From: Acidihalobacter prosperus
GTDB lineage: Bacteria; Pseudomonadota; Gammaproteobacteria; DSM-5130; Acidihalobacteraceae
Length of the DNA: 64,000 nt
Direction of reading: 5' to 3'
Assembly: GCF_000754095.2 (NCBI RefSeq)
Contig: NZ_JQSG02000006.1
Coordinates: 45,650-109,649 of the forward strand
Below are positions 1 through 64,000 of the stretch, one piece after another. The notes beneath the pieces were generated by a model. That model made no database searches and was not told where the DNA came from. It saw nothing but the letters and a program-made list of their open reading frames with translations. Position 1 is the first letter of the stretch; each line of letters starts with the position of its first letter. The translations under genes and the position numbers were made by a program.

Positions 1-557
1 GCAAATACCGCGTCATCTACGCCGATCCGCCCTGGCGCTACGACAACCAGGGCACCCGCGCGGCGACCGACAACCACTATGACACCATGAGCAGCGCGGA
101 TATCGCCGCCATGCCGATACCCGATCTCGCGGATACCGACTGTTTTCTTCATCTCTGGACAACGAACGGGTTCCTGAAAGATGCGCTCGACATCATGGAT
201 GCCTGGGGATTCGACTTCAAAAGTCAGGCGGTGTGGGTTAAGCCGCAGATGGGGCTGGGCAATTATTGGCGATTGAATCACGAACTGCTGCTACTCGGCC
301 GAAAAGGCAAGCCGCAGTGGAAAGCCCGCAACCTGCATAGTGCGGTGACCTTTCCGCGCGGCAAGCACAGCGCCAAGCCGGAAGCGTTTCGAACCATGAT
401 CGAACAGGCCAACGACGGTCCCTACCTCGAACTGTTCGGACGCCGCGCCGCACCGGGCTGGACCGTGTTCGGCAATCAGATGTCTGGCGATTTGGTCGAC
501 AGAACCTATCTGGTCGAGTCGCCGCCTTGTCGCCTTCGCACAGCCATCCATGACTGA
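1..557 (+). CDS. MT-A70 family DNA adenine methyltransferase, 5' end cut by window
   Basis: The reading frame is open from the window edge (codons in phase with position 3) to a stop at 557. It shows the DPPW catalytic motif of N6-adenine methyltransferases (ADPPWRYD, encoded at about 24-47), followed by the family's typical region with FLHLWTTNGFL and ELLLLGRKG. MT-A70 enzymes transfer a methyl group from S-adenosylmethionine to adenine in DNA; small ones like this are common in phages and integrative elements. It lies upstream of a cytosine methyltransferase in the same direction and belongs to the element integrated at tRNA-Thr. The N-terminal start is outside the window. The family call is firm; the target site is unknown. 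Confidence 0.85.
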   Translation, partial: KYRVIYADPPWRYDNQGTRAATDNHYDTMSSADIAAMPIPDLADTDCFLHLWTTNGFLKDALDIMDAWGFDFKSQAVWVKPQMGLGNYWRLNHELLLLGRKGKPQWKARNLHSAVTFPRGKHSAKPEAFRTMIEQANDGPYLELFGRRAAPGWTVFGNQMSGDLVDRTYLVESPPCRLRTAIHD

Positions 558-724
558 ACAGAGGTGCCAGGAGATTTGACCAGATCACCCTTCGGGTCCG
601 CTCTGCCGCTGCACATGACTCAAGGCCGGCGGGTCGCAGCCCATCTATGGGCTGCTTCAAGGACACAAAGATAGCGGCCTAGCCCGCGAACATCTTCAAA
701 AAACAATTAGGAGACTCGGACATC

Positions 725-2539
725 ATGGAACAACATAAGACTGTCGAACGGCGCGAAATGCGCCACTTTCACTTGTTCTGCGGCCTTGGCGGTGGCGCCA
801 AAGGTTTCAACCAAGCCACCCCTCGGGTCGGGAACCTTGAGGGACGTTGGCGCTGCATAGGTGGCGTCGACGTGGACCCCGCCGCCATCGCGGACTTCGA
901 GCATGCCGCTGGCGTGAAAGGCACCGTCCTCGACATGTTCGATCGGGACCAGTACATCGCCTTCCATGATTGCGAACCGCCGGCTGATTGGCGCGAATGT
1001 ACGCCGACCGACATTCGCCGTGCCGCCGGTAACGAACGACCGAACGCGGTTTTCCTCAGCGCGCCGTGCAAGGGATTCTCCGGGCTTCTTGCAGAGAGCA
1101 AGAGCCGCACCGACAAATACCAGGCCCTGAACAGGTTGACGTTACGCGGTATCTGGCTGATGTTGGAGGCCTGGTCTGATGACCCGCCGGAATTGGTCGC
1201 ATTTGAAAACGTCCCGAGAATCGGGACCCGTGGTAGATTCCTGCTCGATTAAATCGGCGACTTGCTTTCTGCCTATGGCTACGCCGTAGCAGAGACGACG
1301 CACGACTGCGGTGAGCTAGGCGGGCTTGCTCAACGCCGCAAGCGCTTCCTTCTGGTCGCTCGGCACCTTGAGAAGGTGCCGCCGTTTATCTACGAACCTC
1401 CGAAACGCGATCTACAGGCGGTCGGAACGGTCCTTGGACGCATGCCGCTCCCGGGCGATATGTCCGCCGGTTCTATGCATCGGGTTCCCCGGTTGGCATG
1501 GAAAACCTGGGTCCGCCTTGCCTTCGTCGAGGCCGGAAAAGACTGGCGCAGCCTGAACCGTCTTGAGGTTGAGGACGGTTTGCTGCGCGACTATCTGATC
1601 GTGCCCGAATATCGATCGGGTTATATGGGCGTGCGTCGATGGGATCAGCCTACCGGTGTGGTGCAAAGCGAAAGTGGCCCGACCAACGGCGCATTCTCGA
1701 TTGCCGACCCTCGATTCAGTCAGTCCTCTCTCTGGAACGACGGCCATGCCTATGGTGTCCGCCATTGGGCCGAACATAGCTCAACGATCACCAGCAAACT
1801 CGCCGCCGGCAGCGGCTACGGCAGCGTCGCCGATCCCCGGCCGCCGAACCGGCCTTTATTCAGCAAGTACGCGGTCACTCGATTCGACAGCCATACCGGT
1901 ACCGTTATCGGAGGCGACGATTCCGGTGCGTATGCGGTTGCCGATCCTCGCCGCGCTGGCCCGAGCTTCGGGAAGTATCTCGTAACCGACTGGAACCGCC
2001 CTGCAGGTACGGTCCTGTCCGGCAGCACCACGGGTCAAGGCGCTTTTTCAGTGGCGGACCCGCGCCCGGGCATGCGCCGTGAGAAAGGCGATCACTACCT
2101 CACCGGTGGGCATTACGGTGTGGTGCCGTGGAATGAACACAGCGGCGCCGTGTCAGCGGCGGCCAGCCATGACAATGGCCGATGGGGCGTCGCATATCCC
2201 CGCATTGATGCACTGCCGGCGGCGGACGAAAAGCTGGCGACGATCATCCGCGCGCTGGACGGAACCTGGCATCGTCCCTTCACGACCCTCGAACTGGCCG
2301 CAATCCAGTCCCTGATAGACCCCGAAGAGCAACTTGAGCTCGACGGACTTTCGGATCAGGCCTGGCGCGAACGCATCGGCAACGCGGTACCGCCGGCAGC
2401 GGCCAGAGCCATCGGCGAAGAATTCGGCCGCACCCTTTTGCTCGCGCAGACCGGCGAGACGTTCCAACTGTCAGCGACACCTATTTGGGTCCGGAATATG
2501 GCTGTCGCTCTGACCGTCGCGCAGAGAGATGAAGCATGA
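725..2539 (+). pseudogene. DNA cytosine-5 methyltransferase interrupted by an in-frame TAA
   Basis: Two open stretches, 725-1252 and 1253-2539, are in the same frame and separated only by a TAA at 1250-1252; the protein reads straight through as RFLLD-stop-IGDLLSAYGY. Upstream are motif I (FCGLGGGAKGF), motif IV with the catalytic Cys (SAPCKGFSG) and motif VI (FENV). Downstream are motif VIII (QRRKRFLLVAR) and motif X (RIGNAVPPAAARAIGEEFG). One substitution, for example CAA to TAA, explains the break, and no frameshift is seen. Full length would be about 604 residues. The region encoded at 1621-2205 holds five degenerate repeats in the target-recognition position. A ribosome site (AGGAG) precedes the ATG at 725. 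The 3' end overlaps the next gene by ATGA. It is probably inactive unless the stop is read through. Confidence 0.85.
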
Positions 2540-3303
2540 AGACGCACGAGGTAAAAGCAGCGCTTCGCGCACGCTTCTGTGCGCCCGAGTGGGGCATCTT
2601 CTTTGAGGTTGCAGATGGCACCGGCGCCAATCAACGCCGATGGGCTGATGCGGTATCTATCAATTTGTGGCCCAGCCGCGGGCTGGAAATCCACGGCTTC
2701 GAGGTGAAGGTCAGCCGCAGTGATTGGATACGAGAACTCAAGAATCCGGAAAAATCCGAACCGGTCCAGCGTTATTGCGATCGGTGGTGGATCGTAGCCC
2801 CGGAAGGGGTCATACGAGAGGGTGAACTACCTCCTACCTGGGGTCAGTATGAGGTCCAAAAGGGGGACGCTCTGCGTCAGGTCGCGGCTGCACCAAAGCT
2901 CGAATCTAAGCCCGTAACCCGCGAATTCGTAGCCGCCATGCTGAGACGCGCAAGTGGCATTGATGAGAATGAGGTGCGCGCAGCAGTCAGGGCTGAAGTT
3001 GAAAAGCAGCGCGCAAATGACCGGACAACGATCGAGCGAGAAATCAAACTCCGAACTCAAAAATATGAGCGTGTCATGGATCACATTGCCACGATCGAGA
3101 GAATCGCTGGCGTAAAGCTCACGGAGTTTACTGACAGCGAGGAAATCGGAAGGGCCATACGGGCGGTACAACACCTCGGACTCAACAAGACATACGGCGG
3201 ATTATCCTCTCTTCGCAACGATCTCCGACGTATGGTCGGAAATCTCGATCAGGCTATCGCCTTGTTCTGTGGCCCCGAGGCTGAGACGGAGGACACAGCA
3301 TGA
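2536..3303 (+). CDS. MmcB-like / PD-(D/E)XK nuclease-fold protein of the integrated element
   Basis: 255 residues. The N-terminal ~100 residues resemble the MmcB-type restriction-nuclease fold: WADAVSINLW, then FEVKVSRSDWIRELKNP (an E-x-K pair) and YCDRWWIVAP. The C-terminal half is charged and probably helical (residues ~145-190, rich in R, E and K) and is not recognised. The start ATG overlaps the methyltransferase stop, and its own stop overlaps the DUF1643 start, so the three genes are translationally coupled. Context suggests a DNA-processing or defence accessory role. Catalytic activity is an inference from the motif only. Confidence 0.6.
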   Translation: MKTHEVKAALRARFCAPEWGIFFEVADGTGANQRRWADAVSINLWPSRGLEIHGFEVKVSRSDWIRELKNPEKSEPVQRYCDRWWIVAPEGVIREGELPPTWGQYEVQKGDALRQVAAAPKLESKPVTREFVAAMLRRASGIDENEVRAAVRAEVEKQRANDRTTIEREIKLRTQKYERVMDHIATIERIAGVKLTEFTDSEEIGRAIRAVQHLGLNKTYGGLSSLRNDLRRMVGNLDQAIALFCGPEAETEDTA

Positions 3304-3818
3304 TTCCCCTCACTGAAACCGAGGGCGCGTCGACCTCCAATGCCACGTTTTCCAAGTGCAGGCTCTATTGCTACACCCTAACGCGGCAATGGGGTACTGA
3401 GGTGCACATAACCTTCATCATGCTCAACTCGTCAACTGCCGACGAGATCAAGAACGATCCGACCGTAGAGCGTTGCGAGCGGCGCGCCCGCGCCATGGGT
3501 TTCGGCGGACTGCGAGTGGCCAACATTTTCGCACTGCGCTCCACTGACCCGGCGGCGCTTTATCAGCACCTGAATCCGGTGGGCAATGACAATGACGAGG
3601 CCATTCTGAAGTCAGCGGCCGGCGCTGGCCTTGTTGTCTGCGCCTGGGGTAAGCACGGGCTGCTTATGAACCGCAGCGACCAGGTCAAGCACCTGCTCAA
3701 ACGCAATGGCATCACGCCGAGCGTGTTGAGACTCAACAAGGATGGTACGCCGGCACATCCCCTGTATATCCCCTATTCCGTAACCCCCATCCCCTGGGAG
3801 AAAGCCTTAGCGAGTTAA
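3300..3818 (+). CDS. DUF1643 domain-containing protein
   Basis: 172 residues, matching the DUF1643 family along its length: FIMLNSSTADE near the N-terminus, NDPTVERCERRARAMGFGG, VANIFALRSTDP, then VCAWGKHG and a C-terminal HPLYIPYS segment. The biochemical function of DUF1643 is unknown; members are frequent in phages and genomic islands. The gene starts in the ATGA overlap with the preceding gene and its 3' end overlaps the convergent integrase gene by four bases. It is the last rightward gene of the element. Confidence 0.8.
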   Translation: MIPLTETEGASTSNATFSKCRLYCYTLTRQWGTEVHITFIMLNSSTADEIKNDPTVERCERRARAMGFGGLRVANIFALRSTDPAALYQHLNPVGNDNDEAILKSAAGAGLVVCAWGKHGLLMNRSDQVKHLLKRNGITPSVLRLNKDGTPAHPLYIPYSVTPIPWEKALAS

Positions 3819-4819
3819 TCCATCTTGCTGACCAGATCGTCCACCTTGGGCGCGTAGTACACGTTCTGCAGGATGCGCAGGTCCTGGTGGCCTGATATTT
3901 TGGCCAGATCCATGACATCGAACTTCGCGGCCAGCCTGGACAGCGCCTCGCGCCGAGTATCGTGGAAGTGCAAATCCTCGATACCCACTTTCTTTTTGAT
4001 CTTGCGAAACAGCACATCGATTTGGCGGGGCGACAAGCCAAATACGGGGTTGTTCTCATGCTCGCCCGTCAGCGGTCGCATTCGTTCAATGAGTTCGAGC
4101 GCGCGCGTCGACAGAGGCACGTCCCGCGGCTTCCCGTTCTTGGTCAGGGGCAGATGCACATAACGCCTTTCGACATGGACGTGACCCCAGATCAGACCCG
4201 CGATCTCGCCTGCTCGCATGGCGGTTTCGATGGCGAACAGCATCGTGGCGCCTACGCGGGCCGTGAGCGTCTCTGGCGGTTGTTCATCCGTGTAGCCTGA
4301 TGCCACCACCAGACGGTCGATTTCATCCTGTGTGAGCCGTCTGTCTCGCGCGGCCGGCGTTGCCGGCTTGCGCACACGGGTCATTGGGTTTTCCGCCACC
4401 CAGCCCCATTCTTGCAGGCCGATGTTGAAGGCGTTGCTCAACAGATTCCATTCGCGCAGCACGGTAGCCGGCAGGACCTGCCGAAGCCGTCGGTCGCGCC
4501 AGGCCGAGATCGCCTGTGGAGATAGCTCGCGCAGCGGTACGTCAGCGAGCGAGTCATCCCGGCAGAGAGCTTCCAGACGCAGCCGTTCCCATCGCTCGCC
4601 CCGCTTGCCTGGCGAGACCTCGTGCAGGTAGCGCTGCCATAGGTCCCTGATGGTCTTGTCGGCTGGAATCCGGCCCATCTGTAGGTCGTCGAGTTCGACC
4701 TCGACCTGCAGAGCCCATGACTGGGCCTGGGCTTTGGTGTGAAAGGTCTTCGACCGGCGTCTGCCGTTGCGATAGACCTCCGCTCTCCATCCGTTCCCGC
4801 GCTTTCGGATCGTGGCCAT
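3815..4819 (-). CDS. Tyrosine recombinase / site-specific integrase
   Basis: 334 residues. An N-terminal AP2-like DNA-binding segment (GNGWRAEVYRNGRRRSKTF) and a SAM-like core-binding domain (~55-150) precede the catalytic domain. Catalytic residues visible are R202 (ETAMRAGEI), K227 (LTKNGK), H286-x-x-R289 (HFHDTRR), H311 (SGHQDLR) and a tyrosine at 321 or 322 (NVYYAP). The gene reads away from tRNA-Thr, with its start 164 bp from the tRNA 3' end, the usual layout for elements integrated into a tRNA 3' end. Direct repeats in the gap look like integrase arm-binding sites. It presumably integrates and excises the element that extends off the left edge of the window. Confidence 0.93.
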   Translation of the reverse strand: MATIRKRGNGWRAEVYRNGRRRSKTFHTKAQAQSWALQVEVELDDLQMGRIPADKTIRDLWQRYLHEVSPGKRGERWERLRLEALCRDDSLADVPLRELSPQAISAWRDRRLRQVLPATVLREWNLLSNAFNIGLQEWGWVAENPMTRVRKPATPAARDRRLTQDEIDRLVVASGYTDEQPPETLTARVGATMLFAIETAMRAGEIAGLIWGHVHVERRYVHLPLTKNGKPRDVPLSTRALELIERMRPLTGEHENNPVFGLSPRQIDVLFRKIKKKVGIEDLHFHDTRREALSRLAAKFDVMDLAKISGHQDLRILQNVYYAPKVDDLVSKMD

Positions 4820-4826
4820 GGCCTGC

Positions 4827-4847
4827 TTGGCGTAATTTTGGCGTAAT
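4827..4847. repeat. Tandem copies of TTGGCGTAAT upstream of the integrase
   Basis: The 10-mer TTGGCGTAAT occurs at 4827-4836 and again at 4838-4847, one helical turn apart, immediately upstream of the integrase start codon. This could be an accessory or autoregulatory binding site for the recombinase or its directionality factor. Only the repeat itself is seen; the role is inferred. Confidence 0.5.
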
Positions 4848-4852
4848 CCGAA

Positions 4853-4960
4853 GTGTATAAAAGCGGGTTAAAGTGGGCAATAGTGTATTTTTGCGCCACC
4901 CGGGAAGGTGTGTTTTTCCCTTTGAACTCAACTATTTGTGTATAAAAATGGGCTAAAGTG
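4853..4960. repeat. Pair of 23-bp direct repeats, probable integrase arm sites
   Basis: The 23-bp unit at 4853-4875 (GTGTATAAAAGCGGGTTAAA then GTG) recurs at 4938-4960 with three mismatches. The repeats lie between the integrase start and the tRNA-Thr gene, where arm-type sites of tRNA-targeting integrases are expected. The second copy is followed by a further partial similarity (GTGTAGAAAAGCGG). The spacing between copies is 85 bp, about eight helical turns. Confidence 0.6.
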
Positions 4961-4982
4961 TAGAAAAGCGGAAAATGATAGG

Positions 4983-5058
<76 letters not shown>

Positions 5059-5116
5059 AAGGGGCGTAAGGATAGTCAAAGCGCCGGCAAAGCTCAACGC
5101 CGTCTTGATGCGGCCC

Positions 5117-5551
5117 TCAACGGGCGCTGGGTTTGACCCGGATGATCACGTCGACCCCGGCCACGTCGACCGTCTCCGGCAGGGCCGGCATGCGGTTGAT
5201 GGTCACGTCCGCCGCCTCGATATCCTCCAGCTCGCCGGTCTCGAGGTGATACAGGTGATGATGCGGGTCCAGGTTGGTGTCGAAGAACATCTTGCTCGGG
5301 TCGACCACGACCTCGCGCAGCAACCCCTTCTCGGCGAACAATCCCAGCGTGTTGTACACCGTAGCCTTGGAAACGCCGCGCCGTGCGCCGCTCAGGCGAG
5401 CAAGCACCTGATCAGCGGAAACATGCTGATGGCCGCCGAACAGCAGACAGCCGATCTCCACGCGCTGCTGCGTCGGCGTGATGTCATGCTCGCGCAGCAG
5501 CGCAATCACGCTGGAGCGTTCGAGCCTGGGCTGTCGGGCGAAATCGGACAT
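5117..5551 (-). CDS. Fur-family transcriptional regulator lacking CxxC motifs
   Basis: 144 residues: an N-terminal winged helix (LREHDITPTQQRVEIGCLLF, VSKATVYNTLGLFAEKGLL) and a C-terminal dimerisation/metal domain with HHHLYHLETGEL. Only one cysteine is present, so the paired CxxC structural zinc site of classic Fur/Zur is missing; this is seen in Irr-like and some other subfamilies. The exact effector (iron/haem, peroxide or other) cannot be assigned. It lies 66 bp downstream of thiO on the same strand and is followed by tRNA-Thr. An AT-rich stretch just upstream (5552-5605) probably holds its own promoter. Confidence 0.85.
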   Translation of the reverse strand: MSDFARQPRLERSSVIALLREHDITPTQQRVEIGCLLFGGHQHVSADQVLARLSGARRGVSKATVYNTLGLFAEKGLLREVVVDPSKMFFDTNLDPHHHLYHLETGELEDIEAADVTINRMPALPETVDVAGVDVIIRVKPSAR

Positions 5552-5616
5552 GGTGAAATGCTATCGCAATATTTAGACGGGGTCTAGAACTATAACGAAT
5601 CGCATTTCGCGCACGC

Positions 5617-6699
5617 TCATGCGGACGGGTACCCATAGGGCTTCGGATCGATCGATGGCGCGCGCCCGAGCATCAGATCGGCGAGCACCCGCACCGAGCC
5701 GAGGCCGATCACCACGCCGTTGCGGTAATGCCCGGCATTCACGAACAGCCCGCCCGCGCGTGGATGCTCGGCGACCACGGGCACGCCGTCCGGCGAGCCG
5801 GGGCGCAGCCCGGACCACTGATGCTCCACCGGCACGTCCGCCAGCGCGGGCACCAGCCCGCGCGCGGCGTCGCGCAGCGAGGCGAGCGCCGCGTCCGTCG
5901 TACCCTTGTCGAAGCCGACCTCCTCGAGCGTGCTGCCGACGACGATTCGGCCGTCGCGGCGCGGAATCAGGTAGCGGTCGCCGCGCAGGACGATGCGTCG
6001 CAGCAGCCCCGGCTCGGCGCGAAACACGATCATCTGCCCGCGCACCGGGCGGATCGGCGGCGCCCCGCCCAGCTCGTCGAGCAGCCCGGCGCTCCACGCG
6101 CCGCCGGCAATCACCACCTGCCCGGCCTGCCGCAGGCCCTGCTCCGTGTCCACGCCGGCGATGCGGCCTGCCGTCACGCGCAGCGCGCGCACGGGGTTGT
6201 TCGACTCGACCGCGATGCCGGCAGGAACAAGGCTCTCGCGCAGGGCGCGGACCAGGCGCGGGTTGCGCATCTGCGCGATGCCGGGCATCCACAGCCCACC
6301 CGTCGCGGGCGCCAGCGCCGGTTCGCAGCGACACACGCCCTCGGCATCGAGCCATTCCATCTCGACGCCCTGTGCGTCCGCCCAGGCGAGCGCCTCGGCC
6401 TGTTCGTCGCTGTCCGTCATCAGCAGGCCGCTGGGCTCCCATTCGGGGTCGACGCCGCTGTCTTCGCACAACCGCCGCGCCAGAGCGGCGTAGCGGGCCT
6501 GGCCGTAGCGCGCGAGGCGCGTCACCGCCTCAGGGTAGCGCCAGGGATACAGCGGAGACAGAATCCCGCCGCCCGCCCATGAGGCCTCGCGGCCAGGCTC
6601 GCCGCGCTCGATCAGGCGCACCGCAAGACCCGCCGTGCTGAGTTCACGGGCGGTCAGCATGCCGATCAGGCCGCCGCCCACGATGATGCAATCGTCCAT
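5617..6699 (-). CDS. thiO: Glycine oxidase-like FAD amine oxidase (ThiO type)
   Basis: 360 residues from the ATG at 6699, chosen because a GGA lies at usual spacing and the FAD-binding DDCIIVGGGLIGMLTARELS motif starts immediately; an in-frame ATG at 6711 is possible. Further DAO-family signatures are REASWAGGGILSPLYPW, VRGQMIVFR, YLIPRRDGRIVVGSTLEE and the C-terminal NAGHYRNGVVIGLGS. ThiO oxidises glycine to iminoglycine or glyoxylate plus ammonia and H2O2, feeding the thiamine thiazole ring. No thiS or thiG is nearby. It is the last leftward gene of the nucleobase/amide cluster, separated by 202 bp from the allophanate hydrolase gene, so it may be independent or may serve amine oxidation in that pathway. 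Confidence 0.8.
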   Translation of the reverse strand: MDDCIIVGGGLIGMLTARELSTAGLAVRLIERGEPGREASWAGGGILSPLYPWRYPEAVTRLARYGQARYAALARRLCEDSGVDPEWEPSGLLMTDSDEQAEALAWADAQGVEMEWLDAEGVCRCEPALAPATGGLWMPGIAQMRNPRLVRALRESLVPAGIAVESNNPVRALRVTAGRIAGVDTEQGLRQAGQVVIAGGAWSAGLLDELGGAPPIRPVRGQMIVFRAEPGLLRRIVLRGDRYLIPRRDGRIVVGSTLEEVGFDKGTTDAALASLRDAARGLVPALADVPVEHQWSGLRPGSPDGVPVVAEHPRAGGLFVNAGHYRNGVVIGLGSVRVLADLMLGRAPSIDPKPYGYPSA

Positions 6700-6817
6700 T
6701 GTGCTATCCATCAGGCCATGCGGCATGTGCCGCATCCCGGCCGGCTGTTCGGTGCCTCGAACCGTTGGGAAATCCGCGACGGCGGCCTGCGCACGGGCCG
6801 CAGGACGGAGCAGGAGA

Positions 6818-6835
6818 TGCCGGGCCAGCCCGGCA
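6818..6835. terminator. GC-rich hairpin between allophanate hydrolase and thiO genes
   Basis: The 18-bp segment TGCCGGGCCAGCCCGGCA is a perfect inverted repeat with 7-8 bp arms. It lies 67 bp beyond the stop of the allophanate hydrolase gene. There is no T-tract on either side, so it could be a weak or Rho-assisted terminator, an mRNA-stability hairpin, or chance in GC-rich DNA. Confidence 0.35.
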
Positions 6836-6901
6836 AGACAGGCGCATTCTAAACCAGCCGCAGCGCGGGGTGGGTCCGGGCACTCAGTCGATTGAGCGGG
6901 A

Positions 6902-8707
6902 TCAGGTTCCGACTGCGTGCAGATACGCGCGCCAGCCGCCGTAGGCGGTGATGTCTTCGCTGTTGACCAGGGCGTGCGGCTCGCACAGGAAGCCCTGTAC
7001 CCACTCGCCGTCTTCCAACTCCACGGAACCGATGCACAGCGGCGATGGAATTTCGCGCAGGAAGCCGCCGAACTCGCCGGTGGGCAGCGACCAGACCTCG
7101 ACCTCGATGGCGTCGCCGGCACCGGAAGGCAGGCTGCGCACCAGGCCGGGCTTGCGCGGATGCGTACCACGCAAGGCGTAGAGACGATAGGCGCGCGCGG
7201 TCTGGCAGCGCCGCTGCAGTCGGGCGCCGCGCGCGGTGAGCTGGTGGTTGAGCGGTTGACCACTCAGGTGCGCGCCGACCACCGCCAGGCGGATGTCGTC
7301 CTGCTCATCGATTGCCGAGACCTTGGGTAGACGCTCGCCCAGGAAGCGCGCGGCGAGCATCATCACGTCACGATCCGCCAATGCCGGCGCGACCAGGGAC
7401 AGGCCGAAGGGCATGCCGTCGGCGCGATGACCGGCGGGAATCGCGATGGCGCACTGATCGAGCAGATTGACGAACTGGGTGTAGTAACCCAATTCCCGGT
7501 TGGCTGTCATCGGGTCTGCCTCCACGGCGGCACGCATGACCTGTGTGCCGATGGTCGGCGTGATCAAAACATCGATGCGCGCCATTTCCGCTTCCGCCTC
7601 GCGCCGCAGAGCGGCAAGCCGATACTGCGCGACAAAGGTATCGGCCGCGTCATACGCCAGGCCTTCCTCCAGGATTCTCCGGGTAACCGGCAGCAAGGCC
7701 TGCGGGCGTTGGTGCAGGAAGCGACCGACCGCGGCCAGCCTTTCGGCCACCCAGGGTCCTTCGTAGAGCAGGCTGCCGGCGTTTAGGAAGGGCGTGAAAT
7801 CGATTTCGATGCGTTGCCCGCCCATGGCCTGCAGCTGCGCGACGGCCGATTCGAACAAGTGTTGGCTTTCGGCGTCTTCGAAGAATCGCAGGCGCTCGTC
7901 GGACGGGACGCCGAAGCGGAAACCGCCGGCGGCGAGCGCACGGCGACCGGGCCGTAGCGTTTCATATCGGCTGAGCGGGTCGCGCGGGTCCGGCCCCAGG
8001 GCGATTTCCAGCACCGTGCCGGCATCGGCCACACACTGGGCGAATATCGCCACGCAGTCCAGCGAACGGCAGGCCGGCACCACGCCGGCGGTGCTGAGCA
8101 GGCCGCGCGTCGGCTTGAGACCGACGATGCCATTGCACGCGGCCGGCACGCGCCCGGAACCGGCGGTGTCGGTGCCGAGCGAGAAGCTGACGAGATCGCA
8201 GGCCACCGCGACCGCCGAGCCGGAACTCGACCCGCCCGAGACGTAGGCCGGGTCGACGGCGTTGTCGCAAGCGCCGTAGGGCGAGCGCGTGCCGACGAGG
8301 CCGGTGGCGAACTGGTCCATGTTGGTCTTGCCGATCAGCATCGCGCCGGCCGCCTCCAGGCGCGCCACCACGGTGGCCGTGCGCGAGGCGGTGTAGGCGA
8401 ATTCCGGGCAGCCGGCGGTGGTCGGATAGCTCGCGACGTCGATGTTGTCCTTGACCGCGAACGGGATGCCGAAGAGCGGCAGTTCGGCGCGCTGCGCGGC
8501 GCTCATCGCACCCAACGCGCGGGCGCGCAGCAGCAGATCGTCGTGGGGCAGCAGGTCCACCCAGACGTGCTGCGCGGTGCACGCCTCGATGCGCCCCAGC
8601 ACCTCGCGCAGCACCTCTTCGGGCGTCGCGCCCTCATCCGCGTAGCGCCGGCGCAGGTGCGCGAGATTCAACGTCCCCGCCATGCCCACTTCCGCATCCC
8701 TGCGCAT
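6902..8707 (-). CDS. atzF: Allophanate hydrolase (AtzF type)
   Basis: 601 residues, the usual AtzF length. The N-terminal amidase-signature domain has the Lys-cisSer-Ser triad: K86 (FAVKDNID), S160 (SGGSSSGSA) and S184 (TAGSGRVPA). The C-terminal ~130 residues carry the allophanate hydrolase C-domain (LAVVGAHLSGQPLNHQL, then YRLYALRGTHPRKPGLVR). It hydrolyses allophanate to ammonia and CO2 in two domain-separated steps, the last reaction of cyanurate, biuret and urea-carboxylase pathways. No urea carboxylase gene is present in the window. The start ATG follows TGAGGA, which is both the stop of the upstream deaminase gene and its Shine-Dalgarno sequence. It is in the leftward operon with the ABC importer. 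Confidence 0.92.
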   Translation of the reverse strand: MRRDAEVGMAGTLNLAHLRRRYADEGATPEEVLREVLGRIEACTAQHVWVDLLPHDDLLLRARALGAMSAAQRAELPLFGIPFAVKDNIDVASYPTTAGCPEFAYTASRTATVVARLEAAGAMLIGKTNMDQFATGLVGTRSPYGACDNAVDPAYVSGGSSSGSAVAVACDLVSFSLGTDTAGSGRVPAACNGIVGLKPTRGLLSTAGVVPACRSLDCVAIFAQCVADAGTVLEIALGPDPRDPLSRYETLRPGRRALAAGGFRFGVPSDERLRFFEDAESQHLFESAVAQLQAMGGQRIEIDFTPFLNAGSLLYEGPWVAERLAAVGRFLHQRPQALLPVTRRILEEGLAYDAADTFVAQYRLAALRREAEAEMARIDVLITPTIGTQVMRAAVEADPMTANRELGYYTQFVNLLDQCAIAIPAGHRADGMPFGLSLVAPALADRDVMMLAARFLGERLPKVSAIDEQDDIRLAVVGAHLSGQPLNHQLTARGARLQRRCQTARAYRLYALRGTHPRKPGLVRSLPSGAGDAIEVEVWSLPTGEFGGFLREIPSPLCIGSVELEDGEWVQGFLCEPHALVNSEDITAYGGWRAYLHAVGT

Positions 8708-8718
8708 CGACGAAGTCC

Positions 8719-9732
<1,014 letters not shown>

Positions 9733-9760
9733 CTATGTTTGATGCGGTGACGGGACGGGT

Positions 9761-10879
9761 TCAGCTCGACTGCCCCTCGACCCCCTTGACGAACCATTGC
9801 AGGCCAAGCAGGTCATTATCCGTCAACGTCTTGCCGGCAGGCACCTTCAGCGTGCCCTTCTGGTCGTACAACGGCCCCTTGAAGATCGCAAAACTGCCAT
9901 CCTCGATGGCCTTCTTGCGCTTGTACACGAGATCGGCGACGGGCTTGGGGATTGCCGGGTTGAGCGGCGCGAGCTGCACCATGCCGGACTTGAGGCCGCC
10001 CCACACCGAGCCGGACTTCCACTTGCCCTCGAGTACCTTGCGCGCGGTTTCGTAGTAATAGGGCGCCCAGTCGTCGACCACACCCGTCAGCTGCGCGTGC
10101 GGGCCGTACTGCTTCTGGTCGGAATCCTGGCAGAAGGCGTAGATACCCTTGCTCTCGGCCACCTGCATCGGCGCCGGGGAATCGGTATGCGTGGCGATCA
10201 CGTCGCAGCCGGAAGCAGCCAGGGTCAGCGCAGCCTCGCGCTCCTTGGACGGGTCGTACCAGGTGTTCACCCACACGGTCTTGACCGTGGCCTTGGGGTT
10301 GGTTTCGTGCAAGCCAATGGTGAAGGCGTCGACCACGCGGTACACCTCGGGGATCGGGAACGGCAGGATGAAGCCGATCTTGTCGGTCTTGGTCATCGCG
10401 CCCGCGACCAGCCCGGTGAGGTACTGCGCCTCGTAGAAACGTCCGTTGTAGTTGCCCATGTTCGGCGCGGTCTTGAAGCCGGTGGCCTGCTCGAAGATCA
10501 CGTGCGGGAATTCCTTGGCGACCTTGAGCGTGGGGTCCATGTAGCCGAAGGAGGTGGTGAAGATCAGCTGATGCCCGGTCTGCGCCAGACGGCGGATCAC
10601 CGGCTCCGACTTGGCCTCGGCAACGTCGGCCACGTAGTTGGACACGACCTTGCCGGCGAGCATCTTGTCCATGTACTTGCGGCCGAGTTCGTGCTGATAG
10701 GTCCAGCCGATGTCGCCGATCGGATCGACGTAGACGAAACCGACCTTGAGCGGCTTCTTCAGCGGAATGCGGTAGTACTCGCTGGCCATGCTGCGCCCCG
10801 GCAGACCACCCAGGGCGCCGGCCGCGGCCAGGGCGCCCATGCCCTTGAGGAAATCACGACGTGAACTCATCTTTGCCAT
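9761..10879 (-). CDS. BMP-family (NupA/TmpC-like) ABC transporter substrate-binding protein, Tat-exported
   Basis: 372 residues. The N-terminus has a twin-arginine signal (SSRRDFLKGMGALAAAG), so it is probably exported folded. The mature part begins near SEYYRIPLKKPLKVGFVY and has the periplasmic BMP fold (VGFVYVDPIGDIGWTYQHE, GFILPFPIPEVYRVVDAF, GCDVIATHTDSPAPMQVAE). BMP proteins bind purine or pyrimidine nucleosides and related compounds. It is encoded directly downstream of two permeases and a double ATPase of the matching transporter class. A Tat signal on a BMP protein is less common than a Sec or lipoprotein signal. The ligand is inferred as a nucleobase or nucleoside from neighbours. 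Confidence 0.88.
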   Translation of the reverse strand: MAKMSSRRDFLKGMGALAAAGALGGLPGRSMASEYYRIPLKKPLKVGFVYVDPIGDIGWTYQHELGRKYMDKMLAGKVVSNYVADVAEAKSEPVIRRLAQTGHQLIFTTSFGYMDPTLKVAKEFPHVIFEQATGFKTAPNMGNYNGRFYEAQYLTGLVAGAMTKTDKIGFILPFPIPEVYRVVDAFTIGLHETNPKATVKTVWVNTWYDPSKEREAALTLAASGCDVIATHTDSPAPMQVAESKGIYAFCQDSDQKQYGPHAQLTGVVDDWAPYYYETARKVLEGKWKSGSVWGGLKSGMVQLAPLNPAIPKPVADLVYKRKKAIEDGSFAIFKGPLYDQKGTLKVPAGKTLTDNDLLGLQWFVKGVEGQSS

Positions 10880-10941
10880 CTCCTTGCGTGTGAAGATCGA
10901 ACGAACCCGACCGCGGGCGCATCAAGCCCACCCCGCCGCCT

Positions 10942-11868
10942 TCAGGACTCGGCCCTGAACGGGCGCCCGAGCGCGGCCGGCGTGTGCAGCCGGATGCGCA
11001 TCGGATCGCGCGAGATCAGAACCAGCGCCGTCAGCACGGCCAGATAGGGCAATGCCGACAGAAAATACGTGTTCACCTGCAGACCCGCCGCCTGCGAGAA
11101 CAGCTGGCCGATGCCGACGCCGGCGAACAGCCAGGCGCCGAGCAGCAGGCGCAGCGGACGCCAGGTGGCGAACACCACCAGGCCGACCGCGATCCAGCCT
11201 TGCCCCGCGACCATGCCCTGCGCCCACATCGGCGTGTACACCGTGGACAGGAAGGCGCCGCCGAGGCCCGCCATCGCACCGCCGAACAGCGCCGCGGCGT
11301 AGCGGATCGCGATCACCGGCAGGCCGAGACCGCGCGCCACCTGCGGGTCCTCGCCCACGCTCTTGAGCATCAGACCGCCGCGCGTCGCGCGCAGGTACCA
11401 GGCCAGCCCCAGCACCAGCAGGATCGCGAAGTACACCGGCAGGCTGTGATGGAACAGCACCGGGCCGAGCAGGGGTATGTGCTGCAGCAGCGGCACCGGC
11501 GCATCGCCGAGCGGATGGATCGATTTGCCGGCGTAAGGCTGGCCGACGAAGGCGCTCAGGCCGTGACCGAAGATGGTCAGCGCGAGCCCCGTGGCCACCT
11601 GATCGGCGGCGAGCTGCACGGTCAGCCAGGCGTAGATCAGCGCGCAGAACAGACCCGCCGCGGCACCGGCGAACAGCCCGACGACCGGGCTGCCGGTGTG
11701 GTAGGCGGCGATGAAGCCGGCCGCGGCGCCGACCGTCATCATGCCCTCGACGCCGAGGTTGAGCAGGCCCGCACGCTCGGTGACCAGTTCGCCGGCCGAG
11801 GCCAGCAGCAGCGGGGTGGCGGCCACCACCACGCTGCCCCCGATCGAGGTCCACAAGTCGAGGCTCAT
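10942..11868 (-). CDS. BMP-type ABC transporter permease, second subunit
   Basis: 308 residues from an ATG in the ATGA overlap with the first permease gene; the open frame extends further upstream only as a shadow of that gene. Hydrophobic throughout, with the NupQ/BranchPerm-type signatures LLLASAGELVTERAGLLNLG and EGMMTVGAAAGF and a cytoplasmic-loop coupling region SVGEDPQVARGLGL. It forms the membrane channel of the purine/nucleobase importer with the adjacent permease. Confidence 0.9.
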   Translation of the reverse strand: MSLDLWTSIGGSVVVAATPLLLASAGELVTERAGLLNLGVEGMMTVGAAAGFIAAYHTGSPVVGLFAGAAAGLFCALIYAWLTVQLAADQVATGLALTIFGHGLSAFVGQPYAGKSIHPLGDAPVPLLQHIPLLGPVLFHHSLPVYFAILLVLGLAWYLRATRGGLMLKSVGEDPQVARGLGLPVIAIRYAAALFGGAMAGLGGAFLSTVYTPMWAQGMVAGQGWIAVGLVVFATWRPLRLLLGAWLFAGVGIGQLFSQAAGLQVNTYFLSALPYLAVLTALVLISRDPMRIRLHTPAALGRPFRAES

Positions 11869-12926
11869 GCCGGCACCCGCCGCAGCCGGTAGCGCACCAG
11901 CACGTTGGCCGCGAGCAGGGTGAACAGCAGCACGCCCTGCAGCAGCTGGGTCAGCGCCACCGGCAGGCCCATGGTGATCTGGGCGTTGTCCGCGCCGACG
12001 TAGAACAGGCCGACCAGCAGGGCCGCCGGCAGCACGCCGAGCGGATTGAGCTGGCCGAGGTAGGCCACGATGATCGCGGCGAAGCCGATGTCCGAGTAGA
12101 TGTTCGGGCGCAGCTGGTCGATCGGCCCGGCCACCTGCAGGATGCCCGCCAGCCCCGCGCAGGCGCCGCTGAGCAGGAAGGCCTGCCACACCGTGCGCCC
12201 GCGGCTGAAGCCCGCGTAGCGCGCGGCCGGCGCGCTGGCCGAGACGCGCACCTGGAAACCGAACAGCGACCCGCGCAGCAGCAGCCACACCAGCGGCGCC
12301 GCGAAGAAGGCGCACAGCGCGCCGAGGTCGAACTGCGTCTGCGGCCAGACGATCGGCAGGCTGGCCGCATCCGGAAACGAGATCGAACCGGGAAAGCCGT
12401 AGCTGTGCGGATCGCGCCAGGGACCGAAGGTGAGATAGCGCAGCAGGTACAGCGCCACGTAGTCCAGCATCAGGCTGGTGAGGATCTCGTTGGCGTTGAA
12501 GCGCGTGTTGAGCAGCGCCGGGATCGCGCCGTAGGCGGCACCGCCGACGGCGCCGAGCAGCACCATCGCCGGCAGCAGCCAGGCGCTGGTGGCGTCCGGG
12601 TGATACACGATCAGCGAGCTGCCGAGCACCGCGCCGATCACGTACTGGCCCTGCGCGCCGATGTTCCACACCCGGGCGCGGTAGGCGACCACCAGCCCCG
12701 CGCCGATGAGCGCGAGCGGCGCCGCCTTGACCAGCACGTCGGACCAGCCGGACGCGCTGCCGAAGGGCGCCAGGAACAGTGCGTAGAAACCGCCGAGCGG
12801 GGGATGTCCGGAGGCTGCGAGCACCGCGAAGGCAACCAGTGCGGTGCCGCCCACCGCGAGCAGCGGCGCGGCGAACTGCATGCGGGTGGAAGGCCGCGCG
12901 CGCGCCTGCAGTCTAAGCCGCAGCAT
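11865..12926 (-). CDS. BMP-type ABC transporter permease, first subunit
   Basis: 353 residues with about eight to ten hydrophobic segments. Family signatures include LIGAGLVVAYRARVWNIGAQGQYVIG and the ALLNTRFNANEILTSLMLDY segment. It overlaps the ATPase gene by 14 bp upstream and the second permease gene by four bases downstream, so translation of the transporter subunits is coupled. An internal ATG 15 codons on is an alternative start. Confidence 0.9.
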   Translation of the reverse strand: MLRLRLQARARPSTRMQFAAPLLAVGGTALVAFAVLAASGHPPLGGFYALFLAPFGSASGWSDVLVKAAPLALIGAGLVVAYRARVWNIGAQGQYVIGAVLGSSLIVYHPDATSAWLLPAMVLLGAVGGAAYGAIPALLNTRFNANEILTSLMLDYVALYLLRYLTFGPWRDPHSYGFPGSISFPDAASLPIVWPQTQFDLGALCAFFAAPLVWLLLRGSLFGFQVRVSASAPAARYAGFSRGRTVWQAFLLSGACAGLAGILQVAGPIDQLRPNIYSDIGFAAIIVAYLGQLNPLGVLPAALLVGLFYVGADNAQITMGLPVALTQLLQGVLLFTLLAANVLVRYRLRRVPA

Positions 12927-14490
12927 CGGGCACCTCCGCTTCCAGGCCGCGACCGCCCATCAGCTGACCGAGCTGCGCGCGGCCGACTTCGGCCACCGGC
13001 CGCGCCGACGACACCCGTCCGCCGCTGATCACCGCCACGCGGTCGGCCAGGGCGAGCAGTTCGTCGAGGTCGTCGGAGATTACCAGCAGGGCCGTACCCT
13101 GCTCGCGCAGCGCGAGCAGGGCGTCCTGAATGCGCCGCGCCGCAGCGACGTCGACGCCCCAGGTGGGCTGCGCGACGACGAAGATCTCCGGGGTCTCGTC
13201 CAGCTCGCGGCCGACGATGAATTTCTGCAGGTTGCCGCCCGACAGCGAGGACGCCGGCATGCCGACGCCGGCCTGGCGCACCTGATAGCGTTCGCAGATC
13301 GCCTGCGCCCAGTTCCGCGCCGCCGCCAGCGACACCCAGCCGAAGCGCGTCGCCTTCGGCCAGCGCGTGAGCAGGGCGTTGTCGATCAAAGAGAGGCTGG
13401 GCACGGCGCCGGTGCCCTGACGATCCTCCGGCACGTAACGCAGTCCGCGCCGGCGGCGTTCGGCCACGCCCATCCGCCCCACCGGTTCGCCGTCGATCAG
13501 CACGCAGTCGGCCGGCACCGGGCGCTCGCCCACCAGCGCGGCGAGCAGTTCCTGCTGGCCGTTGCCCGAAACCCCGGCCAGCCCCAGGATCTCGCCGCGC
13601 CTGAGCTCCAGGGAAGCCCGACTCAGCGCGGTGCCGTGCGGATGGTCGGGCGCGAGATCGAGCCCCTGCAGCGCCAGGCGGACCTCGCCGGCGCCGGCCA
13701 CCGCGCGACGCTCGCGCAGGGCCGGCGGGCGGTCGCCGACCATCAGCGTGGCCAGCTCGTCCACCGTCACGTCCGCCATGTCGCGGCGCGCGACCACCCT
13801 GCCGCCGCGCAGCACGGTGACGCGCTCGCACAGCGCCTTGACCTCGTCGAGCTTGTGGCTGACGAACAGGATGCTCAGCCCCTGCGCGGCAAGCCGGCGC
13901 AGCACCTCGAACAGCCCGGCCACTTCCTGCGGCGTGAGCACCGCGGTCGGCTCGTCGAGAATCAACAGCTTGAGCGGCTCCTCCTGCAGCAGGCAGCGCA
14001 GGATCTCGACCCGCTGGCGCTGCCCGACCGACAGGCTGTGCACCGGCCGGTGCGGCTCGACCGCCAGACCGTAGCGGCCTTCCGCCTCGGCCACGCGTGC
14101 GGCCACGCGCTCGGGCTCCCAGCGTCCGCGCCGATTGAGCGTGAGCGCCAGATTCTCGGCCACGGTGAGACTTTCGAGCAGGGAAAAGTGCTGCTGCACC
14201 ATGCCCATGCCGAGGCGACGCGCATGCAGCGGCCCCTCGATCACGGTCTCGCGGCCTTCCCAGAGGATCGAACCCTCGTCGGGTGCGAGCAGGCCGTAGA
14301 TCATCTTCATCAGCGTGCTCTTGCCGGCGCCGTTCTCGCCCAGCAGGGCATGAATCTCGCCGGCGCGGACGCTCACGTCGACCCGGTCGTTGGCGACCAC
14401 ACCCGGAAACCGTTTGGTCAGACCGAGCAAAGCAAGCCGGGCATCGCGCCTCGGCGCCGGCACGGCCATGGAAGAATCGTGGGCAGTCAT
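12913..14490 (-). CDS. BMP-type ABC transporter double ATP-binding protein
   Basis: 525 residues with two fused nucleotide-binding domains, as in sugar and nucleoside importers. Domain 1 has Walker A GENGAGKST, signature LSVGQRQRVEI and Walker B LLILDEPT. Domain 2 has a degenerate Walker A (GVSGNGQQELL), signature LSGGNLQKFIVG and VVAQPTWGVD in place of Walker B, a degeneracy usual for this class. It is the first gene of the leftward operon, preceded by a sigma-54-like promoter and an operator-like dyad. Confidence 0.92.
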   Translation of the reverse strand: MTAHDSSMAVPAPRRDARLALLGLTKRFPGVVANDRVDVSVRAGEIHALLGENGAGKSTLMKMIYGLLAPDEGSILWEGRETVIEGPLHARRLGMGMVQQHFSLLESLTVAENLALTLNRRGRWEPERVAARVAEAEGRYGLAVEPHRPVHSLSVGQRQRVEILRCLLQEEPLKLLILDEPTAVLTPQEVAGLFEVLRRLAAQGLSILFVSHKLDEVKALCERVTVLRGGRVVARRDMADVTVDELATLMVGDRPPALRERRAVAGAGEVRLALQGLDLAPDHPHGTALSRASLELRRGEILGLAGVSGNGQQELLAALVGERPVPADCVLIDGEPVGRMGVAERRRRGLRYVPEDRQGTGAVPSLSLIDNALLTRWPKATRFGWVSLAAARNWAQAICERYQVRQAGVGMPASSLSGGNLQKFIVGRELDETPEIFVVAQPTWGVDVAAARRIQDALLALREQGTALLVISDDLDELLALADRVAVISGGRVSSARPVAEVGRAQLGQLMGGRGLEAEVPDAAA

Positions 14491-14523
14491 GAGCTGGTCG
14501 GTCGACTCGATCCGTCATTCTTA

Positions 14524-14541
14524 TGCATACAACGATGCATG
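14524..14541. promoter_or_regulatory. Operator-like dyad, left copy (TGCATACAACGATGCATG)
   Basis: The 18-bp sequence has TGCAT arms on both sides and differs at only two positions from the copy at 14816-14833. It lies 34 bp upstream of the ATPase start codon and about 20-35 bp downstream of the transcription start predicted from the -24/-12 element, a repressor-like position. The half-site resembles sites of GntR-type regulators, but no regulator gene lies beside it. Confidence 0.6.
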
Positions 14542-14570
14542 TATTCACGATTGATGCCAGCGTGCAGTCC

Positions 14571-14585
14571 GCAACCGTTCTGCCA
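14571..14585 (-). promoter_or_regulatory. Sigma-54 type -24/-12 promoter for the transporter operon
   Basis: Read on the minus strand the sequence is TGGCAGAACGGTTGC. It has GG and GC exactly ten bases apart, a TTGC -12 element and a TGGCA -24 element (consensus TGGCACG-N4-TTGCW). The predicted start is near 14559, followed by the left operator and the ATPase gene. Confidence 0.6.
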
Positions 14586-14702
14586 TGGAGGGTGCTCGCG
14601 GCGCCTGCAGTGAACGCAAGATTCGGACCGCCTCGGATGCGCCGGACCAACCGCCGCGCACGGCCACGACTCGCTCGCCTACAGTGCCATTTCGGCGCGC
14701 AC

Positions 14703-14717
14703 GCACTTTTTTGGTGC
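14703..14717. promoter_or_regulatory. NtrC-like enhancer site between the divergent promoters
   Basis: GCACTTTTTTGGTGC keeps the half-sites and 15-bp length of the classical NtrC site (GCACCA-N3-TGGTGC), with two mismatches in the left arm. It lies 83 bp from the -24 element of the rightward promoter and 118 bp from that of the leftward one, in the normal enhancer range for both. It can also form a short hairpin, but the position favours an activator site. Confidence 0.5.
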
Positions 14718-14799
14718 GAGCAGCCCGCCCCGCTTGCGCCATCTCCAAACCACCCATGGCTGGCCCAAGCCCTGCATGGAGCGGATAGACACATCCCAG

Positions 14800-14815
14800 T
14801 GGCACGCATTCTGCT
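14800..14815 (+). promoter_or_regulatory. Sigma-54 type -24/-12 promoter for the molybdenum hydroxylase operon
   Basis: TGGCACG-CATT-CTGCT matches the sigma-54 consensus perfectly at -24 and with one mismatch at -12; GG and GC are ten bases apart. The predicted start near 14826 falls inside the right operator copy, about 50 bp before the GTG start at 14878. Confidence 0.68.
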
Positions 14816-14833
14816 TGCATACATCGTTGCATG
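14816..14833. promoter_or_regulatory. Operator-like dyad, right copy (TGCATACATCGTTGCATG)
   Basis: This copy matches the left one at 16 of 18 positions. It directly abuts the -12 element of the rightward promoter and covers the predicted transcription start, as expected for a repressor operator. Two conserved copies at two divergent promoters argue for a specific regulator shared by both operons. Confidence 0.62.
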
Positions 14834-14877
14834 ACCATTGGCGCAGCCGGACGCGCATTGCAGGGAGAGGCGGCAAC

Positions 14878-17121
14878 GTGAGCGACACCCTCGGCACCAG
14901 CCCGATACGCGTGGATGCGGACGACAAGCTCGCCGGCCGCACGCGCTACGTGGACGACATCGTCTATCCGGACATGCTCCACGCCGCGACCCTGCGCACC
15001 TGCCATCCGGGCGGCAGGCTGGGCGGCATCTGCCTCGATCCCGACCGCGACTGGTCCGAATTCGTGATCGTGACCGCCGCCGACGTTCCTGGCGCCAACT
15101 GCGTCAAGGCCATCGCTGAAGACCAGCCGGTGCTCGCCGCCGGCGAATACCGCCATGCCGCCGAGCCGGTGGCGCTGATCGCCCACCCCGACCGCGCACG
15201 CCTGGCCGAGGCGCTGGCGCATATCGAAGTGATCGAAACGCCGGGACCGGAACCGCTGTTCGACGCGGACGAGGCACTGGCCTCGTCGCGGCGCATCGTG
15301 CCGGACAACGTCTTCACCGATTACACCCTGGCCAAGGGCGACCTCGCCGAGGGCGAGCGCCAGGCCGCCGCGGTGGTCGAGGGCACCTTCCGCACCGGCG
15401 CGCAGGAGCATGTCTACATCGAGCCGCAGGGCATGATCGGGCGCCTGATGCCCGACGGCGAACTGCGCATCGAGGGCTCGATGCAGTGCCCTTATTACGT
15501 GCTCGACGCCCTGGTGCACGCCACCGGCCTGCCGGCCGAGCGCATCCGCGTCGTGCAGACGGCCACCGGCGGCGGTTTCGGCGGCAAGGAAGAATACCCC
15601 TCGATGATCGCCTGCCACGTCGCCCTGCTCGCGCTCAAGGCGGGCGGGCGCCCGGTGAAGATGATCTACGACCGCGGCGAGGACATGCGCGCCACGCCCA
15701 AGCGCCACCCCTCGCGCAGCCGCGTGCGCGTCGGCGCCGACGCCGACGGCCGGCTGTGTCTGATCGATTTCGACTTCGCGCTCGACGGCGGCGCCTACAC
15801 CACGCTCAGCCCGGTGGTGCTGTCGCGCGGCGTGATCCACGCCCCCGGCCCCTACCGCTGCGAGCACGTTCGCGTGCGCGGCCGCGCGGTGGCCACCAAC
15901 CACCCGCCCTTCGGCGCCTTCCGCGGCTTCGGCGCGCCGCAGAGCATCTTCGCCCTGGAAGCGGCGCTCGATCGTCTGGCCGAACGGCTGGGGCTCGACC
16001 CCGCCGAACTGCGCCGGCGCAACCTGCTCGCGCCGGGCGACCGCTCGGCCACCGGCCAGCTCGCGGGCGACGACGCGGTCGCCGACGCCGTGCTCGCACA
16101 GGCGCTCGCGGAAAGCGACTACGTCCAGCGGCGCGCCGCGCACGAGGCCTGGAACCGCGCCGGCCACCGCACGCGCCGCGGCATCGGCCTCGCCACCTTC
16201 TGCCACGGCTCAGGCTTCACCGGCAACGGCGAGGTCAACCTGCGCTCCAGGGCCGGCCTGCGCGTCACCGCGGACGGCGTCGTCGAGCTGCTGAGCTCCA
16301 GCACCGAGATCGGCCAGGGCATGGCCACCACCTTCACCCAGATCGCGGCCGACGCGCTGCATCTGCCGATCGCCCGCGTCCGCGTCGCGCCGACCGACAC
16401 CCAGGTGGTGCCGAATTCCGGCCCCACGGTGGCCTCGCGCACCTGCATGGTCGTCGGACGCCTGATCCAGGATGCCGCCCGCACGATGATCGAGCGGCTG
16501 AGCGCCGAGGCCGGCCTGCCCGGGCAATACGACGAGGCCGCCTTCGCCGCGGCCTGCGCCCGCCTGCACGCCGCCGGCGGGAATACCGTCGAGATCGCAC
16601 AGTACCGTGCACCTGCCGGGGTCGAATGGGACGACCAACACTTCCGCGGCGCAGCCTATGCCAGCTACGCCTGGGCCGCCTACATCGCCGACATCGAGAT
16701 CGATCTCGATACCCTCGCCGTGAATGTGCGGGATTTCGTCGCCGTGCAGGAGATCGGCCGCGCGGTGCATCCGGTGATCGCCGCCGGTCAGATCGAGGGC
16801 GGCGTCGCCCAAGGCATCGGCCTCGCGCTGTTCGAGGATGTGGTGTGGAACGACGCCGGGGTGATGACCAACGACCGCATCACCCACTACATCCTGCCGA
16901 CCAGCGCCGACCTGCCGCCGATCCGCGTCTTCTTCCAGGAAACCGCCGACGCCCCCGGCCCCGGCGGCGCCAAGGGCATCGGCGAGCTGCCGATGGACGG
17001 CCCCGCGCCGGCGGTGGCCAATGCCGTCCGCCACGCCCTCGGCGTAGACATCGATGCCGTGCCGATCCTGCCCGAACACCTACTCGCAAAGCTCACGACC
17101 GACCACAAGGATGTCGCATGA
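14878..17121 (+). CDS. Molybdenum hydroxylase large (molybdopterin-binding) subunit, xanthine dehydrogenase type
   Basis: 747 residues from the GTG at 14878, chosen because GGGAGAGG lies 8 bp upstream and SDTLGTSPIRVDADDKLAGR is the usual start of this subunit. Molybdopterin motifs are present: GGGFGGKE, GAFRGFGAPQ and a C-terminal GAKGIGELP. E238, R317 and F351 align by motif and spacing with the bovine xanthine oxidase substrate-binding residues Glu802, Arg880 and Phe914, and E703 with the catalytic Glu1261. The first two are replaced in aldehyde oxidases, so a purine- or pyrimidine-like substrate is favoured. It needs the 2Fe-2S and FAD subunits encoded downstream. Start of the rightward operon, overlapping the next gene by ATGA. 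Confidence 0.9.
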   Translation: MSDTLGTSPIRVDADDKLAGRTRYVDDIVYPDMLHAATLRTCHPGGRLGGICLDPDRDWSEFVIVTAADVPGANCVKAIAEDQPVLAAGEYRHAAEPVALIAHPDRARLAEALAHIEVIETPGPEPLFDADEALASSRRIVPDNVFTDYTLAKGDLAEGERQAAAVVEGTFRTGAQEHVYIEPQGMIGRLMPDGELRIEGSMQCPYYVLDALVHATGLPAERIRVVQTATGGGFGGKEEYPSMIACHVALLALKAGGRPVKMIYDRGEDMRATPKRHPSRSRVRVGADADGRLCLIDFDFALDGGAYTTLSPVVLSRGVIHAPGPYRCEHVRVRGRAVATNHPPFGAFRGFGAPQSIFALEAALDRLAERLGLDPAELRRRNLLAPGDRSATGQLAGDDAVADAVLAQALAESDYVQRRAAHEAWNRAGHRTRRGIGLATFCHGSGFTGNGEVNLRSRAGLRVTADGVVELLSSSTEIGQGMATTFTQIAADALHLPIARVRVAPTDTQVVPNSGPTVASRTCMVVGRLIQDAARTMIERLSAEAGLPGQYDEAAFAAACARLHAAGGNTVEIAQYRAPAGVEWDDQHFRGAAYASYAWAAYIADIEIDLDTLAVNVRDFVAVQEIGRAVHPVIAAGQIEGGVAQGIGLALFEDVVWNDAGVMTNDRITHYILPTSADLPPIRVFFQETADAPGPGGAKGIGELPMDGPAPAVANAVRHALGVDIDAVPILPEHLLAKLTTDHKDVA

Positions 17122-18134
17122 AACGCCTGCTTACCCGACTGCTTCTCGGCCTGCTGCTGGTCGCTCCCGGCGCCTTCGCCGCGATCCCGGTCAAGGTGAT
17201 GGTACTTGCCGCCTTCCCGCCGGAACTCGCGCCCTGGCTCAAGCACATGAAACACCCGACCGAACTCAAGATCGCCGGCACCTACGCCCCGGTGTGGTGC
17301 GATGCCCGCCAGGTGTGCGTGACCGAAACCGGCGAGGCGCAGGTCAATTCCGCCACCACCGTCTCCGCCCTGCTCGCCAGCAGCCAGCTCGACATGACGC
17401 AGGCCCTGGTGCTGCGCGCCGGCATCGCCGGCGGCCCGCCCTGGGGGCAGGACACCCTGGGCGGCGCCTACTGGTCCGACTGGGTGATTTCCTGGGATCT
17501 CGGCCATCACCTCACGGCGATGTCGCACGGCCAGCCCGAACCGCGCTTCCTGCCGCTCGGCGACGACCAGCCGCCGCTCGGCACCGAGGCCTTCAAGCTC
17601 AATCCCTGGCTGGTCAATCTGGCCTTCGAGGTCACCCGCGAGATTCCGCTGGCCGACGACCTGCCGGCGATGAACAACCGCAAGCTCTACGCCGGGCAGG
17701 CCAACCGCCAGCCCCAGGTCGGCATCGGCGCGACCGTCACCGGCGACGACTTCTGGTCGGGCGTCGAGCTGTCGCGGCTCGCGCAGCAGATCGTCGACTA
17801 CTACACCCACGGTGCCGCGCGCTACGTGACCACCGCGATGGAGGAGACCGGCGACGCCGACGCCATGGCGCGGCGCGGCCTGCTCTCGCACTACCTCAGC
17901 CTGCGCACGATCAGCGACTTCGACCAGCCGCCGCCCGGCGAAACCGCCGCCGCCTGGCTGCTCGAACACAATTACCCCGGAGGCCGCATCGCCTTCGAGA
18001 ACGCCTACCGCGTCGGCAATGCCTTCGTCGATTATGTCCTGGCGCACCCGAAGCAGATCGCCCAGGCCATGCGCGCCGATCGCGTGCCCGCCACCCACTA
18101 CCCGCTGAGCGCGTCGGAGGCCATGGGCAAATGA
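17118..18134 (+). CDS. Exported purine nucleoside permease (NUP) family protein
   Basis: 338 residues with a Sec signal peptide (RLLLGLLLVAPGAFA, cleavage near residue 21). The mature protein matches the NUP family: VMVLAAFPPELAPWL, VCVTETGEAQVNSATTV, VLRAGIAGGPPWGQDTLGG, VSLR-like linkers and ATVTGDDFWSG, with YVTTAMEETGDA near the C-terminus. The family was named for a fungal nucleoside permease, but its fold is that of a nucleoside phosphorylase and there are no transmembrane helices here. A periplasmic nucleoside-cleaving or nucleoside-binding role is therefore plausible. Its position between molybdenum hydroxylase subunit genes ties it to nucleobase supply. Confidence 0.8.
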   Translation: MKRLLTRLLLGLLLVAPGAFAAIPVKVMVLAAFPPELAPWLKHMKHPTELKIAGTYAPVWCDARQVCVTETGEAQVNSATTVSALLASSQLDMTQALVLRAGIAGGPPWGQDTLGGAYWSDWVISWDLGHHLTAMSHGQPEPRFLPLGDDQPPLGTEAFKLNPWLVNLAFEVTREIPLADDLPAMNNRKLYAGQANRQPQVGIGATVTGDDFWSGVELSRLAQQIVDYYTHGAARYVTTAMEETGDADAMARRGLLSHYLSLRTISDFDQPPPGETAAAWLLEHNYPGGRIAFENAYRVGNAFVDYVLAHPKQIAQAMRADRVPATHYPLSASEAMGK

Positions 18135-18162
18135 CCACGCGCACACGTCAACGGAGCCGCCC

Positions 18163-18648
18163 ATGCACCTGCGCCTGACCGTCAACGATGCCCAGCACAG
18201 CGCCGCCTGCCGCCCGGACACCCGGCTGCTCGACTACCTGCGCGAAACTCTCGGCCTGACCGGGGCCAAGGAAGGCTGCGGCGAGGGCGAATGCGGCGCC
18301 TGCGCCGTGCTGATCGACGGCGTGCTGGCGAACAGCTGTCTGGTGCCCATGGGCCAGCTCGACGGCTGCCGCGTCCAGACCGTCGAGGGCGTTCCCGCCG
18401 AGTCGCCGCTGCGCCGCGCCTTCGCCGCGCACGGCGGCACCCAGTGCGGCATCTGCACGCCCGGCATGCTGATGGCGGCGACGGCGCTGCTCGCCGATCA
18501 CCCTCACCCCGACCTCGCCGATATCCGCGAGGGCCTCGCCGGCAACCTGTGCCGCTGCACCGGCTACACGCGCATCTATGCGGCCGTGGCCGCCGCCGCG
18601 GAGGAGACCGCCGCGCAGACTCGGGAGACGCACAGCCGTGTGGGCTAG
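18163..18648 (+). CDS. Molybdenum hydroxylase small (2Fe-2S) subunit
   Basis: 161 residues with both iron-sulphur clusters. The plant-ferredoxin type cluster uses C39, C44, C47 and C59 (GCGEGECGACAVL). The second uses C95, C98, C130 and C132 (TQCGICTPG and GNLCRCTGY). It passes electrons from the molybdenum centre to FAD. Its stop overlaps the GTG start of the FAD subunit. The ribosome site is ACGGAGCC before the ATG. Confidence 0.93.
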   Translation: MHLRLTVNDAQHSAACRPDTRLLDYLRETLGLTGAKEGCGEGECGACAVLIDGVLANSCLVPMGQLDGCRVQTVEGVPAESPLRRAFAAHGGTQCGICTPGMLMAATALLADHPHPDLADIREGLAGNLCRCTGYTRIYAAVAAAAEETAAQTRETHSRVG

Positions 18649-19501
18649 ACCGCGTACCCTCGCCGAGGCGATGCGCCTGCTCGGCGGCGATGCCGACGGG
18701 GCCTGGCGGATCATCGCCGGCGGCACGGACCTGATGGTCGAGCAGCGCCTCCATCCCGTCGCGGACGAACGCAACTGGCTCGACCTGACCGCCGTCGGCG
18801 AACTGTCCGGGCTCTACGCCAGCGACGGCGGCCTGCGCATCGGCGCCTGCGTGCCCCTGCGGCGCATCGCCCGCGATCCGCGGGTGCGCGAGCGCTACCC
18901 GCTGCTCGCCGCCACCGCGGCGGTGACCGGTGCGCTGCCGATCCAGAACCGCGCGACCCTGGGCGGCAACGTCGCCAACGCCTCCCCGGCCGCGGACAAC
19001 CCGCCCGCCCTGCTGGTCTACGACGCCGACATCGAGCTGGCCGGCCCCGAAGGCCGACGCCGCCTGCCCTACCGCGAGTTCCATACTGGCTACAAGCAGA
19101 CCCGGATGCGCGCGGACGAACTGATCGTCGCGCTCCATCTGCCGGCGCCCAAGCCGGGGTCAGCCATCGAGTTCTACCGCAAGGTCGGCACCCGGCAGGC
19201 GCAGGCCATCGCCAAGCTCAGCCTGGCCGCGCGCCTGCGCCTGGATGCCGCCGGCGCCGTGCACAGCGCCCGCTTCGGCCTCGCCAGCGTGGGCCCCGCG
19301 CCCGCCGCGCTGCCCGCCGTCGAGGACTGGCTGGTCGGCCAGCGCCCGGAGGCGGTCGACGCCGCGACCCTGCGCCGGCACCTCGCCCAGGACATCAGGC
19401 CCCTGGACGACATCCGCTCCACCGCCGCCTACCGGCTGGAGGTGGCCGCACGCCTGCTGCTGACCGCGCTGCGCACGCCGCCCGGCGCGCCGTCCGTCTG
19501 A
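18638..19501 (+). CDS. Molybdenum hydroxylase medium (FAD-binding) subunit
   Basis: 287 residues from a GTG at 18638 that overlaps the small-subunit stop; GGGAG lies upstream. Signatures are the FAD-binding IIAGGTDLMVE, the TLGGNVANASPAAD pyrophosphate-binding loop and a CO-dehydrogenase flavoprotein C-terminal domain (KVGTRQAQAIAKLSLAARL, then ARFGLASVGPAP). With the large and small subunits it makes a heterotrimeric (alpha-beta-gamma) xanthine dehydrogenase/CoxLMS-type hydroxylase. Confidence 0.92.
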   Translation: MWARPRTLAEAMRLLGGDADGAWRIIAGGTDLMVEQRLHPVADERNWLDLTAVGELSGLYASDGGLRIGACVPLRRIARDPRVRERYPLLAATAAVTGALPIQNRATLGGNVANASPAADNPPALLVYDADIELAGPEGRRRLPYREFHTGYKQTRMRADELIVALHLPAPKPGSAIEFYRKVGTRQAQAIAKLSLAARLRLDAAGAVHSARFGLASVGPAPAALPAVEDWLVGQRPEAVDAATLRRHLAQDIRPLDDIRSTAAYRLEVAARLLLTALRTPPGAPSV

Positions 19502-19530
19502 CAACGAAAAACGCAAGGAGGATTCCCGTC

Positions 19531-20109
19531 ATGTCGTCGCAAACCGCCGCACAACGCTACGTCGACGTCCCGCTGGTGGACGCCACGCCCGAGAACACCG
19601 CCGAATACGGCCTGATGATCGGCGACAGCGTGCTCAAGCCCGGCCTGCCCATCCCCTTCTACAAGGGCAGCGTGGAAGAGGGCCAGAACCTCGATTTCGT
19701 CTATCACGAGCGCGCCGTGGTGCGCACCGCGCGCATCTCCCATCGCAGCGCGGAAATCACCTGGCTGGAACGCCACCTGCGCATGACCCAGCTGTTCGTG
19801 GGCCTGGGCGACCAGCCCTTCGCGATGGTTCTCGGCAAGCCGAACCAGGACACCGGCGCCAGTCTGCCGGTGCTGGAGGACGTGGTCGCGTTCCGCATTC
19901 CGCCCGGCCACGGCATCATGATCCACGCCGGTACCTGGCACGATTTCCCGATGGCCTTCGAGAACCCGGTGACGGTGCTGACGATGAATTCCGAGGAAGT
20001 GGTCAAGGCCCTCGCCGAGGCCAAGACCGCCGACGACATGGACGCCGGCGACGTCTACAAGATCAACATCGAACGTCACACGGGCCGCGTCCTGCGGGTG
20101 CCGTTCTAG
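19531..20109 (+). CDS. Ureidoglycolate lyase (AllA) family protein
   Basis: 192 residues from an ATG preceded by AAGGAGG. The cupin-like ureidoglycolate lyase fold is indicated by RHLRMTQLFVGLGDQPF, VVAFRIPPGHGIMIHAGTWHDFPMAF and a C-terminal TGRVLRVPF. AllA converts ureidoglycolate to glyoxylate and urea, the last carbon-nitrogen cleavage of purine breakdown. No allantoinase, allantoicase or urate oxidase is in the window, so this member may act on another ureido acid, for example one formed by the ring-opening enzyme encoded next to it. The substrate is unproven. Confidence 0.75.
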   Translation: MSSQTAAQRYVDVPLVDATPENTAEYGLMIGDSVLKPGLPIPFYKGSVEEGQNLDFVYHERAVVRTARISHRSAEITWLERHLRMTQLFVGLGDQPFAMVLGKPNQDTGASLPVLEDVVAFRIPPGHGIMIHAGTWHDFPMAFENPVTVLTMNSEEVVKALAEAKTADDMDAGDVYKINIERHTGRVLRVPF

Positions 20110-20123
20110 ACCGGGACGCACGC

Positions 20124-21224
20124 ATGCGGATCATCGCCCACCGTGTGGCCACCGCCGGCCCCGGCGACGTCTCGGGCCTCGCCGCCCTGCTCGACGCCGG
20201 CGAACTGCGCGCGGATGAAATCCTCGCCGTGATCGGCAAGACCGAGGGCAACGGCGGGGTCAACGACTTCACCCGCGAACTGGCCACGCGGGCGCTGGGC
20301 GACCTGCTCGCGCCGCGCCTCGAATGTGCGCCGGAGGCCATCGAGGAGCGCATCGTGCTGTCCTTCTCGGGCGGCACCGAGGGCGTCGCAAGTCCGCACC
20401 TGCTGATCCTCTCGCGGCGCGGCGCGGCCCTGGCGGCACCGCGGACGTCCAAGCGCCTCGCCATCGCCACCGGCCATACCCGCGCCCTCGAACCCAGCGA
20501 GATCGGCTATCGGCCGATGATGGAAGAGACCGCGCGCGTGGTCCGTGAGCTGATGCGCGAACTCGCCGTCGACGACCCTTCCGACGTGCATCTGGTACAG
20601 ATCAAGGGCGCCATTCCTGGCTACGACGAGACCCAGCGGGTCGCCGCCGAGGCCGAGGGCCGGCCGCTGCGCTGCGACATGGTCGGCTCGCGCGCCGCTT
20701 CCGCGCTCGGGGTGGGCATCGCCCTGGGCGAGATCGATGACGCCGCGGCCGGGGATGACGCCGTGTGCCGCGACTGGTCGCTGTTCTCCACCCGCGCCAG
20801 TGTCTCGGCCAAGCCTGGGCTGCCCCGCTCCGAAATCACCCTGTTCGCCAACTCGGCGTGGTGGGACGGCGATCTCGTCATCGAGCATGGCGTGATGCGC
20901 GACATCATCGACCTCGACGCGATCCGCGACGTGCTCGCCCGCCTCGGCCTGACGGCACCCGGTCAGCTCGCCCCGGAACAGACCGCGCGCCTGGTCGGCA
21001 TCTTCGCCAAATCCGACGCCGACCCGCGCCACCGGATTCGCGGCCGCCGCCACACCATGTGGACCGACGCCGACATCTCCGACATGCGCTATTCGCGCTG
21101 CGTGGTGTCCGCCCTGCTTGCCGGCGTCACCGGCGAGACCGCCGTGTACGTCTCCACCCGCGCCGAGCATCACGGACCGCTCGGCGGCGGGCCGGTGGCG
21201 ATGATCGCAAGAGTCGACGCATGA
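20124..21224 (+). CDS. Ring-opening cyclic amide hydrolase (cyanuric acid amidohydrolase / barbiturase)
   Basis: 366 residues, typical of the AtzD/TrzD/barbiturase family, which has a threefold internal repeat and three Ser-Lys pairs. Visible motifs are IGKTEGNGGVNDFTR (K39), LSFSGGTEGVASPH (S82), QIKGAIPG (K161), TRASVSAKPG, GIFAKSDADPRH and the C-terminal YVSTRAEHHGPLGGGPVA. Members open cyanuric acid to 1-carboxybiuret or barbituric acid to ureidomalonate. Downstream atzG, atzE and atzH, a biuret hydrolase-like gene and atzF on the other strand favour cyanurate-type chemistry; the molybdenum hydroxylase genes favour barbiturate made from uracil. Sequence alone does not decide. Confidence 0.88.
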   Translation: MRIIAHRVATAGPGDVSGLAALLDAGELRADEILAVIGKTEGNGGVNDFTRELATRALGDLLAPRLECAPEAIEERIVLSFSGGTEGVASPHLLILSRRGAALAAPRTSKRLAIATGHTRALEPSEIGYRPMMEETARVVRELMRELAVDDPSDVHLVQIKGAIPGYDETQRVAAEAEGRPLRCDMVGSRAASALGVGIALGEIDDAAAGDDAVCRDWSLFSTRASVSAKPGLPRSEITLFANSAWWDGDLVIEHGVMRDIIDLDAIRDVLARLGLTAPGQLAPEQTARLVGIFAKSDADPRHRIRGRRHTMWTDADISDMRYSRCVVSALLAGVTGETAVYVSTRAEHHGPLGGGPVAMIARVDA

Positions 21225-22162
21225 GCGCCTCGCTGCATCCCGCCGCCGCCCCCGAACGGCCGCTGGCCGAGGCGCTGATCACCGAGGTGCGCGGTTCCGC
21301 GCCCGCGGCGGTCGGCGACGGCATGTGCCTGCTCGCGGACGGACGCTTCTCCGGCACGGTCGGCGGCGGACGCATGGAACACGCGCTGCAGGCCGCGCTG
21401 CGGGCCGATCCTCAGGTCGCGCGCGGCATCGACTTCACCCTGGGACACGGCACCGACCAGTGCTGCGGCGGGCGCGCGCAGGCGCACATCGTGCCCGTGC
21501 CGCCGCTGCTCGCCGCCCTGTACGCGCCGGGCGCCTCGCGCGTCTATGCGGTCGCCGACGGCCGTCTGCATCTGGCGGGCGGCATCACCGCCGAGGGGCG
21601 CGCGCTCGGCAGCGAGGCCCGTGCCGCACTCGCCGGCGCGGACGCGCCCGGCTACCTCGCCGACGGCAGCCGGTTCGTGCTGCCGGCACGTCGGCGCACG
21701 CCCCTGTGGCTGTTCGGCGCCGGCCACGTGGGACGCGCGGTGGCGCGCATCGCCACCGACCTCGACTACGCGGTGCGCGTGTTCGACGCCCGCCCCGAAT
21801 GGGCCGACCCGCTGGCCTTCCCGCCGGCGGCGCGAGTCAGCCTCACGATCGATCCCGCCGCCCTGCCCGAGGCGCCGGCCGACGCGGTGGTACTGATCAT
21901 GACGCACAGCCACACCCTGGACTTCGAACTGCTCGCCCATTTCGCCGCACGGCCGCTCGCCTACATCGGCGTCATCGCCAGCCGCTCCAAGGCGGCCCGC
22001 TTCCGCCACGCGCTCGAACGCGAGGGCCTCGCGCCGCGCGACCTGCACATGCCCATCGGCCTGCCCGGCCTCGGCAAGCGACCGGCCGAGATCGCGGTCA
22101 GCGTCATGGCCGAGCTGCTCGCCCTGCGCGCCGCCGCCGCGGAGGGCATTGCGCGGCCATGA
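21221..22162 (+). CDS. xdhC: XdhC-like molybdenum cofactor maturation protein
   Basis: 313 residues from an ATGA overlap with the amidohydrolase gene. The N-terminal CoxI/XdhC domain has ITEVRGSAPAAVGDGM and a GTVGGGRMEHAL segment followed by DQCCGGRAQAH. The C-terminal half is a Rossmann domain (LWLFGAGHVGRAVARIA, then PLAYIGVIASRSKAARF and GLPGLGKRPAEIAVSVMAELLAL). XdhC carries the cofactor, helps its sulphuration and inserts it into the large subunit of xanthine dehydrogenase-type enzymes. Its presence shows that the hydroxylase is a sulphido-molybdenum enzyme. It overlaps the next gene by ATGA. Confidence 0.9.
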   Translation: MSASLHPAAAPERPLAEALITEVRGSAPAAVGDGMCLLADGRFSGTVGGGRMEHALQAALRADPQVARGIDFTLGHGTDQCCGGRAQAHIVPVPPLLAALYAPGASRVYAVADGRLHLAGGITAEGRALGSEARAALAGADAPGYLADGSRFVLPARRRTPLWLFGAGHVGRAVARIATDLDYAVRVFDARPEWADPLAFPPAARVSLTIDPAALPEAPADAVVLIMTHSHTLDFELLAHFAARPLAYIGVIASRSKAARFRHALEREGLAPRDLHMPIGLPGLGKRPAEIAVSVMAELLALRAAAAEGIARP

Positions 22163-22854
22163 GCTTCGAAATCGACGCCCGTTCCTTTGCCTACCGCTGT
22201 CCAGCGGACGGCACTGCGCTGCTGCTGATCGATCTGCAGCGCGATTTCGTCGAGCCGGGCGGCTTCGGCGCCAGCCTGGGCAACGACGTCTCGCGCCTGC
22301 GGCCCGCGATCAAGGCCTGCCGCCGCCTGCTGGAGACCTTCCGCGCGCTCGGCCTGCCCGTGCTGCACACCCGCGAGGCGCACCGCCCGGACCTTGCCGA
22401 TTGTCCGCCCGCCAAGCGGCTGCGCGGCGAACCGCCGCTGCGCATCGGCGACGCGGGGCCGATGGGGCACCTGCTCGTCGCCGGCGAGACGGGCACCGAG
22501 ATCGTGCCCGAGTGCCGTCCGCTGCCGGGCGAGACCGTGATCGACAAGCCCGGCAAGGGCGCGTTCTACGCCACCGATTTCGGCACGCACCTGGAGCGCC
22601 TCGGCATCACCCATCTCGTGGTCGGCGGCGTCACCACCGAGGTCTGCGTGCAGAGCACCCTGCGCGAGGCCAACGACCGCGGCTACGAATGCTTGCTGGT
22701 CGAGGAGGCCACCGAAAGCTATTTCCCCGAATTCAAGCGCGCCACCCTCGAAATGGTGCGTGCGCAGGGGGCCATCGTCGGCTGGACCGCCGCGCTCGCC
22801 GACGTGCTCCGCGCGTTCGCCCCCCCTTTCCCTAAAGACCGGAGCCTGACATGA
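22159..22854 (+). CDS. Isochorismatase-family cysteine amidohydrolase, biuret hydrolase-like
   Basis: 231 residues. The Asp-Lys-Cys triad is D25 (LLIDLQRDF), K130 (IDKPGKGAF) and C163 (VTTEVCVQSTLREANDRGY), and the protein resembles rhizobial biuret hydrolase BiuH over most of its length (LHTREAHRPDLADCP, GEPPLRIGDAGPMGHLL). BiuH converts biuret to allophanate and ammonia. Biuret forms when carboxybiuret loses CO2 spontaneously, so this enzyme would rescue nitrogen that escapes the AtzE branch; its product feeds AtzF encoded in the opposite operon. A related ureidoacrylate or carbamoyl amidase role is the main alternative. Overlaps both neighbours by ATGA. Confidence 0.8.
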   Translation: MSFEIDARSFAYRCPADGTALLLIDLQRDFVEPGGFGASLGNDVSRLRPAIKACRRLLETFRALGLPVLHTREAHRPDLADCPPAKRLRGEPPLRIGDAGPMGHLLVAGETGTEIVPECRPLPGETVIDKPGKGAFYATDFGTHLERLGITHLVVGGVTTEVCVQSTLREANDRGYECLLVEEATESYFPEFKRATLEMVRAQGAIVGWTAALADVLRAFAPPFPKDRSLT

Positions 22855-23039
22855 CCGCCAAGCCGCAAGATCTCGACGCCTACATCGACCAGGCCGCCGC
22901 GCTGATCGATCTGCCCATCGACCCCGCCTACCGCGAAATGGTGCTGACCTACTTCGCGCTCAGCGCGCGCATGGCCGACGTGCTCTCGGCGCAGCCGCTG
23001 CCGCCGAGCGACGAACCCGCGCCGGTATTCGTGCCATGA
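22851..23039 (+). CDS. atzG: AtzG-like small subunit (DUF4089)
   Basis: 62 residues. It has the DUF4089 pattern: a short helical protein (LDAYIDQAAALIDLPIDPAY, REMVLTYFALSARMA) ending in a Pro-rich tail. AtzG is a GatC-like partner that forms a complex with AtzE and is needed for its stability. It is encoded between the biuret hydrolase-like gene and atzE with four-base overlaps on both sides, which fits stoichiometric production with AtzE. Confidence 0.85.
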   Translation: MTAKPQDLDAYIDQAAALIDLPIDPAYREMVLTYFALSARMADVLSAQPLPPSDEPAPVFVP

Positions 23040-24436
23040 GCGGCGATCTGCCGACCACCGCGACGGCGATCGCCGATGCCGTGCGCGCGGGGCGCATCAG
23101 TGCGCGCGAGGTGCTGGAGCGTACGCTGCGCCGGATCGCGCGCGGCAACGAAGCGCTCAACGCCTTCACCCTGGTCACCTCCGAACGCGCATTGGCGGAG
23201 GCGGACGCCATCGATGCCGCCCGCACCCGCGGCGATGTCCTCGGGCCGCTCGCGGGCGTGCCGTTTGCGGTGAAAAACCTGTTCGACATCGCCGGCGAGG
23301 TCACCCTCGCCGGCTCGAAGATCAATCTCGACGACCCGCCTGCCGCAGCCGACGCCACCGCCGTGACTCGGCTCAACCGCGCGGGCGCGGTGCTGGTGGG
23401 TGCGCTCAACATGGGCGAATACGCCTACGACTTCACCGGTGAAAATGCCCACGTCGGCCCCGCCCGCAATCCACACGATCCGACGCGCATGACCGGCGGC
23501 TCCAGCGGCGGCAGCGGCGCGGCCGTCGGCGGCGCGCTGGTGCCGCTCGCGCTGGGATCGGACACCAACGGTTCGATCCGGGTGCCGTCCTCGCTGTGCG
23601 GCGTGTTCGGGCTCAAGCCCACCTTCGGCCGCCTGTCGCGTGCCGGCACCTTCGCCTTCTGCCCCAGCCTCGACCACATCGGCCCGCTGGCGCGCAGCGC
23701 GGCCGATCTGGCTCTGGCCTACGACGCCATGCAGGGCGCCGACTCGCGCGATCCTGTGTGCCAGCCGGAGCCCGTCGAATCCAGCGCCAGCCAGCTCGAC
23801 GCCGGCATCGACGGGCTGCGCATCGCGGTGGCTGGCGACTACTTCCGCCAGCAGGGCACGGACCAGGCGATCGAAGCAGTGGACCGCGTGGCGCGCACGC
23901 TCGGCGCGCGTCACCTGGTCGAGCTTCCGGAAACGCCGCGCGCCCGCGCAGCGGCCTATCTGATCACCAATGCCGAAAGCAGCAACCTGCACCTGGAACG
24001 CCTGCGCACGCGCGCCGCCGACTACGATCCCGACGTGCGCGACCGCATGCTCGCCGGCGCCCTGCTGCCCGCCACCTGGAACCTGCAGGCGCAGCGCTTC
24101 CGCGCCTGGTACCGGCGCGAGGTCGCCAAGGTGTTCGAACGCTTCGACGTGCTGCTGGCCCCGGCCACGCCGATGCATGCGCCCGCCATCGGTGCCCGCC
24201 ACATGACGCTCGACGGCCAGGAAATGATGGTGCGCCCGCACCTCGGCCTGTACACCCAGCCGCTTTCGTTCATCGGCCTGCCGGTGGTGGTGGTGCCGGT
24301 GCACACGCCGGGCAGCCTGCCCATCGGCGTGCAGGTCGTCGCCGCGCCCTGGCGCGAGGCCGACGCGCTGCGCGTCGCCGCCTGGCTGGAAAACCACGGC
24401 TACGAGGCGCCCCCGCCCGCCTCGCGCAAGGAGTGA
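23036..24436 (+). CDS. atzE: AtzE-type amidase (1-carboxybiuret hydrolase)
   Basis: 466 residues of the amidase-signature family. The catalytic triad is K80 (FAVKNLFD), cis-Ser S156 ([11 protein letters not shown]) and S180 ([20 protein letters not shown]). Long stretches match Pseudomonas AtzE, including [22 protein letters not shown] and [11 protein letters not shown]. AtzE with AtzG removes ammonia from 1-carboxybiuret, giving 1,3-dicarboxyurea. Genes for AtzG, AtzH, the ring opener and AtzF are all in this locus, making the assignment strong for the reaction type; a ureidomalonate- or other ureido-acid-specific variant is possible. Confidence 0.88.
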
Positions 24437-24438
24437 AC

Positions 24439-24819
24439 ATGCCTGAGATCAATCTGCCCGTGGTCGTGGCCGAGGTCGAGGCCGCCTTCGCGCGGTACGA
24501 AGCCGCCCTGGTCGGCAACGACGTCGCCGTGCTCGACGAACTGTTCTGGGACAGCCCGCACACGCTGCGCTACGGCGTCGGCGAGAACCTGTACGGCTAC
24601 GCGGCCATCGCCGCCTTCCGCGCCTCGCGCCCGGCGCAGAACCTGGCCCGCGAACTGGTCAACACCGTGATCACCACCTACGGCGAGGACTTCGCCACCG
24701 CGAACACCGAGTTCCGCCGCGGCGAGGTACGGGGGCGCCAGAGCCAGACCTGGATGCGCACTCCCGAGGGCTGGCGCGTGGTCGCCGCCCACGTCAGCCT
24801 GCTGCCTCGCGCAGGCTAA
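24439..24819 (+). CDS. atzH: AtzH-like protein (DUF3225, NTF2/SnoaL fold)
   Basis: 126 residues. The single domain has the DUF3225 pattern: [50 protein letters not shown] and [20 protein letters not shown]. The start codon follows AAGGAG, which overlaps the atzE stop. In the cyanurate pathway AtzH decarboxylates 1,3-dicarboxyurea to allophanate, linking AtzE to AtzF. Its presence is a good marker for a complete carboxybiuret branch. Confidence 0.85.
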
Positions 24820-24826
24820 GGCACGC

Positions 24827-25414
24827 ATGCCGACGGCGATCCTGCTCGCCGGCGGCCGGTCGAGCCGCTCCGGCCGCCGTCACAAGGCCTGCCGCCGCCT
24901 GCCCGGCAGCGTCTGGCTGGACCGCCAGATCGACGCGCTGCGCGCGGCCGGTTGCGGCGAGGTACGCCTGGTGCTGGGCGCAAGACCGCGGCGCGTGCTC
25001 GCCTGCCTGCATCGCCGCGTTCCCCTGCGCCTGAATCGGCGCCATGCCCTCGGACCCTTCGTCTCGCTGCAGACCGGACTCGCCCCGCTGCGCGACGACG
25101 TGCTCATCCTGCCCATCGACGTGCCCGTCCCGCCGCCCTGGCTGGTACGGGCACTGGTCCGCGCGCTGCGACCCGGCATCGCGGTCGCCATTCCCCGGCA
25201 CAACGGCCGCGGCGGTCATCCGGTTCTGCTGGCCAGGGATTTCGCCGAAACCCTGATGCACCTGGACCCGGCTGCGCCCGAGGCGCGCCTCGACCTGCAG
25301 TTGCGTGCCCTGCCGCCCGACCGGCGGGCCGGGATCAAAGGCAGCCGAGAGGTGCTGGAGGACCTGAATGAAACGCAGGCCTGGCGCGATTATCGGCAAC
25401 GAGGCGGCCACTGA
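24827..25414 (+). CDS. MobA/MocA-like nucleotidyltransferase, probable molybdenum cofactor cytidylyltransferase
   Basis: 195 residues. The N-terminus has the NTP-transferase loop AILLAGGRSSRSG with a downstream Lys; ILPIDVPVPPPWL carries the metal-binding Asp, and the MocA-type NGRGGHPVLLARDF and C-terminal Asp-rich segment follow. MocA makes molybdopterin cytosine dinucleotide, the cofactor of many three-subunit hydroxylases, so it fits as a dedicated cofactor gene at the operon end. Guanylyl specificity (MobA) is less likely but not excluded. Confidence 0.8.
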   Translation: MPTAILLAGGRSSRSGRRHKACRRLPGSVWLDRQIDALRAAGCGEVRLVLGARPRRVLACLHRRVPLRLNRRHALGPFVSLQTGLAPLRDDVLILPIDVPVPPPWLVRALVRALRPGIAVAIPRHNGRGGHPVLLARDFAETLMHLDPAAPEARLDLQLRALPPDRRAGIKGSREVLEDLNETQAWRDYRQRGGH

Positions 25415-26233
25415 AACATGCCGGAGCATGGAAATCATGCGAAATGCGGATGCAAGCCAGGCACGGGCGGCACACATCGCCATGCGATCTTGAAGGCGCC
25501 GCGACGCGATGCATTTCGCCAAAGCCTGCCAAGACTGCACCGAAAATCCGCGCATATCGCGGTGACGCCGCCATATCCAGAGCCGACAGATCCGTCGTTA
25601 TCAAAATCGCGTAACAATGCGCGGCGCCGGACGATCATGGACAAAAAAATCCAAACATGAATTGTTTAAGATTTATTACATCAATCATCGCTAATATAAT
25701 GGCGCGCGTTGTTTTATACGGGTTATCTATCAATCTCCCGCAGAATTCGGGCAACAGCCAATGGCATGCGGGCACTGAATATCGTTCCTTACTGAGCGGT
25801 AACAATTCACGCCCGCCCGCTATGCCATAGTACCGCTCCATATTTTTTACAGGCCGCCCATTACGCCGCAGGACGATTGCGACGATCCGCGTCAGGAAAC
25901 CGCATTTGGAGATGTCTTCAATTAACGCTCTGCCTTATCGTGACCATTATTTTGAATGATGACATCCACATATGCGCCGGCGGTCGATATCTGAAAAAAC
26001 CGGGCATTCACGACCTCGCCGTCGATCCGCTGCCGCGCGCGACGCCACCCTGCAGCGATATACACACCGAGTCGATGCCCGTCTCCCGCACGCACAGCAA
26101 GTCCGCAAGGATGCAATCACGGCCGCACGAATGTCAGCGCCAGCGCCTGCATGTCGCAAGACGATGCGCCGAAAATTCACCGGGCGATCGAACCGCCCAC
26201 CCGCCTACTCCACCACCTCAAGGGTTGATCTCC
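25415..26233. other. Gene-free stretch between the nitrogen locus and cytochrome c'
   Basis: About 820 bp, AT-richer than the flanks, especially 25600-25870 and 25920-26010. Short open frames exist on both strands, but none shows a recognisable protein or a good ribosome site. A TATAAT hexamer at 25695-25700 lacks a convincing -35 element. It may be remnant or acquired DNA; no repeat or RNA gene was recognised. Confidence 0.5.
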
Positions 26234-26728
26234 ATGCGTCTTAACAGCTTTCGAACCCGCCATCGCCGCATTCCGCTCGCGTGCATCAGCGCCGCACTGT
26301 TGATGAGTCTGGCGGGCGGCGCGCAGGCCGCCGACGTCGCGCAAATCGTCCACGCACGCAAGGATCACTTCAAGGCACTGGGCCGGAACGACAAGTTCCT
26401 GCGGGACGAGATGCACCGGTCGCCTCCGGACTGGCACTGGATACAGGTGTACGCAAAGCAGATTGCCGCACTCTCCAATGCCCTGCCCACGTGGTTCCCG
26501 GCAGGCAGCGGGAAAGGGCATGGCGTCGCCACCCGGGCGAGCCGGGAAATCTGGGCAAAACCCGCCGCATTCGCCCGAGCCGCCCAGCGTATGAAAATCA
26601 GCGCCGACAACCTCACACGCGACGCCGCCCGGCACGACTTCAACGCGCTCGCATTCGATGCGAGGAAACTCGGCCAATCCTGCGGCAGCTGCCATCGCGC
26701 TTTCCGCACGCACAGCAGCTGGTGGTGA
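26234..26728 (+). CDS. Cytochrome c' (class II c-type cytochrome)
   Basis: 164 residues with a Sec signal (residues ~10-32, ending AQAAD). The haem-binding CGSCH is at residues 150-154, close to the C-terminus as in cytochromes c', and the preceding sequence is a four-helix bundle (VHARKDHFKALGR, QIAALSNALPTWFP, LGQSCGSCHRAF). Cytochromes c' bind NO and are linked to NO or stress tolerance. It is followed three bases later by a cytochrome b561-type gene, a recurring pair. The start ATG is preceded by a weak GGTTGATCTCC site. Confidence 0.88.
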   Translation: MRLNSFRTRHRRIPLACISAALLMSLAGGAQAADVAQIVHARKDHFKALGRNDKFLRDEMHRSPPDWHWIQVYAKQIAALSNALPTWFPAGSGKGHGVATRASREIWAKPAAFARAAQRMKISADNLTRDAARHDFNALAFDARKLGQSCGSCHRAFRTHSSWW

Positions 26729-26731
26729 TGC

Positions 26732-27406
26732 ATGGGCAACCAGGAGACGGCCGTTCGAAAACGCGTTCGGGTCTGGGATCTACCGACGAGGCTCTGGCAC
26801 TGGAGCGTCCTGATCCTGTTCGGGGTCTGCTGGTGGACCGCGGACACCGACCACATGCGATGGCACCTGTTCGCCGGCTACGGCGTCCTCGGCCTCGTGT
26901 CCTTTCGGATCGTTTGGGGATTTTGCGGCGGCCAGACAGCCCGCTTCAGCAGCTTCGTCCGCGGACCAGCAGGCATTTGGCGCTACGTGCGCAAGCTCTT
27001 CAAGCGCGAGGGCGATGCGTCGCTCGGGCACAACCCGCTGGGCGCGCTCAGCATCATCGTCATGCTGAGCCTTTTGCTGCTGCAAACCATCCTCGGCCTA
27101 TTCGCGGTCAATGACGACGGCGGCGCCTCAGGCCCCCTGTCCCAGTGGGTCTCCTACGGGACCGGCCGGCGCTTCGCGCATTTGCACGCCTTCAATTTCA
27201 ATCTCCTGTTGCTCCTCATCGGCCTGCACCTCGCCGCGATCGTCTTCTACCGTCTGTTCCGCGGCGAGAATCTTGTGTCGGCCATGATTCACGGCTACAA
27301 GTCGCACCGCGCAGCCGGCGAAACACCGTACTTCGTGCCGCTGTGGCGCGCGGCATTGGTCGCCGCCTCGATTTTCGTCGGCGTCGTATTGCTGGTGAAG
27401 ATCTGA
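26732..27406 (+). CDS. Cytochrome b561-type membrane protein
   Basis: 224 residues. It starts with a typical cytoplasmic VRVWDLPTRLWHWSVLILF haem helix; histidines are also found in the second helix (WHLFAGYGVLGLVSFRIVWGF) and in HLHAFNFNLLLLLIGLHL, with four main membrane helices in all. HGYKSHR follows the last haem helix. It probably passes electrons from the membrane quinol pool to the cytochrome c' encoded just upstream (gap three bases). Confidence 0.87.
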   Translation: MGNQETAVRKRVRVWDLPTRLWHWSVLILFGVCWWTADTDHMRWHLFAGYGVLGLVSFRIVWGFCGGQTARFSSFVRGPAGIWRYVRKLFKREGDASLGHNPLGALSIIVMLSLLLLQTILGLFAVNDDGGASGPLSQWVSYGTGRRFAHLHAFNFNLLLLLIGLHLAAIVFYRLFRGENLVSAMIHGYKSHRAAGETPYFVPLWRAALVAASIFVGVVLLVKI

Positions 27407-28096
27407 TGACACCGGAGGCATAAGCACGCTAAGCCGCGCCTGCAGAGCTTACCGTCCATCGTCATCGGCACGGCGCGCAAGGACGCGACACGTGCTCGCC
27501 TCGTCCCGCCCCACCGTGTTCCCCTGCGCCTGAGCCGACGCCAGCCATCGGCGCATATTCGTCATCACAGACCAGCGGGCAGGACGCCAGGGGAACCGAT
27601 AAGCATGGAGGATCAGAACGCGGCTGCTGCCTGACAGGTCTATCGGCGGTAGACAGTGCGTTATAACAAAGCAAAGCGGGATAAATACCTCCGGCTTGCA
27701 GCACGGGACGCCGACATCAGCCACCACAGATCATTCTTCTCGAAACGGGCGTAGTATCGACTGAGATTCCGCAAGGCAGATCTCGCCCAATAACCGTCAT
27801 TCGTCGTCTTCAGGGAACTCTCCCTAGAATTGCCGCTTTGTATTGGAAAGCCAAACTCATTCTGCTTGCTTAGCAAGCGCACGAGGGAGGCGAAGGGCAA
27901 GACCCCATGCGTTTCTTTATGGCATCCAGGAACGGCAATTAATGAAGCGCGGGCATGTCGGTATTGCGAATTCTGATCATGGAGCCCTGCCCACCGCTTG
28001 AACATCCGATCGTCTTGCGCATAATGGATGGTGTATTGGCGCTTTACCACCATCCCACATAAAATACGATACATCCATTTTTTGAGGATTGCCGCC
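27407..28096. other. Region without a recognisable gene, AT-richer toward the right
   Basis: About 690 bp. A leftward frame of 198 codons (27661-28257) covers much of it, but its upstream third is an antisense shadow of the better-supported 28097-28384 gene. Its remaining part (ending near WWLMSASRAASRRYLSR) is not recognised and lacks an obvious ribosome site. The drop in GC near 27.65-28.4 kb suggests acquired DNA, consistent with the conjugation-gene remnant next door. Confidence 0.4.
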
Positions 28097-28384
28097 ATGT
28101 CAGGAGATAATTCAACCTTTTTCGCGGTGCTCGCTGGCGCCCGCGCCGCCGAATTGGATGATGCACTGGATGCCGTAGACGAGTGGCGCCAGTACGCCGC
28201 CAATCTTGAGCAGCAGCTGAAAGCCACTAAAGAGAGGCTAAACACTGCAAATGCCAAGGGTCACATCAAAGACGAGGTGATCGAAGAACTGAGTGGTGGT
28301 AGAGATATTACGGAGCTGATGGGCGGGAAAGACCGCTACAACGCCCGTATTGCCGCCAAAAAGGCCGAATTGAGCCAGCGATAA
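28097..28384 (+). CDS. Small coiled-coil hypothetical protein
   Basis: 95 residues from an ATG preceded by GAGG at good spacing. No family recognised. The central part (AAELDDALDAVDEWRQYAAN, LEQQLKATKERLNTANAKG) has heptad-like spacing of Ala and Leu and is probably a coiled coil; the C-terminus is basic. There is no membrane segment. It converges on the truncated DotA/TraY gene and shares its lower GC, so it is probably part of the same mobile-element remnant. Confidence 0.55.
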   Translation: MSGDNSTFFAVLAGARAAELDDALDAVDEWRQYAANLEQQLKATKERLNTANAKGHIKDEVIEELSGGRDITELMGGKDRYNARIAAKKAELSQR

Positions 28385-28416
28385 ACATTCGTGGAGTGAG
28401 GCGGCAACCGTTCGCC

Positions 28417-29253
28417 TCACTTCCCTCCATCGGTTGACTCACCAGAATCCTTTGGCCCATTTACATCCGCACCGCCATTATCCGCATCGGATGACGGCCT
28501 CGGCATCCGGTCGTCGGGATTCCGCTTCCTTGCCGCCACCATGGCATCCGCACCGGTCTTGATGTCGCCACCGCCGCCCTTGACCGCGCCCTCGACCATC
28601 CCCTCGCTCTTGACCGAGCCGAGTGCCGTCGTATCGAAACCGATCCACTTCATGACGTTGTCCGCCGTCTCATAGATCAGTTCGTGCGACTTGTGCGCGA
28701 GCGCGATCGCCAGGGCGATCATGATCAGATTCGTGAACAGGAAGCCGGTGATACTCACCATGCTGGTGCTATCGACTATCGATAGATTCGCATACTTGTA
28801 GCCGACCAAGGCGAAATGGCAGATCACGTGCATCAGCATCAATGAAATGAGCAGCCCGACCGTCAACAAGATCGGGCGGAAAATCACGTTGACGAACATC
28901 TGCCAACCCTGCAACGCATAGCGCCCGGCGAATCCCTCCCCTTCCGGTACCGCGTGCGATACCGCCCACAGTGGCGCCGCGATCGTGCTTTCGACGATCA
29001 GCAGCAACCACCCCAGGACACCGAAACTCCAGAAAATGAAGGGTACGGCCGGCAAGTAATAGGCCAGGAATCCGCCCTGCGCCATCAACATGCCGGCGAT
29101 GATGTAGATCGGCGCCATCAGCGCATGCAACACACCAGAAGCGGCACCGCCCGAGCCCGCGTCGGCGCGCACGGGCGAGGCAAGGCGCAACCGGGCATCA
29201 AGATCAAAGGCGAAGTCGCTGCGCGTCTGTGATGCGCAGCACTTGTCCCTTAT
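28417..29253 (-). pseudogene. DotA/TraY family type IVB secretion protein, C-terminal remnant
   Basis: The open frame runs from a TAA at 29254-29256 to the stop at 28417, with no ATG at its head (a TTG at 29190 is the first possible start). The sequence is the C-terminal part of DotA/TraY: GVLHALMAPIYIIAGMLM, then FIFWSFGVLGWLLLIVES, TIAAPLWAVSHAVPEGEG, followed by several membrane helices and a polar Asp/Gly/Lys-rich tail. Full-length members have several hundred more residues with a signal peptide and periplasmic domain. No other conjugation gene is recognisable nearby, so this is a leftover of an integrative or conjugative element. Confidence 0.72.
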
Positions 29254-29464
29254 TTATCCCCTTATCACCTTGCCTCTAATTCAGCCTTTGCCCATCAGTG
29301 GATTGGCGCCCGACATCACACATCAGATGCCAGGCCCAGCCAGCCCTCCGACATCCTCCATCCCTCACCATGAGAACGCATGAGGCTAGTGACGCGCCTT
29401 CCAGTATCCCCGGCCGGGACATGCCGGTAAACTTCGCGCACCTTCTCCGCGGCGCCCCGATGCC

Positions 29465-31081
29465 ATGCTGCGACTGACTGAAATCAGACTCTCCCTAGAC
29501 CACGCCGAAGCAGCGCTCCAGCAGGCCATCGCCACTCGGCTCGGGATCGCCGCGGATGCGGTGGTGGACTTCACGATCTTCCGTCGTGGTATCGATGCCC
29601 GTAAGCATGCGCGCATTCTTTTCGTCTACACCGTGGATGTTGTGCTGCACGACGAGGCAGCCGTGCTCGCGCGTGTTGCGGACGATCCGCATGTCGGGCT
29701 GGCGCCGGATACGACCTATCGCTTCGTCACCCACGCCACCGCCGATCTGCCGACTCGCCCGGTCGTGATCGGTATGGGGCCGTGCGGGTTGTTCGCCGGG
29801 TTGATCCTGGCGCAGATGGGTTTTTGTCCGATCATCCTGGAACGCGGCAAGCCCGTGCGCGAGCGCACGCGAGACACCTTCGGACTTTGGCGGCAAGGTG
29901 TACTTGATCCGGAATCCAACGTGCAGTTCGGCGAAGGCGGCGCCGGTACGTTCTCCGACGGCAAACTGCACAGCCAGATCAAGGACCCGAAGCATTACGG
30001 ACGCAAGGTGCTGACGGAATTCGTCAAGGCCGGCGCGCCGCCGGAAATCCTTTATGTAAGCAAACCGCATATCGGCACCTTCCGGCTGGTCAGCATGATC
30101 GAGAAGATGCGCGCCACCATCGAGTCGCTGGGCGGCGAGATCCGCTTTGGGCACAAGGTCGACGATCTGCTCATCGAGAATGGACAATTGCGCGGCGTAC
30201 ACCTGGCGAATGGTGACCACCTGCGCAGTGATCATGTCGTTCTCGCGGTAGGCCACAGCGCGCGCGACACCTTCCAGATGCTGCACACACGTGGCGTACA
30301 CCTGGAGGCGAAGCCGTTTTCCGTCGGCTTCCGCATCGAACATCCACAATCGTTGATCGATGCGTGTCGGCTCGGCCCAAATGCCGGCCATCCGGCGCTG
30401 GGCGCAGCCGATTACAAATTGGCTTACCACGCCAGCAACGGACGTTCGGTGTATAGCTTCTGCATGTGTCCGGGCGGCACGGTGGTCGCGGCGACCTCAG
30501 AACCGGAACGCGTCGTCACCAACGGCATGAGTCAGTATTCCCGCAACGAGCGCAATGCCAACAGCGGCATCGTGGTGGGCATCAGCCCGGCGGATTACCC
30601 TGGAGACGCGCTGGCCGGCATCGCATTTCAGCGTCAGTGGGAGAGCCGTGCGTATGAGCTCGGCGGGCGCAACTACCATGCACCGGCCCAATTGGTCGGC
30701 GATTTTCTGGCCGGCGTCGCATCGACCGGGCTGGGTACCGTCATCCCCTCTTACACGCCGGGGGTGCGGCCGTGCGACCTATCCAGCGCCCTACCTGACT
30801 ACGCCATCGAGGCGATACGCGAGGCGATCCCTGCGTTCGCCCGGCAGATCCATGGCTTCGCGCAGCACGACGCGGTGCTAACCGGTGTGGAGACGCGCAC
30901 CTCATCGCCCATCCGCATCCGCCGCGGCGCTGACTATCAAAGCATCAACACAGCAGGACTCTACCCAGCCGGCGAAGGCGCAGGTTATGCCGGCGGCATT
31001 CTCTCCGCCGCGATCGACGGCATCGAAGTGGCCGAAGCCATCGCGCTCAATATTGCACAGTCCACACGGACAGCACGGTAA
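29465..31081 (+). CDS. FAD-dependent oxidoreductase of the COG2509 family
   Basis: 538 residues. An N-terminal ~95-residue ferredoxin-like domain precedes a Rossmann FAD-binding motif (VVIGMGPCGLFAGLILAQMG, residues ~98-117). Family hallmarks follow: LDPESNVQFGEGGAGTFSDG, LHSQIKDPKHYGRKVL, FSVGFRIEHPQSLID, YSFCMCPGGTVVAATSEP and LYPAGEGAGYAGGILSAAID. These proteins are widespread in bacteria; their physiological substrate is not established. The gene stands alone between the conjugation remnant and the RND operon. The start ATG is well matched to the family. Confidence 0.85.
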   Translation: MLRLTEIRLSLDHAEAALQQAIATRLGIAADAVVDFTIFRRGIDARKHARILFVYTVDVVLHDEAAVLARVADDPHVGLAPDTTYRFVTHATADLPTRPVVIGMGPCGLFAGLILAQMGFCPIILERGKPVRERTRDTFGLWRQGVLDPESNVQFGEGGAGTFSDGKLHSQIKDPKHYGRKVLTEFVKAGAPPEILYVSKPHIGTFRLVSMIEKMRATIESLGGEIRFGHKVDDLLIENGQLRGVHLANGDHLRSDHVVLAVGHSARDTFQMLHTRGVHLEAKPFSVGFRIEHPQSLIDACRLGPNAGHPALGAADYKLAYHASNGRSVYSFCMCPGGTVVAATSEPERVVTNGMSQYSRNERNANSGIVVGISPADYPGDALAGIAFQRQWESRAYELGGRNYHAPAQLVGDFLAGVASTGLGTVIPSYTPGVRPCDLSSALPDYAIEAIREAIPAFARQIHGFAQHDAVLTGVETRTSSPIRIRRGADYQSINTAGLYPAGEGAGYAGGILSAAIDGIEVAEAIALNIAQSTRTAR

Positions 31082-31201
31082 TCGCTGTGTGATACGCGAC
31101 AGCGTGGCCACATGAAACCATCGAGCCCTTGGGCGGGTACAACGGGGATGCGGCGCTATTCCGGGTCGTGCCACGGTTGACACCCACTGCCCCACACACC
31201 C

Positions 31202-31231
31202 AAAAAAATGGCCGCCCGGAGGCGGCCATTT
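31202..31231 (-). terminator. Rho-independent terminator of the RND operon
   Basis: On the minus strand the hairpin AATGGCCGCC-TCCG-GGCGGCCATT is followed by a run of seven T residues, directly after the transporter stop codon at 31240. The strong stem and T-tract make a convincing terminator. On the plus strand it may also help end the FAD oxidoreductase transcript. Confidence 0.9.
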
Positions 31232-31239
31232 CAGTCGTT

Positions 31240-34200
31240 TCAGGTCTGGGCCGAAGGTTCCGCTTCGCTTCCGGCCTCTTGGCGGGCGCGATATTCGCCG
31301 GTGAGATCCTTGGCCATCAGCATGTACATGGCCGGCACCACGAACAGCGAGAACAGCGAGCCGATCGACAGGCCGGCGGCGATCACCAGGCCCATGTCGA
31401 AACGACTGACAGCGCCGGGGCCGGTGGCCAGCAGCAGCGGCACCACGCCGAACACCATGGCGCCGGTGGTCATCAGGATCGGACGCAGGCGGATGCTGGA
31501 GGCCTTTTCCACCGCAGCCCGCTTGTCGAGTCCCTCGTTGCGCTGGATCTCGTTGGCGAACTGCACGATCAGGATGCCCTGCTTGGCGATCAGGCCGATC
31601 AGGGTGATGAGGCCGACCTCGGTGTAGATATTGATCGTGGCCAGTCCCAGGCTCATGAAGATGAGCGCGCCGCTGATCGACATCGGCACCGTAATGAGCA
31701 CGATCCAGGGGTCGCGGAAGCTTTCGAACTGCGCGGCCAGCAGCAGGTAGATCAGCAGCACCGCGAGCACGAAGGTCACCATCAGACCGCCCTTCTCCTG
31801 CATGAACTGACGCGATTCGCTGGCGTAGTTGACGCTGAACCCGGCCGGGAAGATCTGCTTGGCGGTGGCGCGCAGGAATCCCAGCGCTTCGCCCTGGGTC
31901 ACGCCCGGCATCGGGATGGCCTGGATGGTGGCCGAATTCTGCTGCTGGAACTGCGGCAGGTATTCGGGCTGCACGCTGCGCTGGATGGATACCACCGTGG
32001 ACGCCGGCACGAGCTTGCCCGATGCGGTCTGCAGGTAGTACTGCTTGAGCAGATCGGGATTGGCGCGGAACTTGTCCGGCACCTGTGGGATCACCTCGTA
32101 GCTGCGCCCCTGCATGTCGAAGCGGTTGATCAGATTGCCGCCGAGCAGCGGCTGCAGGTCTTCGGTGATCGCCTGCATGGTCAGGCCCAGGCTGGCGGCG
32201 ATGTTGCGATGGATCTTGAGCACGATCTCGGGGTTGTCGATCTTGAGGTCCTTGGTCACGTACATGAACAGGCCGCTCTTGTAGGCGCGCCCGATCAGTT
32301 CGTTCGCCACGGTATTGATCTTGTGATAGCCGGAGCTGGACTGGATCACGAACTGCACCGGCAGCCCCCCCGCCGAACCCGGCAGTGCCGGCTTCTGGAA
32401 GGCCGCGACCTGCAACCCCGGAATGCCGCCGAGCATCTGCTGCACCTTGGGCTCGACCTGCATCGCGGTCTCGCTGCGCTGGCTCCAGGGCTTGAGCAGC
32501 ATGCCCGCGAACAGGCCGTTGGTGCCGCCGCCGCCCGGCACGAAGCCGGTCACCATGAAGCTCTTGGAAAATACCGGCAACGAAGCGAAGTCGTGCAGGA
32601 TCATCATGCCGTAGCGGCGCAGGTAGCTCGCCGTCGCGGTCGGCTGGGCCGTGCCCATGGCGAAGATCACGCCCTGGTCCTCCTTGGGCGCCAGCTCCTT
32701 TGGCGTGGTCGTGAACAGGAAATAGATGCTGCCGAGGATCGCGGCGGCGAACACCAACGTCACCGGCACGTACTTCAGGCTGCCGTGCAGCAGGCGGTCG
32801 TAGACCGCGCGGAAGGCATTGAAGCGTGCGTCGATGAAGTGCACCAGGCCGTGTTCCTTGCTGTGCCTGAGCACCTTGCCGCTAAGCATGGGCGAGAGCG
32901 TCAGCGCCACGATCATGGACACGAGCACGGTCGCCACCAGGGTAAAGGCGAACTCGGAGAACAGGCTGCCGGTGAAGCCGCCCATGAACCCGATCGGCGC
33001 GAACACCGCGATCAGGGTGGTGGACATGACCACGATGGGGCCGCCCAGCTCGCGGCCGGTCATCAGCGCCGCCTCGAAGGGCGTCCTGCCCTCCTCGATA
33101 TGCCGGTGCACGTTCTCGACCACGATGATGGCGTCGTCGACCACCAGTCCGATGGCAAGCACGATGGCGAGCAGGGTGAGCAAATTAACCGAGAAGCCCA
33201 TCAGCCACATCACGAACCCACCGCCGATGATCGCCAGCGGGATGGCCACCACCGGGATCATCACCGCGCGCACCGAGCCCAGCGACAGGAAGATGACCAA
33301 CACCACCACGCCCAGCGTGATAGCCACGGTCATCAGCACCTCGTGGATGGACTTGGAGATATAGGTACTGGCGTCGTAGGGAATTGCGGTGTGCATGCCC
33401 GGCGGCAGCTGGGCGTTGATCTGCTTGAGCGCCTGCTTGACACCGCGGGCGACGTCGAGCGAGTTGGCCGACGGCGAAGGCTGGATGCCGATGAAGGCCG
33501 CGGTCTTGCCGTCGAAGAAGGCCTCGGAATCGTAGTTCTCCGCGCCGAGCTGGACCTTGGCGACGTCCTTGAGGCGCACCAGCGTGTTGCCGGTTTGCTT
33601 GATGACCAGGTTACGGAACTCGGCCGCATTGTGCAGGCTCGTGGTCGCGCTGATCATGGTGGCGACGTTCTTGCCGTGGGTGCGGCCCACCGCCGAGATG
33701 TAGTCGTTGGCCGCCAGTGCCTTGGTCACGTCGGCGGCGGTCACGCCGAGCGCGGCCATTTCGTCGGGGTTGAGCCACACGCGCATGGCATAGGTGTTGC
33801 CGTTGCCGTGGCCAGCCGGCAGGATCTGCGCCTGACTCACGCCGGCCACCGAGGCGAGCTTGGGCTGGACCACGCGCAGCAGGTAGTCGGTGATCTGCTG
33901 CTGGCTATACTTGTCGCCGTAGAAGGCGATGTACATCAGCGCAGTGGGATCGCCCACGGTGACGTTGACGATCGGCAACTGCGCGCCCGTGGGCAGCTGG
34001 TTGACCACCTGCTGCACCTTCGACTGGATGTTGGCCACCGCCGCATCGGGGCTGTAGTTGAGCTTCATGTACGCCGTGATGGTCGACGCGCCCTCGGAGC
34101 TGATCGAGGTCATGTAGTCGATGCCCGGGGCGCTGGCGATCACGCGTTCCAGCCGCGTGGTGATGAAGCCTTGCACGGTGCTCGGGCTGGCGCCCGGGTA

Positions 34201-34350
34201 GGTCGTGGTGATGGTCACCATCGAGTTGGTGAGCTTCGGATATTCGCGGATGGTCATCTGCGTGAAGGCCTGCAGGCCGAGCAGCAGGATGACCAGGCTG
34301 AGCGCCGTCGCAAGGACCGGCCTGCGGACGAAGATGTCGGTGAATTTCAT
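31240..34350 (-). CDS. RND multidrug efflux transporter (HAE-1/AcrB type)
   Basis: 1036 residues, full length for AcrB-type inner-membrane pumps. It begins MKFTDIFVRRPVLATALSL; the proton-relay helix has GLVVDDAIIVVENV with the two essential Asp residues. Porter-domain and C-terminal helices are intact (EVGLITLIGLIAKQGILIV, TTGAMVFGVVPLLLATGPGA). It exports hydrophobic compounds using the proton gradient, with the membrane fusion and outer membrane proteins encoded upstream in the same operon. Last gene, followed by a terminator. Drug specificity cannot be told. Confidence 0.94.
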   Translation of the reverse strand: MKFTDIFVRRPVLATALSLVILLLGLQAFTQMTIREYPKLTNSMVTITTTYPGASPSTVQGFITTRLERVIASAPGIDYMTSISSEGASTITAYMKLNYSPDAAVANIQSKVQQVVNQLPTGAQLPIVNVTVGDPTALMYIAFYGDKYSQQQITDYLLRVVQPKLASVAGVSQAQILPAGHGNGNTYAMRVWLNPDEMAALGVTAADVTKALAANDYISAVGRTHGKNVATMISATTSLHNAAEFRNLVIKQTGNTLVRLKDVAKVQLGAENYDSEAFFDGKTAAFIGIQPSPSANSLDVARGVKQALKQINAQLPPGMHTAIPYDASTYISKSIHEVLMTVAITLGVVVLVIFLSLGSVRAVMIPVVAIPLAIIGGGFVMWLMGFSVNLLTLLAIVLAIGLVVDDAIIVVENVHRHIEEGRTPFEAALMTGRELGGPIVVMSTTLIAVFAPIGFMGGFTGSLFSEFAFTLVATVLVSMIVALTLSPMLSGKVLRHSKEHGLVHFIDARFNAFRAVYDRLLHGSLKYVPVTLVFAAAILGSIYFLFTTTPKELAPKEDQGVIFAMGTAQPTATASYLRRYGMMILHDFASLPVFSKSFMVTGFVPGGGGTNGLFAGMLLKPWSQRSETAMQVEPKVQQMLGGIPGLQVAAFQKPALPGSAGGLPVQFVIQSSSGYHKINTVANELIGRAYKSGLFMYVTKDLKIDNPEIVLKIHRNIAASLGLTMQAITEDLQPLLGGNLINRFDMQGRSYEVIPQVPDKFRANPDLLKQYYLQTASGKLVPASTVVSIQRSVQPEYLPQFQQQNSATIQAIPMPGVTQGEALGFLRATAKQIFPAGFSVNYASESRQFMQEKGGLMVTFVLAVLLIYLLLAAQFESFRDPWIVLITVPMSISGALIFMSLGLATINIYTEVGLITLIGLIAKQGILIVQFANEIQRNEGLDKRAAVEKASSIRLRPILMTTGAMVFGVVPLLLATGPGAVSRFDMGLVIAAGLSIGSLFSLFVVPAMYMLMAKDLTGEYRARQEAGSEAEPSAQT

Positions 34351-34363
34351 GTCGACGTCGGCC

Positions 34364-35455
34364 TCAGGGTTTTACCGAATTATTGATTGCCACCGCGGCA
34401 CCGTTGTGCAGCTTGACCTGCCCGGCGGTGACCACGACATCGCCCGGCTTGATGCCCGACTTGATCTGCACGAGCTCCCCGCGCTCCAGGCCGGGCTCGA
34501 CCTTGCGCTGCACCGCGACCTTCACGGTCTTGCCCTGCTCCTGCTTGGATTCGACCACGTACACGTAGTCGCCGTAGGTGTTGTAGGCGAGCGCGGTATT
34601 CGGCACCACCACCACCGGCATCGGCACCTTGCCGACCACGTTGACACGGGCGAACATGCCCGGACGCAGCTTCTGGTCGGGGTTCTGGATCACCGCCTGT
34701 ACGTCGAGCTGACGCGTGGCGGCATCCACGGCGGAGCCGAGGGCGTGCACCTTGCCCTTGAAGACCTTGCCCGGGTAGGCGTTGACCGTGACCTCGACCG
34801 GCGTGCCGGCCTCGACGCTCGCGATCTCGCTCTGCGGCACGGTGAAATTCACGTACAGCGGGTTCCAGGACTGCAGGTCGACCAGCGGCGTGTTCACCGA
34901 CACGTATTCGCCGAGGCTGACCTTGCGCACGCCGAGATGGCCGCCGAACGGCGCCCGGATGTTGAGCTTGGTCAGAGTGGCGCGGTCGCTGGCGACGGCG
35001 GCGCGGGCGCTGGCGAGCGTGGCCTTGTCGGTGTCGAGCTGAGCCTGGCTGGCGGCATGGTGGGCGATCAGCTTGCGCGTGCGCTCAAGGTTCACCTGGG
35101 CCAGATGCATCTGCGCGAGATCGTGGTCGAGCTGCGCGCGCTGCGTGCTGTCGTCGATCTGCAGCAGGCGCTGCCCGGCCTTGACGTATTCGCCCGAGTG
35201 GAAATCGATATGGGTCACGTCGCCGGCGATCTGCGCCATCAGATTGGTGCCCTGCACCGCGCTCAGCGTGCCCACGGCAAAGGTCTTGGCGTGCCAGGTC
35301 TCGCTTTTGGCCGTGGCCGTGCTGACCGTGGCCGGCGGGCGATGCATGTGCGCCATCATTTCGGCCATCTTGTGACCGACGAAGGCCTTCCAGCCGAAGA
35401 TGCCGCCGAACAGGACGGCAAGGACGACGATGACGATGGCCAGGCGCTTTTTCAT
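34364..35455 (-). CDS. RND efflux membrane fusion protein
   Basis: 363 residues. An N-terminal membrane anchor (LAIVIVVLAVLFGGIFGW) precedes a barrel-sandwich/lipoyl domain split around an alpha-hairpin (QLDHDLAQMHLAQVNLERTR, LNIRAPFGGHLGVRKVSLGE), a beta-barrel and a membrane-proximal domain (VVVVPNTALAYNTYGDYVYV). It bridges the inner-membrane pump and the outer-membrane channel. It lies 13 bp upstream of the pump gene. The His/Met-rich stretch near residues 28-42 (GHKMAEMMAHMHRPP) is unusual. Confidence 0.92.
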   Translation of the reverse strand: MKKRLAIVIVVLAVLFGGIFGWKAFVGHKMAEMMAHMHRPPATVSTATAKSETWHAKTFAVGTLSAVQGTNLMAQIAGDVTHIDFHSGEYVKAGQRLLQIDDSTQRAQLDHDLAQMHLAQVNLERTRKLIAHHAASQAQLDTDKATLASARAAVASDRATLTKLNIRAPFGGHLGVRKVSLGEYVSVNTPLVDLQSWNPLYVNFTVPQSEIASVEAGTPVEVTVNAYPGKVFKGKVHALGSAVDAATRQLDVQAVIQNPDQKLRPGMFARVNVVGKVPMPVVVVPNTALAYNTYGDYVYVVESKQEQGKTVKVAVQRKVEPGLERGELVQIKSGIKPGDVVVTAGQVKLHNGAAVAINNSVKP

Positions 35456-35522
35456 AACTGATCCCCCTCGCTCTCAGAGGTATTGATGTTCACGGGAAAA
35501 CGGAAATGGACGGAAAACGGCT

Positions 35523-37040
35523 TCACGAGGATGCCCCGCCCGCGGTGCCGGCCATCGATGCCGGCACACCCTTGACCGGCTGGTGCCACCAGCCGCCGCC
35601 AAGGGCGAGCAGCAAGGAAGCGGTGTCCTGGTAGCGCTGCGCCTGCGCCTTGAGGTAGGCGATCTTGGCGTCGTTGTACTGCACCTCGGAGGCGAGCAGC
35701 GACAGGTAATCGGTGGCGCCGGTGCGGTACTGGTATTCGGCCAGGTCGAGCGCCTGGCGCGCGTCGTCCAGCGCGGTGCGCTGCGCGGACAGCGCGTCGG
35801 CGTCGTTCTGCACGGCGCGCAGCGCATTGGCCACCTGCTGGAAGGCGCCCAGCACCGTCACCCGGTAGTTGGCGAACTCGCCCTCGAACACCGCCTTGGC
35901 CTCGCGCTCCTGGGCATTCAGCTTGCCGCCCTCGAAGATCGGCTGCACCAGCGAGGCCGCCAGGCTCCAGACCGTGCTCGCCGGGCTGAACAGCAGGCGC
36001 GTGGCATTGCTGGCATAACCGAAGTTGCCGGTCAGCTGCAGCGTGGGGAAAAATTCGGCGCGCGACTCGCCGACCAGCGCGGCGGCGTAGCGGATCTGAC
36101 GCTCGGCCGCCTGCACGTCGGGACGCTGCTTGACCAGCTCGGACGGCAGGCTGAGCGGTATGCGCTTGGGCAAATGCAGTTCGGCGAGCGTGAACGGCTT
36201 GCCGTGCCACTGGCTCGGATAGGCGCCCACCAGGATCGCCATCTCGTGGCGATATACGGCGAGCTGCTGCATCAACGGCGGCAGCATGGCCTCGCTGCTG
36301 GCAAGCTGCGCCTGCTGGTTGATCACGTTGAGCTGGCTGACCGAGCCGGCCTTGTACTGCGTCTGCGTGAGCTTGAGCAGCTGACGCTCCTGGCGAATGA
36401 TCTGCCGTGTGGCGTCGATCTGCGCGCGCACGGCGGCCTCGCCGATCGCCGCGGCCACCACATTGCCGCTGAGCGACAGGCCGGCGGCCTCGAGCTGGTA
36501 GCGCTGGTATTCGACCTGCGCCTCGCTGCCCTGGTAAACCAGGCGATTGACGCCGAAGATATCGGGGTAGTAACTCACCCCCACGCCGCCGGTGAACAGC
36601 GAATACGTGTACGAGGTCGACTTGCCGCCGCCGCTCTGCACCACGGACTTGGCGCGCTGCGCACCGAGATTGGCGCTCACCTGCGGATAGAATACGCTGG
36701 CGTCGATCGCGGCCACCGCTTCGGCCTGATGCAGCTGCGCGCGCGCCATGTCCAGCGTCGGATTGTGCGCCATCGCCTGTTTCACCAGCGCGTCGAGACG
36801 CGGCGAGTGGAACAGATGCCACCAGGCCTGATGCAGGTTTTTACCGTATTCGAGCATCTGCGCGCCGCCGCCCTTGCCCATGCTCGCGGCCGTTTCGTGC
36901 GGCGCGGGGCCGGCGGTGTACCCGTCCTTGCCCGGGCCGGCGGGGAGATGGATCGGCGGCTCGAAGCCGCAGGCGGACAGCGACGCCCCCAGCACCAGCA
37001 GGCCCAAGGGTTTTAGCGTCGTTCGAATGATGTCTGGCAC
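35523..37040 (-). CDS. RND efflux outer-membrane lipoprotein (NodT/OprM family)
   Basis: 505 residues. The signal peptide ends in the lipobox LSAC, so the protein is lipid-anchored. Two OEP repeats are visible (ALVKQAMAHNPTLDMARAQL and the corresponding QAAERQIRYAAALVGESRAE), with YQRYQLEAAGLSLSGNVVAA typical of NodT factors. It forms the trimeric tunnel for the pump. First gene of the operon; a TetR-type palindrome lies 21 bp upstream of the start codon. Confidence 0.92.
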   Translation of the reverse strand: MPDIIRTTLKPLGLLVLGASLSACGFEPPIHLPAGPGKDGYTAGPAPHETAASMGKGGGAQMLEYGKNLHQAWWHLFHSPRLDALVKQAMAHNPTLDMARAQLHQAEAVAAIDASVFYPQVSANLGAQRAKSVVQSGGGKSTSYTYSLFTGGVGVSYYPDIFGVNRLVYQGSEAQVEYQRYQLEAAGLSLSGNVVAAAIGEAAVRAQIDATRQIIRQERQLLKLTQTQYKAGSVSQLNVINQQAQLASSEAMLPPLMQQLAVYRHEMAILVGAYPSQWHGKPFTLAELHLPKRIPLSLPSELVKQRPDVQAAERQIRYAAALVGESRAEFFPTLQLTGNFGYASNATRLLFSPASTVWSLAASLVQPIFEGGKLNAQEREAKAVFEGEFANYRVTVLGAFQQVANALRAVQNDADALSAQRTALDDARQALDLAEYQYRTGATDYLSLLASEVQYNDAKIAYLKAQAQRYQDTASLLLALGGGWWHQPVKGVPASMAGTAGGASS

Positions 37041-37060
37041 GGCTGAGCTCTCATTCCGGT

Positions 37061-37084
37061 TACATACCGACCGGTCGGACTGTA
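37061..37084. promoter_or_regulatory. TetR-family-type operator upstream of the RND operon
   Basis: A 12-bp perfect palindrome CCGACCGGTCGG (37067-37078) extends with matching outer arms (TACA at 37061 and TGTA at 37081) to a 24-bp imperfect dyad. ACCGACCGGTCGGT-like sites are bound by TetR/AcrR repressors of RND pumps. It overlaps the expected promoter of the operon, but no tetR-type gene is present in the window. Confidence 0.7.
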
Positions 37085-37316
37085 CTGTTTGACGGGCCTG
37101 TAGTCAAAGCATTCCTGCACTCCGACGGGCTTCACGGCGATCGATTCTGCTAATGACGGCATAGCCCATCCCGGGTGTCGCAACGCGCCACGATCCGCGT
37201 GCCGGATGGGCACGTCGGCATTTGTCGTCATCGGGGAATGTCGTTCTGGCGTCGCTTGGCTCAAGTTTGACTATTGTGCCGGCGATAAGTTGCACTCGTA
37301 TCACAGGGCCGCGGCA

Positions 37317-38156
37317 TCACTCCGCATTCAGGTTGCGGTAGCCCTCGAAACGCATGGTGATCACCAGTTTGACGCGCGAGGTCTGCTTGCCCATTTTCTC
37401 CGGAAACGGCGCAAACGGCGCGGACATGTGCACGATGTTGCCGGCCACCTTGTCCAGCGCCGGATTGCCCGAGGAGTCGAGGAGCTTGTAGCCGATCAGC
37501 TGGCCGCGGCGGCCGATCACCACCAGCACGCGCGTATCGCCGACCAGATTGCCGGGATAGTTCATGTCGCCCACGTACTGCAGCTTGCGCAGCACCGAGG
37601 CGAGATAGAAGCGCGCGACCAGGGTGTGCGGGTCGTGGATCTGCGGCAGTTCCGAGCGACTGATGGTCGAGGCGACGGCGGCATTGATCGACGCGTTCAG
37701 CTTGGCCATGTCGAGCGGCTTGTTCGCGGACGACGGCGGTGGCGCATGGGACGACTTGCCCTGCGCCGGCTTGGCGGGCAGGGACACGCGCGGTTCCGGC
37801 TGGCCGGCCGATTCGCTGGGCGGCTGCGCGGCACGCGGCGCGGCGGACCGCGACGGCGCCTTCGGCGCGTGCGCCGGCGGCTTGGGCGCGGGCTGCGGGG
37901 TGGCATGCGCCGGCGGCGCGGTTGGCCGATGCGGCGACGGTCGCGAAAAGATCGAGCCCTTCGAGGCCGGCAGCTCGTAAATGCGCGCGTCCACCGGCGG
38001 GGGCGGCGGCTTCGCCGGCGCGCTCACGCGCAGCCAGCGGCCGACACCCAGTATGGCCAGCAGCACCAGCAGCAGCGCCAGCGGCACGATCCAGAACAGC
38101 CGGCGCATCGGATCGTCCGGCGGCGTATACCCCCAGGCGGTCTGCTGCGCGCTCAT
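37317..38156 (-). CDS. tonB: TonB-like energy transducer
   Basis: 279 residues. A single N-terminal membrane helix (FWIVPLALLLVLLAILGVG, residues ~21-39) is followed by a long Pro/Ala/Lys-rich periplasmic spacer (~45-145). The C-terminal domain has the TonB pattern (YPGNLVGDTRVLVVIGRRGQ, LLDSSGNPALDKVAGNIV, AFRRFRF-like end). It delivers proton-motive force to outer-membrane receptors together with ExbB and ExbD encoded immediately upstream; its start overlaps the exbD stop. No TonB-dependent receptor is in the window. Confidence 0.87.
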   Translation of the reverse strand: MSAQQTAWGYTPPDDPMRRLFWIVPLALLLVLLAILGVGRWLRVSAPAKPPPPPVDARIYELPASKGSIFSRPSPHRPTAPPAHATPQPAPKPPAHAPKAPSRSAAPRAAQPPSESAGQPEPRVSLPAKPAQGKSSHAPPPSSANKPLDMAKLNASINAAVASTISRSELPQIHDPHTLVARFYLASVLRKLQYVGDMNYPGNLVGDTRVLVVIGRRGQLIGYKLLDSSGNPALDKVAGNIVHMSAPFAPFPEKMGKQTSRVKLVITMRFEGYRNLNAE

Positions 38157-38557
38157 TTTTTCTGCACGGCGATGAGAAAATGCTCGACGCCGGCATGCCG
38201 CGCCTCCAGCATGGCGCGCACCACCACGCCCTCGCGGGCGTTTTCATCGGCGGCGACGATCACCGAGGTCTGGTGGTGCTGCTGCAGCATCGCGTGCAGA
38301 CGTGCCGTCAGATCCGCGAGCGTGACCTGGGTCTGATTGAGATAGATCTTGTCGTCATGCGTCACCGTAAGCGTCACCGGCGCCACCGGCTGGCTCTTCT
38401 CGGCGCTGCCCTTGGGCAGGTTGACCGGCAGCGAATGCAGGTTCTGCATCGACAGCGAGGCGAGCATGAAGGTCGCCAGCAGGAAGAACATCACGTCGAT
38501 CATCGGGATGATCTCGATGCGCCCCCGGCGGGCGGCGCGCGATCTACGCAGCTTCAT
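38153..38557 (-). CDS. exbD: ExbD/TolR family proton-channel protein
   Basis: 134 residues from the ATG at 38557, chosen because MKLRRSRAARRGRIEIIP is the typical start; an upstream in-frame ATG would add eight residues. One membrane helix contains the essential Asp (IPMIDVMFFLLATFML), followed by a periplasmic domain (VTLTVTHDDKIYLNQ). It overlaps exbB by 14 bp and tonB by four bases. Confidence 0.92.
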   Translation of the reverse strand: MKLRRSRAARRGRIEIIPMIDVMFFLLATFMLASLSMQNLHSLPVNLPKGSAEKSQPVAPVTLTVTHDDKIYLNQTQVTLADLTARLHAMLQQHHQTSVIVAADENAREGVVVRAMLEARHAGVEHFLIAVQKK

Positions 38558-39197
38558 CGGCGGCTCCGCGGGTCTCCGCATCGAGGCGCGCGCGGTCGAG
38601 CAGGCGGGTGCCGATGCGTTCCATCTCGTCCATCGTGCGGCTTTGCAGGCGCGAGAAATAGTTGTAGCCGAACAGCGCGATGACGGCGATCACGAGGCCG
38701 ACCGCGGTGGCGATCAGCGCTTCAGCCACGCCCGAGGTCACGCCCTTCGGATCGACCAGGCCATGGCTGCCGAACAGGTTGAAGGCGTGGATCATGCCGT
38801 AGATCGTGCCCAGCAGACCGAGCAGCGGCGCCGCCGTGACGATGGTTTCGAGCATCCACAGCCCGCGGGCCAGGGACTGCTCGATGGACTGCGCCTCGTC
38901 GCTCGCGCGCGACTCCGCCCACCAGGTCGGCCGCTCCCGGTTCTGCAGGATCACGCGCACGAAACGCACGAAGTGGTGATGCGGATTGCTCACCGAGACC
39001 TGGCGTTCGAGATCGGCCCAGCTCTCGCCGAGATTGTCGATCAGGCGCATCAGCGTCGAAGAGGGCCGCGTGAAGCGCCAGTAGACGTAGGTCTTGTCGA
39101 GCAGGATGGCGACCATGAGCACGGCCAGGAACAGCAGCGGATAGATCAGCGGCCCGCCGAACTGCAGCGTGTGCCAGGAAGCGTAAACGTCTTGCAT
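38544..39197 (-). CDS. exbB: ExbB/TolQ/MotA family proton-channel protein
   Basis: 217 residues from the ATG at 39197; the open frame continues upstream but without similarity. Three membrane segments are seen (IYPLLFLAVLMVAILLDKTY, TAAPLLGLLGTIYGMIHAF and LIATAVGLVIAVIALFGYN), matching ExbB. With ExbD it forms the proton-driven motor for TonB. First gene of the exbB-exbD-tonB operon. Confidence 0.92.
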   Translation of the reverse strand: MQDVYASWHTLQFGGPLIYPLLFLAVLMVAILLDKTYVYWRFTRPSSTLMRLIDNLGESWADLERQVSVSNPHHHFVRFVRVILQNRERPTWWAESRASDEAQSIEQSLARGLWMLETIVTAAPLLGLLGTIYGMIHAFNLFGSHGLVDPKGVTSGVAEALIATAVGLVIAVIALFGYNYFSRLQSRTMDEMERIGTRLLDRARLDAETRGAADEAA

Positions 39198-39483
39198 AGG
39201 TGAACACCCGATTCGTGTGGGCGAACGGCGGGCAGCGCGGCGACTCCCGGCATTCGTGCGGACTATTGTGGGATAAGGCCGCCCCCGCATGCAAAGCGCG
39301 GCCCGGCGCGCAGGGGAGCGGGCACAAAGCCTACGCCGTCGCCGATGCGTAGGGAATAGCCGTCCGGTCTGCTCGGCGGATATTTTTGTTGGAATCTGTG
39401 ACCCGCCCGCATTCACAAGCCCGACGGCATTGGGTAAGGTCGACGCTTTCCCGCCGCGGCCGCGGCCCAGACGGACGAAGCGC

Positions 39484-39993
39484 ATGCACCTGCAGATATT
39501 CGCCACCGGCGGCACCCTCGACAAGGTCTATCACGATGCGCTTTCCGACTACCGCATCGGCGACCCGGTCGCGCCCGGCATCCTCGAGGAAGGCCGCGTC
39601 GATTTCCGCTACGACGTCGAGAGCCTGTTGAAAAAGGACAGCCTGGAACTGACCGACGACGACCGCGCGCTGATCCGCGCCCGCGTCGCGGCCTGCCCGC
39701 ACCGCCACATCGTCATCACCCACGGCACCGACACCATGACCGAAACCGCCGCGGCCCTGGCCGGCATCGCCGACAGGATCATCGTGCTCACCGGCGCAAT
39801 GCAGCCCGCGCGCTTTCGCAACAGCGACGCGGCGTTCAACCTCGGTCTCGCCGTCGGCGCCGCGCAAAGCCTGCCCGCCGGCATCTACATCGCCATGAGC
39901 GGGCGCATCTTCGAGGCCGGGAGCGTGCGCAAGAATCGCGCGGCAGGCCGCTTCGAAACCCTCGCCGACGACCGTCACCCGGAGACCCCATGA
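39484..39993 (+). CDS. Single-domain asparaginase-like protein
   Basis: 169 residues containing only the N-terminal domain of bacterial L-asparaginases. The two catalytic threonine motifs are present: IFATGGTLDK (first Thr) and IVITHGTDTMTETA (second Thr), followed by IIVLTGAMQPARF. The C-terminal dimerisation domain of ordinary ~330-residue asparaginases is absent, as in a known group of short proteins. It overlaps the MOSC gene by ATGA. Hydrolysis of asparagine is possible but unproven without the second domain. Confidence 0.8.
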   Translation: MHLQIFATGGTLDKVYHDALSDYRIGDPVAPGILEEGRVDFRYDVESLLKKDSLELTDDDRALIRARVAACPHRHIVITHGTDTMTETAAALAGIADRIIVLTGAMQPARFRNSDAAFNLGLAVGAAQSLPAGIYIAMSGRIFEAGSVRKNRAAGRFETLADDRHPETP

Positions 39994-40784
39994 GCCCCGT
40001 CATCGAACGCCTCTACCGCTACCCCGTCAAGGGCCTCAGTCCCGAGGCGCTCCGGAGCGTGGCCCTCGAAACCGGGCGCTGCCTGCCGCACGACCGCCGT
40101 TTCGCCCTCGCCCGCAGCGACGCGCCCTTCGACCCGGCGCAGCCCGTTCATCTGCCCAAGACGAACTTCTTCATGCTGATGCGCGACGAACGCCTGGCCG
40201 AGCTGGACACCCGCCTCGACACCGCCAGCGGCCGCTTCGAGATCACGCGGCGCGGCGAGCCGCTGCTCTGCGCCGATCTCGACGAGCCCGCCGGGCGGAC
40301 CGCCGTCGAGACCTTTTTCGCAGATTTCCTCGACGGCGCGCCCGGCCTGCCCCCGCGGCTGGTCGAGGCGCCCGGCCACGCCTTCGGCGACGCCCGCCGG
40401 CGACCCAACGCGCAGACCGGGCAGTACGTTTCGCTGATCAATCTCGCCAGCATCGACGCGCTGGCCGAACGCGTCGGCGCCGCACTCGACCCGCTGCGCT
40501 TTCGCGCCAACGTCTATTTCTCCGGCCTGCCGGCCTGGCGCGAACTCGACTGGGTCGGGGGCCACATCCGCATCGGCGACGCGCGCCTGCACGTGGTCTC
40601 GCCGATCACCCGCTGCGCCGCCACCACGGTCAATCCCGCCACCGCGCAGCGCGACGTGGACGTGCCGCGCGAACTGATGCGACACTTCGAGCACAACTAC
40701 ATGGGCGTGTATGTGGAAGTGCTGCATGGCGGCACGCTCGCCGTGGGCGACGGCCTGCTTGCGGAACCCGTCCAGCCCGCCTGA
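39990..40784 (+). CDS. MOSC domain protein (YcbX/MARC-like)
   Basis: 264 residues. An N-terminal MOSC beta-barrel domain (IERLYRYPVKGLSPEALRSV, HDRRFALARS) is followed by the MOSC core with the conserved Cys that binds the molybdenum cofactor (SPITRCAATTVNPATAQRD). Proteins of this type reduce N-hydroxylated compounds, such as N-hydroxylated nucleobases, using a molybdenum cofactor. It is cotranscribed with the short asparaginase-like gene. A link to the molybdenum locus at 15-25 kb is speculative. Confidence 0.85.
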   Translation: MSPVIERLYRYPVKGLSPEALRSVALETGRCLPHDRRFALARSDAPFDPAQPVHLPKTNFFMLMRDERLAELDTRLDTASGRFEITRRGEPLLCADLDEPAGRTAVETFFADFLDGAPGLPPRLVEAPGHAFGDARRRPNAQTGQYVSLINLASIDALAERVGAALDPLRFRANVYFSGLPAWRELDWVGGHIRIGDARLHVVSPITRCAATTVNPATAQRDVDVPRELMRHFEHNYMGVYVEVLHGGTLAVGDGLLAEPVQPA

Positions 40785-40849
40785 CCCGCCGCGCCCACGT
40801 GTCGGCGAGGCATGCCATGCCCCGCCGTCAACCACCCGGAGCCATACGC

Positions 40850-41605
40850 ATGCCCCAGCCGCTGAAGCGCCACCCGCCGGTCGCCCTGGTGACCGGCGCC
40901 ACCTCGGGCATCGGCCGCGCGGTCGCCCTGCGCCTAGCCCGGGACGGTTATGCCGTCATCGTGCACTCGCGCTCGTCCGCCGAGGCCGGGCGGGCGCTGG
41001 CGGACTCGCTCGACACGGCCTGCTACATCCAGGCCGACCTCGCCCATGACGAGGAACGCTTCCGTCTCGTAAAGGAGGCGACGGACCGCTGGGGACGCCT
41101 CGACGTGCTCGTCAACAATGCCGGCGTCAGCCGCGTCATTCCGCACGACGACCTGCTGGCGGCGACGCCGGCCGACTGGCAGATGCTGCACGACATCAAC
41201 GTGGTCGCACCCTTCCGCCTGGTCGCCGCCGCGGAATCGGCGCTGCGCGAGGCGGCCCGGCACGGCCGTTCCGGCTGCGTCGTCAACATCAGCTCGCATG
41301 CCGGCGTGCGTCCCAAGGGGGCCTCGATACCCTATGCCGCGTCGAAGGCCGCGCTCAACCATACCACCCGCCTGCTGGCACGCGCGCTGGCGCCCGACAT
41401 ACGGGTCAACGCCGTCGCCCCCGGCCTGGTCGACACGCCCATGACCGCCGACTGGACCGACGCGCAGCGACTCTGGCGGGAACACGCTCCGATGCGGCGG
41501 GCGGCGCAGCCCGAAGACATCGCGAATAGCGTCGCTCTGTTGATCGCATCCGACTACCTCACCGGCGAAGTCCTGCTCGCCGACGGCGGCCTGAACCTCA
41601 CCTGA
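40850..41605 (+). CDS. Short-chain dehydrogenase/reductase
   Basis: 251 residues from the ATG at 40850 with GGAG upstream. Classical SDR motifs: cofactor loop TGATSGIGRAV, NNAG, the catalytic Ser (VVNISSHAGV) and YAASK, and a C-terminal ADGGLNLT. It resembles 3-oxoacyl-ACP reductases and related NAD(P)-dependent reductases. The substrate is unknown; the gene is not in a clear operon. Confidence 0.87.
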   Translation: MPQPLKRHPPVALVTGATSGIGRAVALRLARDGYAVIVHSRSSAEAGRALADSLDTACYIQADLAHDEERFRLVKEATDRWGRLDVLVNNAGVSRVIPHDDLLAATPADWQMLHDINVVAPFRLVAAAESALREAARHGRSGCVVNISSHAGVRPKGASIPYAASKAALNHTTRLLARALAPDIRVNAVAPGLVDTPMTADWTDAQRLWREHAPMRRAAQPEDIANSVALLIASDYLTGEVLLADGGLNLT

Positions 41606-41627
41606 TTCCGGCGTTTCCCGCGTGCGC

Positions 41628-42080
41628 TCAGCCGCGTTCTACGCAGATGACCAGCACCGAACGATAGCTCTTCCAGCGCACGGGGATCACGTACGGTCGC
41701 AAATCCGAAGGCGGGCGGATATCGGTCAGCTCGCCCTTGAGCGACACCGGCACGGAGATGATGAATTCGGGGCCGAAATAGCGCCTCGCGTTGCCCGAGA
41801 GCGTGTTGGCGATCTCACCGATCATGTCGAGCAGGTAGTCGTCCGAGTGATTCTGCTCGCCCATTTCGATCAGCAGATGACGCATCATCGCGCGCGGGGC
41901 GGAGAAATAGATGCAGCCGCGAAATTCGCCGACGACGCTGATCACGCCGGTGTAGTCGAATATGTCCGGCACCTCGGTATCGGACAGATACGGCGCGTGC
42001 ACCTCGGCCTCCAGCCCGGTGGATTGAGTGAAGTAATGCGTCGTGGCGTCCACGAACACCTGCATTTCCGCTGCATTCAT
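41628..42080 (-). CDS. CheX-like chemotaxis phosphatase
   Basis: 150 residues. The CheC/CheX phosphatase signature with Glu and Asn is seen in GEIANTLSGNARRYFG, and the N-terminal EMQVFVDATTHYFTQSTG is typical of CheX. CheX removes phosphate from CheY-type regulators. The gene overlaps the response-regulator gene by four bases, so the two are functionally linked. Confidence 0.85.
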   Translation of the reverse strand: MNAAEMQVFVDATTHYFTQSTGLEAEVHAPYLSDTEVPDIFDYTGVISVVGEFRGCIYFSAPRAMMRHLLIEMGEQNHSDDYLLDMIGEIANTLSGNARRYFGPEFIISVPVSLKGELTDIRPPSDLRPYVIPVRWKSYRSVLVICVERG

Positions 42081-42460
42081 GCGCGCACCTCCATGGCAAT
42101 CAGTTCCTTGAGCGCCTCGCCCAGTTCCTCGTCCGTGAACGGCTTGCAGATGAAGCCGTGCGCGCCTTTCTTGAGCGCGCGAATGGCCGTGCTCTTGTCG
42201 GCCAGCGCCGACACCACCAGGATGCGCACATCCGGCTTGATCTGTACCAGCGACTCGATGCACTCGATGCCGTCCATTTCCGGCATCGTCAGATCCATGG
42301 TCACGATATCCGGCTGCGTCTGCTTGCACAGGCGCACGGCCTCGAGCCCGTTGGCCGCCAGTCCCGCCACCACGATCTCTTCGCCCAACCCGCCGCGGCG
42401 TGCGATGCCCGCGATCTTGCTGCGGATGATCGTCGAATCGTCCACCACCATGACCTTCAT
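42077..42460 (-). CDS. CheY-like single-domain response regulator
   Basis: 127 residues, receiver domain only. The acidic pocket is D7-D8 (VVDDSTIIR) with phosphoacceptor D56 (VTMDLTMPEMDG); the switch Ser is in LVVSALADK and the conserved Lys in FICKPF. There is no output domain. Located between CheX and a CheA-like kinase with four-base overlaps on both sides, it is presumably phosphorylated by the kinase and dephosphorylated by CheX. Confidence 0.92.
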   Translation of the reverse strand: MKVMVVDDSTIIRSKIAGIARRGGLGEEIVVAGLAANGLEAVRLCKQTQPDIVTMDLTMPEMDGIECIESLVQIKPDVRILVVSALADKSTAIRALKKGAHGFICKPFTDEELGEALKELIAMEVRA

Positions 42461-44565
42461 GACGCCGCCCTCACCGCCGGTTCGACCGCCGCTGGCGCGG
42501 TTTCGAGCTCCATCTGCACCCTGAACTCGGCGAACCGGCCCGGCCGCGTCCCGAGGCCAAGCCGGCCGCCCAGCGCCATCGCGAGCTGCTTGATCACGTC
42601 CATGCCGGCGCCATGGCCGGAGTGCGCATCGGGCGCGTCATTGGTGGAAAAACCGGACTCGAAGATCTTCATCACGATCTGCTTGTCGCTGAGCTCGTCG
42701 AGCTGTTCGGCGCTGTAGCGTCCGCTGCGCAGCAGCGACGCGCGAATGCGCGCGGGCGAGATGCCGCGCCCGTCGTCGCGGCAGCTCAGGTGAAGCTCGC
42801 CGGTGGGATAGCGATCGAGCTTGAGACGGACCTTGCCCGTCGCGGGTTTGCCGGACGCGATGCGTTCCTCGGGCGGTTCGATGCCGTGGGCGACCGCGTT
42901 GCGCACCAGCTGGATGCACATGTCGCGCAGTTTCTGCAGCGCGGGTGCGGGCAGGTCGTCCAGCGCGGGCAATGCGACCTCCAGCGCGACCTGACGGCCG
43001 AGATCGTCCGCCACGCGCGCCGCGAAGCCGGTCAGTTCGCGGGTCCAGCGCTCGGCGGTCGCCGTCGCCGGCTGGCCGATCGAACGCTGGATGTCGGTCA
43101 CGCGATCCAACAGGCCGCGCACCAGACGGATGCGCGCGAGCATCTCGTTGAGCAGGACGGTCACGGGCAGGAATTGCGTGCCGGCGATATTGCGCGCGCC
43201 GCGCAGCGGCATCAGCGCCTTTTCGACCTCGTGCGCCATGTTGCCGAAGGCGTCGATGCCGATCGCGAAGGCGTCGCCCTTGATCGCGTGGATGACCGGA
43301 AAGATGTTTTCCACCGTCTGCGCATGGCCGGCGGTATCCTGGCTGCCCTTGAGCAGCGCGTTCACGGACAGCAGCCCCTGCTCGGTCTTTTGCATGAATT
43401 CGGCCGTCTGCGCGGCGTCGCCCTTGAGCAGACCGACCAGCAGCTCGACCTCCTCCTGCGAACGCTTGTTGGCCAGCTCGACCTCCTTTTCCAGCCGCAC
43501 CTGCTCGGTGATGTCGCTGAGGCTGCCGAGCACGTGCGATATGGCGCCGTCGACATAGACGCGCGTGAAGGCCAGGCTCAGATAGCGCGTCTCGAAGGCG
43601 CCGTCCTCGCGCGGGAAATGCACCTCGACCCGTTCCAGCGGGTTGAGATCCGTGGTCAGACGTTCGCGGATGCGATCCTCGAACAGCAGACCGAGATATT
43701 CGCGCGCCACGCCCAGGGTTTCGGCATCGGCGATATCCTCGAACAGATGGATGAAATCCTCCTCGCCGGACAGCGGCTTGCGAATGATCTCCGAAAGCGC
43801 CCTGGAGTATTGCGAACCGATGCGCATGTCGCGGTCGAGCAGGAAAAAACCCTCGTTCACGGTATCGAGGATTTCCGTGGTCTCGCGACGGGCGGTTTCC
43901 GCCTCGGCGTCGCTGCGCCGCAGCTTGCGAATGAAATGGAACAGGATGAAAGCGAAATTCAGCAAGGCCAGCACGATGCCGCCGGTCTGGATCGCGCGCA
44001 GATGCGAGGCCTTGTCCTGCGCCAGCGCCGCCAGCCGCGTGGTCAGGCCATTCATCAGCTTGAGCAGTTCGAGATTGTGCGCGATCAGCAGCCCGGCCGC
44101 GGTATTGAGCGCGCCGGCTGCGGGATTGTCGCGACTGGCATCGCCGATCGCGCGCTTGAGCGGCAGCCAGATGCCGCGTGCGGTTTCCAGCAGGTGTCTC
44201 GCTTCGGGATCCGCTTCGCGGGTCAGCACCGCGGGCCGGCCGTTGGTGTCCGTCACCGCGCCGCCGCGGTAAAAGGCCTCCAGCGTCGTATCGAACATCG
44301 CGGTCGTCGCGACCAGTTCGCGGCGTGCCTTGTCGTAAATCGTGCCGCCGGGCGCCGCGGTCTGCATTTCCAGCAGATCCTTGGTCATACGCTGCGAGAG
44401 CATGCGCTGGCGGCCGGCGAGATTGATCGCCACCGCCTCCGAGGAAATCTGGTACGACGTGTAGAAATTGATCATCAGCACGCCCAGGTCGAAGACCAGG
44501 AACAGTGCGATGGCCAAGACGATATCGGCGTATTTGCCGCCGAGTACGCGCTTCACTGAAAACAT
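42457..44565 (-). CDS. Membrane-bound CheA-like histidine kinase with PilJ-type sensor, PAS, Hpt and ATPase domains
   Basis: 702 residues. A first membrane helix (residues ~13-33), then a PilJ/NarX-type periplasmic domain (INLAGRQRMLSQRMTKDLLE), a second helix (~195-215), a PAS domain (~230-355: ILDTVNEGFFLLDRDMRIG), a linker coiled coil, an Hpt-type segment with phosphorylatable H426 (PVIHAIKGDAFAIG) and a C-terminal HATPase_c (LVRNAVAHGIEPPEER, DDGRGI, GAGMDVIKQL). No HisKA dimerisation domain or CheW-like domain is seen. It forms a compact three-gene system with the CheY and CheX genes. The signal is unknown. Confidence 0.85.
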   Translation of the reverse strand: MFSVKRVLGGKYADIVLAIALFLVFDLGVLMINFYTSYQISSEAVAINLAGRQRMLSQRMTKDLLEMQTAAPGGTIYDKARRELVATTAMFDTTLEAFYRGGAVTDTNGRPAVLTREADPEARHLLETARGIWLPLKRAIGDASRDNPAAGALNTAAGLLIAHNLELLKLMNGLTTRLAALAQDKASHLRAIQTGGIVLALLNFAFILFHFIRKLRRSDAEAETARRETTEILDTVNEGFFLLDRDMRIGSQYSRALSEIIRKPLSGEEDFIHLFEDIADAETLGVAREYLGLLFEDRIRERLTTDLNPLERVEVHFPREDGAFETRYLSLAFTRVYVDGAISHVLGSLSDITEQVRLEKEVELANKRSQEEVELLVGLLKGDAAQTAEFMQKTEQGLLSVNALLKGSQDTAGHAQTVENIFPVIHAIKGDAFAIGIDAFGNMAHEVEKALMPLRGARNIAGTQFLPVTVLLNEMLARIRLVRGLLDRVTDIQRSIGQPATATAERWTRELTGFAARVADDLGRQVALEVALPALDDLPAPALQKLRDMCIQLVRNAVAHGIEPPEERIASGKPATGKVRLKLDRYPTGELHLSCRDDGRGISPARIRASLLRSGRYSAEQLDELSDKQIVMKIFESGFSTNDAPDAHSGHGAGMDVIKQLAMALGGRLGLGTRPGRFAEFRVQMELETAPAAVEPAVRAAS

Positions 44566-44904
44566 CTCAACCTCGCTTCGTTATCTTGATTATCGGGTTG
44601 GACCGGAGCGCCTGCGCCTGTCTCGATGCAGCATGTCGCTCGCGCAGGCCGGCGTCGCAGGCGCCCGGCGCGCCTCGCTCCGCAGCCCGGCCTCGCGTGC
44701 CGGGCACATGCGAACAAGCATGTTTCGTGCCTTGCATGGCGCAGGCGTGCGGCGCGCATGCCCGCGGATGGTGCGCACCATCATGAAACGCGCGTGCGGC
44801 GGCGGCACCATAATGGGGCGCCGGCGCGGCAGCCTGCGCAGGGCAGGTTTTTCAGTCGCCTGCAAAACGCTAGACTCATGCCTGACCCACGGAGGTGCAC
44901 CCGG
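44566..44904. promoter_or_regulatory. Divergent promoter region with a 16-bp perfect palindrome
   Basis: This 339-bp gap separates the sensory operon (leftward) from the EAL gene (rightward). It contains the perfect palindrome GATGGTGCGCACCATC at 44767-44782 and, at 44805-44819, GCACCATAATGGGGC, one mismatch from the classical NtrC site. No sigma-54 element of convincing quality was found beside it. Otherwise no gene is recognised here. Confidence 0.4.
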
Positions 44905-45672
44905 ATGTATGAGGGCGAATACGTTGCGTTGAGCTGCGCGCAGTGCGTGCAGGCGGAAGGTCTGGATTTCGATTTCACCTTCGCGTTCCAGCCCATCGTC
45001 GACCTCGATGCCGGGCGCGTCACGGCCCACGAGGCGCTGGTGCGGGGCACCGCGGGCGAATCCGCGGGCGAGATCCTCGGCCGCGTCACCGACGCCAACC
45101 GCTACCGCTTCGATCAGGCCTGCCGGGTCAAGGCGGTGAAGACGGCGGTGACGCTCGGACTCGACTGCGACCTCAACATCAACTTCTACCCCAACGCGGT
45201 CTACCGCCCGGAACTGTGCATCCGCACCACCCTGCAGGCGGCGGACACCTACGGCTTCCCGGCCGAGCGCATCGTGTTCGAGGTGACCGAGGCCGAGCGC
45301 ATCGAGGACACGCAGCATCTGGTCGACATCATCCAGTGTTACCGCAAGCTGGGCTTTCGCACCGCCATCGACGACTTCGGCGCAGGCTACGCGGGCCTCA
45401 ACCTGCTCGCCGAATATCAGCCGGACTACATCAAGCTCGACCGCCAGCTCATCGCCGGCATCGACGCCCGCCCGGCCAAGCAGGCGATCGCCCGCGGCAT
45501 CGTGCAGGTGTGCCGCGATCTCGGCATCGGCATCCTCGCGGAGGGTGTAGAAACGGCGGAGGAATTCGCCTGGCTGCGCGACGCCGGCATCCGGCTGTTC
45601 CAGGGCTACTACTTCGCGCGCCCGGCGCTCGGCGCGCTGCCCGAGGTGCCTCCGGCGCGCTATGCCGGCTGA
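44905..45672 (+). CDS. EAL-domain cyclic-di-GMP phosphodiesterase
   Basis: 255 residues from the ATG at 44905 with GGAGG upstream; earlier in-frame starts have no supporting sequence. The stand-alone EAL domain keeps its catalytic residues: EALVRG, the metal-binding FEVTEAER and AIDDFGAGYAG, KLDRQL and AEGVETAEE, ending in LFQGYYFARP. It should hydrolyse c-di-GMP to pGpG. Divergent from the CheA-like sensory operon, it may be an output of the same signalling set. Confidence 0.9.
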   Translation: MYEGEYVALSCAQCVQAEGLDFDFTFAFQPIVDLDAGRVTAHEALVRGTAGESAGEILGRVTDANRYRFDQACRVKAVKTAVTLGLDCDLNINFYPNAVYRPELCIRTTLQAADTYGFPAERIVFEVTEAERIEDTQHLVDIIQCYRKLGFRTAIDDFGAGYAGLNLLAEYQPDYIKLDRQLIAGIDARPAKQAIARGIVQVCRDLGIGILAEGVETAEEFAWLRDAGIRLFQGYYFARPALGALPEVPPARYAG

Positions 45673-45804
45673 ATCGCTTTGCGGCTGGGCAGACGCGGCG
45701 ACACCGATTACCATGCATCCATGGCCGACGCGAGCGGCCTTCCGACAACGACGGGATCACCGACGCGACGCGCCGGCACGATCCCGCAAACGGGGCAGAC
45801 GCAC

Positions 45805-46632
45805 ATGGGCTCGACAGGCGTTGCAACGGACGCAGGCACAGGCGGCGGCCCGGCGTCCGACGCCCCGCTGGTACGCATCGCGGGCCTGGAAAAGCGCTAC
45901 GGACACGCGGGCGACACCTCGGCGGCACTGGCCGGTGTCGATCTTGACATCGCGCGCGGCGAATTCATTTCGCTGATCGGCCCCTCGGGCTGCGGCAAGA
46001 CTACCCTGCTGCGCATCCTAGCCGACCTCGAGGCCGCCACCGCAGGCCGCATCAGCATCGACGGCCTGAGCACGGCCGAGGCCCGCCGCGACCGGCGTTA
46101 CGGCTACGTCTTCCAGGCCCCCACCCTGCTCGACTGGCGCACCGCGCTGGGCAACGTCATGCTGCCGTTGCGGCTGCTCGGCCACCCGCGCGCCGAGGCC
46201 CGGCGCATCGCCGCCGAGGCGCTGGCCCAGGTCGGCCTGGCCGAAGCCGCCGGGCGCTACCCCTGGCAGCTTTCCGGCGGCCAGCAGCAGCGCGTTTCCA
46301 TCGCGCGAGCGCTGTCGCTGGAGCCCGAACTGCTATTGATGGACGAACCCTTCGGCGCGCTCGACGAAATCACCCGCGAGCGCATGAATCAGGACCTGCA
46401 CGCGCTGTGGCGGCGCACCGGCAAAACCGTGGTCTTCGTCACCCATTCGATCGCCGAGGCGGTGTTCCTGTCCACGCGCGTCGCCGTGATGCGCGCCGGC
46501 CCCGGCCGCATCGCGCGCGTGCTCGACATCGACCTGCCGGCCGACCGCGACTTCGCCACCCGCGACCACCCCCGTTTTCACCAGCTGGTCACGCAGGTAC
46601 ACGAAGGCCTTCACGCCGCCTACCATGCATAA
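45805..46632 (+). CDS. Orphan NitT/TauT-type ABC transporter ATP-binding protein
   Basis: About 275 residues from the ATG at 45805 (in-frame ATGs at 45679 and 45721 give an unusually long N-terminus). Walker A GPSGCGKTT, signature LSGGQQQRVSIARA, Walker B LLLMDEPFGALD and switch THSIAEA are intact and typical of ATPases for nitrate, taurine, pyrimidine-precursor or thiamine-precursor import. No permease or binding-protein gene is adjacent, so its partner is elsewhere. It is followed by upp. Confidence 0.83.
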   Translation: MGSTGVATDAGTGGGPASDAPLVRIAGLEKRYGHAGDTSAALAGVDLDIARGEFISLIGPSGCGKTTLLRILADLEAATAGRISIDGLSTAEARRDRRYGYVFQAPTLLDWRTALGNVMLPLRLLGHPRAEARRIAAEALAQVGLAEAAGRYPWQLSGGQQQRVSIARALSLEPELLLMDEPFGALDEITRERMNQDLHALWRRTGKTVVFVTHSIAEAVFLSTRVAVMRAGPGRIARVLDIDLPADRDFATRDHPRFHQLVTQVHEGLHAAYHA

Positions 46633-46662
46633 TCCACGACCCTGCATTCAAGGACAGCCCCC

Positions 46663-47310
46663 GTGCACACCCCGGACAACACAAACTTTCACCTCCTCGA
46701 CCACCCGCTGATCCAGCACAAGCTCTCGCTGGCGCGGCGCACCGAAACGCCGACCATCCAGTTCCGCCGCCTGCTCAAGGAGATTTCCCTGCTGATGGGC
46801 TACGAAATCACCCGCGGGCTGCCGCTGGAACACCAGCTCATCGACACCCCACTCGAATCCATGCAGGCGCCGATGATCCAGGGCAAGAAGGTGGCCGTGG
46901 TGGCGATCCTGCGCGCGGGCCTGGGCATGACCAGCGGCCTGCACGAACTCATGCCGTCGGCGCGCGAGGGGCACATCGGGCTCTACCGCGACCCCGAGAC
47001 CAAGCGCCCGGTGGAATATCTGGTCAAGCTGCCGGAACCCGAGGGTCGCCTGTTCATCCTGGTCGACCCGATGCTCGCGACGGGCCACTCGGCGGCCTAC
47101 GCCATCGACGTGCTCAACCGCCATGGGGTCGCCGATCTCGACATCCGTTTCATGGCGCTGGTCGCCGCGCCCGAGGGGCTGGCCGTGCTGCGCGAAACCC
47201 ACCCCGAGGTGCCGGTGTATGCCGCCGCCCTCGACCGCCAGCTCGATGATCACGCCTACATCCGCCCCGGCCTCGGCGACGCGGGCGACCGCCTGTTCGG
47301 CACCAAATAG
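46663..47310 (+). CDS. upp: Uracil phosphoribosyltransferase
   Basis: 215 residues from a GTG at 46663. All landmarks are present: [15 protein letters not shown] near the N-terminus, ILRAGLGM, the PRPP loop [14 protein letters not shown] and the uracil-binding C-terminus ([20 protein letters not shown]). It makes UMP from uracil and PRPP. It lies 30 bp after the orphan ATPase gene. Confidence 0.95.
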
Positions 47311-47322
47311 ACAGCCGCGAAC

Positions 47323-47718
47323 ATGGCCGGCGGCAACGCCTTCGCCGCCCGGCCGCTCGCACGGGCGCGGACCGAAGCTACGCCGGAAGGCGCCACGGTG
47401 CGCGTGCTGCTGGGACTCGATGACGGCCGCATGGCGCGCTTCGAGCCGGGGCCCGGACAGGCCGCAGTGGCCCACCGAAGCGTGGCGGAAAGCTGGTACG
47501 TGCCAGGACCTGTTCACACGATGGGGTGGTGGCGTGCTGTGGCGGCGCCAGTGCGGGCGGGAGGCGATCGCGCCCCTCGAACCGGGGGTGTGCGCGAGCT
47601 TGCCGCAAGGCACGCATTTCCGGTGCCGCGCCCTGCCCCGCGGTGCCGGCCGTCACGCTGCCGCCCCGGCTGGCAAGCGACGAAGCGGTCGGCGTGGAGG
47701 GCCCCTGGCGGCCGAGCG
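47323..47718 (+). pseudogene. Cupin-domain protein broken by at least two frameshifts
   Basis: Three consecutive frames give successive parts of one small cupin protein. The first part ends VRVLLGLDDGRMARF...VAHRSVAESWYV (to about 47507); the second reads REAIAPLEPGVCASLPQGTHFRCRAL (about 47560-47635); the third reads TLPPRLASDEAVGVEGPW (about 47655-47710). This order matches the usual cupin with VAHR...WYV, LEPG...PXGT and VEGPW segments. The gene is therefore decayed unless sequencing errors are involved. Confidence 0.6.
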
Positions 47719-47850
47719 CTACTTGAACAGCGACCAGGTGCCGAGGCCGATGGCCAGCCAGACCAGGCCCTTGACGACGTAGAACGCCAGCGCCGCCCAG
47801 CCGAAGCGCTTGCCCCACTGTTTGATGCGCGCGCGCGTCTCTTCCTTCAT
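47719..47850 (-). CDS. Small single-span membrane protein, 43 residues
   Basis: The ATG at 47850 gives a charged amphipathic start (MKEETRARIKQWGKRFGW) followed by one membrane segment (AALAFYVVKGLVWLAIGLG) and a short tail ending LFK. The charge pattern and single helix, with a Trp-Gly-Lys-Arg-Phe-Gly-Trp core, resemble a family of small proteobacterial membrane proteins of unknown role. It lies just beyond the cupin remnant on the opposite strand. Confidence 0.6.
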   Translation of the reverse strand: MKEETRARIKQWGKRFGWAALAFYVVKGLVWLAIGLGTWSLFK

Positions 47851-48063
47851 CCATTCTCCCGACGCACCCGCCTGCCGTCCGACCGCTCCGGCCCGCGCGG
47901 GCGCCTCCCGTGCGTCGCCGAATTATGCCACCTTCGGCGATGCGCGAGACAGCGCCGCGGCGGAGTCCGCAGTCCGCCAAGGGCACAGCGGGAATAATCG
48001 CCGCGCGCACGTGTTAGCCGGGTAGAGGCCGCCATCCGGGCGGTCTCGTCAGGGAGACACGTC

Positions 48064-48489
48064 ATGCAACTCAAACCTCTTTTGATCGCCGCCGTTTTCG
48101 GCGCGACGGCACTGCCGGCCATGGCGGACACCGCAAGCCAGGCCCAATCGCATTTTCGCGCCATCGCCGAAGCCGACATGCCCGCGCTCACGCGCGACTA
48201 TGCGGCGGACGCGGTATTTCAGTGGGTCGGCGGGCCGCTGGACGGCGTCTACGCCGGCCGCGACGCCATTGCGGCGGTGTGGCAGAAATTCACGCAGGCC
48301 AACGGGCCCGTATCGCATCGCGTGAAGGATCTGCGGCTGAGCGAGAATCCCAAGGGCGCCACGGTCACGGCGGATGTGGAGTTCCACGGCAAGCAGACCA
48401 TACCGGTGCGCTATATCCTCACCTACAGGGGCGGCAAACTCGTCAACGAGGTGTGGCAGATCGATCCCCGGCGCGCCGCCGCCTACTGA
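48064..48489 (+). CDS. Secreted SnoaL/NTF2-like protein
   Basis: 141 residues with a Sec signal peptide (LLIAAVFGATALPAMAD, cleavage near residue 21). The mature part is one NTF2-like domain (AIAEADMPALTRDYAADAVF, YAGRDAIAAVWQKF, then RYILTYRGGKLVNEVWQID). No catalytic residues are obvious. The gene ends about 40 bp before the ECF sigma factor gene and may be its target or be cotranscribed with it. Confidence 0.75.
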   Translation: MQLKPLLIAAVFGATALPAMADTASQAQSHFRAIAEADMPALTRDYAADAVFQWVGGPLDGVYAGRDAIAAVWQKFTQANGPVSHRVKDLRLSENPKGATVTADVEFHGKQTIPVRYILTYRGGKLVNEVWQIDPRRAAAY

Positions 48490-48530
48490 AGCCCAGGGGC
48501 GGCGCGCCGCGCCGCCCCGCCGAGGTGCGC

Positions 48531-49025
48531 ATGGACTACGCGGTCATCGAACCCCACATCCCCCGGCTGCGCCGCTATGCGCGCGCGCTGACCGGCGACG
48601 CCGCGCGCGCCGACGATCTGGTGCAGGACACCCTGGAGCGCGCGTTGCGCAAGTTCGCCCTGTGGCGTCGCGGCAGCGACCTGCGCGCCTGGCTGTTCAC
48701 CCTCATGCACAACGTCTACGTCAACCAGCGCCGGGCGGAACGCCCGACCCTGGCCTGGGATGCGACGCGCGACGACATCCCGCAGCCGGGCAGTCAGGAG
48801 CACGCGCTGGTCGTGCGCGACCTGGCTGCGGCCATCAAGACCCTGCCGCCGGAATTCCGCGAGGTGGTCCTGCTGATCGGTCTCGAAGATTTCAGCTACG
48901 CCGAGACCGCGCGCGTGCTCGGCATTGCGCAGGGCACCGTCATGTCGCGACTGGCGCGCGGCCGCGAACGGCTGAGACGGGCCCTGGAAGGCGAGTCCGG
49001 GCAACGGATCAGGAGAGTGAAATGA
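48531..49025 (+). CDS. ECF RNA polymerase sigma factor
   Basis: 164 residues from the ATG at 48531; the open frame upstream is a shadow. Region 2 (RYARALTGDAARADDLVQDT, LFTLMHNVYVNQRR) and region 4 (LLIGLEDFSYAETARVLGIA, GTVMSRLARGRERLRRAL) are complete. It overlaps the following membrane anti-sigma gene by ATGA, the usual sigma/anti-sigma layout. Confidence 0.92.
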   Translation: MDYAVIEPHIPRLRRYARALTGDAARADDLVQDTLERALRKFALWRRGSDLRAWLFTLMHNVYVNQRRAERPTLAWDATRDDIPQPGSQEHALVVRDLAAAIKTLPPEFREVVLLIGLEDFSYAETARVLGIAQGTVMSRLARGRERLRRALEGESGQRIRRVK

Positions 49026-49807
49026 AGCGCGAAACCGACAGCGAAGAGGCGCGCCTGCAGGCTTTCGTGGACGACCGGCTGGCGCCGGCGGCGCGCGCGC
49101 AGGTCGAAGCCAGGCTGGCGCAGGAGCCGGCCGCCCGGGCGCGGGTCGAGGCCCTGCGCCGGCAGCGCGAGGCGCTGCACGCGGTCTACGACGGCGTGCT
49201 GGACGAACCGATTCCGCCGCGCCTGCAGCGCTCCGCCCTGGCCCCGCGTCCGGGGCCTGCGCTGCCGGCCCGCGCCGCCGCGGCGCTGTGGCTGCTGCTC
49301 GGCACCGGCGCCGGCTGGCTCGGCGCCACCGCCTACCAGGACGCGAGCCGCGCGACGCCGCAGCGGATAGCCGCCGGCCCGGCCCTGGCGCGCGAGGCGG
49401 CCGTCGCCTATGCCGTCTACAGTCCTGAAGTGCTGCACCCCGTCGAGGTCGACGCCACCCAGGAAAAGCACCTGCTCGGCTGGCTCTCCAAACGTCTGGG
49501 ACACCCGCTGCGCGCGCCCGAGCTGACGCGCTACGGCTACCGGCTGATGGGCGGGCGCCTGCTGCCCGCCGCGGACGGGCCGGCAGCGCAATTGATGTAC
49601 GAAAACCGCGCCGGCGAGCGGCTCACGCTGTACGTCACCGTGCAGCCGGGCAAAACGACGGACACCGCGTTCCGCTACGCCGAGGAGCGTGGACTGTCGG
49701 TGTTCTACTGGATCGACCGCGACCTGGGCTACGCGCTGACCGCAAACCTCGCGCGCCCTCGGCTGCTGGAGATTGCCGGCGGCGTCTACCGCCAGCTCGA
49801 ACCCTGA
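49022..49807 (+). CDS. Membrane anti-sigma factor
   Basis: 261 residues. The N-terminal cytoplasmic part (EEARLQAFVDDRLAPAARAQVEARL) resembles anti-sigma domains; a zinc-binding HxxxCxxC motif is not seen. One membrane helix (ALWLLLGTGAGWLGATAY, residues ~88-105) is followed by a periplasmic domain of about 150 residues (VDATQEKHLLGWLSKRLGH, YENRAGERLTLYVTV). Translationally coupled to the ECF sigma gene, so it presumably restrains that sigma factor until an envelope signal arrives. Confidence 0.85.
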   Translation: MKRETDSEEARLQAFVDDRLAPAARAQVEARLAQEPAARARVEALRRQREALHAVYDGVLDEPIPPRLQRSALAPRPGPALPARAAAALWLLLGTGAGWLGATAYQDASRATPQRIAAGPALAREAAVAYAVYSPEVLHPVEVDATQEKHLLGWLSKRLGHPLRAPELTRYGYRLMGGRLLPAADGPAAQLMYENRAGERLTLYVTVQPGKTTDTAFRYAEERGLSVFYWIDRDLGYALTANLARPRLLEIAGGVYRQLEP

Positions 49808-49815
49808 GGCCGCGC

Positions 49816-50364
49816 TCAGACGGCCTCGACACCGAGTTCGCGCAGCAGCGCGAGCCCCTCGGGCCATGCGCCCAGTGCGCTGGCGGTATTGATGTGGCCA
49901 CGGTCGCCGACGGAAACCAGCCGGCTTCCCCAGGCCCGCGCGCAGTCTCCGGCAAACGCGATCGAGGCGTAGGGATCGTCGGTACTCGCGACCACGACGC
50001 TCGGGAACGGGAGGGCTCGCAGCGGCACCGGCGCGAAGCCGACGGCAGCAGCGGGAAATATCGGGCCGGCCGGATCTGGCGGGGCCACGATCAGCGCGCC
50101 CTTCACCCGCCGCGCCGTGACCGCGGCCCAGTGCGCCACCAGCAGACAGCCGAGGCTGTGCGCGACCAGCACCGCATCTTCGCCGGCGGCCGTCGCCGCG
50201 GCCTCCAGATTCGCGCACCACGCCTCGCAGACCGGCGCCTCCCAGTCCTGCTGGCGCACGCGCACGAAATCCGGCTGCGCGGCCTCCCACAGACTCTGCC
50301 AGTGCGCGGGTCCGGAATCGCCGATGCCGGGCAGCAGCAGCACGCGTGTCGACATATCAGTCAT
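49816..50364 (-). CDS. RBBP9/YdeN-type serine hydrolase
   Basis: 182 residues of alpha/beta hydrolase fold. The nucleophile is in VLVAHSLGCLLVAHWA; the catalytic Asp is in VVASTDDPYAS and the His in GDRGHINTASALG. The N-terminal LLLPGIGDSGPAHWQSLWE is typical of this family. The function is generic esterase-like and the substrate is unknown. It converges with the anti-sigma gene. Confidence 0.87.
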   Translation of the reverse strand: MTDMSTRVLLLPGIGDSGPAHWQSLWEAAQPDFVRVRQQDWEAPVCEAWCANLEAAATAAGEDAVLVAHSLGCLLVAHWAAVTARRVKGALIVAPPDPAGPIFPAAAVGFAPVPLRALPFPSVVVASTDDPYASIAFAGDCARAWGSRLVSVGDRGHINTASALGAWPEGLALLRELGVEAV

Positions 50365-50368
50365 ACAT

Positions 50369-51361
50369 TCACCTCAGCGGCGGCAGCCGGCGCAGCGCGG
50401 CATCGGGAAAGGCGCCGAGCAACCAGCGTCGGCAGGGATGCCAGAAGGCGGACAGCAGCAGCAGCAGCGAACCGATCAGCAGCGCGGTGAACGCGAAGCC
50501 GAGACTCACCATGCCGAATTCCTTGAGCACCACGCTGAACGCGACCAGCACGTACACCAGCGCCGAAGCCATCAGGGCCCGGCGGTCGATCGCCAGCGAA
50601 ATCAGCGCGATCAGGGCGTACACCGCGATCGCGGCCAGCGCGTGCGCGAGGTCCACGCGGCCGTCGAAACGGCTCAGCTGCGAGAACACCGGGTGCACCA
50701 GCAGCGGCGCAGCCAGCAGGTGCAGCCAGAAGGCCACATCGGATTTGCGCGTGCGGCGCTGCGTGTCACGGGCATCCCAGTACATCGCCAGCGCGAACAT
50801 CGCCAGTCCGCCGACGAACTCGATCGCGTTCGCATACAACGTGGTCCACGGCAACAGCTTGAACAGCAACGCGATGACCAGTCCAAGGGCCGCGCCCGCC
50901 CCTGCCGCCACCGTGATCGGTACCCGGAAACGCAGCCAGTGGAGCGTGGCGGCCGCGGCGACCAGCGCACTGGCGACGGCCAGCGCCGTCAGCGTATGGC
51001 CGAACAAGGCATAGCCGAGGTAGTACACTCCGCCGACGAAACTCAGCAGCAGCACAATGGCCGGCAGGGCCATGCGGCGACGGCGCACGAAGAATTCCGC
51101 CAGCGCCCACGAAGCCGCCGTCAGCGCCAGCGCCCCCATCCAGGCAGCCGAGGCCGTGCCGATCCAGGTGACCGATACCAGCAGCAGCGCGCAGGCCATG
51201 ACAACGAAGATGTCGTTGAAGCCCGTGACCAGACGGAAGTATTCCTCGTCGGCCGCCTGCGTGTGCCGCAGCGCCGTCACGTGGGCTCGAAACGCCGCGG
51301 CGGTTTCCTCCGGCACGACGCCTGCCGCCACCGCCGACGCCAATTCGTCTTCGCTGTACAT
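50369..51361 (-). CDS. DUF2157-like multi-span membrane protein
   Basis: 330 residues. A short soluble N-terminal segment (SEDELASAVAAGVVPEETAA) is followed by about ten hydrophobic helices (for example DIFVVMACALLLVSVTWIG and ALPAIVLLLSFVGGVYYLGY). The DUF2157-like arrangement has no assigned function. It ends four bases before the hydrolase gene start and is probably cotranscribed with it. Confidence 0.7.
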   Translation of the reverse strand: MYSEDELASAVAAGVVPEETAAAFRAHVTALRHTQAADEEYFRLVTGFNDIFVVMACALLLVSVTWIGTASAAWMGALALTAASWALAEFFVRRRRMALPAIVLLLSFVGGVYYLGYALFGHTLTALAVASALVAAAATLHWLRFRVPITVAAGAGAALGLVIALLFKLLPWTTLYANAIEFVGGLAMFALAMYWDARDTQRRTRKSDVAFWLHLLAAPLLVHPVFSQLSRFDGRVDLAHALAAIAVYALIALISLAIDRRALMASALVYVLVAFSVVLKEFGMVSLGFAFTALLIGSLLLLLSAFWHPCRRWLLGAFPDAALRRLPPLR

Positions 51362-51529
51362 TCATCCCCCTGATGCGGCCGCGCGTGCCGGCCGAAGGAA
51401 CCGGAAGCGCCGCCGCCACGTGTACATGGCTTATGAACCGGGCTTCGCCGCCAGACCCCCCATCGCGGGTACGCATGCCATACGCGCGGCGGGCCGAGGA
51501 AACCGAAACCCTTCCAACCGGAGAACCGC

Positions 51530-51682
51530 ATGACCGCCATCACGATCAGACGCATCCTCGCAGTCCTGGCCCTGCTGATCCTGGGCCTTTCGCTGGGCGG
51601 CTGCTTCTACTATCCCGACGACGGTTACGGCTACGGCTATTACGGGCCGCCGATCCATCGTCACGAAGACGACGGCGACTGA
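51530..51682 (+). CDS. Small lipoprotein, 50 residues
   Basis: The ATG at 51530 (preceded by GGAGAACC) encodes a signal peptide with lipobox (RILAVLALLILGLSLGGC). The tail is only ~25 residues, rich in Tyr and Gly (FYYPDDGYGYGYYGPPIHR) and ending acidic. Small Tyr/Gly-rich lipoproteins of unknown function are common in gammaproteobacteria. Confidence 0.7.
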   Translation: MTAITIRRILAVLALLILGLSLGGCFYYPDDGYGYGYYGPPIHRHEDDGD

Positions 51683-51689
51683 GACCCGC

Positions 51690-51998
51690 TCAGCGCTGGC
51701 GGTCCCACATCACGTCGCGGCGTTTCGATGCCGCGGCGGTCAAGAGCTCGATCAGCGGCCTGGCACGCAGGGGCAGCCCCACCGCGGGTTCGTCATCGTA
51801 GCCGACCTGACCGGCATCGGCCTGCGGGGCGCTGACCGCCAGGGAAGCCTGCAGGCGCGTCAGCGCCGCCGGCACGTCCTCGGCGACGATCGCGCCGGGC
51901 ACCGTGCCGCTGTGCCCCATCATGCGGATCAGACGAACCGCCACATCGCCGAACATCATGATGTCGGCATACGCCGGAGTACTGAAGATCACCAGCAT
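51690..51998 (-). CDS. DUF1840 family protein
   Basis: 102 residues matching DUF1840: MLVIFSTPAYADIMMFGDVA at the start, then LIRMMGHSGTVPGAIVAEDV and a C-terminal RARPLIELLTAAASKRRDVMW. Cytoplasmic, no known function. It stands alone between the small lipoprotein gene and another small hypothetical gene. Confidence 0.85.
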   Translation of the reverse strand: MLVIFSTPAYADIMMFGDVAVRLIRMMGHSGTVPGAIVAEDVPAALTRLQASLAVSAPQADAGQVGYDDEPAVGLPLRARPLIELLTAAASKRRDVMWDRQR

Positions 51999-52077
51999 CG
52001 CGCATCCCCGCCGATGTCCGCGCGCCGCGACTTCGCGCAGCGAATGCCCTCGTGCCGGCCGTCGTACGCCATGCGCC

Positions 52078-52326
52078 TCACTCCAGCGAAATCACGATTG
52101 TTTCGTGCTTGCGATGATCCTCGATCTCGACCAGCGTGCCCGAAATCTCTGGGTTGGTGGCCAGTTTCGACAACTCTTCCAGATCGATACCGCCTTCGAG
52201 CAGCGCCGTCCTCGCTTCGTGCGGGATCAGCTTCGAGGCAAACTTGAGCACCAACCCCGGGATGGTCACGGTCGTATCGGGTTCTGATCGCCCGGCCGTA
52301 AACACGCGTATCTTCAGGTTTGACAT
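52078..52326 (-). CDS. Small conserved hypothetical protein
   Basis: 82 residues from the ATG at 52326; the open frame extends 24 codons further upstream, but MSNLKIRVFTAGRSEPDTTV is the natural start. It has a beta-strand-rich start, an amphipathic middle (LVLKFASKLIPHEARTALL, GIDLEELSKLA) and an acidic end (GTLVEIEDHRKHETIVISL). Proteins with this layout exist in several phyla without an assigned role. No operon partner is evident. Confidence 0.6.
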   Translation of the reverse strand: MSNLKIRVFTAGRSEPDTTVTIPGLVLKFASKLIPHEARTALLEGGIDLEELSKLATNPEISGTLVEIEDHRKHETIVISLE

Positions 52327-52579
52327 GCCGGCCACCTTGTCTGCTTCAGGGATGTCCGCATCGCCGGACACGAGATTCGACCGTATGCAACATAGCATGT
52401 TCGCCCTGCCCGCGAGATGCCGGCCGCCGCGGCCGCGGCATACGGCCGTGAATCCGCCCTCCGCTTGACCCAGATCATGCCTTCCCGCCGACAGAGGGCT
52501 AGGCTTTTCCCGAGCAGACCCACGTCACGATGCGCCGGGCGCCTCGGCGAACGACAGCGTCCCGGAGGGGGAGAGGACC

Positions 52580-53386
52580 ATGACGAACCGTATCCTGCTG
52601 GCGGCGATCCTGGTGTCCATGGCAGGCACGTCGGCGGCCGGCACCGTGATCGAAAGCCGCGCCGCCGACGGCGTCACCCGGATCACGCTCTCGGGCGACC
52701 ATGCCCGAATCGACGCTCCCGACCCGCGCGGCGCCTATACCGTGGTCGACTTCAAGTCCGCCCGCCTGTACATGGTGGATACCGGCAAACACGAAATCTA
52801 CGACGCCGGCACCCTGTCCGCCGCCGATGCGAAGGCCCCGCCCGGCATGCGCCTCAAGGCCACCGGCGCCGGCGACCGGATCGCCGGCTACGCGACCCGA
52901 GCCTACCGGCTGGAGGTGAACGGGCGGCACTGCGCCACCTACGCGCTGGCCGCCAAACCCCTGAAAGACCGCGAACTGCGGCGCTTCGCCGAATTCTTCG
53001 TGCATCACAACACACCGGAAGCCGCGCTCGCATACAAAATGCAGGAATCGATCTGCGAACGGGCACGCAAGGCGGCGGATGTGCAATTGATCAAGCAGGG
53101 ACTGCCGCTCAGGACGGTGGACGAAAACGGCCGCAGCGACGAAATCGTCTCCATACGCACCGACGTGCATGTGCCGGCGTCGCGTTTCGCGCTGCCCAAG
53201 GGCTACAAGCGCATCGACGTCGCCGAGGAAATGCGCTCGGCGGGAGAAATGCACGGCGCGCCGGGCGGCGCCATGTCGCCGCAACAGCGTCAGGAGCTCG
53301 ACCGCATGATGCAGGAGCAGCTCAAGCAGATGACGCCCGAGCAGCGCAAGATGTTCGAGCAGATGATGCAGCAGCATCAGCAGTAG
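52580..53386 (+). CDS. Periplasmic DUF4412-like protein with Met/Gln-rich coiled-coil tail
   Basis: 268 residues with a Sec signal (ILLAAILVSMAGTSAAG). The central beta-rich part (TRITLSGDHARIDAPDPRGA, YTVVDFKSARLYMVDTGKHE) resembles DUF4412-type periplasmic proteins. The last ~40 residues (SPQQRQELDRMMQEQLKQM, PEQRKMFEQMMQQHQQ) form a probable coiled coil rich in Met and Gln, which may mediate oligomerisation or metal contact. The start is well supported by GGAGGGGGAGAGG upstream. The role is unknown. Confidence 0.65.
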   Translation: MTNRILLAAILVSMAGTSAAGTVIESRAADGVTRITLSGDHARIDAPDPRGAYTVVDFKSARLYMVDTGKHEIYDAGTLSAADAKAPPGMRLKATGAGDRIAGYATRAYRLEVNGRHCATYALAAKPLKDRELRRFAEFFVHHNTPEAALAYKMQESICERARKAADVQLIKQGLPLRTVDENGRSDEIVSIRTDVHVPASRFALPKGYKRIDVAEEMRSAGEMHGAPGGAMSPQQRQELDRMMQEQLKQMTPEQRKMFEQMMQQHQQ

Positions 53387-53403
53387 AAAGCCGCAAATCC
53401 GCT

Positions 53404-53823
53404 TTAGTCCACCGGCTCGCTGCCGCGTTCGCCGCTGTAGCGCGGCAGCCCGTCGCACAGCGTGACCCAGTTTGCCTTGGCGCCGACGAAGATGTGCGCA
53501 TCCGGCCGCTGCGCGATATCCGTATCCAGGGTACCGAGGGCAACCTCGATGCGAGTCCCCTCGTGCGCCGGCGAAATGAAGGCCAGACTGGAACCGCAGT
53601 GCGGACAGAACAGACGGCGCGTGCCATTTTCCGCACGGTAGGACTTGACCTCCTCGCCGCCCGCCAACCAGCGGAATTCGTCCTGCCGCGCGCTACCGAA
53701 GGTGGCGAAGGCCGCACCATGGAACTTGCGGCACATCGAACAGTGGCAATGCGCCATCCGCGCGGAAAATTCGCCGGCGGCATAGCGAATGCGCCCGCAC
53801 AGACATTGCCCGACATTGAGCAT
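53404..53823 (-). CDS. GFA/CENP-V family zinc-binding protein
   Basis: 139 residues from the ATG at 53823 (AAGGA at good spacing); an ATG 18 bases earlier is possible. Zinc-binding cysteines are present in CLCGRIRYAAGEF, CHCSMCRKFHGAAF and FCPHCGSSLAF, the hallmark of the glutathione-dependent formaldehyde-activating enzyme fold. Most members are not true GFA enzymes, so the substrate is unknown. Converges with the DUF4412-like gene. Confidence 0.88.
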   Translation of the reverse strand: MLNVGQCLCGRIRYAAGEFSARMAHCHCSMCRKFHGAAFATFGSARQDEFRWLAGGEEVKSYRAENGTRRLFCPHCGSSLAFISPAHEGTRIEVALGTLDTDIAQRPDAHIFVGAKANWVTLCDGLPRYSGERGSEPVD

Positions 53824-53903
53824 GACCCCGTCCTTTCCCATACGCCCCTCCCCGCCGGCACGCGCCGGCAAATCGATGCGCGGATATCCCTTGGACCCCG
53901 CGC

Positions 53904-54638
53904 CTAGAACTGCACGTGATCGGTCGCGCCGCCATCCACAAGATAATGCGCGCCGTTGACGAAACTCGCTCGCGGGCAGGATACGAAGACCGCGACATGA
54001 GCGATTTCCTCTGGCGTGGCCAGGCGCCCCATCGGGTTCGCATCCAGTGTTTCCTGATAATCCGCCGGCGACGCCTGCCGAACCCGATCCCAGAAACCGC
54101 CCTCCACGAACACGTCTCCCGGCGCCACTGTATTGACGCGAATCCCCCGGGACACGAGCCTGCGGCTCAGCGACTTCATGTAATGGGCCATGGCGGCCTT
54201 GGCTGCGCCATAGGCCTCGTGGCCCGGCGTACCGAAGGTCGCCGCCTTGCTGCCGATATAGGTGATTGCCGGCGCACGGCTACGGGCGAGCAGCGGAATC
54301 GCGGCCTCCGTCGCCCGTATCGTGGCGCGCATGTCGGTATCGATCGACATCGCCCAATCCGGAGAAATAGCGCTCACGTTCGGCACCAGAATATCAATCC
54401 GGCCCAGTCCCTCGATCCAGCCGCCCAGGGCATCCGCGTCGGTGACGTCCACTACCGTACCGCGCGCCTCGACCGGGTATCCGGTCAGCGACTCTGTCAT
54501 TGCCGCCACCCGCGCGGCCGAACGCGAGCAGAAGGCAACGTGGGCGCCCTCCTGCGCGAAGCCGCGCACGATCGCCGCGCCGATCCCCGCGGTGCCCCCC
54601 GTCACCGCCACCCGCATACCTGCCAGCTCAAGATCCAA
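53904..54638 (-). CDS. Short-chain dehydrogenase/reductase
   Basis: 244 residues from a TTG at 54638, chosen because AAGGAG lies upstream and the sequence starts LDLELAGMRVAVTGGTAGIG. The cofactor motif TGGTAGIGAAI is followed by a variant of NNAG (VPNVSAI), ITYIGSKAATFG (catalytic Ser region), YGAAK and a C-terminal VDGGATDHVQF. The frame stays open upstream into an acetyltransferase remnant, so a longer fusion could be translated from the ATG at 54851. The substrate is unknown. Confidence 0.82.
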   Translation of the reverse strand: MDLELAGMRVAVTGGTAGIGAAIVRGFAQEGAHVAFCSRSAARVAAMTESLTGYPVEARGTVVDVTDADALGGWIEGLGRIDILVPNVSAISPDWAMSIDTDMRATIRATEAAIPLLARSRAPAITYIGSKAATFGTPGHEAYGAAKAAMAHYMKSLSRRLVSRGIRVNTVAPGDVFVEGGFWDRVRQASPADYQETLDANPMGRLATPEEIAHVAVFVSCPRASFVNGAHYLVDGGATDHVQF

Positions 54639-54689
54639 ATGCCTTTCTCCTTCCGTTGCGGGATTGCCGGCGCGCGACGCGCCCGGCGC

Positions 54690-54851
54690 CCGACAGGGCA
54701 CGCGCCGCACGCGCTTCAAGCCAGCGCATAGCGCGGCCAGCGGCGGAGCCTCGCTGCTGGCGAGGAAGCGCTGCTCGCGCGCCACCTGATCGAAACACTC
54801 GTGGAAACCGGCAATATCGCGCGCTTCGATGGGGCGGATCGTCGGACTCAT
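54690..54851 (-). pseudogene. N-terminal remnant of a GNAT acetyltransferase, in frame with the SDR gene
   Basis: The ATG at 54851 has a good ribosome site (AGGAG) and encodes SPTIRPIEARDIAGFHECF and DQVAREQRFLASSEAPPL, the start of a GNAT-family acetyltransferase. After about 42 residues the similarity stops, and the frame runs through a basic linker into the SDR. The rest of the acetyltransferase was apparently lost in a deletion that joined the two genes. Confidence 0.6.
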
Positions 54852-54965
54852 TCGAACTCCTGAGGGTCGATGCTGCGATCGACGGCGCGGCGCCCGGGCT
54901 CTGGCCTTGACGCCGGTGGACGCAAACGTGAAAACTTCCGCTTATCCATCGCAGCGGAATCCGAC

Positions 54966-56009
54966 ATGTCATCAGCGCACGCGCAGTCCGTTCCGTCCGG
55001 AACCTGCACCGTCGCCGCGCGTCAGCGGCGAACCATCCGCCTGCTCGCCCTGATCGGCCTGCTGTGGGCCGCGGAAGGCTGGCGTGAAGGCAGCGGTCTC
55101 TTCGCGCTCGGCACCAGCGCGCTGGCCATACTGACGCTCGCCTTCCGCAGCGCCTTGCGCTGCGATCGCGCGCGCGACCGCGTCGCGCACTGCTGGACCC
55201 TGTTCGGCCTGCCCTTGTGGGTGCGCGGGCGCACACGGCTGACATCGCTCAAGGCGGTCGACCTCTACGGACGCACGCGCAGCCGGCAGGACACGGACGG
55301 CGACGTCGCCGTGTGGACCGATTATTACACGGTGCTCAAGGGTTCGCCCACGCTCAAGCTACGCGCGACGCGCAACGACTACCCCAACGCCCGCCGTCTG
55401 GCCGAACGCCTCGCCAGTGGGCTGGATCTGCCGCTACGCGACCACGTCCTCAAGGGCGTGCGCGTGCGCCGGCCCGACGAACTCGACCTCACGCTCGGGG
55501 AACGTCTGCGCAGGGCCGGCGAGCCGCCCGCGCCGCCGGCCTCGCCGCCGCCCCCGCTGCGGTTGCTGGCAGGCGGCGGCGACGCGCTGGCCCTCCGGCT
55601 GCCCGCCCAGCCTCTGTCCTGGTGGGGCTACCTCCTCGCCGTGGCGATACCGGCCTTCATGTTCACCATCGCCTGGTTCGCCCACGCCAACCTGCTGTTC
55701 CTGATCGCATCGTCGGCCTTCACGGCGTACTTCGCGTACACCCTTCTGGGCAGCTTTTTCCCGCGCCGCCTCACCCTGGACGCTCGCGGCGTGACCGTGC
55801 GCTGGTATCTGCGCCGGCTGCACATGCCCTGGCAGAAGCTGGAAGAGATCGGCAGCACCTACGACGGCATCCACCTGCTCGGCGACCGCAAGCACGAGGT
55901 GCTGCCCTACCAATTCGACGCCGAGTCCTCGGCCTATGTCAGAAACGCCATCGCCTACATGGCCTGGCGCCACGACCGCCCCTCCGCGACCGCACACGTG
56001 GGCGGGTAG
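54966..56009 (+). CDS. Membrane hypothetical protein with Pro-rich linker
   Basis: 347 residues from the ATG at 54966. Two membrane hairpins are predicted: LLALIGLLWAAEGW with ALGTSALAILTLAF near the N-terminus, and WWGYLLAVAIPAFMFTIAW with LLFLIASSAFTAYFAYTLLG around residues 220-260. Between them is a soluble part and a Pro/Ala-rich linker (EPPAPPASPPPPLR). The C-terminal segment (RRLTLDARGVTVRWYLRRL, HMPWQKLEEIG) is reminiscent of small bacterial PH-like domains. No function assigned. Confidence 0.6.
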   Translation: MSSAHAQSVPSGTCTVAARQRRTIRLLALIGLLWAAEGWREGSGLFALGTSALAILTLAFRSALRCDRARDRVAHCWTLFGLPLWVRGRTRLTSLKAVDLYGRTRSRQDTDGDVAVWTDYYTVLKGSPTLKLRATRNDYPNARRLAERLASGLDLPLRDHVLKGVRVRRPDELDLTLGERLRRAGEPPAPPASPPPPLRLLAGGGDALALRLPAQPLSWWGYLLAVAIPAFMFTIAWFAHANLLFLIASSAFTAYFAYTLLGSFFPRRLTLDARGVTVRWYLRRLHMPWQKLEEIGSTYDGIHLLGDRKHEVLPYQFDAESSAYVRNAIAYMAWRHDRPSATAHVGG

Positions 56010-56037
56010 CGCGGTACCGACGCGATACGGGCACCGC

Positions 56038-57924
56038 TCAGGCGTTCCGCCCTGCGATCGAAAGCGCGCGCAGGCGAGGCGAGTGCTTGTACTGGCGCTG
56101 CCCGGTGCGGCGCAGCACGTCGTCGAGTGTCTGCAGGGCCGCCAGGATATGCGGCCCCTTGTTGAGCATCACGCACTCGGCGCGCTGGCCGAGCACCGCG
56201 TCGCTGAGCTCCGGACGCGATACCGCGCCCTGCTTCGCCAGCGTTTCCAGCACCTGCGTGGCCCACACCACGGGCAGATGCGCCGCCTCCGCCAACCACA
56301 GGATTTCCTCCTGGATTTCGGAAAGGCGCTCGCCGCCGATCTCCACGGCCAGATCGCCGCGCGCGATCATCAGGCCGAAGGCGGCATGCCCGAGCGCCGC
56401 GAACAGCAGCTGCGGCAGCGCCTGCACCGCGTGCGCGCTCTCGATCTTGGCGATCACGCCGATGTGCCCGGCCTCGCGCGTCCGCAGCTCGGCGAACAGA
56501 CGATCGAGATCGGCCGGCGTCTCGACAAAGGACAGCCCGACCATGTCCGCATGGCGGGCGACAAAATCCAGATCGGCCAGGTCCTTGTCGGTGAGCGCAG
56601 GCCGGTCGCGCCGTGAGCGCGGGAAGTTGAGTCCTCGCCCCTCCTTGAGCAGCACGCCGCCGACCGGCGCATGCGTGATGCGCAGCAGCCGGCCGTCCGC
56701 GCGCCGCTCGATCACCTCCGCGCCGACGCGACCGTCGTCGATCCAGATCGGGTCGCCCACGGCAATGCCGGTCAGCGAACCGCACTCGACGCAACCGATG
56801 CGCGCCGGGCGCAGGCAGCGCCCGTTGGCATCGAAACGCGCCGGCTCGCCGGGTGCGGCATCGCCGGCCAGCAGCAGCGTCTCGCCGACGCGCAGTCGAA
56901 TCCGCAGACTACGCGGCGCGAAGCCGTGCAGGCGATATTCACCGTCGCCGGCGCGCAGATGACCGCCCTGGCTGCGCCGCAACAGCTGCAGCGGCGTCTC
57001 GGGCGTCAGCCAGGCGCTCTGGAACACCTGCGCCAACCACACGCCGGGTGTCGGCACGTCGACCACCAGCAGCTCGCGACGCTTGCCGCGGGTATCGTCG
57101 AAGCCCAGGCGGTCGCCCACCTGCAGCTGAGCGGCCAGGGCCGCGTCGATGCCGAAGCGGTACGCGGCATCCAGTCCCGCCGGCACATTCGTTTCAGGGG
57201 CGATCAGCAGCACGTCGGCAGGCCCGACCGGACGCCCCAGCCCATCGCGCCGAGGTTTGAGGTGCGCCACGCTGGGCGCCAAGGCCAGCGGGCCGGTACG
57301 CGGTTTGCGGCCGGCCAGATCCATCAGTACTGGGCAATCACGCCCGGCCGCCGCGGCGGCCTGGCGGACGTTGGCGATCATGCGTGCCCAGACGCCGGCA
57401 TCGTCATGCGCGCAGTTGATGCGGGCGCAGTCCATGCCCTCCGCTAGCAGTGTTCCGATCATCGCGGGGTCGTCCGCCGCCACGCTCGGCAGCGTGACCA
57501 TGATCCGCGTGCCGCGCGCCGCCGGCGGGGCGCCGAACAGGGCCTGCGTGCGCGATTCGAGCAACGCGCGCGCCTCGTCGGCGCCGACGGCGGCAGGTTC
57601 GGCCTCGGCGCGAACCGGCGTGCCGGCCAGGCACTGCAAAACCGCGAGCACCGCATCGAGCGTGGCGCGCACATGTCCTTCGCTGCGCCCCAGCGACGAC
57701 AGCCCGAGGTCCGCCAGTCGCGCCTGCAGCGGACGCAGGTCATGGCGGCGCAAGGCGAGATAGTGCGCCAGGTTGAGGGCGCTGCGCGCCTGCGTGCCGT
57801 CCAGCATCTGCCCATGCGCGCGCAGATAGTCGTCACCCTCGCCGACCACCTCCGTACGCAGCCGGGAAACCGCGCCCAGCACTGCCGCCGGGTCGTCCCA
57901 ATCGAGCCTGTCCGCATTTGCCAT
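56038..57924 (-). CDS. Atypical pyruvate kinase-like protein
   Basis: 628 residues from the ATG at 57924. The barrel matches pyruvate kinase: RIMVTLPSVAADDPAMIG, the phosphate-binding Arg region ARINCAHDD, LMDLAGRKPRTG, VIAKIESAHAV, the metal site MIARGDLAVEIG and WATQVLETL. It differs by an N-terminal extension of ~120 residues, a large insert between LMDLAGRKPRTG and the second half of the barrel, MLNKG in place of the usual C-terminal MLSGET, and no allosteric C-domain. Such proteins are annotated as pyruvate kinase in several proteobacteria; the real substrate is uncertain. Confidence 0.75.
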   Translation of the reverse strand: MANADRLDWDDPAAVLGAVSRLRTEVVGEGDDYLRAHGQMLDGTQARSALNLAHYLALRRHDLRPLQARLADLGLSSLGRSEGHVRATLDAVLAVLQCLAGTPVRAEAEPAAVGADEARALLESRTQALFGAPPAARGTRIMVTLPSVAADDPAMIGTLLAEGMDCARINCAHDDAGVWARMIANVRQAAAAAGRDCPVLMDLAGRKPRTGPLALAPSVAHLKPRRDGLGRPVGPADVLLIAPETNVPAGLDAAYRFGIDAALAAQLQVGDRLGFDDTRGKRRELLVVDVPTPGVWLAQVFQSAWLTPETPLQLLRRSQGGHLRAGDGEYRLHGFAPRSLRIRLRVGETLLLAGDAAPGEPARFDANGRCLRPARIGCVECGSLTGIAVGDPIWIDDGRVGAEVIERRADGRLLRITHAPVGGVLLKEGRGLNFPRSRRDRPALTDKDLADLDFVARHADMVGLSFVETPADLDRLFAELRTREAGHIGVIAKIESAHAVQALPQLLFAALGHAAFGLMIARGDLAVEIGGERLSEIQEEILWLAEAAHLPVVWATQVLETLAKQGAVSRPELSDAVLGQRAECVMLNKGPHILAALQTLDDVLRRTGQRQYKHSPRLRALSIAGRNA

Positions 57925-57979
57925 GGCGGCACTACAGCACGCCGGCATGAAGAATGTGTGACCGTCGCGCCGCCGCCCG

Positions 57980-58756
57980 TCAGTCGAGACCGGCATCCTC
58001 CCGGTCCGGCCGGCTGGTCGCATGCGAGCGCGAGCCAAGCCCCTCGGCCGCGCGCGCGGCCTCGTGCTCTGCGACGCGCCGCCGATAGGCCTCGCGATCC
58101 GTCACGCCGGCGGGGTTTTCGCGCGTGGGCAGCATGTCGGCAAAATGCAGATACTGCTCCTGCGCCACGGCGTACAGACGCCGCAGTTCGCCCAGCGGAT
58201 CGGCATGATCGTCCGTGCGCACGCTCAGCCAGGGATAGTCCTGATCGCGGCAGATCACCAGCGCGGCGGACTGTTGGCCGCGCCGGTCGCCGCCCGCCGC
58301 CTCGGCCGCGTCGAGCGCCAGCAACAGGCGCTCGGCAAACGGCAGGCCGTCGGAGCGCAGGTAGGCGTCCAGCATCTCGTCCACCACCCGCGGCCCGGCA
58401 AGGATATTGCCGGCGACGGAAACGTTGTCGGCCATGCGGTGCCCGGCCCAATCCATGCACGCCTGCCCGGTAAACGCAGCCCCGCGACCCTGCGCGTCGA
58501 TCAGATGAAACTGCCGGTGTTCGCGTCCTCCGTCCCGGGCCGTCAGGCGCTGCGCCACCGCCTCGGGCGGCACGCCGTCCGCAAGCATGGCCACGCCGTC
58601 GACGCCGTACACGGGATTGGCCAGCGCCTGGGTGGCGAAGGCGCCCACGCCACCGCGCAAATGCGGCACCAGGCTGCCGACGGCGAAAAAGCGGCTGGCC
58701 ACGGCGATCCCGAGCTCGCCGGTTCGCGGCTCGCGCGCGATGATCGAATAGGTCAT
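57980..58756 (-). CDS. DUF1028 Ntn-hydrolase-like protein
   Basis: 258 residues. The conserved N-terminus is MTYSIIAREPRTGELGIAVA followed by SRFFAVGSLVPHLRGGVGAF, NVSVAGNILAG and a domain ending in a less conserved C-terminal part. DUF1028 proteins resemble Ntn hydrolases and occur near amide- and ring-degradation genes, but no activity is established. Located just upstream of the pyruvate kinase-like gene, same strand. Confidence 0.82.
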   Translation of the reverse strand: MTYSIIAREPRTGELGIAVASRFFAVGSLVPHLRGGVGAFATQALANPVYGVDGVAMLADGVPPEAVAQRLTARDGGREHRQFHLIDAQGRGAAFTGQACMDWAGHRMADNVSVAGNILAGPRVVDEMLDAYLRSDGLPFAERLLLALDAAEAAGGDRRGQQSAALVICRDQDYPWLSVRTDDHADPLGELRRLYAVAQEQYLHFADMLPTRENPAGVTDREAYRRRVAEHEAARAAEGLGSRSHATSRPDREDAGLD

Positions 58757-58905
58757 CGGCCGCCCCCTCGCGGCCCAAGGCGGCGCGCGTCATGGCATGA
58801 TCGGCGGGACATGAACATGAGCATGGCTATTCTCCGGTCGGCCTGCGAAAACCGCGCCACAGCGGCGCGGTCTGCGGCTCGGCTGCAAAAACCGGACCGC
58901 CTGCC

Positions 58906-59397
58906 TCAGCCCAGCAGGGCGGGATTGTGCCGCCACACGAACCACGTCAGCACCGTGGCAAAGGCCACCCACGCCAGATAGGGTGCCAGCAGCAGGGCGG
59001 CAAGGCGGCTATAGCGGCAAAAGGCCGACATCGTGGCCACGATCAGCCCCAGCAGCAGCAACATTTCCACGAATGCGAGCGCACCGGCATGCCAGACGAA
59101 GAACAGCCACGACCACAGCGCATTCACCGCAAGCTGGAACACGAACAGCGCCAGCGCCCACCGCTTGCGCCCCGGCCGGCGCCACACCCGCCACGCCGAA
59201 ACGCCCATCAGGGCGAACAGCGCGGTCCAAACCGGTGCAAATGCGCTCGCCGGCGGCGCCCACTCGGGGCGTACGAGCTGCCGATAAAATCCCGGGGCGT
59301 CCACCGAAGCCATCGCGCCGACCGCCGCGGCCGCGAACGCGACCAGCAGCCAGCCGAGCAGACCCAGCAGATCGACGGCCAAACGGCGCTGATTCAT
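58906..59397 (-). CDS. tspO: TspO/MBR family tryptophan-rich sensory protein
   Basis: 163 residues from the ATG at 59397 with GGAG upstream. Five membrane helices and the family pattern are present: RPEWAPPASAFAPVWTALFA, NALWSWLFFVWHAGALAF and LLLAPYLAWVAFATVLTWFV. TspO binds tetrapyrroles and cholesterol-like ligands and is linked to stress and porphyrin handling. It appears monocistronic. Confidence 0.92.
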   Translation of the reverse strand: MNQRRLAVDLLGLLGWLLVAFAAAAVGAMASVDAPGFYRQLVRPEWAPPASAFAPVWTALFALMGVSAWRVWRRPGRKRWALALFVFQLAVNALWSWLFFVWHAGALAFVEMLLLLGLIVATMSAFCRYSRLAALLLAPYLAWVAFATVLTWFVWRHNPALLG

Positions 59398-59616
59398 CCC
59401 TTGTCTCCTGCTTGAACGGCCGCTCGATCCTGCTGCTGCCTGCGCGCCTGTCCCCAGCCTAACAGCGCGCCGAGCGCATGCGGCAACCAGGCCACCAACG
59501 ATCGAGCCTATCACCGATCCTTGGAGCACAGCGAATCCGTGACTTGCACAGTGGCGCGAGCATGGCCACTTGGCCCATTAGGTACGATCGAGTTGAATTT
59601 TTTATCCGTGGCGCGA

Positions 59617-60342
59617 CTAGATATTCAGTCGGAAAGCTGGATCCCATCCCAACAATGCCCTTGCTTTACCAATATCAACGGCCCCATCTTCTTCGGCCAC
59701 GTTGTAAACACCCGGCTCTCCATGCACCAGCGCACGCCTAGCCGCATCGGCAGCAGCGTCCACATGTACCGGGGCAGGCACATGATGAGGTTCATCAAAA
59801 CCAGTACCGGGGCCATAGAAATGTCCATAACGCAGAATTAATCCTTCTAAAGGACTTTCTATCACTTGTTGCTCGAACGCGCACAAAGCATCCGATTCCA
59901 GTGGATCACCCTCCATATGTGGCTGCTGGCCGCGCTTATAAGCGAAAGCGATGCTCTGTACGACAATACGCGTTGCGCGAGCCCTAATACTAGCCGCTAT
60001 CAAGTGCCTTGTACCCACATCGCGGATACGCATATTGCGCACAAGCCCCTCTGGCATCTGCTTCGGGTCAAGACCCGGAGGCAAGTCAGTCAACTGATGA
60101 ACAACCACTTCCGGCTGCACTTCCACTAGAAGCTTGCAAAGTTTTTCAGCATCATAAACATCGACAATCACAGGCTCGACGCCTACTCTCTGAAAGAGCC
60201 TGGCGCGCTCACACGAACGCGTGGTGCCGAAAACCTTCCACCCTTCTGCGATTAACAAATTACACAATGGCCAACCCACAGCACCACCAGCCCCCGCAAC
60301 GAGCACGCGTCGCTCATTCTCACATATTCTATCGACTGACAT
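59617..60342 (-). CDS. NAD(P)-dependent epimerase/dehydratase family protein
   Basis: 241 residues from an ATG preceded by GAGGAA. The Rossmann motif is VLVAGAGGAVGWPLCNLLIA; Ser and the atypical catalytic region are in RIVVQSIAFAYKRGQQ, followed by LILRYGHFYGPGTGFD and a short C-terminal part (YNVAEEDGAVDIGKARALLG). It is the downstream gene of an ArsR-type regulator in an AT-richer island; the substrate is unknown. Confidence 0.82.
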   Translation of the reverse strand: MSVDRICENERRVLVAGAGGAVGWPLCNLLIAEGWKVFGTTRSCERARLFQRVGVEPVIVDVYDAEKLCKLLVEVQPEVVVHQLTDLPPGLDPKQMPEGLVRNMRIRDVGTRHLIAASIRARATRIVVQSIAFAYKRGQQPHMEGDPLESDALCAFEQQVIESPLEGLILRYGHFYGPGTGFDEPHHVPAPVHVDAAADAARRALVHGEPGVYNVAEEDGAVDIGKARALLGWDPAFRLNI

Positions 60343-60430
60343 AATTTATTCCTCAATCGAAACCAAGCGCAGAACGAAGCGTAAGGCTATAATCATCTGG
60401 GTCACCGATCACAATTCCACAAAAAATTTA

Positions 60431-61135
60431 TTATAACAGCGAATTAATCCCCCACACATTTCGCAATGTAATGCGCCCCTTTTGCGTAAGCCTCAAAGCA
60501 CGCGTACCCGGTACCTTGCGTAGCAGAGCACGCCCAATAAAGTACTCATGAATCGCCATGCCTAGCCGACCAGCCAGATGCGATCTCCGCTCACTCCAAT
60601 CCAGACACGGGCGGCACAACGGCCTTGAGGAGCGGTTTTTTAACGCAGCAGGGAGTGACACTCCAATCTCTCCAAGCCAAACCATGCCCTCACGAGTAAC
60701 CGACCCAACACCATCATCCAACTCAACAACCCCGCGGAGCACCAAACAATCACAGATAGCAACCCCAAGCTTGCCGGCAAGATGGTCATAACAGGAACGC
60801 GCAAGGCGAAGCTCATTATCTCGCGGGCCAATCAATCGAATCTTAGATACAATCTGTTGCTTCTCCGTCGCCATACACATAAACATTTCCAGCAACCTCG
60901 CCACTTCAGGTGACGCGAGTCGATAATATCGGTGGCGTCCTTGGCGCTCCATCTTAAGCATATTCACTTCAACGAGTCGCGCAAGATGCTCGCTGGCCGT
61001 CTGGGGGCTAACCGCTGCCGCACCGGCCAACTCACTCGCAGACAAAGCGCGCCCATCCATCAGCACAGTCAGAATTGCCATATGCGCCGGCACTCCGAGC
61101 AAGGCACCGATTTCTGCCATCTGATATGTATTCAT
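60431..61135 (-). CDS. ArsR-family transcriptional regulator with extended C-terminal domain
   Basis: 234 residues from the ATG at 61135. The winged helix (LSASELAGAAAVSPQTASEH, LARLVEVNMLKMERQGRHRY) takes residues ~8-85. A C-terminal part of ~140 residues contains SCYDHLAGKLGVAICDCLVL and a LCRPCLDWSERRSHLAGRLG motif with a CxxC pair, found in a branch of ArsR-like regulators. It is divergent from the NIPSNAP and monooxygenase genes and cotranscribed with the epimerase, so it probably controls both. Confidence 0.87.
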   Translation of the reverse strand: MNTYQMAEIGALLGVPAHMAILTVLMDGRALSASELAGAAAVSPQTASEHLARLVEVNMLKMERQGRHRYYRLASPEVARLLEMFMCMATEKQQIVSKIRLIGPRDNELRLARSCYDHLAGKLGVAICDCLVLRGVVELDDGVGSVTREGMVWLGEIGVSLPAALKNRSSRPLCRPCLDWSERRSHLAGRLGMAIHEYFIGRALLRKVPGTRALRLTQKGRITLRNVWGINSLL

Positions 61136-61167
61136 ATATACCCCGCATGCGACCATACCCTATATAT
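61134..61167. promoter_or_regulatory. Candidate operator between the ArsR gene and the NIPSNAP operon
   Basis: A 7-bp inverted repeat ATATATA (61134-61140) and TATATAT (61161-61167) flanks a GC-rich centre containing GCATGC, beginning at the ArsR start codon. ArsR proteins bind imperfect inverted repeats near their own promoter. The short AT arms make this only suggestive. Confidence 0.3.
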
Positions 61168-61253
61168 CAAACCAATTACTTCGGCCAAACCCGAAGCATA
61201 ATAAACCCCTGACGTGACATCATCACCCATCGATTTCGCCACGGGAAACCAAC

Positions 61254-61583
61254 ATGATCACCTGCATCATTCGCTACGATATAGAGCCGACGCAGCATGA
61301 GGATTTTGCCAAATATGCTCGCAACTGGGGGCAATCCATACCACGCTGCGGTGCGAAACTGATCGGCTATTTTGCTCCTTATGAGGGATCCTCAACACTG
61401 GCCTATGGAATATACAACATCGAAAGCTTGGCGGCGTACGAGCAATATCGCCGCCGACTAGCATCAGACCCCTTAGGTCGAGAAAACTACGCGTTCACGC
61501 AAGAACGAAAATTCATCCGACGAGAAGAACGAACATTTACGATTCTCGTATCCAGCCCACATACACCAGAGGTGAACACATGA
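61254..61583 (+). CDS. NIPSNAP family protein
   Basis: 109 residues, one ferredoxin-like dimeric alpha-beta domain: [40 protein letters not shown] and [18 protein letters not shown]. Bacterial NIPSNAP proteins often occur with monooxygenases or detoxification genes but have no settled activity. It overlaps the next gene by ATGA. Confidence 0.87.
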
Positions 61584-61909
61584 TTGCAGCAATATTTGAA
61601 GTCGAGTTGATACCTGGCCAGCAGGAAAACTACCTTAGCATCGCCGCCGACTTGCGCCCATTACTTCACAAAATCGATGGATTCATCTCAATCGAACGCT
61701 TTCAAAGCCTGAGCAATTCGGAACGACTACTATCACTTTCCCTCTGGCGAGATGAAGATTCGCTCCGAATTTGGCGTAATGCTGAAGCCCATCGTGAGGC
61801 ACAGGAAATTGGTAAGGCGAAAATCTTCGAGAACTACAGAATCATCGTCACCAAAGTCATACGCGATTACGGCATGAAGCAGCGCCCTCTCACTCCGAGA
61901 GCTCAGTGA
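61580..61909 (+). CDS. Antibiotic biosynthesis monooxygenase (ABM) family protein
   Basis: 109 residues with the ABM dimeric alpha-beta barrel pattern: [33 protein letters not shown] and [20 protein letters not shown]. Members oxidise quinol- or phenol-like compounds without cofactors or degrade haem. Coupled to the NIPSNAP gene and divergent from the ArsR regulator. Confidence 0.87.
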
Positions 61910-62291
61910 CAACTAACCCTGCGCACATAGGCAGTGAGTGTTGATCAATCAAGCATGGGGCTGCTCAGATCACGCCCCATGCGCTCCATCCATGACCATA
62001 ATGGACAAAACGTGACCATTTTCACCACGCACCGACCCGGTACCACTTGTTAACCACGCATGCGCAGAAAAATATTTTGTAGTGCATGCATCCAACACTG
62101 ATTGCGCTCGCATGCATGGCGCCTGCCGCGCGTACAAGACACTCACGACGAGTCCCATTAGTGCCGACCTAACATGAAATATTCGGCTTGGCATCCTTAC
62201 GAACGCCACCTCCGCGCTGGGCAAATGTGCCGAACTCACCGATAATCAACGGCAATAGCCGTACCGCAACGCGTGCTCACGGAGAACCGCC
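61910..62291. other. Gene-free spacer with a hairpin after the monooxygenase gene
   Basis: GCATGGGGC (61953-61961) and GCCCCATGC (61974-61982) form a perfect 9-bp stem with a 12-base loop, 43 bp after the monooxygenase stop; it lacks a T-tract but is a plausible transcription end. The rest, to the LysE start, shows no recognisable gene; a leftward 89-codon frame has no similarity I recognise. Confidence 0.45.
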
Positions 62292-62912
62292 ATGTTCGGC
62301 ATCCAGCACTACGACAGCTTCATCGCCGCGATCCTCGTGTTCCAGCTGATCCCCGGCGCCGGCACCATTGCCATTCTCAACGCCACCGCCCGCAACGGCA
62401 TCGGCGCGGGCCTCGGCGCGGTGCTCGGCACGCTGTGCGGCGATCTCGTCTACATGCTAGCCGCCGTCGCCGGACTGGCCGCCCTGATGCACGCCAACCC
62501 GGAACTGTTTCGCGTCATGCAGTGGTTCGGCGCCGGCTATCTGATGTGGATGGGCCTCCAGCTGCTGCGACGGCCGGTCCACGCCGAGCCTGCGTGGGAC
62601 GAACCGAAACAATCCGCCTGGCGCTATTTCCGTCAGGCGCTCGCCGTCAGCCTCACCAACCCCAAGGTAATGCTGTTCTTCGTCGCCTTTTTCCCGTTGT
62701 TCCTCGGCCCCGGCGCCTCGCACGTCACGCTGGCCGCGATGATGCTGCACGTCACGCTGCTGAGCTTTCTCTACCAGGCGGGGCTGGTGACGCTCGGCAA
62801 CGCCGTCGCCCGGCGGCTCAAGGGCATGCCCTTCGCGCGCGTCCTCGCCACGCGGCTGGCCGGCGTGGCGCTGATCGGTTTCGGCATCAGGCTGGCGGCT
62901 GGCAACCGCTGA
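62292..62912 (+). CDS. LysE/RhtB family amino-acid exporter
   Basis: 206 residues with six predicted helices. The LysE signatures IPGAGTIAILNATARNGIG and GAGYLMWMGLQLLRRP, and ALAVSLTNPKVMLFFVAFFP, are clear. It exports amino acids or derivatives such as homoserine lactone or threonine. GGAGAACC precedes the ATG by eight bases. Its 3' end overlaps the convergent P-loop gene by 26 bp. Confidence 0.9.
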   Translation: MFGIQHYDSFIAAILVFQLIPGAGTIAILNATARNGIGAGLGAVLGTLCGDLVYMLAAVAGLAALMHANPELFRVMQWFGAGYLMWMGLQLLRRPVHAEPAWDEPKQSAWRYFRQALAVSLTNPKVMLFFVAFFPLFLGPGASHVTLAAMMLHVTLLSFLYQAGLVTLGNAVARRLKGMPFARVLATRLAGVALIGFGIRLAAGNR

Positions 62913-63414
62913 CGCCGCGATCAGACTCCACATCCGGCAAGCGGACAGCCGCGCTCACGATATCCACACGGGCGAACCCCTCCACTTGCATCGGCGGCTC
63001 CAACTGCGCAAAAACGCGGCGGATGGCTTCCACCGGCACCCGCTCGCCTTCGGGGCGCGCTTGATTGCGTTGCAACGCCGTCTCTAGCGAAACATCGATC
63101 CAAACCGCAACCGCAGGGATACGATGAGCCATCGCGAGATCCAGCGCACGCTGCCGATGCCTGCGGCGAGGGAGTGCCGCATCGAGAAAGATTGCGTCGT
63201 CTTCAAGGCGAGAGCGGTTGTCGCGAATCCAGCTCGTCTTTCCGCCACCTTGAATCCCGCACACCAGATACAGCACCCCGCCTTCGCCGGCTTCGCGCAG
63301 CGCGTATTCAAGGTCGGTATAAGCGCGCGCCCGCGCCTGTCTGCCGCGCGCCTCGGTCCACACGATGCCTTGCGGCGTCTGCAGATAATGATCGGGATTG
63401 ATGTGCGCTTGCAT
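62887..63414 (-). CDS. P-loop kinase-like AAA ATPase
   Basis: 175 residues from the ATG at 63414. The P-loop is GIQGGGKTSW at residues 53-62, preceded by a hydrophobic strand (GVLYLVC). An AVAVWIDVSLETALQRNQAR segment follows, as in small-molecule kinases and zeta-toxin-like proteins. The frame is open upstream but that part overlaps a broken acetyltransferase. The phosphate acceptor is unknown. Confidence 0.75.
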   Translation of the reverse strand: MQAHINPDHYLQTPQGIVWTEARGRQARARAYTDLEYALREAGEGGVLYLVCGIQGGGKTSWIRDNRSRLEDDAIFLDAALPRRRHRQRALDLAMAHRIPAVAVWIDVSLETALQRNQARPEGERVPVEAIRRVFAQLEPPMQVEGFARVDIVSAAVRLPDVESDRGVSGCQPPA

Positions 63415-63482
63415 GCCGGAAACAGTCCGATCGGTGTATGGTGTTCCGGCCGTGAAACGGGGCGTTAGTTCGGCGTCCTGCC

Positions 63483-63726
63483 TTACGATGCGAATACAAG
63501 TTCGTGGAAATACTCTTCCTCGCCATGGATCACGAAGCCCATGCGTTCGTAAAGACGCCGCGCGCGTTCGTTCGTCTTGAATACGCTCAAGGAGAGAGGG
63601 CGCCGCATGGTGGCGGCTCGCGTCAGAAGATGCCGAAGCCAGATACAGCCAACGAACATCGTCTCCCAGGCGGACGAATGTGCAGGCCGCAGATGGCAAT
63701 GATGCAACAAGCTGCGAGGCGCACAT
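63483..63726 (-). pseudogene. GNAT acetyltransferase remnant with frameshift
   Basis: The leftward frame ending at 63483 shows the C-terminal half of a GNAT enzyme: LSLSVFKTNERARRLYERMG and FVIHGEEEYFHELVF. The preceding part (CTFVRLGDDVRWLYLASASS, 63690-63625 region) lies in a different frame. No start of the acetyltransferase is seen in either frame, so it is truncated and frameshifted. It lies between the partial peptidase gene and the P-loop kinase gene. Confidence 0.65.
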
Positions 63727-63737
63727 TTACCGCCTAC

Positions 63738-64000
63738 TCACGCCTGTGGCGCCACATGGAAGGCCTCGCGGTAGATGGCGGTATGCAGTCGGCCGTCGGC
63801 TCCCACGTAACCTCTGTACATGCCCTCGCTATTGAATGGGAGCGCCATGTTGCCGGCACGGTCGACCGCGATCAGGCCGCCCGATCCGCCAACGGGCGCC
63901 AATAACCGTTCGACCACGTCGTTGGCCGCAGTTTCCAGCGTGTGCCCGGCCCAGCGCATGCGCGCATCGATCTCGTGACCGGCGACGTAGCGCATGAAGA
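63738..64000 (-). CDS. Isoaspartyl peptidase/plant-type asparaginase, C-terminal end only
   Basis: The frame is open to the right edge of the window; the visible C-terminal ~85 residues include HTLETAANDVVERLLAP and GGLIAVDRAGNMALPFNSEG followed by MYRGYVGADGRLHTAIY. This is the end of the beta subunit of Ntn-type isoaspartyl peptidases, which cleave isoaspartyl dipeptides and asparagine. The autocatalytic Thr and the rest of the protein lie outside the window. Confidence 0.85.
   Translation of the reverse strand, partial: FMRYVAGHEIDARMRWAGHTLETAANDVVERLLAPVGGSGGLIAVDRAGNMALPFNSEGMYRGYVGADGRLHTAIYREAFHVAPQA

Follow-up and report, generated by a model that had tools for sequence, protein, structure and literature searches.

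Putative NtrC/sigma-54 activation and GntR/FCD repression at a divergent nitrogen-scavenging locus of Acidihalobacter prosperus

Gene content of the locus and genomes compared

The window, a stretch of 64,000 nucleotides (C6:45650-109649) in the 3.36-Mb genome of Acidihalobacter prosperus (G000), contains a 387-bp gap (14491-14877) that separates a left-hand operon for uptake from a divergent right-hand operon for breakdown. The first right-hand gene, xdhB (14878-17121, plus strand), encodes the large subunit of a xanthine dehydrogenase-like molybdenum hydroxylase, which scored below every equivalog cut-off listed. The remainder of this operon (17118-25414, plus) encodes a NUP family protein (17118-18134), a 2Fe-2S subunit below the equivalog cut-offs (18163-18648), a ureidoglycolate-lyase-like protein also below cut-offs (19531-20109), an AtzD/TrzD ring-opening amidohydrolase above the cyanuric acid amidohydrolase cut-off (20124-21224; 394 versus 360), an XdhC-like protein just below its cut-off (21218-22162; 152 versus 162), AtzE (23036-24436) and HpxZ (24433-24819). 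An FAD subunit, an isochorismatase-fold hydrolase and a MobA-like protein of the same operon were recognized by inspection only. On the minus strand, the first left-hand gene encodes an ABC-transporter ATPase (12913-14490). It is followed by genes (6902-12926) that gene order and strand suggest form a single operon, among them those for a Bmp/PnrA substrate-binding protein (9761-10879), an adenosine deaminase (8719-9723), an allophanate hydrolase (6902-8707) and, by inspection only, two permeases.

Judged by its gene families, this set would be suited to recovering nitrogen from purines or related ring compounds. A preliminary description of the locus had proposed a nitrogen-scavenging role, which is supported by these families and by the NtrC/sigma-54 statistics at nitrogen genes presented below. 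The AtzD-type hydrolase is encoded inside a molybdenum-hydroxylase operon together with AtzE and HpxZ, with the allophanate hydrolase encoded divergently. Relatives of XdhB, the ureidoglycolate-lyase-like protein and the AtzD-like protein recur together in an Acidithiobacillus locus and in MAG loci, and this recurring set may mark an undescribed route. By inspection, an integrase-like gene (3815-4819, minus) lies near the left end of the locus.

The locus was compared with those of a sister species (G002; XdhB 97% identical), a further genome (G004; 70%) and three MAG loci (L029, L030 and L086; 59-61%). In G001, from the same genus, XdhB had no match at E 1e-100. The A. prosperus genome encodes one RpoN as well as NtrC (L113:5882-7381), with a TIGR01818 score of 741 against a cut-off of 558.6. 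A search for the sigma-54 activator domain gave 15 matches, 12 of which were strong. Between A. prosperus and the sister species, the intergenic region shares three exact runs of at least 11 nt: 42 nt (14520-14561), 35 nt (14800-14834) and 15 nt (14616-14630). No run longer than 11 nt appeared in 100 shuffles of both intergenic sequences. The 42-nt run consists of a candidate operator (A) and a sigma-54-like flank, and the 35-nt run of a plus-strand promoter and a second candidate operator (B).

A sigma-54 promoter before the breakdown operon

Upstream of xdhB, the string TGGCACGCATTCTGCT (14800-14815, plus) carries GG at 14801-14802 and GC at 14813-14814 with ten bases between them, as the preliminary description had reported, and places the predicted transcription start at 14826. 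The complete site (GTGGCACGCATTCTGCTTG, 14799-14817) was scored with a sigma-54 matrix of 19 columns built from 16 training sites, all outside the window, with nine MAG rows weighted one third each. At 23.85 bits it ranked first in the window (the runner-up scored 18.5 bits), and that score was reached at no position of a 2-Mb Markov-simulated strand. From 14800 onward the site is identical in the sister species, lying inside the 35-nt run, and counterparts precede xdhB in the three MAG loci and in G004 (L108:7563), so that it is kept in relatives of an organism that itself encodes rpoN.

Bare consensus counts were dropped as evidence for sigma-54 sites. With up to one mismatch allowed, TGGCACGN4TTGC matched the genome 106 times and its reversed control 87 times, so little weight can be given to any single match. 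A second, weaker sigma-54-like site (CTGGCCCAAGCCCTGCATG, 14760-14778, plus; 10.05 bits) lies 39 bp upstream of the main one, and the similar sequence in the sister species scored 11.3 bits. Elsewhere in the window, the sigma-54-like site AAGGCACGAAACATGCTTG (44733-44715, minus; 18.5 bits) lies about 150 bp upstream of a gene (44565-42457) that by inspection encodes a membrane sensor resembling histidine kinases. No exact NtrC-like palindrome was found near that site, so another activator would be needed there.

An NtrC-like enhancer and its pairing with sigma-54 sites

The preliminary description had also pointed to an NtrC-like string at 14703-14717. It is present as the exact palindrome GCACTTTTTTGGTGC, 83 bp upstream of the plus sigma-54 site. 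The 3.36-Mb genome contains 37 exact GCACYN5RGTGC palindromes, this one included (12 for the reversed-pattern control). For Pseudomonas, the NtrC consensus is quoted as GCACCA-N3-TGGTGC in PMC12977541. The equivalent in the sister species, TGCACTATATTGGGGCA, is one mismatch away from the palindrome.

Genome statistics indicate that the site is more than a chance match. Exact TGGCACGN5TGC sites number 18 in A. prosperus, and six of these have an exact NtrC-like palindrome 53-130 bp upstream, where 0.04 would be expected for the 200-bp search (Poisson P about 5e-12); on the downstream side, used as a control, there were none. The present pair, before xdhB, is one of the six. The others stand before a P-II gene with amtB after it (L109), a porin-like gene (L109:5185), a second porin-like gene before a urea-type ABC cluster (L110:11305), an ExbB/TolQ-like gene (L111), and a gene for an ABC substrate-binding protein that precedes a nirB-like gene (L112); the porin-like, urea-type and nirB labels were assigned by inspection. 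The ammonium transporter beside the P-II gene scored above its curated cut-off, and the P-II, ExbB/TolQ-like and substrate-binding proteins are family matches below theirs. The identical 15-mer GCACTTTTTTGGTGC recurs in a seventh place (L110), at an amino-acid-type ABC operon whose sigma-54 site, 120 bp away, has one mismatch. Further NtrC-like sites were found upstream of glnA and before the gene that precedes ntrC. A GCAC-N7-GTGC palindrome thus stands upstream of the sigma-54 site in a genome that encodes NtrC and carries the same class of site at known nitrogen genes, and we regard 14703-14717 as a putative NtrC site. The occurrence of two porin-like genes among the pairs suggests outer-membrane remodelling under nitrogen shortage.

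Related arrangements were found in the more distant loci. Before xdhB in G004 there are a sigma-54 site (TGGCATGCATTCTGC, L108:7563) and an NtrC-like palindrome (GCACTGCAATGGTGC, L108:7331), with no operator palindrome. In all three MAG loci, one sigma-54 site precedes xdhB and another, facing the opposite way, precedes a cupin gene (so named in L029). The stretch between them holds two conserved NtrC-like blocks, separated by 32 bp and each off consensus at three of the 12 specified bases. NtrC/sigma-54 control of the right-hand breakdown operon is therefore supported by genome-wide pairing and by conservation. The claims made earlier for the plus promoter and the NtrC-like string both stand.

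In A. prosperus, the ExbB/TolQ-like gene (L111:2038; C6:829538) has a sigma-54 site and an NtrC-like site, and in the MAG loci exbB has a sigma-54 site and an operator palindrome of the kind described next. A TonB-type energiser may possibly be under nitrogen control in both.

Paired palindromes at the predicted transcription starts

Two near-identical 16-bp palindromes (CATRCAWCGWTGYATG), overlooked by the preliminary description, follow the pattern CATRCA-N4-TGYATG and lie at 14526-14541 and 14818-14833. Candidate operator B (CATACATCGTTGCATG, 14818-14833) is identical in the sister species and is centred between -1 and +1 of the plus promoter. On the ABC-operon side, candidate operator A (CATACAACGATGCATG, 14526-14541) belongs to the 42-nt run (14520-14561) that is identical in the sister species. 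On both sides, the operator centre coincides with the predicted +1 (offset 0). A short ORF of 16 codons (14831-14881, plus) has its start within operator B and ends in a TGA that shares bases with the GTG initiation codon of xdhB. It could be a chance occurrence or a coupled leader; visual inspection of the alignment showed an ORF of similar size in the sister species. That species also has a third core palindrome, with one mismatch, in the same intergenic region (L120; G002:C1:577069-577082), beside a weaker sigma-54-like site.

In the A. prosperus genome, the 16-mer has two perfect matches (both at this locus), none at one mismatch and ten at two, with two for the reversed control. Of the ten, one is the site beside gntR and a second overlaps the beginning of that gene's reading frame. 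Since the 16-mer was drawn from both window sites, its perfect match is partly circular, and the independent support for the operators consists of the gntR, MAG and G001 sites. The 14-bp core ATRCAWCGWTGYAT, with up to one mismatch, was found 6, 5, 7, 4 and 2 times in G000, G001, G002, G003 and G004 (reversed controls: 1, 0, 0, 2 and 0). Four of the G000 sites are exact: the two of this locus, the site adjoining gntR and a fourth at C3:38390. The last of these falls within an unrelated reading frame; the motif is therefore not exclusive. Neither of the two one-mismatch sites in G004 lies at its xdhB gene.

The three MAG genomes each contain the core twice (one mismatch allowed), against reversed controls of 1, 0 and 0, and all six sites fall in the xdhB locus. 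Every genome has one at xdhB and one some 7.6 kb downstream of it, both closely following a sigma-54 site. The left half-site of those at xdhB is imperfect (ACACA). Relative to +1, the operator centre is displaced downstream by 5 nt at MAG exbB and by 1 nt at MAG xdhB. With any N4 centre allowed, the core palindrome was found in the xdhB loci L024-L102 at the three MAG exbB sites and in one exact match (L064:1483). Inspection of 22 xdhB upstream regions located a sigma-54 site together with the palindrome only in the window locus, the sister species and the three MAGs. G004 has the sigma-54 site without the operator palindrome, and in most of the remaining regions another gene runs close to xdhB. 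The composite promoter pattern matched 11 of the 369 genomes of the class (reversed control, one genome), and the inverted half-site was present only in A. prosperus and the sister species. A wider spread was rejected, as the matches in the other nine genomes lack the inverted half-site and, from the matched strings, were judged to be due to chance.

A GntR/FCD regulator adjoining the same palindrome

In the MAG loci, a GntR/FCD gene (15330-16067 in L029) precedes the downstream core site, which is followed by exbB, exbD and a tonB-like gene. The A. prosperus orthologue (C6:130870-131535; 57% identity) is encoded about 21 kb beyond the window, and orthologues at 56% were found in G001 and G002. 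Both the GntR HTH and the FCD domain are present in the A. prosperus and L029 proteins. An exact core site lies 46-51 bp past the matched part of the gntR orthologues in G000, G001 and G002. In A. prosperus the gene after this site scored above the 8-oxoguanine deaminase cut-off (669 versus 532), and the corresponding reading frames of the other two genomes begin like it. No sigma-54 site was found at this deaminase gene in the three genomes, the best score near the operator being 1.8 bits, so the repressor would not be tied to sigma-54. A one-mismatch core site (ATGCAACATTCCAT) at the start of gntR in G000 and G002 fits autoregulation; there was none in the G001 stretch examined.

A palindrome is thus common to the related promoters and the region adjoining the regulator gene. 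Because related palindromes accompany the same GntR/FCD gene in two lineages in which its neighbours differ, those at 14526-14541 and 14818-14833 are probably its operators. An alternative is that they are bound by another regulator, or by an activator, instead of a GntR/FCD repressor. The link to GntR is built on adjacency and conservation, which leaves room for such a protein; the different neighbouring operons of the two lineages, the site at the gntR start and the position on +1, which suits a blocker, all argue for the GntR/FCD protein, and we consider a different regulator unlikely. A LacI-type protein was considered because of the central CG of the palindrome and was rejected: at E 0.001, no LacI family match was found in G000, G001 or G002, and one was found in G004.

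Promoter of the uptake operon

The preliminary description had placed a second sigma-54 promoter on the minus strand at 14585-14571. The string (TGGCAGAACGGTTGC) exists and has the GG-N10-GC arrangement, but it scored -4.4 bits, lies outside the three conserved runs and is not conserved in the sister species, and we reject it. The best left-hand candidate is instead the sigma-54-like site TGGCATCAATCGTGAAT (14559-14543, minus), which has the highest minus-strand score in the region (8.3 bits), a predicted +1 at 14533 and full conservation in the sister species. It has the -24 element, and at -12 it reads GA, not GC, in both species; the missing GC would make it weak as a sigma-54 promoter. Its TGG lies 19 nt before the operator core, the same spacing as on the plus side, so the left operator would likewise be centred on the predicted +1. 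A score of 8.3 bits is not rare, being matched or exceeded at 16 positions of the window (both strands) and reached once in each of three unrelated upstream stretches. This candidate is argued from position and conservation; at one given position the chance of such a score is about 1e-4 (0.089 expected over 738 positions). The third conserved run (14616-14630, minus; CGGTCCGAATCTTGC), 15 nt identical in the sister species, also has GG-N10-GC and scored 3.0 bits; it could be a weaker alternative left-hand promoter or a site of another kind.

Upstream of other ABC operons, among them the orthologous ones of G003 and G004, the signals vary. In G004 there are a one-mismatch NtrC-like site and a 10.5-bit site without the -12 GC, which gives weak support. 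The ABC operon of G003 has neither an NtrC-like site nor a plausible sigma-54 site in front, and that of the distant G062 gave no support for NtrC/sigma-54 signals. A single enhancer may serve both operons, a possibility weakened by the missing -12 GC of the left-hand candidate and by the scant signals before the orthologous operons.

A two-layer model and its alternatives

We propose two-layer control of a shared nitrogen-scavenging control region, with activation by NtrC and sigma-54 and repression by a GntR/FCD regulator, the left-hand sigma factor being either sigma-54-like or sigma-70; on the sequence evidence we give this reading a probability of about 75%. Under nitrogen shortage, phosphorylated NtrC at 14703-14717 would loop to sigma-54 RNA polymerase and open the plus promoter. 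The GntR/FCD regulator (C6:130870-131535), sitting on +1, would block transcription until a purine-type inducer released it. The breakdown operon would then obey AND logic, being expressed when nitrogen is short and substrate is present. Less certainly, the uptake operon would be held by the same repressor at 14526-14541, acting on either the sigma-54-like promoter at 14559-14543 or a sigma-70 promoter overlapping operator A.

The second of these options, in which the right side uses NtrC and sigma-54 and the left a sigma-70 promoter under GntR control only, would make uptake respond to substrate and breakdown to substrate plus nitrogen. It would account for a conserved 42-nt run that spans operator A with its flanks and whose sigma-54-like part lacks the -12 GC, for the bare upstream region of the G003 ABC operon, and for the deaminase gene, where the operator occurs without a sigma-54 site. 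Against it stand a conserved TGGCAT at the same operator spacing as TGGCAC on the right and the low chance of 8.3 bits at one given position. We rate its prospects at somewhat less than even. A bolder form of the two-layer model, rather improbable as a whole, would be a symmetric AND gate, with GntR/FCD on the +1 of two sigma-54 promoters that share one NtrC enhancer, serving an undescribed purine route from the molybdenum hydroxylase through an AtzD-type enzyme to AtzE/HpxZ/AtzF-type steps.

The preliminary description had envisaged two sigma-54 promoters (14800 plus and 14585 minus) with one common NtrC site, and nitrogen limitation as the sole switch that turns on import and breakdown together. 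All three strings exist, and the three MAG relatives do have back-to-back sigma-54 sites flanking NtrC-like blocks, with a different left operon. Two of the three strings, the plus promoter and the NtrC-like site, hold, and pairing and conservation bear out activation on the right side; the minus promoter fails on score and conservation, and the two conserved palindromes go unexplained. The probable GntR/FCD operators to the left and right make nitrogen limitation by itself an incomplete account of how the two operons are switched on together, and we regard the earlier scheme as very improbable. That the sigma-54 and NtrC matches are mere coincidences in a GC-rich genome agrees with the bare consensus counts and holds for the site at 14585-14571, but has a negligible probability for the locus, being largely refuted on the plus side by pairing statistics, target genes and conservation.

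Comparison with known systems

In Pseudomonas sp. ADP, the cyanuric-acid genes of the atzR-atzDEF system are under nitrogen control, and a sigma-54/NtrC-dependent promoter lies in the divergent region, as is proposed here. That promoter drives the gene for a LysR-type regulator and not the catabolic operon, unlike the arrangement proposed for A. prosperus.

The closest precedent for the proposed control is Pseudomonas hutU, which combines a GntR-superfamily repressor with NtrBC and sigma-54: the region protected by HutC overlaps the sigma-54 site, and NtrBC directly activates the operon when the substrate serves as nitrogen source (PMC12977541). There the repressor is of the HutC subfamily, with the operator TGTA-N2-TACA, and the pathway is that of histidine. 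Here the candidate regulator belongs to the FCD subfamily, and the putative operator, ATRCA-N4-TGYAT, is centred on the predicted +1 at either end of the divergent region, in a molybdenum-hydroxylase/AtzD-type locus. In Burkholderia cenocepacia H111, NtrC and sigma-54 both target xanthine dehydrogenase and further genes of nitrogen scavenging, and their regulon includes xdhA/xdhB; the accessible text reports no local GntR operator, and a GntR-family gene is among the targets (PMC5491218). The hpx purine genes of Klebsiella oxytoca are putative NtrC targets (PMC8381380), and there too HpxZ is encoded in purine scavenging operons that are raised under nitrogen starvation; the present locus differs in its AtzD/TrzD-type ring-opening hydrolase and its ABC importer with a Bmp/PnrA-type binding protein. 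Among the open-licence matches listed (including PMC5491218, PMC12977541, PMC8381380, PMC4591121 and PMC4016543), as far as their accessible text extends, no purine promoter under NtrC/sigma-54 control is described as having a GntR operator. Dual control is itself of a known type; the present locus departs from these precedents in the FCD subfamily, in the operator and its position on +1, in the paired arrangement and in the pathway.

The analysis replaces the guess of a single switch with a two-input model that has a named candidate regulator, exact sites and predicted transcription starts. It would tie a little-studied gene set of purine/cyanurate type to the nitrogen regulon of the genus, and the operator motif offers a handle for locating the rest of the regulon.
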